A DNA stretch of 64,000 nucleotides, taken from NCBI GenBank assembly GCA_916048095.2, contig OU696587.1, positions 4,118,493-4,182,492 of the forward strand. Direction: 5' to 3'. Origin of the DNA: Sacculina carcini (lineage: Eukaryota; Arthropoda; Thecostraca; Sacculinidae). The notes under the pieces are model-generated. The model was not told where the DNA came from, did not search any database, and was given only the letters and a program-made list of their open reading frames with translations. Made by a program: the position numbers and the translations under genes. Shown piece by piece: positions 1-64,000 of this stretch; the stretch's first letter is position 1; each line of letters begins with the position of its first letter.

Positions 1-444
1 GAGACGAGGGCACGTGACCACTGCTCTCACAATTGACACACATGGGAGTGTCACTAGAGCACTCAGCAGTGGTGTGCTGGCTCGACGAGCACCAACCGCA
101 TATTTCCGAATGATTGCAGCGGCTGCTCGTGTGTCCGAACCGTTGGCACCTGAAGCACCGCATCGGGTTGGAAACATAGGGGCGGACTCTGATGCGCTGA
201 CGGATGCCACCAACCTTGATGTCCTCCGGCACAGTAGCACTGTCGAACGTCAGGAAGAAAGAGTGCGTAGGCAACTCGCTAATCTGACCCCGGCGAACAA
301 TGTGCTCTACACGGATGATACCTTGGGATGCCAATCCGTCACACACTTCGTCATTGTCAACGCCCTCAAAGGCGCGACAGAAGATGACGTATCTCGCGTG
401 ATTCAGTTTTCCACGTGCTTCCACCGAAATGGGGGTGTTCACCC
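1..444 (-). CDS. LINE ORF1 (jockey/I-type gag-like protein), partial
   Basis: Read on the minus strand from about 444, an open frame runs without a stop to the left edge. It holds a conserved stretch (SATVPEDIKVGG) followed by NPMRCFRCQRFGHTSSRC, a CX2CX4HX4C zinc knuckle. Two more knuckle-like motifs follow: CGWCSSSQHTTAEC and CVNCESSGHV. This order (a beta-rich domain with an RVEHI motif, then an RPY-NPMRCF knuckle) is the layout of the nucleic-acid-binding ORF1 product of jockey- and I-type LINEs. That protein coats the element RNA. The frame is cut by the window edge on its C-terminal side. On the other side it abuts decayed gypsy pol at about 445, so one element broke the other. The clade is inferred; the zinc knuckles are seen directly. 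Confidence 0.75.
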
Positions 445-1260
445 AGCGCCTGTCACTGCAGTCTTTTTAATATCTTCAGGCGCCATTGGTATTTGATAGA
501 AGACCTTCAGTAGGTCTAACTTGCTGTAGACTGTCATGCTGCACAGTTTTGACGAGAGAGCATGGACGTGGGGCAACAGGTACCTATCGGGCACAGTTTT
601 GGCATTGAGCGTGCGAGTCCCCAGTTACTCGCCACTCACCTGGTGAATTGTTTGCTATCAAGTGTAGTGGCGACGCCCATGGCGAGTTGGACGGCCGGAT
701 GGTGCCTTGGGCGAGAATTTTGTCGAATGCATCTTTGGCGGCCTTTTCACGATCGGGTGTCAGTCGCCGCGGAGAGAAGAACGTCAGTGCCGCATTGCCG
801 GTGTCAATAGTGTGCTGGTACAAGCCCTTTGAGCAATCCATTTCGTTCGGCCGACGGGTTGACGTCAGAGATGGGTGAGCGTTGAGCAGTTGGCAGACAG
901 ATGCGCGTTGCAGACAGGTGAGCAGTTGGCAGACAGACCGGAAGACCGTGGTGAGCCAGAAAGTCGTTTTCTAGCAGCGGTGAAACTACGTCGGCGACCA
1001 CGAACTTCCTGCGAAGGTTGACAGTGACCACGTCCATGTGGACTTCGCCGTGCACTGTGATAGACTGGCCCGTTGCGGACGAGAGCTTCACATCAGACAG
1101 ACATTCTGTTGGATACAGAATGGGTTAACACAGGAATGCGGAAAGATAGATACACCCGCGCCCCTGTCGACAATGAACGATATATGCTTATTGGTTGCCA
1201 CCACTGCGACTTCAATAAGTGGCAGGCCGATGGTCGCGGCGACACTGACCTGTCTTTCTA
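445..1260 (-). pseudogene. Decayed gypsy (G2 family) pol: protease and N-terminal RT
   Basis: Minus-strand frames match the better G2 copy at 52.3-54.5 kb piece by piece. The retroviral-protease to RT linker at about 590-840 includes YQHTIDTG, RRLTPDREKAA and SPWASPLHL. The segment after the protease lies at about 850-1090, with SSATGQSITVHGEV. The frame is broken several times, so no functional polyprotein can be made. Homology stops near 445-480, just after the FYQIPMAPED-like stretch of the RT, where the unrelated LINE ORF1 begins. The RT catalytic YLDD region is absent. The call rests on a side-by-side reading of the two copies within this window. Confidence 0.8.
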
Positions 1261-2138
1261 GTTTTCCGCAGGCTGAGGAGACGGCGCGTGAAGATGCCTG
1301 CTATCTGATGCCGTCCTTCTTGCCTGGCCACTTGCACCAGGGCTGGCAGGTTCGCTCGCTTGCACCAAAGTACAAGTGTGCGCAACGCACCTGCGGTCGC
1401 TGGTAGGCGTGAAGCGGCCGCACACCGATAGGGATGTTGGCACTCGTTCGCTTCGTCGTATGCTCTGCGTAGCGGCCGCTTCACTGATTTCTCGCTTAAT
1501 TCTGCGGCTGCACCATGCTGCACGCGTGTCCCATGAGCGGGACAAGCTCGTCGGCCAGCTTTCCCAGTTGCTCCAGCGTCGAATTCTCATGTGCCGTCAA
1601 TACCATCCGCACCTGATCTGGCAGCGCATGTATGAATTTGTGGCGAAGAAGATCTTCGCCAGCCTGAATGCGATCCCCGTGTGTTACTAGTTCGTGAAGA
1701 AATTCACTGGGTCGGCGTGTCATCTCCGTTTTGGGCAGCAATGCGGTGAGCAGTTCTGGAACCCTTCTCTGGAAATTTGCTGTGACAGCACGCCTTAAAG
1801 CATCAAAAGACTTCTTTACCATGACTTCCCCGGAAACCCACGACTTCCGGTGGCGGCGCCGCCAGATAGAACATATGCGTTTGGTTTCACACACGGTGGA
1901 TGTGGAATTGGGCCTCTATAATTGAAAACCAAGCCTCCACATTTTTGTTGATAAACGCCGGAGCCTTGATCTGGATATTCATCACAACTTCATCATTGTC
2001 TAGTGGCATGTCTACAAAACTTTGGGCGAACGTATGCAGACAGATAGCGACAAAAGAAAACGGGAAGCTCTCACCTCGTAAGCAGAAATGTTCCTCACTC
2101 GGAGCACCAGTTTGTAGTGAGCTCCACGCAGGTGACAC
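1212..2138 (-). pseudogene. Decayed gypsy (G2 family) gag
   Basis: Two minus-strand frames together cover the gag of the same G2 relic. Residues VNIQIKAPAFINKNVEAWFS near 1900-2040 correspond to VQIRVPAFINENVEAWFS of the copy at 54.4-55.2 kb. The segment at 1496-1894, with ELLTALLPKTEMTRRPSEFL, corresponds to ELLTSLLSTTEMTGRPSEYL. A frameshift near 1890 separates the two parts. Gag forms the particle that packages the element RNA. No zinc knuckle is visible. The gag lies directly 3' of the LTR and primer site at 2090-2328, as expected for a 5' LTR-gag order on the minus strand. Confidence 0.8.
2090..2108 (-). other. Primer binding site of G2 relic
   Basis: On the minus strand, TGGTGCTCCGAGTGAGGAA follows the end of the LTR by a few bases. 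It matches the site at 55,270-55,287 (TGGTGCCCCGAGTGAGGA) with one change. It begins with TGG, as expected for pairing with the CCA end of a tRNA. The tRNA is not identified. Confidence 0.6.
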
Positions 2139-2328
2139 AGCTTTCCGTTAACAGCGATGTACCAGCAGTCGGCAGGCAAAAAGAGAGCAAGACGCCAAGT
2201 GCAGGGGTTTATATAGTAAGCCTCTATGAAGCAAATGCTTACACACAGCAGCAGAAACTTACACAGCTATGAAGTAATTTATTTACAGCATAAAAGTATC
2301 TCATTGCGCCACAATAAATCAAGTAACA
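2113..2328 (-). repeat. 5' LTR of G2 relic
   Basis: In plus orientation it starts TGTAGTGAG and ends AAGTAACA, so on the minus strand it runs TGTTAC to CTCACTACA. The LTR at 55,290-55,576 has the same ends (TGTAGTGAG and ACGTAACA). A TATA-like box (TTTATATAG read on plus) lies near 2208, at a similar place to the TATATAGG of the other LTR near 55,415. The outer limit is inferred from the shared end sequence. Confidence 0.6.
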
Positions 2329-4153
2329 TCAAATACCAATAAACAAAGTAAAACAATAAACGGTTACCGAGACATATATGACGCAAATGAATGGAAACAA
2401 AATCAACGCGCTTAAAGGAAATTCCTTCACCGAGTCGCAAATACGGACAAACATAACAATAGCAACGCTACACTTTGACACGCGATAAATACGGACCACG
2501 AGTGATAAGCGCTCCCTTTTCCGACGTACGGCACAATAAGGAACGACAGCACAAAACATCTATTTAGAAGTGATCACATAAAATCCAGAATCGGGTACTT
2601 ACACAGTATAGTGACCAAAAAATGTATAGTGGCGAAACAGTTATGTATAGTCGCGGCAGCAAAAATAGTGAGAGTGAACCGAAACCTGCGGAAGGCGATG
2701 CAGGTCCAGTGATGCACAACTACGAAAATGTATGATCGCACGAATAGGCTAAAAATAGCACAATTAACGGTGAGCAACAGAGCGAGCGAGCAACAGGGTG
2801 AGTTCTGTGGACTGTCCGTGTGAAGAGTGTGTGTGACGGCGTTATATACATCGCTGGTGTGTGTGATTGGAAATGTGTGTATGCGCGTATGTCAAGGCGG
2901 GTGTTCTGGGGCACATATGGTCAGGGCACACTGATGTCGACCAGAGGTTGCCCTCGATGGCGGCTGCATCCCTGGGTGAAGTTGAGGCCAGGCGGATGTG
3001 AACCAGATGTTGGCCCTGACGTGTAGAGGCATGGCGGAGTGGGTGCGCGCTGCCTGGTATTTGGTTTGGTGTATGTCTGTGTGTAGAGGACGTACATCTC
3101 CGGGACGCGACACTGAGAGGGCTGGTGCGCGCGGACTGGTGTTTTCGCTTGGTGTATGTCCGTGTGCAAGTGATGTACACCTCCGGGACGCGTAACGCAG
3201 GAGCAATGGTGGGGTGTTTGTGGTGTAGGCGCAAATGTTGGGGACCTACATGTGTGCAAGCGCTCCATTTGTCAACAGCGCATCGGGTTCACGACACTTT
3301 TAGTTTTCGAAGATTCCTCAAGGGCAGTTTTCTCGCTTGGGAGGCAATAAAACTGCCAAATTTGTCATACTCATCTTCTTACACACTAACCATCTCAGCA
3401 ACGTTTTGAAGTTGGGATATAGCTCATGGGATGTTTGAAGATTGTGAAACCCCTTTTCTCGCCATTGACCCTCTGTTCTTCATTCTTCGTTTAGAGGTAC
3501 TGGGAGTGGGCTCATAACTTTAACTTGAGTACATCGATCCACTTGAGTCACTCTCTGGAGACTGCACGTTCGTTGAAAACCCATCTTCTAGAGCAGGCTG
3601 GTCTTCAATGATTGACGTTTCTGGAAACTCTTCGCATCCCTAGTTTCCCTCTTCCTCTAACCCTGGTCCTTGTAGATTCTGAAAAAACAACTGAGTGTTA
3701 ATACCGCGCATTGCGTATTATCTAGCTGTATGCAACTATTTTTTCCGTGTGCATGTACCTGATACAGCTGAGGAGTGGAAAAAGTCAAGACTCGTTAAAT
3801 ACATGGTATAATTTTCCTAATTGTTGCGGCGCTCTCGACTGAAAACATGTCCGTATTACTCCTCCAAAAGACAGCGCATCAGCTTTCTGCAACTACAAAG
3901 CCTACTACAGCATCGTTCTGTTTGCCCTGGCTAACGTATAATACTGTTTCAGGTGCATCGACGTCGGGAACGACGGCAGGGCATCGGACAATTTATTCAG
4001 GAACTCTTCCTGAACATAACGGTGGAAAGAAGCCTTAATTGACCTGAAGGTGGGTGTAGCTGTGGCGGGCTCGTGTAGACGGGCGGAATGACGGGTCCCA
4101 CCCAGCATCAAATCACAGCGTAGTTGTGGTTCATGTATTGCTGGGCAAAACCG
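2329..4153. other. No gene seen; short diverged tandem repeat
   Basis: I find no coding homology here. Around 3040-3200 a unit of about 75-80 bp is present twice in diverged form; each copy carries a TTGGTGTATGTC core and a CTCCGGGACGCG end. The minus-strand frame at 3905-4243 is not recognised and its composition does not argue strongly for coding. Confidence 0.5.
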
Positions 4154-5190
4154 TAAATCTATACACAATAGAACAACATTACGTACGATTCGCCACCAAT
4201 AATTGGAATTTCTTGGTTTGCGACGTGATGCCCGCCGCCGCAAACGCGCAGTTCACCTGCGTGAGTCAGAGTTCTGGCTCCTCAGGAGCGAAGGGTGGTA
4301 AACGGAAAGCCGTGGATGGCCAACTATCAGCCGCCTCATCGATTGACGCAGGTTCGCCATGGGCCCCGCGCGAAACAGTCTCGTTTGGCATGACTTGAAT
4401 CAGATGCTCTAAGTCGGAGGTCACCAGTTTAGTGCGTACAGACACAGAAAGGCGCACAACGAAGGAAACTGTTGGCAAAGGCCCAAAGCACAATAACACC
4501 AATATATTACCAGCGCGGACGGGCAAAATCGCGGACACAAATGCAAGCGTGGAGAAGATCGTATCGTAACCCCACGAGACTCAACCACGCGCCAGTTTTG
4601 CATCTCGTACTGTGTGTGGGATACTAAACGGGATAATGAATTTACACTACAATACAATCCATGACCATGACAATATGAAATAAATTGCACGAATACGATA
4701 TGCTCCCGTATTGGAACTAAAAACATTTCAAAAGGTCTTGTGCAGCGTCGAACGTGGTGCGGCTGCTACAACAAGTATTACATTGTCAAATATGTGTATT
4801 CCAAATTTATTAGTGTAAATGCAAAGTCACTCACCAAATTCGATGAACGGTCCTGCACTGAAGTGTTCGACCAGACAGAATTAGCAGCCGAAAACCAGCC
4901 TAGCCTAGGGGTGTATCCGTAGCGCCCGTCCCACTTTTTGCCGCTGTCTTCATCTTGTTTACTTCTATGTGGTTAACACTCTTGATATATTGTTCAGCAT
5001 CTCCACACTGGGAGCGTCTATTCCTGCCTCAATCAGTTCATCTCATCTCCGCAGAAGTAGGTTCTCTTGCGAATTTGTCCATGTGGTTCTTATTTGTTGC
5101 ATCCCACAACTCGTGATACTTTAGGAAGATATCCAAAAAAGTGGTTGTTTCCTTAGTTGACCACTTCATCACGAGAAATTTGAGACAAAT

Positions 5191-5559
5191 GTAACTTGAC
5201 AAAACAAAACTGAAAAAGATATATTAAAAGACAGGCGCGCGTGGGACGTCGCTGTCCCACGCGCGCCTACAAGACAACACCGCACAGCGAGCACGCCCGA
5301 ACACGACTCCCTCCACGAACTCAGAGGACAATACAAGGACACCATTGCATACGCGCACTCACACTCACATACACATGCAGAGCTAACCAACGCCACAACG
5401 ACACCTGACACTCGATACTTGCAATCTTGCACACTCCTCGCTGCAATACATGCACATGCACACACACTCGCACACAAACATACATACACAATGCGCAAAG
5501 CACCACGCCAGCAAACACAAGAAGCATAAGCCCACACACAACGAAAACCTAGAACTACA
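5191..5559. mobile_element. 369-bp non-autonomous insertion with 6-bp target duplication
   Basis: Unit 2 has GAGACAAATAAAAC where unit 1 has this extra 369-bp block bounded by ACAAAT on both sides (5185-5190 and 5560-5565). The empty site in unit 2 shows directly that this is an insertion with a 6-bp target duplication. It begins GTAACTTGACAAAAC and ends CTAGAACTACA, without obvious terminal inverted repeats. It carries a GC-rich hairpin 43 bp from its left end and a CA-rich middle. It has no coding capacity. About 60 bp at its right end resemble sequence next to the P-like relics at 15.75 and 25.42 kb. Confidence 0.8.
5233..5268. other. GC-rich perfect hairpin
   Basis: The left arm AGGCGCGCGTGGGAC (5233-5247) and right arm GTCCCACGCGCGCCT (5254-5268) pair perfectly over 15 bp around a 6-base loop. 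It lies inside the 369-bp insertion. Confidence 0.9.
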
Positions 5560-6074
5560 ACAAATATAACACAAAGTTGCACACCACAACGTAGGCAATC
5601 AAACTGAATTGAATTTGCTACACGCGTTGCTCCAGTAATCGAGATAGTCGGGCCATTTTTGCCCAGGAGCACATTAGTCTCTGCGCATGTGTGCTCTCAA
5701 CTCTTCCCTGTTGAAGTTATTCACCTTGGTAAAGTAAGCTTTGAGTGACGTCATGGCGTGAAGGTCGAGTGTGAGAAATGGTGTGTGGTTTTTGAAGAAA
5801 GTGAATCGTTGAAAATGCCAATCTTTGGATTGCGAACGATATGGTTACTTGTTCCGAACCTCGGACCACAAATATATTGGGATTGTCACTTTAGCGATAT
5901 TTCTTCCAAACTCACCTGCAACACATGCACAAACATGCCACATCTTCCAGTATCCTCACGCTCCTCTTCGACAGGAAGTCTCGACTACGAGTCACCAGTA
6001 CTACACCGATGTCATATTTGGTGTCGGTGTGGTCATCACTGAGTCCACAGGAACGGTCGTTGCAAGCTAATCTA

Positions 6075-7615
6075 TAAATCTATACACAATAGAACAACAT
6101 TACGTACGATTCGCCACCAATAATTGGAATTTCTTGGTTTGCGACGTGATGCCCGCCACCGCAAACGCGCAGTTCACCTGCGTGAGTCAGAGTTCTGGCT
6201 CCTCAGGAGCGAAGGGTGGTAAACGGAAAGCCGTGGAGGGCCAACTATCAGCCGCCTCATCGAGTGACGCAGGTTCGCCATGGGCCCCGCGCGAAACAGT
6301 CTCGTTTGGCATGACTTGAATCAGATGCTCTAAGTCGGAGGTCACCAGTTTAGTGCGTACAGACACAGAAAGGCGCACAACGAAGGAAACTGTTGGCAAA
6401 GGCCCAAAGCACAATAAAACCAATATATTACCAGCGCGGACGGGCAAAATCGCCGACACAAAAGCAAGCGTGGAGAAGGTCGTATCGTAACCCCACGAGA
6501 CTCAACCACGCGCCAGTTTTGCATCTCGTACTTTGTGTGGGATACTAAACGGGATAATGAATTTACACTACAATACAATACAATCCATGACCATGACAAT
6601 ATGAAATAAATTGCACGAATACGATATGCTCCCGTATTGGAACTAAAAACATTTCAAAAGGTCTTGTGCAGCGTCGAACGTGGTGCGGCTGCTACAACAA
6701 GTATTACATTGTCAAATATGTGTATTCCAAATGTATTAGTGTAAATGCAAAGTCACTCACCAAATTCGATGAACGGTCCTGCACAGAAGTGTTCGACCAG
6801 ACAGAATTAGCAGCCGAAAACCAGCCTAGCCTAGGGGTGTATCCGTAGCGCCCGCCCCACTTTTTGCCGCTTTATTCATCTTGTTTACTTTATGTGGTTA
6901 ACACTCTTGATATATTGTTTAGCATCTCCACACTGGGAGCGTCTATTCCTGTCCCAATCAGTTCATCTCATCTCCGCAGAAGTAGGTTCTCTTGCGAATT
7001 TGTCCATGTGGTTCTTATTTGTTGCATCCCACAACTCGTGATACTTTAGGAAGATATCCAAAAAAGTGGTTGTTTCCCTAGTTGACCACTTCATCACGAG
7101 AAATTTGAGACAAATAAAACACAAAGTTGCACACCACAACGTAGGCAATCAAACTGAATTGAACTCGCTACACGCGTTGCTCCAGTAATCGAGATAGTCG
7201 GGCCATTTTTGCCCAGGAGCAGATTAGTCTCTGCGGATGTGTGCTCTCAACTCTTCCCTGTTGAAGTTATTCACCTTGGTAAAGTAAGCTTTGAGTGACG
7301 TCATGGCCTGAAGGTCGAGTGTGAGAAATGGTGTATGGTTTTTGAAGAAAGTGAATCTTTGATAATGCCAATCTTTGGATTGCGAACGATATGGTTACTT
7401 GTTCCGAACCTCGGACCACAAATATATTGGGATTGCCACTTTAGCGATATTTCTTCCAAACTCACCTGCAACACATACACAAACATGCCACATCTTCCAG
7501 TATCCTCACGCTCCTCTTCGACAGGAAGTCTCGACTACGAGTCACCAGTACTACACCGATGTCATATTTGGTGTCGGTGTGGTCATCACTGAGTCCACAG
7601 GGACGGTCGTTGCAA
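6075..7615. repeat. Tandem duplication, unit 2 (empty site)
   Basis: Second copy of the 1.54-kb unit, without the 369-bp insertion, so it preserves the pre-insertion site at about 7105-7120. No gene is recognised. The junction with unit 1 is a short stretch (GCTAATCTA) not present at the other ends. Confidence 0.9.
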
Positions 7616-8627
7616 CAAGGCCCCACGCCACTGATGTGCACACAACGCAAGCCCACCATATAGCATTCAGAGACTCTTTCAGACAGGGAATCGACCAAGC
7701 CGAAGTCTTTTTCATCAGCCAGCAAGAAAGCTGACTTCCTGGAAGCTCAGGACAGGGTGAGTTCACGCAGCGTGTCACCAAGATCGATCCCGCAGTGAAG
7801 TGAAGCCATTGGAGGGAAGATAGGCCGAGGATGTCTGCTGCCTGTTGCTTCGATCCTGCTGCCTGTTGTCTGCTGCCTGTTGCTTCGAGGATGTCTGCTG
7901 CCTGTTGCTTCGATTGAAACTTTAGTCGAGTTTCTGCATGGTATCTAGTGCTTCTTGTGCTGTTTGAGTGCCCATTGATTGACCCACTTCTTGATATTGT
8001 TTCTTGGCGTTCATTACTGCGGTTTGTGGACTTCACATTTGCACGAGACTTTTCGGATTGTTGCGTGTATGCACCGTATCGGCTTCATTAACCATCTCCA
8101 TGGGGGCTACCTTAGTGCCGTTATTTACCGGCGCGTTAAATCTGGACCAGGACCAAGACCAACCAGGACGGTTGCGCAACAATCGTTCACACTCCAGGAG
8201 TTATTCAAGTGCTGCAAGTTTGTTGTGCTGGTTGAGGTTGCGGTTTCTCATCTTTCTCGCACAGCACATGCAGAAACATGACAGAACGACAAATATGATG
8301 AATACTTCCATCATCATAAAATCACAGCCTTTGCTATTTGAATAGTTTTCCCTGTCGTATAGCATTCGTTCAACAATATTTCAATATTTTTTTGCTTGTG
8401 AGCAAACGAATATTTGGCACTAATTTGACTATCATAAGACACGGGAATCGTCAGATTATTCATGATGTTCTGACTGATCCTTTAACTCAAACAGTCTACC
8501 ATGCTGTGCTGCTGGATAAATGTATGATAAATGTGTTATGTACTGGCTTATGTACTGCATTCGATTCAGTTGGGGAGACTAGGCCAGACACGCCGTCGAT
8601 CATGTGCAGATCATGCCCAGCTGACGG
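7616..8627. other. No gene seen; minisatellite inside
   Basis: No coding homology is recognised. At 7827-7914 the motif TCTGCTGCCTGTTGCTTCGA is repeated three to four times with variation. Both frames at 7979-8345 overlap each other and show no recognisable domain. Confidence 0.5.
7827..7914. repeat. Short minisatellite
   Basis: GATGTCTGCTGCCTGTTGCT recurs at 7830 and 7890 with a partial, scrambled copy between. The unit is about 25 bp. Confidence 0.75.
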
Positions 8628-9430
8628 TCACATCTGAATCATGCCTACTGCTCGGATCGGAACTTCACTGAAAGTGTTCACCGCACATACATCCACCGGC
8701 TCAGTGCACTTGACACCAGACCACCCTGCAGCACACTTGCACGAGAAACGGCCATCAGTCAGTGACGAGCAAGTGCCTTCGTTCTCACACGGACTGAGCG
8801 CCAAACATGCGTCACTGACGCGACATTTGCCTGTGGCAGGATACCTTGACCATCCCGGCTTGTGCTCACAACCCAACTGAAGCCGAGCGGTGAGCTCCTG
8901 GTCTTGTGACACTGCCATCCCTTTCCACAAGTGTGCTTGATGTCTGTGCACGGTCTCCGAGGACGTTCACACTTTGCACCCGTCCACTTGAAGTTGCATT
9001 GACAGTGATAGTGCGTCTGTCCGACCGGCATGCACGTGTCGCCGTTGTTGCATGGCGTGAGGGCCAGGCAGGCGTCGTGGAGCACACAGCGCGGGTCTTG
9101 CTGCGAGACAGCACGATATCCCGGTTGTGTTGTTCAGTCACACTTGTAGCCGACGACACTGTATGTGTCTCGGCTACACCTGAAGCCATCGTTACAAAGT
9201 CCGGGCTGCTGAGAACACGGATCGCGGTATTGCTCGCAGTGTCGTCCGGTCCACGTAGGAAGACATTTGCACTCAGCCCGTGATTGTCCGTACGGTTCCA
9301 TGACATGCCGACAGGCTCTGTCATTACGACGAGAGTTGTCGGTCAGACCCGCATCGTATTTGATGCACGTGGTGTCCTGTAGGGAATGAGCCTTCCATCT
9401 GGGGCGATCAGCACACTCACAGCGGTAACC
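8628..9430 (-). pseudogene. EGF-like repeat protein, broken copy or gene fragment
   Basis: The minus strand encodes EGF-type repeats with their cysteine spacing: CKCLPTWTGRHCEQYRDPC, then PCNNGDTC and YHCQCNFKWTGAKC, then SPCENEGTC and FSCKCAAGWSGVKC. EGF repeats are extracellular modules. The first frame is stopped by a TGA at 9134-9136, exactly where an EGF cysteine is expected, and the same frame continues past it without a break. A frameshift near 8890-8930 is needed to join the last repeat. The sequence before 9430 ends in CTAG preceded by a repeat of CTA, so 9430 may be an intron acceptor. Alternatively the hydrophobic stretch LIFWTCGYILGTILLLLL just upstream may be a signal peptide. 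It is the only host-type coding sequence in the window. A real gene with a sequencing error is possible. Confidence 0.7.
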
Positions 9431-9599
9431 TAGCAGTAGTAGTAGTATAGTACCCAATATGTATCCGCATGTCCAAAAAATTAGGTCAGTTCGCATACGC
9501 ATCGACACAAGTTAATCTGAACTGTCAGTGTCGATTGAGGCAACGCGAGATTTCCCATCGATGTATAAGTTGACTACTGGTCCGTGTTGGTACATTGCG

Positions 9600-9930
9600 G
9601 GGGCCGAATTACAGCACCGCTGAAGCTGATCCGGCCGATCCCCTCTGGCATTTCCCGAATGGGTGCATCATTTCGTCATGTGTCCACGTCGACCACTTGC
9701 AAAGCACGAGACACCTAGGTTTCGAAATGTCCTGGTTCTGCAATTTCTTGCTATATGTCCCTTTTCATCACATTCAAAACAAGTCATTTTTTACATTGGA
9801 GACAGCATAGGCGTGCGCAGCACCCCAAAGGTGGGAAGGTTTATCGTCACTTCCCTGACCAACGAACACCTGCTTGGCACAACTCAACACATTATTCAGC
9901 TTGAGCGTTGAGCCTTGCATCGCCGGAGGG
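9600..9930 (-). pseudogene. Retrotransposon gag nucleocapsid relic
   Basis: The minus strand reads CFECDEKGHIARNC, a perfect CCHC zinc knuckle. About 17 residues later comes a second, damaged one, CFASGRRGHMTK followed by a stop and C. Paired knuckles are typical of retrotransposon gag nucleocapsids, which bind element RNA. The frame before the first knuckle is broken. No LTR or pol is recognised beside it, so the family cannot be named. Confidence 0.6.
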
Positions 9931-9959
9931 GCGATCTGATACATATTATGTTGTATCTT

Positions 9960-10334
9960 TCAAAACTTGCAGTTCAGATCCGCTACTTTGTAGCCGTTCA
10001 TCAATGTTTTGGGCTCCATTCCTTGTATATATGCGGCTTCTATGTACTTTCGCTGAATATGATATCTCAGACCTTCATGGATGATCGACCATTTGATCAT
10101 ATCAGGGTTCGTTTGATGTTTTTCTCTGAAATGTTGTAATACTGCAATTTTATGCTTCGGGTTCGTGTGTTCTATAAATCTGCTTTTGATCGGTCGGGCC
10201 GTTTCTCCAATGTACGAGTATATGTATAGTTTAATGTATATTGTATAGTTTTTGACATGCCACATTTGATTTTGCAGATCAAGTTCTTTTTCCAACATTG
10301 TTGCTTGGTTTGAGCTATATGGCACGTTGTGCAT
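9960..10334 (-). pseudogene. Penelope-like element, GIY-YIG endonuclease fragment
   Basis: The minus-strand frame holds YTIYIKLYIYSYIGETARPI, where the Y-I and YIG motifs with a following GET-R match the GIY-YIG nuclease core. It continues KSRFIEHTNPKH, AVLQHFREKHQ and a C-terminal EAAYIQGMEPKTLMNG, the usual order of conserved blocks in the endonuclease domain of Penelope-like retroelements. In those elements this domain follows the RT and nicks the target. Upstream RT sequence is not seen, so this is a 3' fragment. It is about 124 residues, near the domain length. Confidence 0.7.
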
Positions 10335-10651
10335 TCTTCAGGGCAACCAAGTTTTTATTTTGATGGTCCAAAACTACTTTTCATAGGTCGGCCAGCATCG
10401 AACCATATCCGAACCTCATCGGAAAATCCCGTGCGTCTTATAAGTGTCTTGCATTGACGTCTGTGCGCTTCCCCCCAAAAATGGCATTTTTATAATAGAG
10501 ATTCCTGTGTACATTTGCCCTACAGAATACAAAAGCAAAACCACAAACCGAGAGCTCAAAACCGTGATATACAAACAAGCTCACATCGACCAAGTACCTT
10601 CTAAAATAAACAACATTTGCACAACGCAACACACATAAACAAACATAGAGG

Positions 10652-11314
10652 TCATGAATTAACACAATATAAGCCCAGTCTGTCACGGATAGATTTTGTC
10701 TCCCTGATGCGATTGGCTCTTCCCCGGGCCCAGACAGCCACGATGTCCGTTGTATCCTCTCCAGATGGTGTGTACTTGGGGGCGTACACGATTTCTCCAA
10801 GACATGATGGTCTCCAACACACAGCAAACCACTTCTGTCGTCGAATCAAGTGCAGATGAACACTGACAAGTGGGAGTTCCAGGAATTCAGACCCCAATAC
10901 GGCCACCATTGAGAGTAGCTTCCTCATAGGATGCAGTCTTGCTAGGATCAATCGTTTGCGCCCCTGCTGGGCAATGCTGCTCCCATGAGCAGCCTGGGTC
11001 CCCATCTCCTCCCGTGTCATAATTCGAAGGAATGTCTTCACTCGTTTTAGTCGGTTTATGAATCCGGAATAGGGGTCTTCCAGCAGGCCGCCATCTGACA
11101 GATACGATCGTGCAACACGATCTAAGCTGTTCATACAGAGGTCACGAGTTTTGTTGTAGACCATTGTGGAGGTCTCAGACGGCTGATCATGAGATGATAC
11201 TAGCAAGTGCTGACCCACCTTCGGCTTCATCACTTGACTCACGTCAAAAATGTCATCACCGAAAATGCCGATCTCAATCATGGACTCGGTTATTGAGGAC
11301 CTCCGGCACCACAC
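10652..11314 (-). CDS. Unidentified ORF, 220 residues
   Basis: I do not recognise this protein. The minus-strand frame is open for 220 codons. It has a mixed globular composition with charged stretches (INRLKRVKTFLRIMTREEMG; VWARGRANRIRETKSIRDR) and no low-complexity bias. No zinc fingers, transmembrane segments or polymerase motifs are visible. A second open frame on the same strand (11,351-11,740) ends 37 bases upstream and could be the same gene interrupted by a stop or an intron. It lies between a Penelope fragment and a LINE scrap, so a mobile or viral origin is as likely as a host exon. Confidence 0.35.
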   Translation of the reverse strand: MWCRRSSITESMIEIGIFGDDIFDVSQVMKPKVGQHLLVSSHDQPSETSTMVYNKTRDLCMNSLDRVARSYLSDGGLLEDPYSGFINRLKRVKTFLRIMTREEMGTQAAHGSSIAQQGRKRLILARLHPMRKLLSMVAVLGSEFLELPLVSVHLHLIRRQKWFAVCWRPSCLGEIVYAPKYTPSGEDTTDIVAVWARGRANRIRETKSIRDRLGLYCVNS

Positions 11315-11350
11315 AGGTCTACCCGGGTACAGACTCTTTAGTGGGCAACC

Positions 11351-11740
11351 TTATTGAGTCATCACCAGATCCTTCTCGTGGGGGATAGGAGTCTGTTGGT
11401 GTTCAGTGCATCTGATGGTCTCAGTTCGGTTGACGTTCAAGGCCCACATGTCAGAAGTGCAGTATGTCGGTTCGGAGTTCTCGTCGACAACAGTGCCTGC
11501 CGGCATCACCACAGTTTCCTCCGGAGACCCTAGGAGCAGGTGAAGCAGCGCGGCCGCCCACTCTTGGTGCGCATCACCCACGGTTATCACGCGTTCTATG
11601 GCATGAGGGAGAGGCAAAACCAAGAGATCCTGAGTGAAATCGCTGTGCCGCCCAACGATCTTCAGATGTCCTGCGTACTTGTGCGACCTGGGCCACTTGA
11701 GTCTATAACTGTCACTGATTGGAAGAAAACAGCATTGCAA
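11351..11740 (-). CDS. Unidentified ORF, 129 residues
   Basis: Open minus-strand frame upstream of the 220-residue ORF; it contains LPHAIERVITVGDAHQEWAA and SPEETVVMPAGTVVDE. The first residues near 11,700 run into the LINE scrap, so the start is uncertain. No family is recognised. The 37-base gap to the next frame, with one stop, suggests the two may once have been one reading frame. Confidence 0.3.
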   Translation of the reverse strand: MQCCFLPISDSYRLKWPRSHKYAGHLKIVGRHSDFTQDLLVLPLPHAIERVITVGDAHQEWAAALLHLLLGSPEETVVMPAGTVVDENSEPTYCTSDMWALNVNRTETIRCTEHQQTPIPHEKDLVMTQ

Positions 11741-11905
11741 AGTGAAGTTAAGACTGATTCAGTAGAATGAGAGGAACGGAAACCGGATTGACAAGGATCA
11801 AGGAATTGGCATATGTAAGGTGAGAGTTGAAGTAAAATGGCGCGCTCAATAAGCTTAGAAGGGAGACTGAGGAGTGAGATAGGACGGTAATTGCTATAGA
11901 CGCTA
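11740..11905 (-). pseudogene. LINE reverse transcriptase scrap (CR1/L2-like)
   Basis: Minus-strand residues NYRPISLLSLPSKLIERAI and FLDPCQSGFRSSHSTESVL correspond to NYRPISMLALPSKLLEHAI and FLDPCQSGFMSNHSTETLL of the complete LINE at 57.1-59.9 kb. Only this part of the RT palm is present. It abuts hAT sequence at about 11,906. Confidence 0.8.
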
Positions 11906-13330
11906 ACAGTCATAGGGTCGTGGTGATGACTTGTTTGTTGGAGAAAACGCGTTAGCATATGTTGAATTCCATCGTTTCTACATCCTGGATAAGCTTCCTT
12001 ACTGGAAGGTAGTGTTGTTGTAGGGCGCTTAGTCTATCGGACGCCTTCACACTGTGGTGAAAATATGCAACAATTTTGTTCACCTTGTTTTGTAGCACTG
12101 TTATTTCTTTTGAATTTATTAATGCATGCCACACAGCTAAGTTTATTGTGTGCACAAAGCACGGTGTGTGCCGCACTTTCAGTGCATTCACGGCAGAGGC
12201 CATGTTTGCCGCGTTGTCCGTTACAACGGTGCACACCTTGTTCATGATATTCCTCTATGTGCATATTCTCTTCATCTGTTCAGATATTTGTTCTGCAGTA
12301 TGCGCATCGCTCATTCTACTTGTCTCCAGCACCACAGACTTCAATGCCCAATCAGATGTGATGAAGTGAGCAGTAACCGTTAGAAACCCTTTGGTTGTTC
12401 GCGATGTCCAAATATCCGCTGTTAGCCCGACAGCGTGGATGTTATCCAGGTCTGATTTGACCTTATTCACTTCCTCTGTGTAAAGATTGTGCAGCAATGT
12501 TCGCGTCAGTTCTAGGCGGCTATGGAGCTCATACTGGCAATATAGAGCCGCGACAAAACGCCTAAAACCTTTGTCATCGACCATAGAGAAGGACTGAAGG
12601 TCTTGGACGATCATCTGTATTAGGAGCTTATCAAGCTGTTTTTTCGGTTAATCCGCCCTGTATTCTTTCCTCTTGTTGATTATGCTGATCAAAGTAGGCT
12701 GTTGTAGAGTTTTTTTCTGTGCATTTGCTTGCTCCTCAATAGCTTTACTGTGTTCTTCCGCATATTGGATTGGATGCCTGCTTCGGAGATGCTTGCTCAA
12801 ACTCGTACTGCTACAGTATTTTAAATGCTTCTTACAGACGAGACACACAACTTTATCAGTACCAATATTCTCCGTCAGGTTCCAAACAGAACTACTGTTT
12901 ATTTTTCCTATCATGTGTAAAGGGTATAAGTCTATATCACATAAACAATGTTGATTTTCAGCGTTGTGTATGGTGCAGCGAGCAGATTAAGTGGTGTTAA
13001 ATTGAAAAATATGTGTGATAAAACGGAAAATGGCAGCGTGACAAGAGGACAAGTGAGGACAAATACAGAGTACAAATGTCACTCGTCCAATGATATCAAA
13101 TAGTTCGGCTTGTCGAGCAGTTGCTTGAGTTTTTCGGACATGCAGTACGGACTTTCAGCGGAGCCGTCATTTCTCTCAATATCCTCAGAGTAAAACGAAC
13201 AAATCACTTCTAATGGATTTATGGAAAGACTGGTAAAATAGTATGCATACTATATTCAAAACACTATCACCGAAAACCTTACGGAAAACTACAGTAAAAC
13301 CAAAGTAAAAACGTGATATTATTAGAATGT
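11906..13330 (-). pseudogene. hAT transposase copy 1, N-terminal two thirds
   Basis: On the minus strand three frames follow in hAT order. 12,648-12,914 holds a BED zinc finger (VVCLVCKKHLKYCSS, then KHLRSRH). 12,255-12,614 holds the region with VGLTADIWTSRTTKGFLTVT. 11,952-12,245 holds the catalytic block with VCTVVTDNAANMASAVN and CFVHTINLAV. These match ZBED-type hAT transposases, which cut and paste DNA. The D of TADIWTS and of VVTDNAANM correspond to catalytic aspartates. The C-terminal dimerisation region is missing because the copy ends against a LINE scrap at 11,906. Frames are separated by stops, so it is inactive. Confidence 0.85.
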
Positions 13331-13800
13331 TAGGCTATGTTACAGTTACCCCTAAGAGTATGTCGCTATGATACTTCGCTTCTATGATGATCGCTACTCC
13401 GCTTGCACCGGTGTTTGTCGGTAGCCGATAGGCTCTCGTAGTGCTTGGCCCGGATGAGGACGCCTTCGATCTCGTAGGTGTCTCGTTGTTTAGCCGGGTT
13501 TTGGTATCTTGCAGGTGCCGTTGTAACTTGTCAATCCACTGTTGTTGGCAATGTGGACGGCAGACTCTCGTTGTCTCGTTGTTGAGCTTACGGTCTGAAC
13601 TCTCTAGGTCTCTAGGTCTGAACTGAATACACATATAAAATAACATCAAAATGTAAAACAATAAACATACACAATACACATATCAAAACATACCAAAATG
13701 CAAAACAATCGACCTCAAAATATCTATCATAAAACATCAAAATGCAAAACAATTAACATAAAAGTAGCTATCAAAAACATATAAAAATGCAAAAGAATGA
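13330..13800. repeat. Segment Z, copy 1, between hAT copies
   Basis: This segment recurs at 17,070-17,830. The shared part begins GTATGTCGCTATGATACTTCGCT and includes AGGACGCCTTCGATCTCGTAGGTG. A minus-strand frame in it is unrecognised. It lies upstream of the 5' end of hAT copy 1 and downstream of the 3' end of copy 2, so it is the linker of a tandem array. Confidence 0.6.
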
Positions 13801-13824
13801 GCAGCAAAACATCGATAAAAACAC

Positions 13825-16800
13825 TTATATAACGGCCAGTCCATGCTTTTTGTTTAAAAACAAAACCATGTTTACATGTTTGTTGTTCAAACAACTACGT
13901 TTTTGCGACACCAGTTCGCCTGCATTGGAAAAAAGCCTTTCAGGAACCGAGGATGCAGGCGAGCACAGAAACTTTTTTGCTTCGTTTCTTAATGATGGAA
14001 AAACTGCTGATTGTTTTTCCAAAACTGTTGATTGTCTTCTACTCTAGAGATGGGTGGCTCCTCGAGATATCTTCTCATCTCTATGTGAGAGGCGGATACT
14101 GGTCTATTACTAGACTCTTGATTTGCAATTTGCACGTTGTCATACAATTTTGCCCATATTGATTTTTTCGGCCTGCAGTGGCGGATGCTGCAGATGAACG
14201 GTCTGGAATTGTGTTGTGGTACTGCTTCTTCAGTGTATCTAAGATTGCAAATAATTCTCCCCTCTGTCCTCTTTGCATATGATTGGTCGGCAAAAGATTT
14301 TTAAACGGGGATCCAGTATGCTGGCAGCACTCACCATGAAGCTTGTTTCTAATGTCAGAAATCTTAATGACATTTTCTCTCGTAGCTGTTTTCCGAGGCC
14401 AAACGTTTTGTACAGAATTTGCGTTTCTGTATAGGTGTTCATGTAATCTTGCAACCCTCTCACTACGTTTAATATATTTGATTTGCATGTGAGCCTTTCT
14501 GTTGACATTTTTCTTGTCGTGTCCTCAAATGACTCGAGAACAGTTACGGCCAAGAGTGTCTTATTCTCCTTTGTTCAGACATATCTCTGATTTTCCTAAC
14601 AGACAGGGTTGCGGTGATGAGTTCTGTTTGTTGGAGAAAACGCGTTAGCATGTGATATGTTGAATTCTATCGTGTTTCCACATCTTGGATAAGCTTCCTT
14701 ACTGGAAGGCCGTGTTGTTGTACGGCGCTTAGTCTATCGGACGCCTTCACACTGTGGTGATAATATGCAACAATTTTCTCCACCTTGTTTTGTAGCAATG
14801 TTATTTCTTTTGAATTTATTAGTGCATGCCGCACAGCTAAGTTTATTGTGTGCACAAAGCACGGTGTGTGCCGCACTTTCAGTGCATTCACGGCAGAGAC
14901 CATGTTTGCCGCGTTGTCCGTTACAACGTAGCACACCTTGTTCATGCTATTCCACTATGTGCATATTGTCGAATAATGAAAACTCCAACGGTAGATGGCG
15001 TTAGTTTCAACGGGTGGATCACAACGGGTGAATGAACTTGAACTTGACCAATGAATGTACATTCACACTCGCCCACACAATTTTTTCTACAACTGTATCT
15101 AGGTTATGGTTGTTAAAGCAATGCGAAGTACTAAACCTGATTCCGTGGTCATAGAGCTGTTGCAAAACGTGAAACAGAGCAATTTCCCTTTGCATACCTA
15201 CAGTGGAAAACTCTCTGAACTCAAAACATTTTTTACAGTTAAATAAGACAACATGACAATATTTACAACGATATCGCTAGGATGCAGTAAAAGTCCTCTA
15301 TCAATACCTTTAACATAGGAAAAGTGTTCGGCTGACAATGTTTCATTTTTGTTAGTTAAATACTTTTACACGAATCACAGTGTTGTTTTTTAAACAATAC
15401 GAGCAATAACCGGCTACATAAACAATGACAGGGAGATATTTTTGACAATTTTCGATATCTGCACTACAAATATAAATAATAAAACCTTCGGCTGCCTGTT
15501 TTAATCTATCCGGGTGGTATTGTGGTGAGCATGTAACGTCTTTTAGTGTGATACTACCTATGAGCACGGGCAATTTTAAGTCAATCAATGACCTAACCCT
15601 GATTTTTTTCGCACTCGAACCATTGACGATTGGAAATGTTATAAGTGCAACCTGACAACCTCCTGTACTGAACCAACCCCTCCTCGATATCCGCCACGTG
15701 ATATCCACAATCCTCGTCAGCACCTTGCGAACACTAGGGATAATTCCAAGCCAGCAAATACAAGACGCTTAAGCCCACACATACTGAAACGAATCTCACT
15801 GCAATGATATAACCGTACCGCAAGTGAATTAAGTGAAACCTATAATATAAGCATTACAAAAACGTTATCCAGCTAGACGAAAATCGATTCCCAAACACTA
15901 AACTGTGCAAACATCAGTTGACGTTAATATCAATATAGTGATACCTTATTTAACATTAACATTTAATTAATACAAAATTCATGATATTCCACTATGTGCA
16001 TGTTCTCCTCATCTGTTCAGATATTTTTTCTGCAGTATGCGCATCGCTCATTCTACTTGTCTCCAGCACCACAGACTTCAATGCCCAATCAGCTGTGATG
16101 AAGTGAGCAGTAACCGTTAGAAACCCTTTGGTTGTTCGCGATGTCCAAATATCCGCTGTTAGCCCGACAGCGTGGATGTTATCCAGGTCTGATTTGACCT
16201 TATTCACTTCCTCTGTGTAAAGATTGTGCTGCAATGTTCGCGTCAGCTCTAGGCGACTATGGAGCTCATACTGGCAATATAGAGCCGCGACAAAACGCCT
16301 AAAACCTTTGTCATCGACCACAGAGAAGGACTGAAGGTCTTGGACGATCATCTGTATTAGGAGCTTATCAAGCTATTTTTTCGGTTAATCCGCGTATTCT
16401 TTCCTCTTGTTGATTATGCTGATCAACGTAGGCTGTTGTAGAGTTTTTTTCTGTGCATTTGCTTGCTCCTCAATAGCTTTACTGTGTTCTTCCGCATATT
16501 GGATTGGATGCCTGCTTCGGAGATGCTTGCTCAAACTCGTACTGCTACAGTACTTTAAATACTTCTTACAGACGAGACACAACTTTATTAGTACTAATTT
16601 TCTCCATCAGGTTCCAAACAGAACTACTTTTTATTTTTCCTATCATGTGTAAAGGGTATAAGTCTATATCACATAAACAATGTTGATTTTCAGCAGTGTT
16701 TATGGTGCAGCGAGCAGATTAAGTGGTGTTAAATTGAAAAATATGTGTGATAAAACGGAAAATGGCAGTGTGACAAGAGGACAAATGAGGACAAATACAG

Positions 16801-17060
16801 AGTACAAATGTCACTCGTCCAATGTTATCAAATAGTTCGGCTTGTCGTGCAGTTGCTTGAGTTTTTCGGACATGCAGTACGGACTTTCAGCGTAGCCGTC
16901 ATTTCTCTCAGTATCCTCAGACTAAAACGAACAAATTACTTCTAATGGATTTATGGAAAGACTGGTAAAATAGTATGCATAATATATTCAAAACACTATC
17001 ACCGGAAACATAACGGAAAACTACAGTAAAACCAAAGTAAAAACGTGATATTATTAGAAT
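13825..17060 (-). mobile_element. hAT copy 2, nearly full, split by a P-like insertion
   Basis: The minus strand carries, from 5' to 3': a BED finger (16,385-16,582), the TADIWTS block (15,992-16,351), a P-like insertion (14,967-15,977), the VVTDNAANM block (14,667-14,945), the middle region with SFMVSAASILDPRLK (14,239-14,553), and the C-terminal dimerisation domain with SSVPERLFSNAGELVSQKRSCL (13,825-14,022). All hAT parts are present in the right order, so this was a complete transposase gene. Stops and frameshifts between blocks show it is dead. Terminal inverted repeats were not identified. Confidence 0.85.
14967..15977 (-). pseudogene. P-element-like transposase fragment inside hAT copy 2
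   Basis: The minus-strand frame at 15,352-15,723 contains IRVRSLIDLKLPVLIGSI and AEGFIIYICSADIENC, which align with IRVRSVTDLRLLIANNHVDF and RKFIITVIYIITGGYFC of the P-type ORF at 31.8-33.3 kb. It replaces nothing in the hAT: 24 bases of hAT sequence (TTCATGMTATTCCACTATGT and four more) are present on both sides, at 14,941-14,964 and 15,978-16,001, with one difference. Such a long flanking duplication is not the 8 bp usual for P elements. The THAP domain and the N-terminal half are missing. Confidence 0.75.
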
Positions 17061-17830
17061 GTTAGGCTATGTTACAGTTACCCCTAAGAGTATGTCGCTA
17101 TGATACTTCGCTATTATGATGATCGCTACTTCGCTTGCACCAGTGTTTGTCGGTAGCCGATAGGCTCTCGTAGTGCTTGGCCCGGATAAGGACGCCTTCG
17201 ATCTCGTAGGTGTTTTGTTTGGTTAGCCGGGTTTTGGTATCTTGCAGGTGCCGTTGTAACTTGCCAATCCACTGTTGTTGGCAATGTGGACGGCAGACTC
17301 TCGTTGTCGTCGTTGTCTGGTTTTGGTGCGTCTTCGGCTTCTTGGTCCTCCACGTCAATGTCAGCCGAGGCGGCTACTGCCTGCACCACTTGGTGTAGTG
17401 ATGGTGTTGTTCCCACGCTTTGATCACAGCTACGCTGTGGGGCGACACGTTGTTGCAGATCCTCCACGGCTCGAATCAGGGGTAGTTCCCACGCTGTGGG
17501 TGTCAATAGTTTCTTGCTTCGTGTCCGCGGCGGCGTGGTGAGGTGTAGAATGGGCCCGTGCAATTTTATCTATACTTGCGGGCTTTCTGGCTGTTGAGTT
17601 TGAGTAGATGTGTGCTCTGCCTGAGTGTTGTCCATGTTGGGGTGCGGCCCTTCACGGCGTGCAGCCACTACGTGTTAATTCACGGGTGATTAGCGTGTCT
17701 CTGCGGAGCTTACGGTCTGAACTCTGAGCGTGTTGAAGCCCGACTGTGTTGAGGCAAACACAATACACATAAAATAACATCGAAATGCAAAACAATAAAC
17801 ATACAATACTTAATATTAGTTATAAAAAGT
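17060..17830. repeat. Segment Z, copy 2
   Basis: Second copy of the linker found at 13,330-13,800, longer here. A minus-strand frame of 145 codons (17,126-17,563) is rich in charged and proline residues (EDQEAEDAPKPDNDDNES) and ends in the part shared with copy 1. It resembles no family I know. Confidence 0.5.
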
Positions 17831-17849
17831 TATAGTTATTATATTTAGT

Positions 17850-18151
17850 TTATAAAAAAAACTTATAAAACGACCGGTCCATATATTTGTTTAAAAACAA
17901 AACCATGTTTACATGTTTGTTGTTCAAACAACTACGTTTTTGGGACACCAGTTCGCCTGCATTGGAAAAAAGTCTTTCAGGAACCGAGGATGCAGGCGAG
18001 CACAGAAACTTTTTTGCTTCATTTTTTAATGATGGAAAAACTACTGATTGTTTTTCCACCATTCTAGGGGGTCTTCTTCTCTAGAGATGGGTGGCTCCTC
18101 GAGATATCTTCTCATATCTATATGAGAGGCGAATAATTTTCTATTACTATA
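17850..18151 (-). pseudogene. hAT copy 3, C-terminal part
   Basis: The dimerisation domain (SSVPERLFSNAGELVSQKRSCL) on the minus strand, near identical to copy 2. The hAT sequence breaks at about 18,150 within CTATTACTA, where the TIR of element X begins, and resumes at 22,166 beyond it. Confidence 0.85.
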
Positions 18152-18639
18152 TCAATTACAAGTCAATTTGGCAAAAGTGAAAATCAATTTTATTATTCTT
18201 ACAACTTGAGGTGGTAGTCGCATTGATAACACTGGGCAACAATTTTTTACTTTTTGAATGTTGTCTAGATTTCTACAACTGATTTAGGACATATTTGTAC
18301 TGCTGAATCCGGAAATGGCATCCATTTCTCTCCATCAGGCCAGGTTCTTGTGCTAAGTTAATATGAGAAAACATCTTGTGACAAAATCAATTACAATTTT
18401 GTATCATTATCAGCTGATTTTTATCAATACGTATCATTCTAAATATGATTTAAGAGGAAAATAGTTTTTTCAACAACATATATTGATTACCTGATAGAGA
18501 CATTGATTACTGTAAACTGAGTGATGGTCATTAATAAAGGTAAGTACATGAGAAATGCATGTTGTTTCACCATTTTACAAACTTCAGGACTTTAACTTCC
18601 ATTTCTTCGAACTCTTGGAATGTTGAGTGGCAGGAAGGT

Positions 18640-19390
18640 CTCTCTTCTGATTCAAACATTATTCAGCCATCATGACTGCGTCCCAGCGACACTGATACCT
18701 GGTATCTATCTCTTTCATGTCCTGGTGGAATATCTCCCCTGCTTGTCACTGATTAAGCCTCGGTTCTCAGGAAACCGGTCCATATGTGAAAATAGGTAGT
18801 GCATCTTGACGCTCATGTTGCAGCCCTGGTTTCTGAAAGCAATCAGCACGTTGTTGACAAGTTCTCTGTAGTTTCTGGACTTATTGTTGTCAAGAAAGTT
18901 TCACGCTTCCATGCTTCCAGTTCCACTTAGTTCATTGGGTTTTTGAACTCTGGATTTCTGATGAGTTGACGGATCTGAGCACCGTCAAAGATGCCAGCTT
19001 TCAACTAATCCACGGTCAATCCTGGAAAGCCTGGCACAAACGAAGCAGTCACCATTCTTGTCCACAGCTTTGGTGAACTGCTTGATTAAGCCGAGTTTTA
19101 TGTGCAGCGATGGTAAGAATATTCTGTATCTGTCTACCAGAGGGTCGTTGATGAAGTTCATTTCTTTGCAAGCACCCCCGCACAGGCCAGTCCTTCTTCG
19201 TGTAATACTGATCACGGTTCCTACTATGCCACATCCACAGACAGAATGGGTACTTGGTGAAGCCAGATTGTTGTCCCAACAAAACGTTCACCATGTTGAA
19301 GTCAACACAAATAAGCCACTTATCCAGCCAATGCCTTTGCAAAAAATCATATTTGATCACTTGACCGATTAAGGGCTGACTAAATTTTGA
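18640..19390 (-). pseudogene. Relic of an uncharacterised multi-copy invertebrate ORF family
   Basis: Minus-strand frames give WLICVDFNMVNVLLGQQSGF and TKYPFCLWMWHSRNRDQYYT, then FINDPLVDRYRIFLPSLHIK and LGLIKQFTKAVDKNGDCF, then NYRELVNNVLIAFRNQGCNM and HYLFSHMDRFPENRG. From memory this motif order (LLG-QGGFTKYPC, LPPLHIKLGL, FLGN-K, HFLHSHLDFFP) belongs to a family of uncharacterised proteins found in many copies in arthropod, hydra and other genomes. The frame changes at least twice, so it is a pseudogene. Its function is unknown to me. Because it lies between the TIRs of X, it may be the coding gene of that element. Confidence 0.55.
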
Positions 19391-19399
19391 TACACCAGC

Positions 19400-20761
19400 T
19401 GTATGCTTTACCGCACCAATTTTTTACTATTTTCAGTTTTTATGACTTCAAACTGATCCCTTTTCGACATAATCACCAAGAACTATCGCACCTGAATACT
19501 TCTTGTCATTAAAATAGTTATTTCCATTCAAAGCAATTATTCGATACGGCATTTTACCCCCACCAACTTCTTCTAGAATGCTTCACACGTGCGTATATAT
19601 AAACAAAAACGTCAAAAACATGTGGCCACAGCTCAAAAACTTTAAATGAAAACTTGAAAACTTGAAACTTGAAATGTATTATATTCTTATAATATATTCT
19701 TATATTATATTCTTATATTCTTATATTCTTTTATTATATTATTATACTCATGCAAATGATATCAATTAATGTTTTCTTATGTTTAAGAATATATATAATT
19801 TAAGAAGCTGTCATGTAGGGATCTATTTTTGAGGAAGTCCATAATATTTGCATCAAAATGATCTTTTAAGTGATTGTGCTTAGCTACGATTCAAGGTTAA
19901 TAATAATATAAACTCTATAGAATATTTGCGGTAATTAATTGATTTAAGCTCAAGTAGCTGACAGGAGAAATTCGTGTTTAGCAACAAACCTGCCACCGCA
20001 GGTCCAATATGCAGTGTGTTAATGAATTCAACAAAAACAAAGATTCGCACAATAAACACGTGAATACGACGACGCTACGGCACGACACAACACAACTCCA
20101 CGAACACCATTCTCGCTCGCCAAATGCCCCGAAACATGAAACACTTCAGCGTTCGACCGTTGTGTGCATCACTCATTCAAATGCAGCCAAATCGCGCGCC
20201 TCTGCTTGAAATGCGTCATATGCACGCGCGCACACACTATGCTATCCTCCCATTAAGACACCGCCTTTCCGCGACCTGCAAACTTTACGCATAAAAACGA
20301 CACTGCAAGCACAATATTAATCCTGTCATCGGCAAAGATTTTGTCTGCATCTCCCAAGTCTAAATGCTAACAATTCCACGGCTTCTCTTAATTTGATAGT
20401 AAATGAAATTTGATATACAATTTAACATGATGTAATTGTCTGCAATGATGCCGTCCAGGTCTTCATACAGGCGCAGCGAGATATGAAGGGATCCATGTAT
20501 GGATAAAATGCTGTTTGCATTGAGTGGCCGGAGCAGCGTAAGTGACGGAATGTTTAGAAATATTAAAAATGTAAAGCAATATTCAACTCCACATCCGCAT
20601 TTGTTCATCAATTACCAAGCTGTTTTACCAATTAACATTAAACTAACATTCATTCATGGACACATATATTATCAGAACAGCAACAAATATACAACAACAT
20701 GAATCTTGACAACAATAATTATTGCATCAACATAAAGACAAGAACGATGTAAAGGTTGAGA
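19400..20761. other. AT-rich interior of element X, no gene seen
   Basis: Includes a run of ATATTCTTAT-type repeats at about 19,675-19,750. No coding homology is recognised. The short frames at 20,009-20,702 look random. Confidence 0.5.
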
Positions 20762-22079
20762 TAGACGCATTCTATTTACACATTTGCAACCATATAACTA
20801 TATAAAATGCAAGAGCAGAAATCAAACAATCTCATGTAGGTCTTCCCCTCTGGCCGCTGCACCATAATATAATTTTACTCTGGAGGTGAATGCCATGAGG
20901 TTCTGCGTAGTAAATTTCTCCATGGCTGAGAGAGCCTCATTTTCCAAAGTCTTAGTCTGGCTCGCATCTCAACCAAGGTTGTGCCAGCTTGGCCTCTCCT
21001 CGTAGCCGATATTTCCGGAATGACTCTGCGGAGTTCTTCTTTGACAGATGATTTGAAGGAGCTCCACAGAAGTTCAATCGGGTTCAGTAAGTATGACTAC
21101 GGTGCCAGCCTCAGCAACCTTTATCTGGCTGAATCACTGACTCAACGGAGGAATGTGCCGGTGCGTTGTCAAATATAAAAGTAGGCTTGTAAACACCGTC
21201 GGCTATACACTGGTCAACGAGCTGCCTGAACCAGGCGTTGGCATCTGCTGCCTTGAAAGATCCCCTGCGTGTCTCAAATCTCAACACGCCAGTGCTAGTC
21301 ATGGCTCCAATACAGTGTATATTACAGCCGTTTGTTGATTTGGTCACCACTTCTGCCCTTGTACCGATCCCCGATCTTCCCTCGCGACGCCTAAAAACAA
21401 GTTGAAATTCGTCTCATCGATGTATATGAGCGTCCTTCCTTGTGAACGCTCTTGAAATAATTTATTAATGTACACTTTTCTGCTTTCTTTTACTTCTGCA
21501 CGGTTCATATTTTGTGTGCAGGGCCTCACATCCTTCAGAGTTATCAACTCTCCGTCCAGCCAATTTTTTATTGTATTAATGCACACTTGTACATTGAACT
21601 CTGTCTGGATCATGTCTTTCAGCTCGTGCAACGTGATCGACGGATTCTCCTTGATCGTGGACAAAATGTTCTCAATCATTTCTGGAGTTTTCATTGACTT
21701 TGAACCACCTTTTGGTTTTAATTAAATTGTTCCTTTATCAAACACTTATACGCTGTGCTACTGTTGACTCCCAATGAGTGGGCCACATCCTTCCAATTTT
21801 GCCCTTTTTTGTGCGCCTTGACCACGCGTGCTCTGTCGGCCGCACTTATTTTGTTATAATTCATATCTCAACTTTTAATTTCAAATATTGAATGCAATTA
21901 CAATTAACAAATTAATCTAACACACACTAACAACCGTGAAACTACTATACTTGCTACACTAATTGGACGCGTTGAATATTGTATTCTGACTAAAGCAGAA
22001 ATACAAGAACTCTTATAAATCGTATTAATCGATCGTTAAATACCGATGCGTATATCAACTTATTAATACAATGCGTCTA
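20762..22079 (-). mobile_element. Tc1/mariner-like transposon, complete but mutated
   Basis: The element is bounded by TA on both sides. Its ends are GACGCATTCTATTTACA on the left and the inverse of GACGCATTGTATTAATAA on the right, imperfect TIRs of about 16 bp. Its length, about 1.32 kb, is the standard size for the family. The transposase gene lies on the minus strand inside. It is inserted at the inner edge of the right TIR of element X. Confidence 0.85.
20850..21863 (-). pseudogene. Tc1/mariner-like transposase
   Basis: On the minus strand a start ATG at 21,861-21,863 opens a helix-turn-helix (ADRARVVKAHKKGQNWKDVA, then HSLGVNSSTAYKCL). After a frameshift near 21,720 the frame continues (KTPEMIENILSTIKE) to the catalytic region: the first D in LIYIDETNFN, the second in TFIFDNAPAH, and an E in LNPIELLWSSFK near 21,073. 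These make the DDE triad of the IS630/Tc1/mariner superfamily, which cuts at TIRs and inserts at TA. Further frameshifts lie near 21,360 and 21,110. All catalytic residues are still readable, so the copy is damaged but not old. Confidence 0.85.
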
Positions 22080-22165
22080 CCAGCTCAAATTGTAAGAATT
22101 ACCAAATTGATTTTCATTTTTTCCAAATTGATTTTCACTTTTGCCAAATTGACTTGTAAATGGTA

Positions 22166-22789
22166 TAGACGCTTGATTTGCAATTTGCACTTTGTCATAC
22201 AATTTTGCCCATATTTAATTTTTTGGCCTGCAGTGGCGGATGCTGCAGATGAACGGTCTGGAATTGTGTTGTGGTACTGCTTCTTCAGTGTATCTAAGAT
22301 TGCAAATAATTCTCCCCTCTGTCGTCTTTGCATATGATTGATTGGCAAAAGATGTTTTTAAACGGGGATCCAGTATGCTGGCAGCACTCACCATGAAGCT
22401 TGTTTCGAATGTCAGAAATCTTAATGACATTTGCTCTCGTAGCTGTTTTCCGAGGCCAAACGTTTTGTACAGAATTTGCGTTTCTGTATCGGTGTTCATG
22501 TAATCTTGCAACCCTCTCACTACGTTTAATATATTTGATATGCATGTGAGCCTTTCTGTTGACATTTTTCTTGTCGTGTCCTCAAATGAATCGAGAACAG
22601 TTACGGCCTTTGCAAGAGTGTCTTATTCTCCTTTGTTCAGACATATCTGATTTCCCTAACAGACATAGGGTTGTGGTGATGAGTTATGTTTGTTGGAGAA
22701 AACGCGTGCCTTGCCGCACAGCTAAGTTTATTGTGTGCACAAAGCACGGTATGTGCCACACTTTCAGTGAATTCACGGCAGAGGCCATG
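22166..22789 (-). pseudogene. hAT copy 3, middle part
   Basis: Resumes after element X with the SFMVSAASILDPRLK region (22,215-22,565) and the start of the catalytic block. It is interrupted at 22,790 by a solo LTR. Confidence 0.8.
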
Positions 22790-23163
22790 TGTCAGGCCTT
22801 TATTGCAATCTGCATCGAGAAAACCAAAATATTGACCGAAACAATAGCCTGTAAAACAGCAAAAGGAATATACAAGTAGGGCGCATAATAGGAATACACA
22901 AGTAGGGCGCTGGACGATCCCATAAACATGAAAAACCACAAGAGATACAATATACATGCGCGAGACACAATAACGTGAGATACAATATACATGCTTGACC
23001 GCCAATATTATCTATACATAATTAGCGACCCACCCGTTCGCCAACTACCGCTCGAGCTGTAACGCAATAGGCACAAAGTAAATATTAACACGCCCCTAGC
23101 TTCGCAAACGTCAATTCCGCGTCACATCGCAAAACCGCCAGGATGTTTTTAAAATACCTCACA
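22790..23163 (-). mobile_element. Solo LTR with 4-bp target duplication
   Basis: The block begins TGTCAGGCCTTTATTGC and ends AATACCTCACA, and sits in the hAT sequence GGC-CATG-TTTGCC with CATG present on both sides (22,786-22,789 and 23,164-23,167). The uninterrupted hAT copies show the empty site. TG...CA ends, 374 bp and a 4-bp duplication identify a solo LTR. An AATAAA read on the minus strand near one end suggests minus orientation. The family is not identified. Confidence 0.85.
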
Positions 23164-24228
23164 CATGTTTGCCGCGTTGTCCGTTACAACGGAGCACACC
23201 TTGTTCATGATATTCCACTATGTGCATATTCTCTTCATCTGTTCAGATATTTTTTCTGCAGTATGCGCATCGCTCATTCTACTTGTCTCCAGCACCACAG
23301 ACTTCAATGCCCAATCAGATGTGATGAAGTGAGCAGTACCCGTTAGAAACCCTTTGGTTGTTCGCGATGTCCAAATATCCGCTGTTAGCCCGACAGCGTG
23401 GATGTTATCCAGGTCTGATTTGACCTTATTCACTTCCTCTGTGTAAAGATTGGGCAGCAATGTTCGCGTCAGTTCTAGGCGGCTATGGAGCTCATACTGG
23501 CGATATAGAGCCGCGACAAAACGCCTAAAACCTTTGTCATCGACCTCAGAGAAGGACTGAAGGTCTTGGACGATCATCTGTATTAGGAGCTTATCAAGCT
23601 GTTTTTTCGGTTAATCCGCCCTGTGTTATTTCCTCTTGTTGATTATGCTGATCAACGTAGGCTGTTGTAGAGTTTTTTTCTGTGCATTTTCTTGCTCCTC
23701 AATAGCTTTACTGTGTTCTTCCGCATATTGGATTGGATGCCTGCTTCGGAGATGCTTGGTCAAACTCTTACTGCTACAGTACTTTAAATACTTCTTACAG
23801 ACGAGACACACAACTTTATCAGTACTAATTTTCTCCATCAGGTTCCAAACAGAACTACTTTTTATTTTTCCTATCATGTGTAAAGGGTATAAGTCTATAT
23901 CACATAAACATTGTTGATTTTCAGCAGTGTGTATGGTGCAGCGAGCAGATTAAGTGGTGTTAAATTGAAAAATATGTGTGATAAAACGGAAAATGGCAGT
24001 GTGACAAGAGGACAAATGAGGACAAATACAGAGTACAAATGTCACTCGTCCAATGATATCAAATAGTTGGGCTTGCCGAGCAGTTGCTTGAGTTTTTCGG
24101 ACATGCAGTACGGACTTTCAGCGGAGCCGTCATTTCTCTCAGTATCCTCAGAGTAAAACGAACAAATTACTTATAATGGATTTATGGAAAGACTGGTAAA
24201 ATAGTATGCATACTATATTCAAAACACT
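23164..24228 (-). pseudogene. hAT copy 3, N-terminal part
   Basis: Contains the TADIWTSRTTKGFLTGTAHF block (23,218-23,577) and the BED finger VVCLVCKKYLKYCSSKSLTK (23,626-23,877) plus the 5' flank to about 24,228, where it abuts hAT copy 4. Confidence 0.85.
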
Positions 24229-24645
24229 AGTCAGTGTCTTATTCTCTTTTGTTCAGACATATCTGCTTTTCCTAACAGACATAGGGTTGTGGTGATGAGT
24301 TCTGTTTGTTGGACAAAACGCGTTAGCGTGTGATATGTTGAATTCCATCGTGTTTCCACATCTTGGATAAGCTTCCTTACTGGAAGGCCGTGTTGTTGTA
24401 CGGCGCTAGTCTATCGGACGCCTTCACACTGTGGTGAAATTATGCAACAATTTTCTCCACCTTGTTTTGTAGCAATGATATTTCTTTTGAATTTATTAGT
24501 GCATGCCACACAGCTAAGTTTATTGTGTGCACAAAGCACGGTGTGTGCCGCACTTTCAGTGCATTCACGGCAGAGGCCATGTTTGCCGCGTTGTCCGTTA
24601 CAACGGAGCACACCTTGCTCATGATATTCCACTATGTGCATATTG
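24229..24645 (-). pseudogene. hAT copy 4, catalytic block only
   Basis: The VVTDNAANMASAVN block (24,440-24,622) is present, then a P-like insertion begins at the very same hAT position as in copy 2. The hAT N-terminus beyond the insertion is missing. Confidence 0.8.
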
Positions 24646-25655
24646 TCGAATAATGAAAACTCCAACGGTAGATGACGTTAGTTTCAACGGGTGGATCACA
24701 ACGGGTGAATGAACTTGAACTTGGCCAATGAATGTACATTCACACTCGCCCACACAATTTTTCATGGTTGTTAAAGCAATGCGAAGTACTAAACATGATT
24801 CCGTGGTCATAGGGCTGTTGCAAAACGTGAAACAGAGCAATTTACCTTTGCATACCTACAGTCGAAAACTCTCTGAACTCAAAACATTTTTTACAGTTAA
24901 ATAAGACAACATGACAATATTTACAACGATATCGCTAGGATGCAGTAAAAGTCCTCTATCAATACCTTTAACATATGAAAAGTGTTCGGCTGACAATGTT
25001 TCATTTTTGTTAGTTAAATACTTTTACACGAATCACAGTGTTGTTTTGTAAACAATACGAGCAATAACCGGCTACATAAACAATGACAGGGATATATTTT
25101 TGACAATTTTCGATATCTGCACTACAAATATAAATAATAAAACCTTCGGCTGCCTGTTTTAATCTATCCGGGTGGTATTGTGGTGAGCATGTAACGTCTT
25201 TTAGTGTGATACTACCTTTGAGCACGGGCAATTTTAAGTCAATCAATGACCTAACCCTGATTTTTTTCTCGCACTCGAACCATTGACGATTGGAAATGTT
25301 ATAAGTGCAACCTGACAACCTCCTGTACTGAACAAACCCCTCCTCGATATCCGCCACGTGATCCAAACGCCACAATCCTCGTCAGCACCTTGCGAACACT
25401 AAGGATAATTCCAAGCCAGCAAATACAATACAAGACGCTTAAGCCCACATATACTGAAACGAATCTCACTACAGTGATATAACCGTACCGCAAGTGAATT
25501 AAGTGAAACCTATAATATAAGCATTACAAAAACGTCATCCAAATGTTATCCAGCTAGACGAAAATCGATACCCAAACACTAAACTGTGCAAACATCAGTT
25601 GACGTTAATATCAATATAGTGATACCTTATTTAACATTAACATTTAATTAATACA
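24646..25655 (-). pseudogene. P-element-like fragment, second copy
   Basis: Near identical to the fragment in hAT copy 2. The frame 25,010-25,375 reads IEEGFVQYRRLSGCTYNISN and IRVRSLIDLKLPVLKGSI. These align with MEDRFGQYRRLSGCNYGIST of the larger P transposase. Since both the insertion junction and the insert match copy 2, this arose by duplication of the composite, not by a second insertion. It ends at about 25,655 in TTAATTAATACAAAA and is followed by unrelated sequence. Confidence 0.8.
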
Positions 25656-26269
25656 AAACTTCTTGTACATACGAAGAGATGTACATATTTTACTGAATAT
25701 ACCCACTTAACCGAAAACTCTGACCGCAGCAAAATGTCCAGGATGATGATATGCAGAATCATCCGAGTGATGAACACAAAATGGATGCGAAAATCACACT
25801 TGACACGAGATTTGACAAATTCGCACTTCACTTTAAACCACACTGAAGTGAAACTCACTAAACACGTAAATTATCGCCAAGAATAGCACGCGATAAAACA
25901 CTAGACACACGAGAACACTAACCACGTGCGCTCGCTACCGTGCAACTGCCATGCTGACAGTTGAACAACTCCACCGATCACTGTGACGTCATCGAGCATT
26001 GACTCGTACGGGCGATACGCGTTGCTATTAGAACCTGTGTGTTAGTGCGGTTGTTTGACTGACATTCCGGCTCAACTAACTTGAAAAATCATGTGACCAA
26101 CACAAAAAGCATCAAATACAATGGCAAATGGAATAACTGAATATATTATAAAACCACACAGGCATGAACAAAGTCACAACACAAACATGCAACCACTATA
26201 CACGAGACAATGTGGAACGTTTTCGCTTCAATTTCTCTCTAATTAATCGTAGATGAATTTCTGTCACAA
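25656..26269. other. No gene seen
   Basis: No coding homology, repeat or structure was recognised here. Confidence 0.4.
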
Positions 26270-27240
26270 CAATTATGGTTCAGAAGAACATTTACAGCGG
26301 CGCATACAATTTTCTGCAGCTAATTGTAAATTACGATGTTGAGAATAGTACAAGAACTCGAGCATAACACCGCAATCACTCAGTTTTTCTAGCGCATAAA
26401 ACCTATCTATTGCGCGCTGGTTTCCAACAATACTCAATTCATCATACTTGATATACTTCTGCACAGTTAAAACCAAAGCAAAACAATATTATCAACATCA
26501 CTAGAATATAACAGACTTCGGCGACCAAATTCTCTCAAATACGAAAAATGTTCGGATGATGTGGTTTCACTTCGCGCAGTCAAAATGTTTTTACATGAAT
26601 CACAATCCTATTTTTGAGAATAGCAATAATAACAACAATAACATGCAACATATACTATCACTGGATGATGAGAATGTGAAATATCAGCGTCACATATACG
26701 AAAGATGAGACGTTCAGCAATATCTTTAAACATTTAACGAAAGTATTCCGCGGAACACGTGAAATATTTCAAATCAATATTTTCTGAAGTGATAAAATCA
26801 ATATTGCCTGATGAAATCAATATAAATAAATATGATTCGATGTGATAATACACGACAATCCCAACTCATTGGCACAATACTTCGTGATCACAGCCATGTG
26901 TGACACACAGCCAAAATGTCTCTAATCAAACCGATCATATTTCTGTCTGACATTCATCCATCAAACCATCTCACTAAACGCTCCAAAAACAAATGCCTGG
27001 CATCCATAGCTGAATCAGTCAACGGATGAAAATAATCTTTTCTCAACCTGGAGTCTTTGTACGGTGTCATAACATTACAATTAGTCCACCAACGCAAAAT
27101 TATTTAAATAAAATGAGCAGTATCTTCAGAGAAACTAGGATTATTTTTTGCACCCAATGATCTTAGAGCCAACACCGCAAAATCACTCCTAATATTCAGC
27201 ACAAGTTTAATATTTTGTACCGTACCGTACGATGATCAAT
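26270..27240 (-). pseudogene. P-element-like transposase relic
   Basis: The minus strand near 26,950-27,100 reads WWTNCNVMTPYKDSRL and YFHPLTDSAMDARHLFLERL, aligning with WWTICNVKTLNKGKRL and YCHPLTDSENDARYLILDKF of the ORF at 31.8-33.3 kb. Further matching pieces lie towards 26,560, in the region of the HDSYC-type end. Many stops are present. It is a more diverged lineage than the two copies inside hAT. Confidence 0.7.
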
Positions 27241-27290
27241 AAATTCGAGCATTAGCACACTGGATTTTGTGTCTATTCTCCATAAAACAC

Positions 27291-28158
27291 TGTAGTCTTG
27301 ATTTCTTCTGATAGCACCCGTTTGTGGTCACGGTGGTGCTTCTCCTCGCGATTCTTGTGATAGTCTAGATTTGTTTTCCCAATAGCTCGTGTTAATAACT
27401 CTCCCCCACGGAGGTCTGCCGGTCCAGCTTGTTGAACAAACGTAAACACTGTATTTGTCAACAGCAGCAGCGTAGCGATGCGATATCAAACAACACACGG
27501 ACGATAGTGGTCAAACAGCCCAAACACAAAGCACGATCGACCAAGCCACAAGGCTCAACACGAGTAAACGAATAGACAATAGACCAGACCAAAAACTCTC
27601 GAGGACCAAGGTCCAAAAGAACTCCGTAAGACCTAACCCGAAAGACCTAGAGAATCGCCTACCTGTCTCTTTTATGCGACGCGCGACGGTCAACTGAGGC
27701 AGAGCTAGTGCAAGCGCGTACCTATGCTCCTCACCGGCTGGTTGGTGTTAGTTTCCTCGTAAATCTCTGACTAATCTTCCCCGGTGGACAAATTTGGATT
27801 CCCTGCTATTGTTTTTGTCGGTTAACCTACTCATCGAGCGGGTAATAAAATTCTCATAAAGTGGTGTGATTTCTCTGGACGCTCTGGTCAACACGTGTTA
27901 AGCGGGAGACAAGTCTGGGGTTGACACATTTATGTGAGATGAATTTATGGCCCCCGCATTCCTTCACGCGCGCTAGCTGCTTGCAGTAGCTCGTCGCTGT
28001 CCGCCACGCGCTCATATTACATGCTGACTCAGCATAGGCGTGCGGGGTTGCCACGCTTGTTGGGATACACACAGATACGCTTAACAGGCAATTATATAAT
28101 TAGCTTTTACACACAGAAATAAAGCAGAATAAATGAAGCGAGAAACATCTCTGCTACA
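27291..28158 (-). repeat. 3' LTR (868 bp)
   Basis: Starts TGTAGTCTTG, ends CTGCTACA. It differs from the 5' LTR by a one-base indel (CCCCGG versus CCCCGGG) and a handful of substitutions, so the insertion is young. Confidence 0.9.
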
Positions 28159-28565
28159 AGCACAGCGCAAGGTCTACATCAAGTTATGTGGATTTCCACA
28201 TAATTTGACCACTAGATGGTCACGGCCATAAAACGAATTATCAAAGCAAGCTTATACACGGCGAGCTGAATACATGACGAAATACAATTTATAAATTAAT
28301 AAGATTGTCGTTTGGCACTAACGAATTTGTTTGAGTTCTGTCCACCGCCGACTGTTCTCTCGACTGATCCATAGATCGATTGTGAAGAAACGTCACCTGG
28401 TCGTTGTTGAGCGCCAGCAGGTCCCAGTGGTAGGCTGTTGTTCTCTGTTGTAGATGCCCGGGCGCCTCTTGTACGTGTCCGTGTAGAAGCAGTACGCCGA
28501 TTGGCAATTCACACAGAGTTTCCCATGATGGAGTGATGGGGGTCTTCCACTTGACAAGTACCTCG
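28159..28565 (-). pseudogene. 3' end of pol, left after internal deletion
   Basis: Minus-strand frame 28,289-28,507 (HVQEAPGHLQQRTTAYHWDL) equals the pol C-terminus in the copy at 45.4-45.8 kb. It is joined to gag at 28,565/28,566. Confidence 0.8.
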
Positions 28566-29472
28566 ATTGGTGCGCAATCCTGTTGATATTTCTACTTTCT
28601 GCTGGTGTGTTTGGTCTCAAATCCGGAAATTGTTGCTGTCTCTGTTCGCGCCTATCTCTGCGTGGAAATGCATTAGAATGCGTGCGCGGAGGGTATGCTG
28701 TTCGTTGCTGGAAACGAGGGAGCATAGCTGGAGTGTTCGCTGATGAATTCGCAATAGTTTGACAAAGTTTCGAAATGCTTTCTGTCAACGAGCATATATT
28801 TTTCTCGATTGCATCTAGCTTGGCTTCCTGGATTATATCTACATCCATCGGTTCTGGCTCGTTTTGACCTCTGAACAGTGTGTATGTTCTCTCTGTTTGT
28901 TGAGCTTCTACAGCATGATCTATTGCTTCCTGCAGTGTTGTTATTTTACGCTTGATCAGCGAGCGTGCGATGCTGTCAATTGCTATTCCTTTGAGAAATA
29001 TCTCCACAAGTGCTAACTGTGCGTCTGGAGCGTCAGGGTTCTCGAATGCATCTAGCGAAAGTTCCAGTATTCTTTCTGCAAAGTTTTGTAGGGGTTCACT
29101 TTTGTGCTGCTTGAGATACCTGAGCTTTTCGCGTGCCCCCTGTGAGCTACATACTTCACTGTATCTGTTTTTGAGGAGCTGCCTCAATCTTGACCATGTC
29201 ATGCTGTGAGTATTTGTCATTTCCCGGTGGGCAAATTTAACCGCTGGTCCCCCTAGAGTCCTTAGTGCTACATTCAACAGTTGAGCATCATTCAATTGTA
29301 GCGAAAGATTGTTGATATCTGAAACCCAGTTCTGAAATTTCACCGGACTTTCCCCTGAAAATGATCGGACGTGGCTTGCAAAACTGTTTACTTTGAGCTC
29401 ATTTGCTATGTCAGTTAGCGCTTGTGCCATCATAACTGGTTCACTTGATTCGATCATTATGCTCTCAATCAA
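28393..29472 (-). CDS. LTR retrotransposon gag, fused out of frame to the pol end
   Basis: A 359-codon minus-strand frame starts at an ATG at 29,472. Its gag capsid features include FSGESPVKFQNWVSDINNLS, WSRLRQLLKNRYSEV, and LRYLKQHKSEPLQNFAERIL, the major homology-like order of Ty3/gypsy-type capsids. Gag would assemble the particle that packages the RNA. A basic, Arg/Gln-rich tail follows (RRDRREQRQQQFPDL). After about residue 302 the frame leaves gag at the deletion joint and runs antiparallel in sense, out of frame, through the pol end, giving a meaningless tail. Because gag and leader are intact, this copy could still supply gag or be mobilised in trans. Confidence 0.85.
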   Translation of the reverse strand: MIESIMIESSEPVMMAQALTDIANELKVNSFASHVRSFSGESPVKFQNWVSDINNLSLQLNDAQLLNVALRTLGGPAVKFAHREMTNTHSMTWSRLRQLLKNRYSEVCSSQGAREKLRYLKQHKSEPLQNFAERILELSLDAFENPDAPDAQLALVEIFLKGIAIDSIARSLIKRKITTLQEAIDHAVEAQQTERTYTLFRGQNEPEPMDVDIIQEAKLDAIEKNICSLTESISKLCQTIANSSANTPAMLPRFQQRTAYPPRTHSNAFPRRDRREQRQQQFPDLRPNTPAESRNINRIAHQSRYLSSGRPPSLHHGKLCVNCQSAYCFYTDTYKRRPGIYNREQQPTTGTCWRSTTTR

Positions 29473-29705
29473 CTATTTGTAACACTTAAAGCGTCAATTA
29501 CAATACGTATAAATGGCTCTGATAAGGAGAAAAGAATTGTCACATACCCTCGATGCAGAAAGCTTGTGCGCACTTGTATGGTCCCCGAGTTGGTCGTTCC
29601 GGACTGGTTCTTCTGTTCTCCTGTTGTTGTTGGTCTTCTTTGTTCCTTGCTCTTGTTGGCGATGATGTTCTTACTTGCGGCTGTTGCTTGATGTCGATCT
29701 TCGAA

Positions 29706-29724
29706 AATCCGGGTCACGGCACCA
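29706..29724 (-). other. Primer binding site, tRNA-His type
   Basis: On the minus strand TGGTGCCGTGACCCGGATT lies five bases inside the 5' LTR. It is complementary to the 3' end expected for tRNA-His (acceptor ending CACGGCACCA), with one likely mismatch. The tRNA assignment is from general knowledge of tRNA ends. Confidence 0.65.
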
Positions 29725-29729
29725 CAAAT

Positions 29730-30598
29730 TGTAGTCTTGATTTCTTCTGATAGCACCCGTTTGTGGTCACGGTGGTGCTTCTCCTCGCGATTCTTGTGAT
29801 AGTCTAGATTTGTTTTCCCAATAGCTCGTGTTAATAACTCTCCCCCACGGAGGTCTGCCGGTCCGGCTTGTTGAACAAACGTAAACACTGTATTTGTCAA
29901 CAGCAGCAGCGTAGCGATGCGATATCAAACAACACACGGACGATAGTGGTCACACAGCCCAAACACAATGCACGATCGACCAAGCCACAAGGCTCAACAC
30001 GAGTAAACGAATAGACAATAGACCAGACCAAAAACTCTCGAGGACCAAGGTCCAAAAGAACTCCGTAAGACCTAACCCGAAAGACCTAGAGAATCGCCTA
30101 CCTGTCTCTTTTATGCGACGCGCGACGGTCAACTGAGGCAGAGCTAGTGCAAGCGCGTACCTATGCTCCTCACCGGCTGGTTGGTGTTAGTTTCCTCGTA
30201 AATCTCTGACTAATCTTCCCCGGGTGGACAAATTTGGATTCCCTGCTATTGTTTTTGTCGGTTAACCTACTCATCGAGCGGGTAATAAAATTCTCATAAA
30301 GTGGTGTGATTTCTCTGGACGCTCTGGTCAACACGTGTTAAGCGGGAGACAAGTCTGGGGTTGACACATTTATGTGAGATGAATTTATGGCCCCCGCATT
30401 CCTTCACGCGCGCTAGCTGCTTGCAGTAGCTCGTCGCTGTCCGCCACGCGCTCATATTACATGCTGACTAAGCATAGGCGTGCGGGGTTGCCACGCTTGT
30501 TGGGATACACACAGATACGCTTAACAGGCAATTATATAATTAGCTTTTACACACAGAAATAAAGCAGAATAAATGAAGCGAGAAACATCTCTGCTACA
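29730..30598 (-). repeat. 5' LTR (869 bp)
   Basis: Same ends as the 3' LTR. It contains the promoter side of the element. A TATATAATT stretch read on either strand lies near 30,535, a possible TATA box. Confidence 0.9.
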
Positions 30599-30603
30599 AA
30601 CAC

Positions 30604-31807
30604 AAACAATTTGAAACAATACCTGATTTAATCGTGATTCACACAATCTCTATGATGCTGATATGATTGAAGATGCGCCGGTGTGTTTGGATATTTCCAC
30701 GACACGTTATATAGTAATTCTTGCTTTTTCTGGGAATGAGAACATGCTGAATTTAGACTATCGGTCGTGTGATTTATTAACACAAGCAAACAAGCAGTGA
30801 ACAAAATGAGATAGCACAAGAGAAGCTACAACGTCGTACTATGCAACACAACCACCACACCTGCACATTAAACACACACACACGTCACTCTCCGCTCACC
30901 CAACACCAACTGCCCTCTCCTCTCTCACAACGCATCTTTAACTCGGATACAGCCATACAGATCACACATACACGTATCAAATGACAATTCTGTAAGCAAT
31001 GCACAGTGCATTCACACGTACACATGCATGCACACACACACACATACATGCACACACACACATACATGCATACACCGTATATAGACACATATATGATTCA
31101 ACCACAACTGAAAAGCATTTGCAGAGTATAACACACAATCTCTCACAGGTCGTCATTCGTTTTTGCATCCCGGAACACAGCTTCAGGTTTTTTTTTTATA
31201 ATACATCATAATGAACGGTGCACTGTTAGTTGATATTATGCGTACGCCGGTGCATTATTTTCACAAATACTCCCAGTTTCAGATGAAACCTTTCATTTAG
31301 AAGCTGTATAATGTCTAACAATTCTTTTTGCGACCTAACACAAACAAAATAGAAGGTTTACGAACATGTATTGAACCAATCATGACAAAAAAACAACAAC
31401 AAATCATGGACCAAATATAGAAAACAATGCGACATGTCTCATTAATTACTTCCCGCGGTGAATTCAGACAAGGGCACGCTATTGAATTCATCATTCACAT
31501 GTTCAAGCTCATCAACATGTCGTCAAAAAGTGTTCACAACATTTCAGGAATACAACAGTGTGAAACACAAAGGGAACAACTTAGAATAAATTCAAGCATT
31601 GACAAACGCACAATGATAAATATGATGGTGAATGAAAACGAAATACCACATAGAGCAGCGGTTCGTAACATGTGGAGAATTCCCTGCTGATAATGCGATA
31701 TGATGTGCCTGCTGATGGGTAAGAAGCAGAGCCGATACGAAGCCTTATGGAGCCGCCTAAGGTATTACTTATGCACAACTCATGAAAATGTATCGAGTTT
31801 CCTGTGT
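30604..31807. other. No gene seen; CA-rich simple repeat
   Basis: A (CA)n-type region with ACACACATACATGC units lies at about 30,990-31,080. The remainder is AT-rich and probably the 3' flank or UTR of the P-type element that follows. Confidence 0.5.
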
Positions 31808-33346
31808 TTAACACGAGACTGTGCCTGGGAATTTTTTAGAACAAAAATTGTTCAGTAAAATATTTACTGAAGTCCAAATAATTTTCTCGGTGATATTCTT
31901 CATATCATGTGCTGAACAGAATGGTTCATTAAACTCTATGGCATGATCCTCAATCATTTCTAAGCAATGTGAAATATCAATGCACCGTTGGTCATTCGAT
32001 GTCAGAAAATCGGAAATACAAACACATGTATTTACTGTTAAATAACAAAGCATGAAAATATCCACTACTACATCACCGGGATAGAACAAACACCCACGAT
32101 CAATGCCCTTCACATACGAAAAACGGTATGCTTGGCAATTCTCGTCGGGTGCCACAAGAAATTGCTTACAGGCCGAACAATTTGACCTCCGAAGAACTGA
32201 AAAACAGAAATAACCCCCAGTAATAATGTAAATAACAGTAATAATGAATTTCCGAGGAGCGTCCCGCACATAGTCAGAATCCCAGTCAGGAAGATTTGAA
32301 AAATCTACTTGGGAAAAGTCCACGTGATTATTGGCAATGAGGAGCCTCAAATCGGTTACACTACGGACTCTTATTTTGTTTTCGCATTCAAAAATTTGCC
32401 TAGTGGATATACCGTAATTACAGCCGGATAAACGTCGATATTGGCCGAACCGATCTTCCATAAAATCGGTTTGGAATTTGCCAGGCAGAACGTACAACAT
32501 TCCCAGTTCATGAATACAGAGTTTAGTGAGTTCACTTAGGGCGTACGTTGTGTGATGAAGCGCCGAAAATGTTTCTTTCGTCAATCCCACCATCGCATTG
32601 TTTGAGTTCCAATAATCTGGCCACTGCAAAAATTTGTCAAGAATTAAATACCTCGCATCGTTTTCTGAATCTGTTAGCGGATGACAATACATGTTATTTA
32701 ACCGTTTGCCCTTATTAAGTGTCTTAACATTGCATATTGTCCACCATCGTAAGAAAATGCTTACAAAATGTGAAGTTCCTTCGGCGTACTCTAGTTGCTT
32801 ACTGGAGCCCAGAGATTTAAGCGCTTGAATCACATAATCACTGAAATTTTTCAGAACGCGCTTTACATTTTGACGTTCTAAATTGGAAGGGTTTACAGCT
32901 TTCACTGTTAGGCCATAACCAAACTTTACCAAAGATTCTGACTCGACAAATTGCAATTTTCGAATACTTGTGAATGATGCCACAATGAAATTATCGGTCA
33001 ACGAGAAATGCGGATAAATGAAGGCCTTCCTAGAGTCCTCTATATTCAGCCAGTTATTCCGTACACATTTCAATATATGCACAGTATCGAATAGAAAAAC
33101 AAGCGGACGATCGGAACAAGACGGATGTTGGTACACAATCGAAAGACCGGGAGGACTGCGGAACAATGACATTGCTTTGCGATTTACAGAATTGTTATCC
33201 GTTATTACTGATATTACCATGAATCCAAGTTGTTCCAGACGTATGATAGTTTCACGAATGAATCGGTGCAAAACATCGCCTTTCAGTGCTCTCACCGGCA
33301 ATATGTGCACTACGTCGTTGAATTTACTCAGAACACTAGAGAACAC
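31808..33346 (-). CDS. P-element (THAP9-type) transposase, THAP domain missing
   Basis: An uninterrupted minus-strand frame of 512 codons. Recognisable blocks in order are MVISVITDNNSVNRKAMSLF (about residues 43-62), VFLFDTVHILKCVRNNWLN (about 82-100), the WWTICNVKTLNKG and CHPLTDSENDARYL insert (about 208-240), and MEDRFGQYRRLSGCNYGIST (about 316-335). It ends in a cysteine-rich tail with CSACKQF. These match P-element and THAP9 proteins: a GTP-binding insert in an RNase H-like core, which cut and paste DNA. The usual N-terminal THAP zinc finger and coiled coil are absent, and hAT sequence begins at about 33,400. It may be a truncated copy or have an upstream exon. The open frame makes it the least decayed transposase here. 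Confidence 0.85.
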   Translation of the reverse strand: MFSSVLSKFNDVVHILPVRALKGDVLHRFIRETIIRLEQLGFMVISVITDNNSVNRKAMSLFRSPPGLSIVYQHPSCSDRPLVFLFDTVHILKCVRNNWLNIEDSRKAFIYPHFSLTDNFIVASFTSIRKLQFVESESLVKFGYGLTVKAVNPSNLERQNVKRVLKNFSDYVIQALKSLGSSKQLEYAEGTSHFVSIFLRWWTICNVKTLNKGKRLNNMYCHPLTDSENDARYLILDKFLQWPDYWNSNNAMVGLTKETFSALHHTTYALSELTKLCIHELGMLYVLPGKFQTDFMEDRFGQYRRLSGCNYGISTRQIFECENKIRVRSVTDLRLLIANNHVDFSQVDFSNLPDWDSDYVRDAPRKFIITVIYIITGGYFCFSVLRRSNCSACKQFLVAPDENCQAYRFSYVKGIDRGCLFYPGDVVVDIFMLCYLTVNTCVCISDFLTSNDQRCIDISHCLEMIEDHAIEFNEPFCSAHDMKNITEKIIWTSVNILLNNFCSKKFPGTVSC

Positions 33347-33399
33347 TATTGACTCAAGTGAACCGCTATGACGTCACACCGCACGCCACAAATATCTTG

Positions 33400-33760
33400 A
33401 ATGACTGTGTTCCTCTGCATATTGGATTGGATGCCTGCTTCGGAGATGCTTGCTCAAACTCGTACTGCTACAATACTTTAAATGCTCCTTACAGACGAGA
33501 CACAACTTTATCAGTACCAATTTTCTCCATCAGGTTCCAAACAGAACTACTTTTCATTTTTCCTATCATGTATACAACTTGCCTGTAAAAATTGTATAAG
33601 TCAATATGAATAGAAAACGAACAAATTACTTCTAATGTATTTATGGAAAGACTGGTAAAATATTATGCATACTATATTCAAAACATCACCGAAAACATTA
33701 CGGAAAACTACAGTAAAACGTGATATTATTAGACTTTTAGACTGTGTTGCAGTTACCCTC
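33400..33760 (-). pseudogene. hAT BED-finger fragment (copy 5)
   Basis: From GTGTTCCTCTGCATATTGGA on, the sequence matches the BED region of hAT copies 1-3 on the minus strand, then their 5' flank (GGAAAGACTGGTAAAATATT) to about 33,760. It starts only about 50 bp from the P-type ORF, so P and hAT sequences are adjacent for the third time. Confidence 0.8.
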
Positions 33761-34139
33761 TGACACAAAATATTGTCTAGGCTTAACCATAACGTAACCC
33801 ATATACAAATACAAATAAGCCATACAGACAAATATATCACAACTATGCATACAAAGTGTACAATTATCATATATGCAAACCAATACACACAAGAAAGCTT
33901 AATTGAGCGGCTAGATACAATCAGATCGCACAGCTCTACGCGCACTTACTGACATGACATGACTTTCTGGACATGTATTTGCAAGTCCTGCATCAGTTAC
34001 GCCATCTGTCAAATACACCCCACTTAGCGGCCTGCTTTCAAAACCTCCGGTACGATTAGTCCCGCCTCCCTCACGTGCAGCCGCAATCTGATTATTCCTC
34101 ACACACACTTTGAAACCTGCATTCAACAATCAATTATAA
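33761..34139. other. No gene seen
   Basis: The minus-strand frame at 33,911-34,129 is not recognised. No repeat or structure stands out. Confidence 0.4.
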
Positions 34140-34630
34140 AGAACAACCACAAATTCGGAGAAAGTCATCGGGTTTCCGTTCTGCGTTATCACTGCTGTGA
34201 ACGTTTGATAGTCAGCAGGGAGACCCTTGAGAACCATCGCCGTCAAAAACTTATCACTTACCACTTCACCCGCATTTTTCAGACCAGCTGCAGCATTTTC
34301 CGCTCGGATGTCATATCCTCATTTGCTGATTTCTTCAAAGATGTAAGTTCCCTGTACAATCAGATTATTCTTGGTGTTTTGCACGACCGGTAGTGTTCTC
34401 TCAAAATCTTTAGAGCTTTTCCACCATCATCCATGGCTTCTCTCTTTATCAATGAGAGGCTTTTGTCAATATACTGTATGAGCTCCGCAAAAACTAATGC
34501 ATTTTCATTAATAGATATAATTTCATTAATATTCCTTCCTTCTACTGGCACAACTACATAGTGGAGTTTCTGAATCCTGAGATATCCCAAAGACTTAGTC
34601 TCCCACAAATCAAAATTCTGAGCTTTACCA
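34140..34630 (-). pseudogene. Copia-type gag relic
   Basis: Minus-strand residues ENALVFAELIQYIDKSLSLI and KREAMDDGGKALKILREHY are followed, after a frameshift near 34,325, by YDIRAENAAAGLKNAGEVVS and DKFLTAMVLKGLPADYQTF. This series is the conserved core of Ty1/copia gag (UBN2-type) proteins. Gag forms the copia particle. No zinc knuckle or pol follows. The frame at 34,631-34,888 upstream is unrecognised. Confidence 0.8.
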
Positions 34631-34894
34631 TCAAACAGAAGCCGTCTGGGCCCTTAACCTGTTGACATCTTTATTTCTTAGGTAATCAACGAGAAATCCA
34701 CCCCAAACCAATACCATATATTCTCTCACACAGGATACACCGAACAGCCCAACATGCGCCAAACGATCATACATTATACATAAAGTTGTCAATTCACGGT
34801 GGATTTCGCCAAATGTTTCCACACAACAAAAACTTTGACAGAGCTGCATATGTCTCGTTGAGAAAAAAGTGTTATTAAAAGATATCACAAAGCA

Positions 34895-35615
34895 AATCTG
34901 GGTATCTCCACAACAACTCTATTTTATCAGTAGATTAATTCGAATTGATGAGAGAAAAATATATCATATAAGAGGTCGTGTTAAAAGATTAGACAGCTTT
35001 CATAGCTGGTTTTATAGAAAACAAGTGTGGAGTGTGTTGAAAAGAAACCAATCGTGTCAGTATATCTTTATGGAGAAGGCCAAATAATTATGTAAGCAGT
35101 GTAATGTCAGCTTGGATCAACCACATCTAGGCTTAGATGATTTGGCGAAACTTAGAAGCGTAGAAGCGTTGACATAATATATAGTGCATCTGTATTCGCT
35201 TAACGCTAATAATAAGAAAGTGTCATCATCAGGAAAAGGTAAAAAACATTTATATTATTTTTATATTTTTATTATTATTATTTATATATTTTTAGATATT
35301 ATTATTATATATTCTTTACATTTGTATTATTTTGAGAACCACTTTGTCCCCATTATTTCCATGAAGTCCTTCTTAAGTTGCTCATTTATGTGCTTATTGC
35401 CAAACAGGGTACAGTAGCGTAAATATTCATGTTTTTCCTAATTTATGTAGAAACTGGGAATCTGATTCACCAACATGAAAATCAATTCTATGTATTCTAT
35501 GTAATATTAAATTTATTTATAGGTGTTTCGATGGACACAATATCAAGTTATATAAGTCTCGTCAACGTTGCATACGCTGTAGTGAAATAACAAAAAGCGA
35601 TAATGTTAGAAAGAA
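34895..35615 (+). pseudogene. Family-B DNA polymerase relic (Polinton-like), N-terminal part
   Basis: Pieces align in order with the larger polymerase relic at 39.8-43.8 kb. VHLYSLNANNKKVSSSGKGK at about 35,185 matches NIYSLDANNKKVASVGHGTK. ISMKSF at about 35,360 matches ITSMKSF. RCFDGHNIKLYKSRQRCIRC at 35,523-35,582 matches QCFNHHQVKLCKNRQRCKKC, part of the cysteine-rich region before the exonuclease domain. Stops and an AT-rich insert interrupt it. The exonuclease and polymerase domains are absent. It comes from a related but distinct element, since the residues differ at about half of the positions. Confidence 0.8.
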
Positions 35616-35945
35616 ACATGTATGTTTCTTTCTAAGTATGTTTGAAAGACATACTTATACTTACTCATACTTAGACAGAAAGAAACATGTATGTTTCTTT
35701 CTGTCTAAGTATGACGTCATACTTAGGCCCCTCCCCCTTCTGACGTCATAGGATCCCCACTGGAAGTAGCGCTCTCTATACGAAAAAGCGATAAAGAAAG
35801 AAACATGTATGTTTCGTACGTTTTATTTTCGTATAGAGAGCGCTACTTCCAGTGGGGATCCTATGACGTCAGAAGGGAGAGGGGCCTAAGTATATCGTCA
35901 TACTTAGACCCTGCCCACCTGTGACGTCATATGTCACAAAGTATA
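35600..35945. repeat. Large inverted repeat with palindromic TGACGTCA sites
   Basis: The arm at 35,704-35,785 is inverted at 35,826-35,907 with about three mismatches over 82 bp, separated by 40 bp. Four TGACGTCA sites lie at 35,712, 35,741, 35,864 and 35,922. The first sits in the perfect palindrome AAGTATGACGTCATACTT. A second palindromic box, AGAAACATGTATGTTTCT, occurs at 35,612 and 35,681 and, with its last base changed, at 35,799. It lies between the two polymerase relics. I infer terminal repeats of a Polinton-like element joined head to head, or a control region. TGACGTCA is the classic CREB/ATF site. Confidence 0.8.
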
Positions 35946-36016
35946 GCAGCGTACTACTGCTTCCACACAAATTACAGACCTTGTATGAAATACTCTGAAA
36001 AATGCATCAAGTGATT

Positions 36017-36055
36017 GAAATGACGCTACCTCGCAATTACTAACAAATGTAGTAG
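36017..36055 (+). pseudogene. Tiny polymerase gene fragment
   Basis: GCTACCTCGCAATTACTAAC and flanks resemble GCTACCTCGCAATTACTAGC at about 40,116 in the polymerase gene, over about 35 bp. It is a third trace of the same gene. Confidence 0.5.
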
Positions 36056-36071
36056 TAAGAGTGGCAAAAAT

Positions 36072-36220
36072 CTATTGATTTTTTCCCCAGCGCCACCTAC
36101 CGGTCAGGTGTGTAAGTGAACTATTGATTTTTCCCCCTCGCGACGGGTCAGGTGTGTATTGATTTCCCCCCCCTCGCGACCGGTCAGGCGTGTATTGATT
36201 TTTCCCCCCACCCCCCTTTA
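36072..36220 (+). repeat. GC-skewed minisatellite
   Basis: Three to four units of 35-48 bp, each with TATTGATTTTTCCCCC, then CTCGCGACCGGTCAGG and TGTG. It lies just upstream of the first ORF of the Polinton-like element. Confidence 0.8.
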
Positions 36221-36268
36221 CTACCGATCAATACGTGTGTAATATTAATTGGACATTGTTACAAACAC

Positions 36269-36988
36269 ATGGTCGGTGTGGACACCGGATTGACATCCAA
36301 CACTGTTCGTGCAAACGATATGGAGGTGCAAAGCGGTGAGTTGACATTTGAAAATATTGTCGACAATATAATTTTTAACGATACGCCTGTGGCTGCAGTG
36401 GCGTCTGAACCACATATAATGCCTCTACAGTGCTACGAAATAGACTTTATCGATACCAATCATTTACCGGTACTGCAAGGAACTACAATCGGTCAACGTG
36501 TATGGGTAATCCTCGGAACTGTCTGGGGTGACAGCATTCGCAAGAATCTGAAGCGTGTGAAAAAACAGCTGGAGCAGTGTATGGATTATACGCATTGTCA
36601 CGACCCGTTCTGGAAAATCCGTAAGTCGTGCTTGAAAATATTCTACCAAGACGGTTTGATTCACATTCTTCTGGACACAGTGACCAATCGCAAAATGCGT
36701 ACCGACATTATCAACAAACTGTTTTCAACCTTCGAAATTCGTGTCAGACAAATTGTCCTGTCACTGCATGACGAAACTCTGATCTACTCTCCACCCAACA
36801 GTGGCAATAACAGTGGCAACAGTTCAGATCAACTAGTGTTCGTCAACGAGATTATTATGAAGACGTTTGCTGGAAGAAAACATTTCCGTGTACCTACAAA
36901 ACGCTACGAAGAATTCCAAATGAGTAAAACTGATTTGTTATTGACAGTTACCGCACACGGCCAGCCAGTCTACCGTAAGATCAAATAA
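36269..36988 (+). CDS. Polinton-like element ORF A, unknown function
   Basis: Intact 239-codon frame from the ATG at 36,269; earlier in-frame codons fall in the minisatellite. I do not recognise the protein. It has an acidic N-terminal third (EVQSGELTFENIVDN), a middle with a basic helix (SIRKNLKRVKKQLEQCMDYT) and two short Cys/His pairs (MDYTHCHD; KSCLKIF), and a short NSGNNSGNSS linker near residue 185. There is no membrane segment. It precedes the capsid-like and polymerase genes on the same strand, so it probably belongs to the same element. That it is intact while the polymerase has many breaks is odd. Possible roles (terminal protein, minor capsid protein, regulator) cannot be told apart by eye. 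Confidence 0.55.
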   Translation: MVGVDTGLTSNTVRANDMEVQSGELTFENIVDNIIFNDTPVAAVASEPHIMPLQCYEIDFIDTNHLPVLQGTTIGQRVWVILGTVWGDSIRKNLKRVKKQLEQCMDYTHCHDPFWKIRKSCLKIFYQDGLIHILLDTVTNRKMRTDIINKLFSTFEIRVRQIVLSLHDETLIYSPPNSGNNSGNSSDQLVFVNEIIMKTFAGRKHFRVPTKRYEEFQMSKTDLLLTVTAHGQPVYRKIK

Positions 36989-37252
36989 ATGCCACACTCA
37001 TTGCACAATACACATGTGTATCCATAGCGAAACGGATTCAATTTATCGAACACTATTTTTTCTCTCGTCTCTTCCGACATCCACCTACTGCTACACCTAT
37101 GTGCACGCACGTCAAACTTTGTATGTTTATGTGTGTGTTCGAAATAAAAATTTGATGTTTCAATACGTTCATGTAGTGAAAAGGATTGTAACTCATTTCT
37201 AAACAATATATTTTCACACACGCACACACACACACACCCAAACACATACAAA

Positions 37253-37705
37253 TTATACAAACAAGCGATGTATATCCTCGATAATGTTGTCCACATCTGG
37301 TGCGGGTGGTGGTGGCGATGGTGGTGGTATATCCATACCAACTAATATTTCCATTAAACGTTGATCGGTGGAATTCTCAGAGTCTGGACTTGAAGAAGAA
37401 GGTGGTCGATGACGGAGGCGTTGTCGATGTAGTCTGCGTCGTGTTTTGTAGCTCAGAGGCTGTATCCGCCCATCTTCCGACACCTTAGGTCGCTGTGGCG
37501 ACAATGACGAGTCCGTGCTGTCATCGTAATCTTCGTCACGTATCACACACATCTCTATAGGTGTCACCTTTGGATAATTTGTACGTTGGAAAGTTTTGTG
37601 GTTTTGATCGGTCTGTACAGCTTTATCTTGGGTCGAATGAGACCTATAATATGTTATTTGCGGTTCTCCTTCCTCTACAAATCGTAGTTTTATATTCAGC
37701 TCCAT
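37253..37705 (-). CDS. Polinton-like element ORF B, unknown function, opposite strand
   Basis: Intact 150-codon frame on the minus strand, starting at an ATG at 37,705. It is hydrophilic: an acidic, Ser-rich stretch (DEDYDDSTDSSLSPQRPK) is followed by a basic one (KTRRRLHRQRLRHRPPSSSS), then a proline run and a short acidic and hydrophobic end (DNIIEDIHRLFV). It looks largely disordered, with a possible nuclear targeting segment. It lies tail to tail with ORF A. No family is recognised. A small regulatory or DNA-binding protein is possible, but this is a guess from composition. Confidence 0.45.
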   Translation of the reverse strand: MELNIKLRFVEEGEPQITYYRSHSTQDKAVQTDQNHKTFQRTNYPKVTPIEMCVIRDEDYDDSTDSSLSPQRPKVSEDGRIQPLSYKTRRRLHRQRLRHRPPSSSSPDSENSTDQRLMEILVGMDIPPPSPPPPAPDVDNIIEDIHRLFV

Positions 37706-37779
37706 GATTTAAGTCGAGACAAGAGGGCAGATATGTGTGTACTATAACTACAGAATATAGAACGTTCAACTCAGCGACA

Positions 37780-37847
<68 letters not shown>

Positions 37848-38340
37848 GTGAACCATATAGCCTAAAGCAAAATTCACATTGCTCTATTTCCCTAATAACA
37901 CTATTCAAGCCTAGTCGACACACACACACGCACACACCTACACACACACACACACACACACACTATGTCAGGATGACCAGGTGTACAATGCGTGCCAATA
38001 CGGATGGAAGGGTGTCCGCACACATTGTGTCACCCTAGAGTGTGTTGCGTATGTGTTATGCGTCTGGAAAAAAACCAGATGCTTAATTGACAGAAACTAC
38101 TGCAGCAGCTTGACCCATACTGTCATGTGTTGTTTGTTAATTGCACACACACACACACACGTACACACACACACACACCTACACACATACATACATACAC
38201 GTACACATACATACACACACACACATACACACACGCACACACACACATCTCTGTCAGGATGACCAGGTGTACAATGCGTGACAATACAAATGGAAGTCGG
38301 TACACACACGCGCGCACACACACACACACTGTTTACGTAT
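37780..38340. repeat. TA and CA microsatellites with a 45-bp direct repeat
   Basis: A (TA)n tract lies at about 37,782-37,846. CA-rich tracts lie at about 37,918-37,962, 38,142-38,245 and 38,300-38,330. The sequence GTCAGGATGACCAGGTGTAC and its continuation (ATGCGTG...ATGGAAG) is present at about 37,967 and 38,254. Frames through the tracts are artefacts of simple sequence. Confidence 0.9.
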
Positions 38341-38395
38341 AAATTTTTCAAAAAAGTATTAACACCCTTAGTATGTATCAAACGTTCATGGAGGA

Positions 38396-39549
38396 ATGTG
38401 TGATTTTTATATTAATATCCCTAGTGTGAGTTCACCAGCAAACTACCCTAACAACACCACAGCTAACTTCAGAGTCGATTTACCACACAGATTAGAATTG
38501 GAGGTGAGGAAATGGAAAGTAGCACTTGTATCATTGCTAGTACCTGAAAGGCAAAAGGAAATACACAATAGAGGTGACACCAGATTATTGCGTATTAGTA
38601 GTAACATCATCGAAGAGCAAATAGTTGGAAACAAACTTAAACAACACTTTGGAATAGTACGTGTTAGAAAACAAAAAAACATACAGGAGATAAATTTCAA
38701 ACCTCCACATTACTACCGTCTAGCCCATTCATCTATTGATACAATCCACATAGAATTAACAGATATCAACGAACAAAGTTTTCCATTTATTACAGGACCT
38801 GGACTTATCGTAGTGTTACACTTCAAACAAGATATGACAGATGATTTCTACATTACGCTTGATAATTTGACAAGTATGAACATATTCTACAACAATACGC
38901 CTTCCAGTTTCCATGTCAACTTCCACATACACTTAAATTGGATCGTTCATGGCGTGTAGGATTATCAAATATAGCATTCACCAATGCATTTATGAATATC
39001 CACACTAATTTGAGAAACATAAATGTGGGTGGACATGTGTACCGTATTCCTGAAGGGGTATATCGAAGGAAAAATATTCTTTGTAATACAATTAATGGGG
39101 TTGTTGGTAAGCAAGTATTCACTATAGAGAAAAACAATCATACAACATGCCATATTGAAGATGTGGAAGTGCATCGGAAAATAGCTGATGTTTTTGGATG
39201 GTTCAGGGAATGGAACGATGAATATACTCGGCCGAACAAATCTGTATCAAACACTAATGTTGATATACACCGATTAAATCCCTCATTTATATATGTATAT
39301 GTAGATAAAATTAAAGCACAAATAGTTGGTCATACTCTAGCCCCAGTTTTGAGAATCATTTCAACCTATGAAGACGATAAATCGTATAACACTCTTTATC
39401 TACAACGAGCATTTAATCCTGTACGGTATGTAGAGCTGGAGACTGATGAATCTCGGGAAATGAGTGTCGATATTCGTGGTGCTGATGGGGAGTTGGTGAA
39501 TTTTGTTAGTAAATCTACTAGAGTTACTTTACATTTTGTGAAAAATTGA
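38396..39549 (+). pseudogene. Polinton-type structural protein (F54H12.2-like) with tandemly duplicated domain, one frameshift
   Basis: Two copies of one domain lie head to tail. Copy 1 (38,396-38,833) reads CDFYINIPSVSSP, YPNNTTANFRVDLP, LEVRKWKVALV, then EEQIVGNKL and IDTIHIELTDINEQSFPF, ending VVLHFK. Copy 2 starts at an in-frame ATG (38,834) and reads DDFYITLDNLTS, FYNNTPSSFHVNF, LDRSWRVGLS, then KAQIVGHTLAPVLRI and EMSVDIRGADGELVNF, ending VTLHFVKN. The motif order fits the uncharacterised F54H12.2-like proteins of animal Polintons, thought to be virion components. Copy 1 lacks about 75 residues between the two blocks. A one-base frameshift near 38,935 breaks copy 2. Copy 1 has a glutamine codon just where its C-terminus would be expected, so two genes may have fused by loss of a stop. 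Confidence 0.75.
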
Positions 39550-39822
39550 AAAGTTGATATTTAACATCGGAAACTTAGCTAAGTGATATTTTCACATATT
39601 TGGTGACATGCAACTGATGACAGCTGCATTTGCTACCTTACCGATATTTTCACATATCCGGCGACATGCAGCTGTAAACATTGTGTTTGGTACCTCTATC
39701 CACCACGGTGGCGCTGTATGTCGGTGCGTATAAATAGTGTAACTCGTTGTGCACCATTCATACATTGTGACTTGCATTGAGCTACACGGTGATTTCCTTA
39801 CGTTGACACTGCTTGACTCAAC

Positions 39823-42800
39823 ATGGCCAAGAGAGGTGTCGATATCAACAGCGACGAGTACGAGTCGACCCCACCGCAAGTGCAAAAGAAGAGTAAGATT
39901 ACTGTTCAACCAGGTGGGCCAAATAACGTAGATATCGGTGAAACCAGCTCAAATGAGCAAGTGATAGTCGACTACGAACTTGTAGAGACATACAATAAAA
40001 TAGTACGAAGATTCGGAATAGAAGGTAGACACTATATGTTAAAGTTGAATTTTAGTTTTGAAAATGAAACTTCTTTAACGGATATTTTCCATAAAATAGA
40101 TAATATTATGAATGTCGCTACCTCGCAATTACTAGCAAACGTATCAGCCAATAGTTATGTAGGAATCACAATTGACCACAGAACGTTTGACAGGTCAGCG
40201 TATATCGCATTCAGAAGACGATCGGAAATAGACGGTAACATTGTAGCTAGGTGCTTGGAAAAAATCTCGCAAAGCAATTCGACATATTTGAGCAATACGT
40301 CAGATCTGATTTTTAAAATTACAGTTATCAATGAAAATGACATGAATGACAGGGATGATATTAGAGGAGCAGGTGAAGGACGGAAATCTGTAAATTTCTA
40401 CCAATGGTATTTTACAAAAAATTGTTTCTTCAAACTGTTTGGTAATCTATGTCTACCACGAGCTATATTAATTAGTAAGGTCTTTAAAGACGCTGAAGTA
40501 GACAGTACAATGAAAGCAGAGTTGATACGTGTTCAACAACATAATATATCAGATAATCTATACAGAGAACAAGCTATAGAGATTTGTATTCGTGTAGGAG
40601 TTAATATAGAGCAGGATAGTTTTGGAATAAATGACTTAGAAAAGATAATGGAAGTATATCCAGAATATAGAACAAATATATATTCACTCGACGCCAATAA
40701 TAAAAAGGTAGCTAGTGTTGGACACGGTACAAAAAATCTTTACTTGTATCATTCCAATAAACATTTTGACGTAATAACTTCGATGAAGTCTTTTACCAAT
40801 TACTCATACTTTTGCGACAAGTGCCAAATTGGTTATAATAACAAGAACCATCATGAGTGTCCATATCTGTGTTGTAATTGTGGAGCAGAAAAAATAAAAT
40901 GTACAAGAATAAATGACGAACCATCGATACTTTGTAATAAGTGTAACATATATTTTGCTAACAGACAATGTTTTAACCATCATCAAGTGAAGTTATGTAA
41001 AAACCGTCAAAGATGTAAAAAATGTAGAATGTTGATTAAATCAAAAGTAGAATGGTCAAAACATGAATGTTTCCAACGAACATGTTATATATGTAATGAT
41101 AAGTACATCAAATACGACATACAATCCAAAGATATTAAACATCGTTGCTATTTACAACCTTTAGAAAAACGAGCATTGGACAATAAAACATACATATTCC
41201 TAGATTTTGAATGTAGATTAGATGAATCTGACGGTACGCATATCCCTAATTTTTGTATAGCACAGATGTGTTGTGCAGTATGTTACGAAACACCTGGCAA
41301 TTGTCATGCATGTTAAACCACAAAGTACGAGTATGTGTTTCACGGTCAACACACAATGACAGAAACCGGTGATTGGTTATTTCAACAGAAGAATTGTAAA
41401 GTATTTACCCATTACGGTCAAGGATACGAAACAAACTTTCTGATAAAGAACAGTCTCTCAAAATATCTAGTACCAGAAATAATTGTCAAAGGGACAAAAG
41501 TTCTAACTGCGTATTACCCAACACTTAATATCAGATTACTAGACTCATTCTCTTTTCTACCTATGGCACTTACAAGACTGAGTACCACCTTTGAAATACC
41601 TGTACGAAAGGGTTATTTCCCCCACAAGTTTAATACACTAGCCAACGAAAAGTATAGTGGTCCAATACCTGATATTGCAATGTTTTAATGTAACAGGATG
41701 TCGCCCAATGATAAAGCCAACTTCCTCACATGGTATGACCAACAGAGAAACAAAGTATATAATTTCCGATCAGAAATAGAGAATTATTGCAGGAGTGATA
41801 CATCATTACTACGTTTAGGCTGTATGAGGTTTAGAAAATTGTTCATCGAACATGCCAACATTGACCCTTTTGATAAGTCAATCACACTACCGTCAGCATG
41901 TCATCGGGTATGGATGACACATTTTTTGCAACCAAACACATTAGCGTTGATACCTTCTCATATTCATTACAAAAAACTTGTACTTTTAAAAATGTAAAAA
42001 ATATTCAGTAAAAAGTATTCAATGGCTGGATTGGGAGGCTAACGAATCACCAGGTGATCCCATACAAAACGCACTATCCAGCGGTGAAGTTGCTGTAGGG
42101 CCCTACCACGTTGATGGGTATAGGGTAATGGTAGGAAAACGTGTAATATACGAATTTATGGGTTGTTACTTTCATGGACACTCGTATTCAAGGCAATGTA
42201 AAATGTTTCCAGATGTATCTAGAAAAATGCACACTCTACCAAACAGTGACAACCTAACTTCAAAGGTGAAGTACCAAAAACTGTAGAAAAAATAAACTAT
42301 TTGAGATCTTTACCTAATTGTGACACAAAAATTATGTGGGAATGTGAATTTGATCAAATGATGCAAAACAATACTCAAATGTGTCAGTATATAAACAGTT
42401 GAGTATTCTAGAGCCTATGGATATAAGAACAAGTTTCTTTGGTGGACGAACTGAGGTATTCCAACATTATTATGAATGTGAAGAGGGTGAACAGATCAGG
42501 TATTTGGTCGTCACTTCTTTATATCCATACATTTTGAAAAATTGCGATTATCCAATTGGACATCCAGATATAATATATAAGCCATCACTTCATAAGCTAC
42601 ACGAATTTGATGGTGTGGTCTACTGTAAAGTTGTGCCACCAAAAACACTAAAAATCCCTTGTTTACCAGTTAGAATAAACAATAGACTCTGTTTCACTTT
42701 ATGTACAAAATGTGCTACAAACCATGTTGGTGATGGAGCAAATGTACGTTATAGAAAGGTTGAATGTTCACATTCGGATGATGAGAGGACATTGAAATCA

Positions 42801-43810
42801 AGTTGGGTGACACCTGAGCTGTTCAAAGCTGTAGAAATGGGCTACAAAGTGCTTGAACTGTATGAAGTCTGGACATTCAAGGACGAATCGCGATCTGAAG
42901 GTACAACATCAACAGGTCTGTTTACTGAATACATTAATAAATTTTTCGCGTTAAAAGTAGCAGCTGAAGGATATCCAAATGATATAACTGACACAGAAAA
43001 AAGAAGACTACAAGAGACTAATAGAAGATCACGAAAATATACAATTGCCAGAAATATAGAAAAATCCAGGGTTGAGAGCGCTAGCGAAATTGTGTCTGAA
43101 CTCGCAGTGGGGTAAGCTTGGACAAAATATCGCTCAAGACTCAACCGAGTTGATAACAACACCGGATAAACTGTTGAATATACTTAGAAATAAAAATATA
43201 GAAATTGTACACTGTGACCCGTTGCTGGATAGTTTAGTTCGTGTAACATATAGGTATGTGAACGATCAGGCTATACAAAGAAATAATAATAATAAGACAA
43301 ATATTATCATTGCAGCGTTTGTTACAGCTCAAGCGCGATTGTATTTGTACAGTTATTTGGATAAGCTCAATTATGAACAAGTTATATACGTTGATACTGA
43401 CTCGATATTTTTCAAGCATAAACCTGGTCAACCGAATATCGAAGTAGGAAGGTATAGGTGATATGACTTACGAATTAAAAGATTACCCTGACGGATCCTA
43501 CATCAGTACGATTGTCTGTTTATCCCCTAAAAACTACATATATTGTGTGAAAAAACCGGATAAACGGAAAGTTATGTAGTCAAAGTAAGAGGGATAACAC
43601 AGTGCTACATTAGACACATTGACAATTGATAATTTTAAAGAGCTCCTCACAGATCCATCTAAACATGTAAGTGTAAATACATACAGTTTTCGTCGTGATA
43701 AAAAATTCTCTATTAGAACAATAAACAGTAGTAAAATAAATAAAATGGTGGCTGCAAAACGTAATATCCTTCCCGACTTAACAACTCTTCCGTATGGATA
43801 TATATCGTAA
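39823..43810 (+). pseudogene. Polinton-type (protein-primed-like) family-B DNA polymerase, inactive
   Basis: The gene starts at ATG 39,823 (MAKRGVDINSDEYE) and ends PYGYIS at 43,810. Order: an N-terminal region, a long Cys/His-rich segment (CDKCQIGYNNKNHHECPYLC and on, about residues 328-450), Exo I (YIFLDFEC, 457-464), Exo II (THYGQGYETNFL), Exo III (ENYCRSD), polymerase motif A (LVVTSLYPYI), motif B (LCLNSQWGKLGQN), and motif C (VIYVDTDSIFF). Such enzymes replicate Polintons and some linear viruses. In-frame stops lie at 41,314 and 41,686. Frameshifts lie near 42,000, 42,398, 43,062 and 43,455, with more stops near 42,285 and 43,577. Motif A has valine where the metal-binding aspartate is expected. 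It is therefore dead by several independent changes. The Cys-rich segment is typical of animal Polinton-like polymerases. Confidence 0.9.
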
Positions 43811-43861
43811 ACACTATAGGTTTGCTTGAAAATACAAATATGTATATAAGCTTATATATCC

Positions 43862-44033
43862 ATGATAAAAAAATAGAAAAAATAACAATAATAATGAAGA
43901 AAAAAAATTGCAGCATGCACATATTTAAATAGTGGAGCAGGCCTACTGGGGATACCACTATAAAAAACACGCGTCGATGACCGATACCTCAAGGGTGACG
44001 TGGAAACTCGGTCCATATACATTGACGACGTAG

Positions 44034-44113
<80 letters not shown>

Positions 44114-44284
44114 CTACGTCGTCAATGTATATGGACCGAGTTTCCACGTCACCCTTGAGGTATCGGTCATCGACGCGTGTTTTTATAGTGGTATCCCCAG
44201 TAGGCCTGCTCCACTATTTAAATATGTGCATGCTGCAATTTTTTTTCTTCATTATTATTGTTATTTTTTCTATTTTTTTATCAT
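43862..44284. repeat. 423-bp near-perfect palindrome centred on (TA)n
   Basis: The left arm from ATGATAAAAAAATAG to the CACATA tract is repeated as its inverse on the right, ending CTATTTTTTTATCAT, with virtually no mismatch over about 190 bp per arm. The centre, at about 44,073, is a CA/TA/TG microsatellite. It lies between the end of the polymerase gene and the ATPase gene. It could be a foldback or MITE-type insertion, or a structure of the element itself. Frames within it are mirror images of one another and are not genes. Confidence 0.9.
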
Positions 44285-44315
44285 AAAAATAGTGATGTTG
44301 TGATGTTAGAACAGA

Positions 44316-44407
44316 ATGGATACGTATGATTGTCGATTACGTACACCGTTCACAATGGTGCTGGCCGGACCGAGCGGATCTGGAAAAAGTCAGTACATCA
44401 ATACTCT
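44316..44407 (+). pseudogene. Polinton-type packaging ATPase, first 30 codons, cut by LTR element
   Basis: From ATG 44,316 the frame reads DTYDCRLRTPFTMVLAGPSG and then SGKSQYINTL. GPSGSGKS is a Walker A motif, and the preceding PFTMVLA is the usual beta strand. A short N-terminus followed at once by this motif is what I recall of ATPases encoded beside F54H12.2-like genes in animal Polinton-like elements; such enzymes pump DNA into the capsid. The gene is interrupted at 44,408 by the LTR of the retrotransposon. The rest is not found in the window with confidence. Confidence 0.7.
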
Positions 44408-45276
44408 TGTAGTCTTGATTTCTTCTGATAGCACCCGTTTGTGGTCACGGTGGTGCTTCTTCTCGCGATTCTTGTGATAGTCTAGATTTGTTTTCCCAAT
44501 AGCTCGTGTTAATAACTCTCCCCCACGGAGGTCTGCCGGTCCAGCTTGTTGAACAAACGTAAACACTGTATTTGTCCACAGCAGCAGCGTAGCGATGCGA
44601 TATCAAACAACATACGGACGATAGTGGTCAAACAGTCCAAACACAAATCACGATCGACCAAGCCACAAGGCTCAACACGAGTAAACGAATAGACAATAGA
44701 CCAGACCAAAAACTCTCGAGGACCAAGGTCCAAAAGAACTCCGTAAGACCTAACCCGAAAGACCTAGAGAATCGCCTACCTGTCTCTTTTATGCGACGCG
44801 CGACGGTCAACTGAGGCAGAGCTAGTGCAAGCGCGTACCTATGCTCCTCACCGGCTGGTTGGTGTTAGTTTCCTCGTAAATATCTGACTAATCTTCCCCG
44901 GGTGGACAAATTTGGATTCCCTGCTATTGTTTTTGTCGGTTAACCTACTCATCGAGCGGGTAATAAAATTCTCATAAAGTGGTGTGATTTCTCTGGACGC
45001 TCTGGTCAACACGTGTTAAGCGGGAGACAAGTCTGGGGTTGACACATTTATGTGAGATGAATTTATGGCCCCTGCATTCCTTCACGCGCGCTAGCTGCTT
45101 GCAGTAGCTCGTCGCTGTCCGCCACGCGCTCATATTACATGCTGACTAAGCATAGGCGTGCGGGGTTGCCACGCTTGTTGTGATACACACAGATACGCTT
45201 AACAGGCAATTATATAATTAGCTTTTACACACAGAAATAAAGCAGAATAAATGAAGCGAGAAACATCTCTGCTACA
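44408..45276 (-). repeat. LTR (869 bp), same family as 27.3-30.6 kb
   Basis: Starts TGTAGTCTTG and ends CTGCTACA, nearly identical to the two LTRs at 27,291 and 29,730. It is the 3' LTR of an element lying to its right on the minus strand, inserted into the ATPase gene. Confidence 0.9.
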
Positions 45277-45830
45277 AGCACAGCGCAAGGTCTACATCAA
45301 ATTTTGTGGATTTCCACATAATTTGACCACTAGATGGTCACGGCCATAAAACGAATTATCAAAGCAAGCTTATACACGGCGAGCTGAATACATGACGAAA
45401 TACAATTTATAAATTAATAAGATTGTCGGTTGGCACTAACGAATTTGTTTGAGTTCTGTCCACCGCCGACTGTTCTCTCGACTGATCCATAGATCGATTG
45501 TGAAGAAACGTCACCTGGTCGTTGTTGAGCGCCAGCAGGTCCCAGTGGTAGGCTGTTGTTCTCTGTTGTAGATGCCCGGGCGCCTCTTGTACGTGTCCGT
45601 GTAGAAGCAGTACGCCGATTGGCAATTCACACAGAGTTTCCCATGATGGAGTGATGGGGGTCTTCCACTTGACAAGTACCTCGGCCACTCCATGCCGGAG
45701 GCGATAGCCTTCAATGCTCTCCACTCCCCAGTTGTGATGTGGTACAGAGGTGATGATCACGCTCGGTATGACCATTCTTCACTATGCCGTCGAACTCGGT
45801 GCGGCGCGAGGGTTCAGTGGAAAACTCGAA
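45277..45830 (-). pseudogene. LTR element pol C-terminus with chromodomain-like end
   Basis: The minus-strand frame 45,407-45,775 contains VESIEGYRLRHGVAEVLVKW and KTPITPSWETLCEL (45,623-45,724). The pattern (aromatic-poor start, VKWK, then SWE) resembles the chromodomain found at the C-terminus of integrase in chromoviral gypsy elements, which can guide insertion to marked chromatin. The remainder of pol, gag and the 5' LTR are missing, because the sequence stops near 45,830 at the 3' tail of a LINE. Confidence 0.7.
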
Positions 45831-47400
45831 TTGTTTTGTTTTGTTTTAATTTTTTGTTTTTATTCACACCAACCAACAGGATGACATCCCAATTATAGGC
45901 GGAGTACACATAATACAATTCACGAAAGCGAATAGCAAATATAAGATTCTAAAACTTGGAAAAAAAAGAAAAAAAAGAAGTATATATATAAAGTCAATTT
46001 TAAAAACAGACTTTGCGAAGTGCAGAACGACTGACATTAAGGATGTCTATACCTGGCTGCATATTCACTAGCTTGTTGTAGTATAGAGGCAAGCGAGCGT
46101 GCCATATTCTACCAGTGACCACGGTGCGCGTTGGTGGTATATGCAGGGGGTCCCGGGGGCGCACACCTGGTCTTGGTACTCTCCATCCGACTCGTGACAG
46201 CAGCTGCGGAGAGTCGAGTCTGTTTTTCATTAAAGAATAAAGAAACGCGACGTCGAGCCATCGCCTGCGAATGTCAAGTGGTTGGAGGCCGTACATTGAG
46301 TGGAGTTCGGTGTGATTCATCTCGGTTCGATTGGCCTGCAGGTACTTGAGTGTGCGGAGGAATCTGTTCTGTATCAGCTGCAGCCTCTGTGTGTGCGTTG
46401 GTGCTGCGCCTGCCCAAATCACACTGGCGTACTCGATGGTCGACCGCACATTCGAACAATAGGCGGCAATCAGGCTTCGTGAGTCGAAGTTCCGTGGTAG
46501 ACCTTGCATGCATCTGGTGAGCACACCAAGTGAGCGATTGGCTCTGCGAGCGACGTCATCAATGTGTTGTGCAAAGGTGAGCTTGTAGTCAATGACGACC
46601 CCCAGGTCACGTGTAGTGGTCACCTTTTGCACTGTGTCGCAGCCTATCGTGTAGGTGAACTCAACTGGCTTCTTTTTCAGCGTGATACACAAGTGTGAGC
46701 ATTTTGCAGGGTTCAGTTTGAGACCCCACTTTTCACACCACTCACACAGAGTGTTGAGCTGCTCTTGCAGACTCTCACAGTCGTTGCTCGCCTTGACCGT
46801 CCGGAAAAGCTTTACGTCATCTGCGTATAGTAGTGCTGAGGTGCCCAATTTCTCAGCCAAATCGTTCACGTAGATGATGAAGAGGAGGGGGCTTAGAACA
46901 GACCCCTCCGGCACTCCGCTGGTTACCTGCGACCACGGTGATGACACTCCGTTCACCAGCACTCGTTGCCGGCGTCCCGTGAGATAAGATCTCAGTAAAT
47001 CATGTAGCGAGCCTTTGACGTCATACGCTTCGGATAGCTTGTGGAGCAGCATACGATGGTCAACACTCTGGAATGCCGACGAGAAGTCCGTGTATAGAAC
47101 GTCCAGCTGAGTTTTCGCGTCGATTGAGTCTCCGGCAAAGCTCACCAACGCGGCCAGATTGGTGACACAAGAACGCCCTGTGCAGAAACCATGCTGGTTC
47201 TTCGAAATCGCTGGCAGAACATGACTCAGCAGACGCGCCTTTACAATCTCCTCAAGTACTTTGGCAAACACAGGCAACAGGCTTATGGAGCGATAGTTAG
47301 TTGCCTGCTTGCGGTCACCCTTCTTTGGAACGGGGATTACATTCGCGTCCTTCCAAGTGCTAGGGAATTGAATACTTAAAGCTTTGATACACACGCTTAT
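45831..47400 (-). pseudogene. Jockey-like LINE, 5'-truncated, RT domain open
   Basis: A minus-strand frame (46,000-47,394; 464 residues, no ATG needed) holds RT blocks VIPVPKKGDRKQATNYRSIS, the FSSAFQSVDHRML region, VTSGVPEGSVLSPLLFIIYV and ALLYADDVKLF (catalytic YADD at about 190-193). It then continues to a C-terminal region with NRFLRTLKYL. The RT copies element RNA at a nicked target. The endonuclease and ORF1 are missing, as is usual for 5'-truncated LINE copies. The 3' end near 45,831 is an ACAAA-rich tail on the minus strand (TTTTGTTTTGTTTTAATTTT on plus). It interrupts the LTR element. Confidence 0.85.
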
Positions 47401-47915
47401 AAAGTTGGCGTAAAAACAATAGCTATTGTTAAATGATACAGCTCATGGTGTCTGTATGCAATCTGACATACAGCTATATCTAAACATTAGCGGAAGCATG
47501 CGATAAGCTGTCGTCCAAGAGCAAGCGGAAGCTACACAATACGATATCGGCTTGCAAACCGACGATTCTTCGTACATCTGATAGGACTCAGATAGCGATT
47601 AGCGATTAGAGATAGCGACATAAAATTATAGCATACGCTATTCCAGCACAAATATTCAATGCAGACAACCGTTGCTCCACAATAGCCAAGCTCCAACCAA
47701 AACCAAAGCCCATAACCACATGTCTCGTCGACGCTGCGCCGCTACGCTTTTTTCGCTGCTGATTAGTAATTTACTTATCTCCAGACTACTAAACAGGTGA
47801 CATATGATGTTAATTTTAAGACCAAATTAGTCGACGAAAAGTACACAGCAACAAGACAAATTATAAATCATGTCGATAATTTACTGCAGTGGCAGTAACA
47901 GTAACAGCAGTGGCA
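47401..47915. other. No gene seen
   Basis: Contains a GATAGCGATTAGCGATTAGA short repeat near 47,590 and a GTGGCAGTAACAGTAACAGC repeat near 47,888. A stretch at about 47,815-47,890 reads KTKLVDEKYTATRQIINHVD in one frame, but no match is known to me. Confidence 0.4.
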
Positions 47916-48617
47916 GTAACAGATATTTTTCTGATTATTGAGTCATGGCTCTCTGTTGCTGAAATATCCTCCTTTGACCGCTCTCTTCCTGCTGGCTATT
48001 CAGCTTTTCATAATTGTCGCCCTTTGAATGTATCTAATCCTCCTAAATGCTCTGGCGGTGGTGTTTCTTTTGTCTATAATTCTAACATCATTAATGCCTA
48101 TCTATGTAGTGTAGAAATTCCTATTAAGTCATTTGAATACATATGTTGTAAAGTAATAGGTAAAACTACTCTGCCTGTATGTATTGTCAACATTTACCGT
48201 CTTAATTCTTTCTCTTTCTCAATTTTTCTTGATGAGTTTTCTTCTCTTATAGACAAACTTCTTCCAATTTTTTCTTCTAGAATAGTGATTTGTGGTGACT
48301 TCAACCTTTGGGTTGATGCGCCTCATCTCAAGTCTTGTTCTTCTATGTTTTTACAATCAATCGATTCATTAGGTCTTTGTAATCATATCTGCTGCCCTAC
48401 TCATGTTCACGGCCACACACTTGATCTCCTCCTTTCTTTCTCCGATTCTACTATTCTTATTAGAGATCTCACTGTTTTTCCTATTGATTCCTTCATTTCT
48501 GATCACTCATTAGTTGAATTTTCTGCCCGCCTCCCTATCACTTACAAATCTCCCAAACTTATTAGTTTCTCGGATTATCGTAACGCTGATTTTGTAGAAA
48601 TGCTTCCCAATAGTTAG
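47916..48617 (+). pseudogene. LINE endonuclease domain fragment
   Basis: On the plus strand IFLIIESWLSVAEISSFDRS, CSGGGVSFVYNS, IVICGDFNLWVD, HVHGHTLDLLLSF and FISDHSLVEFSA form the AP-endonuclease domain of a LINE, in order, up to the SDH motif. It corresponds to the N-terminal part of the LINE ORF2 at 57.1-59.9 kb, but is diverged. This nuclease nicks target DNA. The RT is missing: the frame stops at 48,617 next to gypsy sequence. Confidence 0.8.
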
Positions 48618-48922
48618 ACCTCACACTAAGAAATAAAGACTCGGTCACGTATAGTCTATTTGCAAATACGCACAAAAATCGAGACAAGTTTACCGTGTGG
48701 CGGTCAAGACAGGAAGACCGTACTAACTCGGCGTGCCCGCGTCGGTGCGCGGGAATCGCACCATCACGTACATCATATTTAACACATGAATGAGATATAA
48801 AATCATAAAGCATGGGAACGCGTTCAAGATAACTAATTTGATGAAACAACTAAATTCAAGTGTTTACAAATAAATTGACAATATGCACTTGGTCTGGCGA
48901 ATGCGATGAGCTTGCTACATCA
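48618..48922 (-). repeat. 3' LTR of gypsy G1 (approximate)
   Basis: A purine-rich tract (ATAGGGGGGAGG on the minus strand, 48,924-48,935) ends pol and is followed by TGATGTAGC, taken as the LTR start at 48,922. The left limit is uncertain because no second LTR of G1 is present for comparison. Confidence 0.5.
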
Positions 48923-48984
48923 CCTCCCCCCTATCTGTAGCGCGCGGGGCGGCGGATGATTCGACCGTGACGAGTGCGGTGGAA

Positions 48985-51475
48985 TTACGCAGGTGCTGCG
49001 CGCGGTTCTTGACTGTTCCTGTTCGGCCGTGTGCTGTCGTTCCGCACGGTCAGTGTGCCCGGGAGAATGAACGTGCCGAAACGTCTTGAATGCTGCTGCG
49101 GCGACGGCGGCGGTGAAATGTGCCGCACCATCGGCCTCTCGTTGAAGGTGACTCTGCGACCCGGTGGAGTTGACCTTGGTTGACCGCCGCGTAGAGCTGA
49201 TTGAGGAGACGGTGATATCGGTGCTGCGCATTGAGCCGGCCGTATAGATGGCGCGGCTGTTTGCGGTCGGAAGACATCTCGTTGCCTGGTTTGATTCTCG
49301 GCGAGCGATGTTGAGACGCCGGACGGAGCAGTCAGCTCTGTATGGGCCGGAATGCACCTGTCGATGGTGACTGTTTTTCGGCAGCCGTTGACCACGTCCA
49401 ACGTCTTGTCGTCACGTCGCACAACTCTGTAGGGGCCCTGGTACACATGATCCAGTCCAGTGCGTGCTTCAGCGCGCACAAACACATGCGTGCAGGAACG
49501 AAGAGCCGGTGGGACATACGAAGCCGTGGCTTGCACTCGAACGGGTGTTGGTCGCAGATGACGCATGTTGTACCTCAGGCGTTCGCAGAATGTCGCAGGC
49601 GAGAGCCTGGTTGATGCAGTAGGAACGACAAACTGACCCGGCAGACGAAGAGGCTCTCCTGTGACCAGCTCCGCGCTGGAACAGCCGATGTTCTCCTTTA
49701 CCGCGGCGCGAATCCCGAGGAGAACCAAAGGGAGCCGCTCTGTCCACCTCTGGCCGGTGCATGACGCCCGCAAGCTGGCCTTCAACTGCCTGTGGAAACG
49801 CTCCACCAGACCGTTGCATTGTGGGTGATAGGCGGTCGTTCGCCTCTTGTTGGTGCCGAGTAACGCCATGAGTCCAGACCAGAGGCGCGATTCGAACTGC
49901 GGACCTTGGTCACTGACGATCGACTCTGGAACTCCAAAGCGTGCGACCCAGTGCTGTAAAACCGCTTTGGCGACGTCTTCTGCCGTTGTGCGGGTCATCG
50001 GGATGGCCTCCGCCCACCGAGTGAACCTGTCAACAATCGTCAGAATGTACCTGTGGTTGTCCGAGGGCGGAAGTGGTCCGACGATGTCGACGTGTAGATT
50101 AGTAAATCTACCTGACGGCGGTTTGAAGGTAGCCGTTGGCGAGCGGGTGTGTCTGGTGATTTTGCTGCGCTGACATTGTACACAGGCGCGCACCCAGGTT
50201 TTCACGTCCTGTCGCAGACCCTGCCAGACAAAACGGTCGTCCACTAGCTTCTGACTGGCCGTCACGCCAGGGTGAGACAGGTTGTGAACCAAGGAGAAGA
50301 ACGGTCGCCTCAGTGCAGATGGCAGAACAGGCCGGCTTCGGCCGGTGGAGAAGTCACACCACAAGCTCCGTCCACAACTCAGCGGCACCTGTCGGAGCTG
50401 GAGCGAATGGGCGCTGCTGTTCACCAGTTGTTGTGTGTCCGTGTCGTTGTGCTGCGCCTCGGCTATGGAAGCAAAGTCGTCAGACTGCGGCACCGGCGAC
50501 GTGAGCATGTTGACGGTGCGCGACAGGGCGTCGGCCACCACGTTTTGCTCGCCGGGCATGTGGCGCACGTCAGTGGTGAATTGTGAAATGAAATCCAGGT
50601 GCCGCACTTCTCGTGGTGAGTATGTGTCTGAGCCGGACCCGACGGCGGCTGTGAGCGGCTTGTGATCACTGAAAATTATGAAGTGCCGGCCCTCCAATGT
50701 GTGCCGGAAATGGCGCATGGCGCTGTACGCTGCAAGGAGTTCGCGGCCAAACGTGCTGTAACGCTGTTCTGTCGGCGTCAGCTGGCGCGAATGAAACGCT
50801 AGAGGTACCCATGACCCCTTCACGTGTTGCTGCAGAACAGCACCGAGACCGCTCGAGGAGGCGTCAACTTGCAGACTGAGAGGCGCGCCGGCGACGGGAA
50901 ATGACAGCCGAACGACGTTGGCTAGTGCGTTCTTCGCGCGCGAGAAAGCCGCCTCTGTGTCCGCTGTCCAACTGACGGGCTTCTGAGACCTCTTGGTGCG
51001 TGTGTCTATTTGAGAGTGTAGTGGGGACAGTAAATCAGATGCGTGAGGCAGAAGCCGATGATAGAATGTGATCATGCCGATGAATCTGCGGAGCTGTGCC
51101 TGTGTGGTCGGACGCGGAAACGATTCGATCTCCATCAGCTTTTTGGGTGAGGGCGCAACGCCGTGCCGAGACAAATGGTGCCCCAGAAACTCGAGTTCTG
51201 ACACGCCGATGATGCACTTCGTCGTGTTGAGCTGTATGCCTGCGACAGTGAGACGACGCAGCACTGCTCGCAGGTGCCGTTCATGCTCTTCGATCGATTT
51301 GCTGGCGACTAAAATGTCATCGACATAAGCGAAGCAGCCGTCCAGTCCGCGCAACACCTCGTCCAAAAAACGCTGAAACGTTTGGGCCGCAGAGCGCAGA
51401 CCAAAGGCAAGGCGACGAAACTCGAACAAGCCAAACGGTGTCGTCACAGCGGTTTTGGCGATGTCTTCTTCAGCA
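48985..51475 (-). CDS. Gypsy G1 pol, 3' half (RT palm to integrase)
   Basis: An 820-codon open minus-strand frame. It starts in the middle of RT (TTPFGLFEFRRLAFGLRSAA) and includes the catalytic YVDD (residues 41-44), RNase H (SLQVDASSSGLGAVL, about 190), and integrase with its HHCC finger (LSHPGVTASQKLV to VRACVQCQ). The DDE core follows (LHVDIVGPLP; IVSDQGPQFESRL; NGLVERFHRQLKA), then a long proline- and arginine-rich tail. The frame is undamaged. Its 5' half (gag, protease, fingers of RT) is missing. At about 51,475-51,500 it joins directly to the end of a different gypsy pol, so the pair forms a chimera. Confidence 0.9.
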
Positions 51476-52267
51476 ACCGGTATGTGAATGGACCGGTACC
51501 TTGAATGGACCTTTGTACGGGGCCTCCAAAGGGCGCCGTATGCGATCCACCCTCAGCCAGACATGTGAGCAGGTCAAGAGATCTTGGGGTACGTATGACT
51601 GCGTCGAGCCATGACGAATTCCCTCTGAGTGGACACTGAAGTCGATCTCCGTCATGCGGTCTGCTAGCTCTTTCACGAACTCGTGTTGCAGTTTTGACGA
51701 GGCGTCCGGCTCCACGGTGACCTTGGGGCACATGAGCTGGCCGCCGGTAACTGCTGTGAACGGTGCTATGCCATTTGCGGACGGTATCATGCGGAGACCC
51801 AGCAGCACGACAGGTAACGCTGACAACCACTGCTGTCCTCTGGCGGTGATGGCCGTTTTGAGCACACGATGCGCCCTCTCTACCAATCCATTTCCCTGGG
51901 GATGGTAGGCCGTTGTTCGAAGCCGATGGAAGCCGACGATCTCTGACATCTCCCGGAACAATTCGGCTTCAAATTGCGGTCCCCGGTCAGTTATGATGTA
52001 CACTGGCACGCCGAACCGAGAGACCCAGTTCTCGATCATCGCTCGTGCCACGGACTTGGCTGTCACCTCCGTCAACGGAATGGCCTCCAGCCACCTGGTT
52101 GTGCGGTCAATACACGTTAACAGGTAACGATACGGGTGAGCGAACGGCTGACCTGGCGGCAGTTGAGGAGGCAGAGGACCGACGATGTCCATATGAATTG
52201 TCTCGAATCTGGCCGCCGCAGGTGAAGTGAAGGCAGAGACGGGTGATTTCGTGTGCCGCTGTATTTT
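51470..52267 (-). CDS. Gypsy G2 integrase core, truncated at its C-terminus
   Basis: After an in-frame stop at 52,268-52,270 the same frame continues. It reads HMDIVGPLPPQLPPG, VYIITDRGPQFEAELF and NGLVERAHRVLKTA, the D, D and E blocks of the integrase core that inserts the cDNA. It goes on to APYKGPFKV and then loses homology at about 51,500, where G1 sequence begins. The single stop, within CQQ-KIQRHTKSP, is the main lesion in the G2 pol. The G2 3' end and 3' LTR are absent. Confidence 0.85.
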   Translation of the reverse strand, partial: KIQRHTKSPVSAFTSPAAARFETIHMDIVGPLPPQLPPGQPFAHPYRYLLTCIDRTTRWLEAIPLTEVTAKSVARAMIENWVSRFGVPVYIITDRGPQFEAELFREMSEIVGFHRLRTTAYHPQGNGLVERAHRVLKTAITARGQQWLSALPVVLLGLRMIPSANGIAPFTAVTGGQLMCPKVTVEPDASSKLQHEFVKELADRMTEIDFSVHSEGIRHGSTQSYVPQDLLTCSHVWLRVDRIRRPLEAPYKGPFKVPVHSHTGC

Positions 52268-54547
52268 TTACTGCTGGCAGCTGACACACTCTTTGACCCA
52301 CCGGTGTATGTCGCTCTCCATCTTGGGCCAGTAGTAGCGACTCCGTACGAGTCTCACGCTGGATAATCGGCCAGGATGCGACGGCTGGTGCAGCATGCGG
52401 AACACCGGAAAAAGACACTCCGGAGGCAGGTACGGTCTGGGGTGCCCAGTAGACACGTCACAGAACAGACTGTGCTCACCGGATACAGGAAACGGCTTCA
52501 GGTACGGTTTCTGGTGAATTTCTGGATCTCCGACTTGTGCGGCGGCGATGCCTGGTAGGTCGTAGGCGTCGATCTCGACGCTGTTCACAGAGCGCGACAG
52601 GCAGTCGGCTACAACGTTGTCGGCGCCGCGTATGTACTGCACATCGCTGATATGTACGGTAATGAACGCCCAGTGGCGCTGCTGACGGTCCAGTTTGGCG
52701 GGTTTTTGACTGCGAAACGCGGTCACCAGCGGTTTATGGTCCGTCATCAGCGTCACGTGCCGGCCCTCGATGAAATGCCGGAAATGTAACACGGACAGAT
52801 ACGCCGCCAGCAGCTCGCGGTCGTACGTGGAGTACTTTCTCTGTGGATCAGACAATTTCCGAGAGAAGAAAGACACAGGTAGCGGTTTACCTTTCACCAT
52901 TTGGTGGAGAGCACCTCCGACAGCGTGGCCGCTCGCATCTGTTACCAGCATGAACGTCTTCGACTCAGGGTCAGGGTGTGGCAAAGTAACAGCATCAGCC
53001 ATTAACTGCTTACTTGCCTCAAAAGCAGCCTTGGTTTCTTCTGTCCACACCAGCGATTTCGCCTTGGGCTGCAGCCGCATCATCTCGGACAGCGGGAAGA
53101 CCACATCAGCGAATTGCGGCGTCATACGTCTGTAGAAACCGATCATGCCCATGTAGCGGCGGAGTCCAGCAGCATCAGCAGGCAGCTCCATCGAGGTCAG
53201 CGCCTCGGTACGATGTTTGGGTGGCGAGACTCCGTCCTGGGACACATGATGATCGAGGAAGTCGACCTCACTCACACAGAACTGGCATTTTTCTATGGAC
53301 AGCTTTAGTCCGTGTTTTGCCAGTACGTCGAATACCAGCTCCAGATGTCGCATATGCTCCTGCTCGTTCCGCGAAAAGACCAGCAGATCGTCTAGATAGA
53401 CAAAAACACATGATATGCCACGGAAAATAGAATCGATGAATCGTTGAAAAGTGGCCGCCGCATTCTTCAGACCAAGCGGCATGTAGACATATTCATATAG
53501 GCCAAAAGGGGTGGTCACGGCCGTTTTCTTACTGTCCTCGGGCGCCATCGGAATCTGATAGAAAGCTTTTAGTAGATCAAGCTTGCTGTATACGGTCATA
53601 TTACGTAGATTTGACGAGAGAGTGTGGATGTGCGGCAACGGATACCTATCGGGCACTGTCTTTGCGTTCAGTGCGCGATTATCCCCCGTCACTCGCCACT
53701 CTCCTGGAGCGCTCTTGGCCACCAGGTGCAGAGGCGACGCCCATGGAGAATTTGACGGCCTCACTATGCCTTGCTGAAGTAATTTTTCGAAGGCGTCTCT
53801 GGCAGCTTTCTCTCGGTCGGGCGTCAGTCGGCGTGGAGACGAGAACGTCGGCGCGGCACTGCCGGTATCGATTGTGTGCTGATACACACCTGATGAGAAC
53901 TGCAGAAGATCGTTCGGCTGGCGGGATGACGTCAGGGACGGGTTGGCGCTGAGCCGCTGGCGGACAGATGCTGGACAATCGCCAGGATACTGTACCACCA
54001 GGCCGCATGTTGTCGCCTCGGACCTCCGCAGCGGTGCGATGAAGTTTGTTGTTTGGTCTCGTAGCTTTCGTCCCCGGCAGTCCACCAGGAGACCATGATG
54101 AGCCAGGAGATCCTGTCCCAGCAGCGGCGAGACGACGTCCGCGACGACGAACGTCCACGCGAACTTTCGGCGCAGATTCACGATGATGATTTCGAGTTGA
54201 ACTTCGCCGTAAACCGTGATCGACTGGCCCGTGGCGGACGAGAGTTTCACGGCTGACGGCTGAAGACAGAACGGATTGATGTGTGCACGAGGTACAACGG
54301 AAATACCCGCGCCAGTATCAACCACGAAGCGGAAACGTTTGGCGGCGACCAAAACTGCGACTTCTATGAGTGGCAGGCCGACGGCCGCAGCGACACTGAC
54401 CTGCCTCTCTAGTTTTCCGCCTGCAGCGGATGCGGAGACGAAGCGCGTGAAGACGCCTGCATGCGCAAGCCATCCTTCTTGCCCGGCCACTTGCACCAGG
54501 GCTTGCAGGTGCGTGCACTGGAGCCGAAGTAGATATGCGCGCGGCAC
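52268..54547 (-). CDS. Gypsy G2 pol: protease, RT, RNase H, integrase finger
   Basis: A 759-codon minus-strand frame. The protease DTGA is at residues 77-80 (FRFVVDTGAGISVVP). RT follows, with SPWASPLHLVAKSAPGEWRV, the FYQIPMAPED block and catalytic YLDD (VFVYLDDLLVFS). RNase H has MLVTDASGHAVGGAL and the TDHKPL block. The integrase HHCC finger (PSHPGRLSSVRLV to VKECVSCQ) is the last part before a stop at 52,268. The frame overlaps the end of gag in another frame by about 140 nt, so ribosomal frameshifting would be needed. It is nearly intact. The copy at 445-2328 is a decayed relative. Confidence 0.9.
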   Translation of the reverse strand: MPRAYLLRLQCTHLQALVQVAGQEGWLAHAGVFTRFVSASAAGGKLERQVSVAAAVGLPLIEVAVLVAAKRFRFVVDTGAGISVVPRAHINPFCLQPSAVKLSSATGQSITVYGEVQLEIIIVNLRRKFAWTFVVADVVSPLLGQDLLAHHGLLVDCRGRKLRDQTTNFIAPLRRSEATTCGLVVQYPGDCPASVRQRLSANPSLTSSRQPNDLLQFSSGVYQHTIDTGSAAPTFSSPRRLTPDREKAARDAFEKLLQQGIVRPSNSPWASPLHLVAKSAPGEWRVTGDNRALNAKTVPDRYPLPHIHTLSSNLRNMTVYSKLDLLKAFYQIPMAPEDSKKTAVTTPFGLYEYVYMPLGLKNAAATFQRFIDSIFRGISCVFVYLDDLLVFSRNEQEHMRHLELVFDVLAKHGLKLSIEKCQFCVSEVDFLDHHVSQDGVSPPKHRTEALTSMELPADAAGLRRYMGMIGFYRRMTPQFADVVFPLSEMMRLQPKAKSLVWTEETKAAFEASKQLMADAVTLPHPDPESKTFMLVTDASGHAVGGALHQMVKGKPLPVSFFSRKLSDPQRKYSTYDRELLAAYLSVLHFRHFIEGRHVTLMTDHKPLVTAFRSQKPAKLDRQQRHWAFITVHISDVQYIRGADNVVADCLSRSVNSVEIDAYDLPGIAAAQVGDPEIHQKPYLKPFPVSGEHSLFCDVSTGHPRPYLPPECLFPVFRMLHQPSHPGRLSSVRLVRSRYYWPKMESDIHRWVKECVSCQQ

Positions 54548-55224
54548 ACCTGCGGTCGCTGATCGGCGCTGAACGGTCGCACACCGATGGGGATGTCGGA
54601 ACCTGGCCGCTCGCGTTCACTCCGTCGTCCACGTTGGCTGTATCGCTGTGGAGGTGGACTTCGTGGCACCACCAGGCTGCACGATTGCTCCATCAGGGGA
54701 ACCAGCTCGTCGGCCAGCTTCCCCAGCTGTTCCAGCGTCAGGTCCTTCTGTGCGGCCAAAATCATTCGCACGCGGTCTGGCAGCGCGTGGATGAACTTGT
54801 GACGGAGCAGCTCCTCTCCTGCCTGGATCCGGGTGCCGTGAGCCACCAGCTGGTTGAGGTACTCGCTGGGCCGTCCGGTCATTTCAGTCGTCGACAGCAG
54901 CGAGGTGAGGAGCTCAGGAATACTCCTCTGGTAGTTCGCCGTCACAGCCTGCTTCAGGTCATCGAAGGACTTCTTGGCCATCACGTCGCGTGTCACGCGG
55001 CCGACAACTTCCGGGGGCAGAGATGCCAGCGCATGAAAAAACATCTGTGTCAGGCTGCGGACTCGGTTGATGTGAAACTGGGCCTCAATAATAGAGAACC
55101 AGGCCTCGACATTCTCATTGATAAAGGCGGGGACCCTTATTTGCACGTTCATAGCCATATCAACATTGGCGTGAGCATTACTCGAGTGATCGTTGCTTTC
55201 GACTGACATTGTAGAAAAACTCAA
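54409..55224 (-). CDS. Gypsy G2 gag
   Basis: 271-codon minus-strand frame starting at ATG 55,224. It contains VQIRVPAFINENVEAWFSII and RVRSLTQMFFHALASLPPEV, then ELLTSLLSTTEMTGRPSEYL, the capsid-like core of this gag type. A C-terminal segment rich in R, S and P follows. No CCHC knuckle is present in the main frame; CRAHIYFGSSARTCKPWC is a possible degenerate one. Gag packages the element RNA. It is followed by pol in a different frame with overlap, and preceded by the primer site and LTR. Confidence 0.85.
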   Translation of the reverse strand: MSFSTMSVESNDHSSNAHANVDMAMNVQIRVPAFINENVEAWFSIIEAQFHINRVRSLTQMFFHALASLPPEVVGRVTRDVMAKKSFDDLKQAVTANYQRSIPELLTSLLSTTEMTGRPSEYLNQLVAHGTRIQAGEELLRHKFIHALPDRVRMILAAQKDLTLEQLGKLADELVPLMEQSCSLVVPRSPPPQRYSQRGRRSERERPGSDIPIGVRPFSADQRPQVCRAHIYFGSSARTCKPWCKWPGKKDGLRMQASSRASSPHPLQAEN

Positions 55225-55269
55225 ACGCTACCGAAGAATAAAAACCTCTCACCGCAAAAAAGGCAGTAG

Positions 55270-55287
55270 TCCTCACTCGGGGCACCA
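55270..55287 (-). other. Primer binding site of G2
   Basis: TGGTGCCCCGAGTGAGGA on the minus strand, two bases inside the LTR end. It matches the relic at 2090-2108. The tRNA is not identified. Confidence 0.6.
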
Positions 55288-55289
55288 GT

Positions 55290-55576
55290 TGTAGTGAGTT
55301 CAACGTGGCAGAGAGACGATTTCCTCGGACGAACAGATGTATTGCGACGGGAGCAGCGCACGCGAGACAAGTCAGCGGCGATAAAAAAGGAAGGGGATGC
55401 CAAAAGCACAAGCTTATATAGGTTTAGGAAGCCACTGTTACGTGATTGGCAACTTTGTGAAGTTTGTGTGTGAAGCGCGCCGCTTTGGGAGTCAACATGA
55501 GAGGGAGCTGAAGAATAGACTGCTCGCACTTTCTGGTTGTCTGTTGTCTCCTTGATTAAGTATATACCACGTAACA
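55290..55576 (-). repeat. LTR between two head-to-head gypsy elements
   Basis: 287 bp, plus-strand ends TGTAGTGAG and ACGTAACA. The ends match the G2 relic LTR at 2113-2328, and CCTATATAAGC read on the minus strand (near 55,415) is a TATA-like box. I assign it to G2 as the 5' LTR. On its other side it directly meets the primer site of G3 on the plus strand, so it occupies the place of the G3 LTR as well. Confidence 0.65.
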
Positions 55577-55595
55577 TGGTGGCAGCGGTGGGATC
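55577..55595 (+). other. Primer binding site of G3, tRNA-Leu type
   Basis: TGGTGGCAGCGGTGGGATC resembles the complement of a tRNA-Leu 3' end. It lies immediately after the LTR at 55,576, in the right place for the plus-strand element G3. Confidence 0.55.
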
Positions 55596-55802
55596 CTGAT
55601 GATTGTAATTTTTGTGGATTGATTTTTCTACTGAAATTTAGTTTTTTTCATCAGTTGAGTCAGTTTTGTCCGCGTTGAATTCATCTCATATTCGCAGCGT
55701 AGTGAACGTATTTCAACCTTGATACAGTTGAATTTTGGGATTTCATTTTGTGCATTTCTGATCGAATTTTGATTCGGAGTTGTGATCTGTCATAGAAACA
55801 GT

Positions 55803-56672
55803 ATGGACAGTGTATCAAACAACAATTTGAGTCAAAGTGAGTCGGTGGTGAGGCACGCCGCGATTTCGGGTGTGAGGCCGCCAGAGAGATTCACGCCAGG
55901 AGACAACCCTGCTGAGAGCTGGAAGATTTTCCATCAGCGATGGTCCTCGTACTACGTACTTTCAGGTATGAGTACGCACCCAATGCAGGTGCAGGTGGCG
56001 ATGTTTTTGAATTGCCTGTCTGACGACGCCCTGAGGACGTACAATGGATTTGGATTTGATACAGACGAGACTGAGCGCACGGTGAGTGAAATCATTGCTA
56101 AATTTCACAGTTTCTCAGTTGGAGAAGTCAATGTCACTTTCGAGCGATATATATTTCACGGGAGAGAGCAGAAAGAAGATGAAACTTTTGACAATTTCCT
56201 TGCAGATCTCAGAGTGATGCTGAAAACATGTGATTTCTGTGGAGAGTGCGTTGATTCAGTACTAAGAGACCGAATAGTTCTTGGTGTTCGAGATAATCAG
56301 CTCCGAACGAGTCTGTTGAAAGTGCGTAACATAACACTGCATGCCTGTATTGATGAGTGCAGGGCATACGAGAATGCGACAGCGAAGACTCGGAAAATGT
56401 ATCCAGAGTCAGTGAACCGCGTGGCGAAAGGGTCACAAGGCAGCGTGGCGAGTGGTACCCGACACACAGCCAGCTGCAATTTTTGCGGTAGAAGTCACCG
56501 TATGAACAAAGAGTCGTGTCCAGCCTACAAGAAGCAGTGCAGAAAATGTGGAAAGTTGAACCATTTTGCTAGCATGTGCCGAGCGGGGCAGAGAGCAGGC
56601 GGGAAGCACGCCAAGAGAGTAAACAACGTGGAAAGTAACTCATCAGATGCAGAATGTGTGAACGCTATGTAA
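55803..56672 (+). CDS. Gypsy G3 gag
   Basis: The frame is open from 55,782; the ATG at 55,803 (MDSVSNNNLSQSE) is the likely start, giving 289 residues. It has capsid-type features (FTPGDNPAESWKIFHQRWSS; VAMFLNCLSDDALRTYNGF; EDETFDNFLADLRVMLKTCD; RDRIVLGVRDNQLRTSLL). Two zinc knuckles follow: CNFCGRSHRMNKESC and CRKCGKLNHFASMC. It resembles gag of the K02A2.6-like gypsy elements of invertebrates. Gag forms particles and binds element RNA through the knuckles. The gene is intact. It is followed by protease sequence after a stop at 56,670. Confidence 0.9.
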   Translation: MDSVSNNNLSQSESVVRHAAISGVRPPERFTPGDNPAESWKIFHQRWSSYYVLSGMSTHPMQVQVAMFLNCLSDDALRTYNGFGFDTDETERTVSEIIAKFHSFSVGEVNVTFERYIFHGREQKEDETFDNFLADLRVMLKTCDFCGECVDSVLRDRIVLGVRDNQLRTSLLKVRNITLHACIDECRAYENATAKTRKMYPESVNRVAKGSQGSVASGTRHTASCNFCGRSHRMNKESCPAYKKQCRKCGKLNHFASMCRAGQRAGGKHAKRVNNVESNSSDAECVNAM

Positions 56673-56870
56673 CGTGAGAACGTAGACCGAAAAGAGGTAG
56701 AGTGCCAGATGATCGTGAACAAAACGACGGTGAATTTTCAGATTGACACCGGGTCGAGTATCAATGTGCTGCCTGTCAGATACGTCAAGACAGACAAGAT
56801 TGCACCAACGACAACTGTTCTGAAAACATGGGACGATGGACATGTGAATCCCATAGGCGTCACAAGAACA
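56673..56870 (+). pseudogene. Gypsy G3 protease, N-terminal part
   Basis: VNFQIDTGSSINVLPVRYVK holds the catalytic DTGS of a retroviral-type aspartic protease, which cleaves gag-pol. The protease frame continues to about GVTR (56,865), where a LINE is inserted; it resumes at about 61,527 with VRNPKDGKKWSVEFIV and LLGLNASVQM. Confidence 0.85.
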
Positions 56871-57145
56871 AACAAACATGTATTTAATATAGCGCACACA
56901 ATAGTTACAAGCGCGCGACACGCAAAATAATACTGGAGCAAGTGGGAAATTTGGTCAATTGCGCAGGTTGGGTGAAGTAAAAACATGCAGCGCAGAACAG
57001 AAACACAAACATGTAGCAATTATGAGTCCGGAATATGTAACTAAAATGTGCAAAAAAGAGATAAATCATTAAATAAAAGGAAAAACGGATTAAATCAATA
57101 TGAATAGGAAGAATAAATCAATTATAACATTGCCAACAAGTAAAC

Positions 57146-59944
57146 TTAAGAAGACTCTGAGGCCAAAGAAAGGAAATGTTTGTGCAGCTCAGAGGAGAAA
57201 GATGAGTAGGATTTCATTCGGAGGAGGCGAGGAGGAAGTGAATTATAAATGCGGGGTGCAGAAAAAAAGAATGATTTCGCAGACCAAGTGGATTGGTTCA
57301 ACGCAGGGGGACAGATTAGAGGAGTAGGATGGCGACGTGAACCAGAAGTACTCTCTTGAACCAGAAGTAGTGAGCGTAGATAGGCCGGGGGTGAAGGACA
57401 GTGAAGGATTTTGTACACCAAACAGCAAATTTTGTAGCGAATTCGGAAATGAGCAGTGAGCCAACCAAGGCGGTGAAGGTGAGCTGAAGTAGGCGTTTTG
57501 GGAGGAAGTTTAAGAACGAAGCGACAGGCAAGGTTGATAATGGATTGTAGATGGCGGATACTTTTGAGGGGAAGGTGAAAAAACAAGGAGTTACAGTAAT
57601 CTAGGCGAGTGAAAATGTAAGAATTGACGAGAAGAACAGCCGAAGATTCGTCCAAAAGAGAACGTATGGGATACAATTTTCTCAGAATGAAGCGGCAAGA
57701 GCGAGTGAGTTGAGAAAAGTGTTGAGAAAATGATATTGTTGGATCAAATGTGATGCCAAGGTTGCGAATTTGAGCAGCTAGAGGCAAGGAGACAGTGGTA
57801 GGGGTTATCCTTGGAGGATGAAAAGCTAAGTAGACAGTTTTGTCGTGATTAAGAAGGAGGTATCTGGAGGCAGCCCATGACAAAATATGGGAAAGAAGTT
57901 TAGATACTAAAGAAGAATTATGTAAAGATAAGGGAAAGCAAATTTGTACATCGTCAGCATAGACGTGAAAGGAAATAGGGTATTCTCTGAGGACAGAACA
58001 AAGGGACGAGACGTAGAGGTTGAAAAGGAGTGGTCCCAGGAGAGAACCCTGTGGGACGCCAGAAGTCAACGGAACATTGACAGACATCCGGGAATTACAG
58101 CGGACAGAAAAGGAACGTTTATGAAGGTAGGAAGAGACAAGAGAAAGAGCTGAGGAAGAAAGGCCAATATGGGCGAGATCTTCACAAAGAATGGAATGAT
58201 TGACGAGATCAAAGGCAGATGAAAAATCTAATGATATTAGCAGAACAGATTTGCCGAAGGAAAAGTTGGAAAAAATGTCATTAGTGAGGCGAATAAGGAG
58301 GGTTTCAGTTGAATGATTTGACATGAAGCCTGATTGACAAGGATCAAGGAACGGAGTAATAATCGGACGAAGTTGTTCAAGGATAGCGTGTTCAAGAAGT
58401 TTAGAAGGAAGCGCAAGCATAGATATAGGACGATAGTTGGAGGGGATGGCAGGATCAGCATTAGGCTTCTTCAGTATGGGTGTGATTATAGCATGCTTAG
58501 AAGCTAGAAATTGACCATGAAGAAAAGAGGAATTAACCATATGGGTGAGAATGGGAGCAAGGAGGAGGATCGAATCAGAGAGAGCGGAAAAATTAATAGG
58601 ATCCGAGGGGCTTCTTTTGTTGCGGAGTTTGAGGAGAAAACGAGATGTTTTATAGGGAGAAATTGGTACGAAGGCCGAAATAGAATTTGAGGAGGTAGGA
58701 AATGATAGAGGAAAATGACTTTTTGGAATATTTGAGAGTATTGTATCAATTTTTTGAGTGAAAAAAGAGGAGAATTGATCAGCTGAAATCATTATTGGAC
58801 TCCGGGAGGCACTACCAGTTATTGATTTCAGAGTGGACCACCGAGAGTGTGAACCCTTTCCCAGTGAGGATAGGTGAGAGGTGAAATAAATGGATTTGGC
58901 GGAAGCAAGAGAGGCGAGGAAGGAATTTCGAGCCGAGCAAAAGGTTGACCAGGACGAAGGAGAGCGAAAGCGCCTCCAGAGACGCTCCGTACGACGGCAT
59001 TTGGAGCGCAGGAGGCGCAGATCTGAGGACCACCAAGGAGGGGTTGGAGATTCGCAGATAACTTTGATTTCACGGAGTGGAAAGATAAGATCATTTATAT
59101 TTGAGAGGTAATCTGAGATAAAGTTTGGGAGTGTTAGAGGACTGAGGAAAACATAACTAAGAGGAGATAGGAAGCGTTCGACAAGAGAGGAGAAGTGAGA
59201 AGAATTGAAATTCTTGTAGTTGCGTGAAAGAATAACCCTAGAGGAAGATTTGGGAGAACGAGGGGAAAAAAGTTGAAATGTGATAAGGCTATGGTCAGAA
59301 AAAAGAGGATCTGGGGGGTGGGTGAGTATGTCTGGGGAAATGAGTTTCGAAGAAGTCGTAGTGGAAATAATGAGATCCAGCGTGTGACCAGAAGTATGGG
59401 TAGCACCTGAGTTCAAGACGAGAAGATCCCAAGAGTCGAGCAGAGAAATAAAATCACGTATGAGAGTTTGAGACGAAGGGCGATCAACCCAGATGTTGAA
59501 GTCGCCTAGCAGAATATAGTTATCAGAGAAATGTTGGGAAAGTAGTGAGATGAATTCGTCAAAGTCAGACAGGAAGAGTGAGGCGGTACCAGAATTATTA
59601 TGACGGTATACCACTATAATACCCAGGGTGGAAAGTGCTGGTAGAGACAGACAGAGTACTAAAAATTCGAAAGCAGGAGATGTAAAATTGAATTCTGTGA
59701 GGGTGGAGAGGGAAAGCGAGGCATTGAAAATGACGCCAACTCCACCGCCCGAAGGTTTCAATGATGAAGAAAGAGATCGACAGGCATGGAAGAAATTAAA
59801 AGACGGGGGAAGATGAGCTCTAAACGTGGGAACGTCGCTCTCCAGGAGCCATGTCTCGGTTAAGAACAAGAGAGAAAGTTGATTGGAGAGTAGTGCATCA
59901 GATATATACAAGGATTTGTTACGGGCCGATCTGGTATTGAACAA
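57146..59944 (-). CDS. CR1/L2-like LINE ORF2: AP endonuclease and reverse transcriptase
   Basis: A 932-codon open minus-strand frame; the conserved start (ISLGLFNTRSARNKS) lies just upstream of the first M shown, since that M reads from TTG. The endonuclease runs from LLFLTETWLLE through YILLGDFNIWVDRP to DPLFSDHSLITF. The RT includes NYRPISMLALPSKLLEHAIL, SAFDLVNHSILCEDL, PLTSGVPQGSLLGPLLFNLY and the catalytic SFHVYADDVQICF. The C-terminus has the RSFFFSAPRIYNSLPP motif common in CR1/L2/Rex. The protein nicks target DNA and reverse transcribes its mRNA there. It is uninterrupted, so potentially recent. Confidence 0.9.
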   Translation of the reverse strand: MFNTRSARNKSLYISDALLSNQLSLLFLTETWLLESDVPTFRAHLPPSFNFFHACRSLSSSLKPSGGGVGVIFNASLSLSTLTEFNFTSPAFEFLVLCLSLPALSTLGIIVVYRHNNSGTASLFLSDFDEFISLLSQHFSDNYILLGDFNIWVDRPSSQTLIRDFISLLDSWDLLVLNSGATHTSGHTLDLIISTTTSSKLISPDILTHPPDPLFSDHSLITFQLFSPRSPKSSSRVILSRNYKNFNSSHFSSLVERFLSPLSYVFLSPLTLPNFISDYLSNINDLIFPLREIKVICESPTPPWWSSDLRLLRSKCRRTERLWRRFRSPSSWSTFCSARNSFLASLASAKSIYFTSHLSSLGKGSHSRWSTLKSITGSASRSPIMISADQFSSFFTQKIDTILSNIPKSHFPLSFPTSSNSISAFVPISPYKTSRFLLKLRNKRSPSDPINFSALSDSILLLAPILTHMVNSSFLHGQFLASKHAIITPILKKPNADPAIPSNYRPISMLALPSKLLEHAILEQLRPIITPFLDPCQSGFMSNHSTETLLIRLTNDIFSNFSFGKSVLLISLDFSSAFDLVNHSILCEDLAHIGLSSSALSLVSSYLHKRSFSVRCNSRMSVNVPLTSGVPQGSLLGPLLFNLYVSSLCSVLREYPISFHVYADDVQICFPLSLHNSSLVSKLLSHILSWAASRYLLLNHDKTVYLAFHPPRITPTTVSLPLAAQIRNLGITFDPTISFSQHFSQLTRSCRFILRKLYPIRSLLDESSAVLLVNSYIFTRLDYCNSLFFHLPLKSIRHLQSIINLACRFVLKLPPKTPTSAHLHRLGWLTAHFRIRYKICCLVYKILHCPSPPAYLRSLLLVQESTSGSRRHPTPLICPPALNQSTWSAKSFFFSAPRIYNSLPPRLLRMKSYSSFSSELHKHFLSLASESS

Positions 59945-59978
59945 ACCAAGAGAAATGTGCTTACTAAAAGGAAGAGAG

Positions 59979-61166
59979 TTATGAGAGGGAAGACGTTGAG
60001 AAAAGTCGTGATGAGGAAATGAGCAATTCGGGTGCTTGATGGGTGAGGTGGAAGAATGGGCTGTAGGAAGTCACGCAGAAGAACAATGGGAAAATGAAGG
60101 AGACTGGGCTGGAGGAGCTACAATGGTGCGCTGTCGGATCGAATTTTTCACGGCGACTAAGGAGGGACAAGGAGGGACTTACACAATTGGCGCAACATTT
60201 TTTAGTCTTATCCGGACATTGCGAAGAATGGTGTGCCCCAGCACAGTGGCCGCATGTGATGGCATTGGAGGGGGCACAGCGGTTTTTCTTGTGGCCGAGG
60301 CCGCAGCAGTGGGAGCAGCGCGCTACCCAGAAACGATCATAGACAGTGCAGCTGCACAAATCCACGAACAGGCGGTCTCCGGCAGTTTTGATGGCCCGTC
60401 GAACCTCTGGAGAAACACCCAGAACGGCATGCGAACGACCATACTTAGGTTTTGAAATGAAAAACAGTTTCATTTGCGAATCAGGAACTGAAGCCAAGCA
60501 GGGGTTTTTCATTTTCAAAGAGCTCAGTAGCTGATCAGGCGAAGACACTGGTGGGATGTTGGCCACAGTGATTTTGGGGAGAATTGACGCCTGCCCCAGG
60601 ACCGATACTTCCACATTGTCCAAGTTGTTGAGCGCAATCTCAGCCTCGGTTCTGGCGTGTGCAGTCGAGCAGTGCAAAACTAAGCCACCGGTCTTTGTTT
60701 GGCGGGATTTAGCAACTGGGACTGCTTTCAGGCGACTCTTCACGTCATCCATCTTCACAGATCCGGCGCCCTTTTGCTTCACAACCAGAGGGTACGAATG
60801 CACGCCTTCCTCCTTGTTTTGCGAGTCGTTCACTTGAGAGACCGACAAGGAAGCACACACAGAAGCGTGCACAGATCTGAGGTCGTCGGTGAGTTCCTCC
60901 TTCATTTTGGCGAGGCGAGAGTCGATAACTTCGGTAATTTTCTCAACTGCCAGTGGCGCGCAGCGCGACGAAACGTAGTCAGACTTGCAAGTCACGCAAA
61001 TCCAAAACAGCTTGTGTTTTCGTATTGCGTTATACGCCGGAGTGGACAAGGCAGCGCATGTGAGGTGGAAGTAGCTCCCGCATCCTTCACAGTGAATGTG
61101 CGGGGCAGAGTTGAGGAGCTCGCCACATGTGCAGGTACGGTCAGTCGGTGGAGACAGAGTGGTCAT
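59979..61166 (-). CDS. CR1/L2-like LINE ORF1 with PHD finger and zinc knuckles
   Basis: Likely start is the ATG at 61,166 (MTTLSPPTDRTCTCGELLNS), giving 395 residues. A PHD-type zinc finger is at the N-terminus: CTCGELLNSAPHIHCEGC, then YFHLTCAAL and FWICVTCKSDY, with C4HC3 spacing. A coiled region follows (VIDSRLAKMKEELTDDLRSV), then an RRM-like region and zinc knuckles (CSHCCGLGHKKNRC; CGHCAGAHHSSQC; CCANC). ORF1 binds the element RNA. A PHD finger at the N-terminus is known for CR1-type ORF1. It ends 35 bases before the M of ORF2, and the ORF2 conserved start overlaps this gap, so termination and re-initiation is likely. Confidence 0.85.
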   Translation of the reverse strand: MTTLSPPTDRTCTCGELLNSAPHIHCEGCGSYFHLTCAALSTPAYNAIRKHKLFWICVTCKSDYVSSRCAPLAVEKITEVIDSRLAKMKEELTDDLRSVHASVCASLSVSQVNDSQNKEEGVHSYPLVVKQKGAGSVKMDDVKSRLKAVPVAKSRQTKTGGLVLHCSTAHARTEAEIALNNLDNVEVSVLGQASILPKITVANIPPVSSPDQLLSSLKMKNPCLASVPDSQMKLFFISKPKYGRSHAVLGVSPEVRRAIKTAGDRLFVDLCSCTVYDRFWVARCSHCCGLGHKKNRCAPSNAITCGHCAGAHHSSQCPDKTKKCCANCVSPSLSLLSRREKFDPTAHHCSSSSPVSFIFPLFFCVTSYSPFFHLTHQAPELLISSSRLFSTSSLS

Positions 61167-61526
61167 GATGAGTGCGGGCGAGTCCGTGTGTCGAAGCGAT
61201 GTGTAAGGCAGAGCAACGGAGTACAATGGTACACCCTGACAGGGAGGGTTAATCCTCTGCCGGTGGGAGAAACCAGCACAAAAACAGGGACGCGAGAACA
61301 CGGGCGCTCAAGCAAACAGGGACCAACACAAGACACAACCTAACTCGACGACAGCACAAACAAGACTGAAAAACTAGAGTAATTGAGCCTTATAATCACA
61401 ATTTACTTCCGAATCCAAATAAGACAGATTAGAAGGGCACGGATCAATGTACACAGACTACCCAAACGAAATCCTAACGAATGTAACACCCGAAGAATAG
61501 CAAACATTATCGAATATCGAGAACGA

Positions 61527-61957
61527 ACGTGCGAAACCCCAAGGATGGGAAGAAGTGGTCGGTGGAGTTTATTGTGTGCAAAGGAAACCGTACTCCACTG
61601 CTGGGCCTGAATGCAAGCGTTCAAATGGGACTTGTGAAAGTGCAGCAAGAGAATTTTGTTCGAGTGAATAAGGTGGAGATGTCAGGTTACAGTGACGTGA
61701 TGAACGGCTCACTGGGAACACTGCCGGGTGTTCATCATCTGAAATTGAAAGCAGACGTCAAGCCAACAGTGATGCCGGACAGGAGAGTGCCTATATCTGT
61801 GCGACCACTGTTGAAGAATGAGTTGGACAGATTGACGCAACTAGGTGTAATTGTTCCAGTGACACAGCCCACTGACTGGGTGAGTCAGATGGTGTGTACC
61901 AAGAAAAAGGACGGGTCTGTACGAATCTGCATTGACCCAAGGGACCTGAATGACTAG
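61527..61957 (+). pseudogene. Gypsy G3 protease end and RT start
   Basis: VRNPKDGKKWSVEFIVCKGN and LLGLNASVQMGLV complete the protease. DVKPTVMPDRRVPISVRPLL and SQMVCTKKKDGSVRICIDPR follow as RT fingers with the usual LKADVKP-P-R linker. A stop at 61,955 and a frameshift just after it interrupt the frame before MPVLEETLHEMS. Confidence 0.85.
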
Positions 61958-61959
61958 AG

Positions 61960-62180
61960 ACACTGGTAAGAGAACGCTTCACGATGCCGGTCCTAGAAGA
62001 GACTCTTCATGAGATGTCAATGTCGAAAGTGTTCACAAAAGCAGACTTAGCCTCTGGCTACTGGCATGTTGTTATCGATGAACAATCAAGCGTACTGACA
62101 ACGTTTCAAACGTGTTGTGGGAGGTACCGATGGCTTCGGTTACCATTTGGATTGTCAGTAGCTGCTGAGATATTCCAGAA
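61960..62180 (+). pseudogene. Gypsy G3 RT, fingers to palm
   Basis: MPVLEETLHEMSMSKVFTKA, DLASGYWHVVIDEQSS and RLPFGLSVAAEIFQK are RT blocks 2 and 3. At a run of seven A bases (about 62,174-62,180) the frame shifts, and the next part continues in the +1 frame. Confidence 0.85.
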
Positions 62181-64000
62181 AAAAACTCCTCGAATCGCTA
62201 TCTGGACTGGATGGAGTAGTCTGCATCGCCGACGATGTGATCGTGCACGGCAAAGATACAGCGGAACATGATCAACGACTACAAGCGTTTATGCAGAGAT
62301 GCCGCGAGAAAAAACTGCAGCTGAACCGAGAGAAAATGATTCTACGATCTGATCACATAACCTTTATGGGTCATGTGATTTCCAAAGACGGACTGCGAAG
62401 AGATCCAGAGAAAGTGAAGGCCATTTCAGAATATCCTGTTCCTGAGTCATTGCCTGAACTGAGAAGATTCCTCGGTATGGTGAATTATCTATCGAGATAT
62501 TTGCCCCAGTGCTCTGACATTCATCCGATGGTAAACCTGACCAGAAAAGATGTTCCGTGGAACTGGTCAGATGTGCAACAAAAAGCATTTGAGACAATCA
62601 AGAATATGATTGTGTGTGATTCCTGTTTGACACTGTATGACCCCAGCAAGAAACTCGTGCTAGAAAACGATGCCAGCAGCTATGGTCTAGGAAGTGCTCT
62701 GCTGCAAGAAGGCAAACCAATTGCGTTTGCAAGTCGTGCAATGACAGCAGCGGAGAGAAACTACGCGCAGATCGAGAAGGAGTTGTTAGCGGTGAAATTC
62801 GGTCTCGAGAAATTTCATCACTACACCTTTGGACGTCCTGTGGTGGTTATTACCGACCACAAACCACTTGTCAGCATAACGAGCAAGCCGGTAAACTTGG
62901 CATCGAGACGTCTCCAGTCTATGCTGTTGGTGATCCAGAATTACGACGTGAAGCTGAACTATCGCCGTGGTGCTGACTTACCATTGGCGGATGCATTGTC
63001 TCTGGCACCCGATTCGACCGAGGTGACTACAGATGAAGAGCATCTACACAACTTGAGCATCACACCGTTCAAGCCGGAGCGGTTGGCTGTTGTTCGAGAT
63101 GCGACTAGTCAAGATGGCAGTCTTATGGCTCTTCAACGAGTAGTTATGTCCGGTTGGCCAGATGAGAAGACATCTGTTCCTGTTGAAGCACTGCCGTACT
63201 ACCACTGCAGAGATGAGGTTGTAGCTCAAGATGGTATTTTACTCAGAGGTGATAGAGTGATCATACCTCAGTCGATGCGTCGAGAAATGATGCAAAGAGT
63301 GCATGCAGGTCATGGGGGTATAAACTCGTGTTTACGACGAGCGAGAGATGTGATTTTTTGGCCAGGAATGTCGAGTGATATCCGACAGTATGTGGAATCT
63401 TGTGACATATGTGCAAGTGATTCGGTGAGCAACCACAAAGAACCGTTGATATGTCATTCTGTACCTGGGCGAGCATGGGAGAAAGTTGCCACTGATTTGT
63501 TCACATTCAGAAGTCGAGAATACTTGGTTACTGTTGATTATTACAGTCAGTATGCAGAGGTGGATTTCTTACCTGAGCCGACGTCGAAGAACGTTATCCA
63601 CAAGCTGAAGCAGCATTTTGCTAGATATGGCATACCAGATGCCGTGGTGTCCGATAATGGCACGCAGTACACTAGCCGAATGTTCAAAGATTTTGCCAAA
63701 AAGTGGGACTTTGCTCACGTGACTTCGTCTCCGGGTAACTCACAATCTAACGGAGTTGCCGAGGCAGCAGTGAAGGTTGTTAAACGCGTAATGACGAGAT
63801 GTCATTACGCGAATGTTATTATGAGATGTTATTCTGCGAATGAGGATCCATATCTAGGACTGCTGAACTTGAGAAACACACCGCAAGAAGGAGTGAACCT
63901 GAGTCCAGCACAACGCCTACTGGGTCGTCGAACGAGGACTGTTGTTCCGACTCACCCGTCTCGTCTTGCCCCTCAAGTTATAAGTGGCGAGCAAGTGAAG
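62181..64000 (+). CDS. Gypsy G3 RT, RNase H and integrase, running off the window
   Basis: Open to the right edge without a stop (about 605 codons). RT palm with catalytic VVCIADDVIVHG (the xADD box is IADD), then FMGHVISKDGLRRDPEKVKA, then RNase H (LVLENDASSYGLGSALLQEG; TDHKPL), the integrase HHCC finger (RVHAGHGGINSCLRR to SCDICAS), and the core: VATDLFTFRSREYLVTVDYY, VVSDNGTQYTSRMF and GNSQSNGVAEAAVKVV (D, D, E). The element resembles K02A2.6-like gypsy elements with integrase lacking a chromodomain so far. RNase H has END in place of TD at its first acidic residue. The 3' end and LTR are outside. Confidence 0.9.

Follow-up and report, generated by a model that had tools for sequence, protein, structure and literature searches.

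A fused tandem penton gene in Maverick/Polinton-type elements of Sacculina carcini

The genome of Sacculina carcini holds more than 100 copies of a gene, falling into four subfamilies (A–D), in which two homologous penton-type jelly rolls are joined in one polypeptide. We are highly confident of this two-domain penton identity and fused architecture. The best overall explanation, to which we assign a probability of roughly 0.6, is that the penton pair is fused in its host and assembles as a two-tier five-fold vertex. Whole-genome searches covered 264 Mb in 43 contigs, and the window, the 64,000-nucleotide stretch analysed here, lies in contig C22. Genome copy totals are lower bounds, because scoring in every search was confined to the best candidates.

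The window feature is a degraded, right-truncated copy of this gene for a minor capsid protein of the five-fold vertex (Table 1). The initial annotation had described positions 38396-39549 as tandem, ordered copies of one domain, fused in a single frame across a former stop. The tandem arrangement was borne out by BLASTP between the halves and by a single-domain profile. The single frame was not: the span comprises 1154 bases, which is no multiple of three, and contains two open frames, 38396-38959 and 38938-39549. Domain 1 and the opening part of domain 2 share the first of these, which is closed by a stop at 38957-38959; after a break near 38.9 kb, the remainder of half 2 continues in another frame. 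The frame break and the stop rule out reading the span as one frame. Half 2 of the window is 94% identical to half 2 of two sister copies, one of them L002, that have a single open frame. The second half does have an ATG of its own, as had been proposed. A CAA codon likewise stands where the first copy had been expected to stop, but its origin from a stop finds no support in the copies read from all four subfamilies, which are fused and have sense codons after LHF. In seven copies from these subfamilies, the codons are AAA-CAA in A, CGA-AAA in B, CAG or CAA then CGA in C, and AAG-CGT in D. Recent stop read-through in the window copy was ruled out because sister copies and the other subfamilies are fused in the same way.

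Table 1. Features of the element copy in the window.
Feature	Coordinates	Strand	Basis
Element copy, left end AGTAGTA at 36051, right cut at about 44407	36051..44407	+	piecewise blastn against sister copies
Conserved element gene, putative, no assigned role	36320..36988	+	BLASTP to sister-element frames
Domain 1, compact penton-type jelly roll without central insert	38396..38833	+	
Junction CAA codon (L-H-F-K-Q-D-M)	38828..38830	+	identical codon in both sister copies read
Domain 2, insert-bearing penton domain with an ATG of its own at 38834 and a frame break near 38.9 kb	38834..39549	+	ORFs, stops, profile matches
DNA polymerase B gene, several broken frames	39823..43461	+	Pfam DNA_pol_B_2

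Intact copies were examined for two separate genes or one fused gene, and both domains were found in one open frame. These frames encode 384 aa in A (two near-identical copies), 495 aa in B, 495 aa in C and 403 aa in D (one copy). The domain joints are LHF-KQD-M in A, LHF-RK-M in B, LHF-QR-M in C and LHF-KRDTAPTNM in D; among the copies read, those of A, B and C keep the Met at the start of domain 2, which D lacks. For the genome-wide comparison, 104 of 150 half-2 matches, hand-picked for near-complete query cover, were kept and 46 partial rows were dropped. First-domain sequence lies directly upstream in 101 of the 104 near-complete second domains, the other three being masked there. Specifically, for 92 of the 104 a half-1 match immediately precedes the second domain on the same strand. 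Between the two matches, a gap corresponding to the part of domain 2 ahead of the query start measured 108 bases in 67 cases, 111 in 22 and otherwise 110, 121 or 139, and the frame was kept in 89 of the 92 pairs. The remaining 12 comprise five copies of family A (L001-L005, some broken) that were missed by the B query and found by the foreign profile; four that retain first-domain sequence (pieces in L056, 30-39 residues in L068, and 24 and 16 residues before masking in L020 and L069, respectively); and the three masked upstream (L018, L022 and L070). A search with the full-length B protein listed 86 matches, of which 30, counted by eye, ran stop-free from residue 1 or 2 to 495; subfamily C copies fall outside this list of 86. 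The open frames of about 1100-2900 aa that were examined corresponded to masked-N runs, not polyproteins. The fusion is real, old and conserved. Tandem duplication and fusion into one chain is supported by these other copies, not by the broken window copy.

Alignment of the halves with BLASTP (database size set to 1 million) yielded E values of 3e-7 for L002 and 2e-12 for subfamily B. A domain profile built solely from 10 single-domain proteins of other sources matched window half 1 at E 3e-15 and 2e-13, and half 2 at 1e-4 (first strands) and at 2e-6 and 3e-24 (rest). Applied to the intact host frames read, the same profile detects both domains. The central gap described for the first half was recovered, but its size is about 95 residues rather than 75, based on lengths of 145 residues for half 1 vs 239 for half 2 in L002. 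The gap is a single block at profile positions of about 62-180: L002 half 1 aligns to positions 1-61 and 181-261 and is all but devoid of residues for the stretch that separates them, and L055 half 1 has an equal gap (positions 1-55 and 180-261 matched). The first domain is full in the B and C frames and is without the insert in A and D. As the block is also absent in subfamily D, its absence does not reflect decay of the window copy. A decayed half 1 was ruled out by the block missing in D, the confident fold and the constraint on the B and C first domains. Another feature sets the first domains of A-D apart: they conserve an FPF-x-x-GPG motif ahead of the last strand, which neither the second domains nor the aligned foreign pentons possess.

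The fold of half 1 was predicted with confidence as a penton-type jelly roll. Models of half 1 and of P0001, a single-domain homolog of half 2, matched the mavirus and adenovirus pentons; the expectation that the two halves share a fold was thus upheld using half 1 and this relative of half 2. Fold matches of the single domain include the mavirus penton (6g41/6g42), the adenovirus penton base and PBCV-1 chain 6ncl_a6. A Foldseek search with half 1 returned a single match under E 0.001, with unrelated beta proteins close behind. The mavirus, adenovirus and PBCV-1 proteins each contain one jelly roll per chain; the host chain differs from them in holding two, in intact copies of all four subfamilies. 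No Pfam family was found for either half, and a PDB sequence search with the tandem alignment returned no match. A PHROGs tail match to half 1 (E 0.002) was set aside.

A tree was calculated from 32 rows comprising half-1, half-2 and foreign penton sequences, with long branches flagged. Half-1 and half-2 rows fell in separate groups (100/100 against each other); among all rows, support was 100/100 for the half-2 clade and 95/87 for the half-1 clade. As the halves form separate clades across A-D, the pair predates the four subfamilies. The tree backbone was weak (16/34) and the halves were not joined in the free tree; a tree in which they were held together was not rejected (AU p 0.152). Subfamilies A and D were joined weakly by half-2 rows (84/54) and not by half-1 rows, corresponding to one or two losses of the insert. 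Synonymous sites are at or near saturation between subfamilies, and dN/dS was evaluated for B and C only. In one B pair, dN/dS was 0.19 for half 1 and 0.24 for half 2, the latter based on only 7 synonymous and 6 other changes. In one C pair, the values were 0.45 and 0.30, respectively. Both halves are under selective constraint in B and C (dN/dS < 0.5).

The elements that carry the gene are Maverick/Polinton-type, adintovirus-like endogenous viruses. The extent of the window copy was determined by piecewise blastn comparison with five sister copies; the left end is visible in four of them. L032 has an ATPase frame, and its match to the window copy suggests that the right cut falls inside the start of the ATPase gene. 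The open frame at 36320-36985 has BLASTP matches beside the B, C and D genes at E 2e-20, 5e-25 and 1e-40, respectively; in Pfam, this gene has just a below-cut-off match to Pox_int_trans. Within the polymerase gene, DNA_pol_B_2 pieces lie at 41335-41688, 41698-41997, 42381-43115 and 43072-43461, the second and last of which are under the curated cut-off. A type-B DNA polymerase, an rve integrase, a packaging ATPase and an adenovirus-type protease were all found, the polymerase in the window pieces and a B neighbour (DNA_pol_B_2, 5e-47), and the other three in A pieces (Pox_A32 ATPase, 4e-10; rve, 2e-12; Peptidase_C5, 4e-8). The Peptidase_C5 (adenain-type) gene occurs in both A and B elements. 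Two A copies of about 14 kb have terminal inverted repeats of 204 and 189 aligned bases that run from AGTAGT to ACTACT, the (AGT)2..(ACT)2 ends of Mavericks/Polintons, with 5-base target duplications read by eye as AGTAC and CACAC. Vertebrate Mavericks have an AGT-repeat end motif and a 6-base target site duplication (PMC8097293); as the duplication here is 5 bases, not 6, we make no claim to that group. Adintoviruses are defined by a PolB with an N-terminal OTU-like domain, a BLASTP-recognisable hexon and a chromodomain integrase (PMC11071296).

The A, B, C and D elements also share a frame of 384-479 aa, 62-74% identical among them, the B frame being cut by the locus edge. We take this frame to encode the major capsid protein, a label assumed from its position. 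The putative protein had no match in Pfam or, by sequence, in the PDB. Among the copies read, the tandem penton gene adjoins this putative capsid gene in B, C and D; in subfamily A, it lies ahead of PolB, far from the capsid gene. A penton gene near the major capsid gene is described as typical of Maverick-Polinton viruses (PMC4028283). The suggestion of a new capsid organisation in the initial annotation went too far: a putative major capsid protein is present in all four subfamilies and the elements also carry ATPase and adenain, so the change concerns the vertex protein.

Protein searches listed 134 proteins: 14, a further 115 that were new among the best 120 of 603, and 5 that were read by eye. 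None of the 129 tested among the matches listed from sources outside S. carcini, 10 of which built the profile, has two domains, which agrees with the earlier statement that single-domain forms only are known. Fused forms may still occur among the remaining 483 matches. Scans of viral contigs confirmed no relative. P0130, a 149-aa fragment from another source, shares 55% identity with the B protein across 30% of its length. Judged by its sequence, it is a near relative outside this genome and is subfamily-C-like, the fragment being too short to tell the domain number. PMC11071296 reports duplicate Pentons in two adintoviruses as well as Pentons without the DE-loop insert; duplication and an insert-less form are thus common to both systems. 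The difference is that no fused chain is described there, whereas host A and D join an insert-less and an insert-bearing domain. Among titles, starts of abstracts and passages of the open-licence literature, we did not find a paper on a fused tandem penton. Duplicate pentons are therefore already published, and the fused pair in one chain is apparently a new variant of the vertex protein. Compared with Maverick/Polinton and adintovirus pentons (PX), the host form is alike in fold, in the element genes PolB, integrase, ATPase and adenain, and, in the B, C and D elements, in having its gene beside the putative major capsid gene; it differs by its two fused domains. The likeness to PX is drawn from fold and genes.

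A five-fold vertex is normally made of five single jelly rolls. In this host, tandem duplication and fusion have placed two homologous penton jelly rolls in one polypeptide. The final strand of domain 1 (..GPG-x-x-L-x-LHF or a close variant) is followed, after only a few residues, by the opening strand of domain 2. In the mechanism we propose, the two-domain chain would assemble as a five-fold capsomer at the vertices: the insert-bearing domain 2, closest to ordinary pentons, would occupy the position of the penton base, with the compact domain 1 contributing a second ring or tier. The very short linker counts against such stacking, as a linker of few residues suits it poorly if both jelly-roll ends lie at the base. 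Given the identity and architecture, the two-tier mechanism is tentative, its chances being slightly under even, and is suggested by analogy with STIV A223. A223 combines two jelly rolls in a single chain that sits at a five-fold vertex and forms the penton base and the first floor of the turret (PMC10551542). A223 differs in belonging to an archaeal virus, and the comparison is one of how the two would work rather than of sequence.

Among the other readings, the working form could be two neighbouring penton genes, with fusion arising by stop loss in pseudogene decay. The window copy is indeed a pseudogene, the domain 2 Met persists in the copies read from A, B and C, and duplicate Pentons are reported in two adintoviruses (PMC11071296), but this reading is largely refuted by open frames over both domains, seen in many copies of B and C, in two of A and in one of D. 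With the frame kept in 89 of 92 pairs and the Met missing in D, we consider it very improbable. Alternatively, adenain, the viral protease, could cut the fused chain near the junction, such that mature vertices hold two different penton subunits. The Peptidase_C5 gene of the A and B elements and the GPG motif kept in A-D would suit such a cut. However, cleavage at this motif would cost domain 1 its last strand, which follows the motif, and subfamily A alone would fit the adenain site pattern. Such processing is unlikely.

It is similarly doubtful that domain 2 alone serves as the penton, with domain 1 surviving as a remnant or helping the chain to fold without entering the particle. Domain 1 is the poorer match to foreign pentons and has no insert in A and D, but its constraint is much like that of domain 2 (dN/dS 0.19 and 0.45 vs 0.24 and 0.30), both end strands are kept and its predicted fold is confident. 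A further arrangement would resemble a double-jelly-roll capsomer, with side-by-side barrels that would form a pseudo-hexamer from three chains or a ten-barrel vertex ring from five. The few-residue linker, two homologous barrels in one chain and, in A and D, unequal halves, one insert-bearing and one compact, are consistent with this arrangement; the putative major capsid protein already carried by the elements and the match of the single domains to pentons argue against it, and we give it little credence. By the same token, we think it improbable that the penton lineage repeated the duplication-fusion step to yield diverged halves in a capsomer of side-by-side barrels while retaining the old major capsid protein. 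If true, the double-jelly-roll step would have been repeated inside viruses that keep that protein. Double jelly-roll capsid proteins have long been held to derive from duplication and fusion of single jelly rolls, and PMC8812541 itself argues that this occurred in cellular proteins.

Whichever arrangement applies, the fused pair, in four subfamilies and over 100 copies, is a natural example of duplicated and fused jelly rolls whose homology can still be read from sequence. In the case of double jelly-roll capsid proteins, where the two halves came from has been argued on structural grounds (PMC8812541). The preferred reading of a two-tier vertex and its alternatives raise a testable question, namely which symmetry the two-domain penton adopts.

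The window contains further repeats. A frame at 35184-35417 shares 39% identity over 70 residues with the PolB frame (E 6e-7), and a piece at 36019-36051 is 91% identical to 40111-40143; both lie just left of the element end at 36051. From these matches, the window element seems to lie beside or inside an older relative. Between PolB and the ATPase, 43855-44291 contains two nested inverted repeats of 111-112 bases (97-98%) around an AT run, and sister copies hold matching pieces. The element is flanked by 300 identical bases at 30000-30299 and 44678-44977, which are probably two copies of another repeat. Other mobile elements occur at 31808-33346, 46000-47394, 48985-54547 and 57146-59944; by their Pfam domains, we take these to encode a transposase with TNP-like RNase H domains and reverse transcriptases of putative non-LTR and LTR types.

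Elsewhere in the genome, some subfamily B penton copies occur as opposite-strand pairs. In one pair, C26:1706124-1707071 (-) and 1707076-1708017 (+), the copies are four bases apart and both begin near protein residue 180. Further pairs lie at C20:7173196/7176429, C24:3359543/3361430 and C4:11579049/11591081. These pairs are perhaps palindromic joins, derived from folded-back or hairpin ends.
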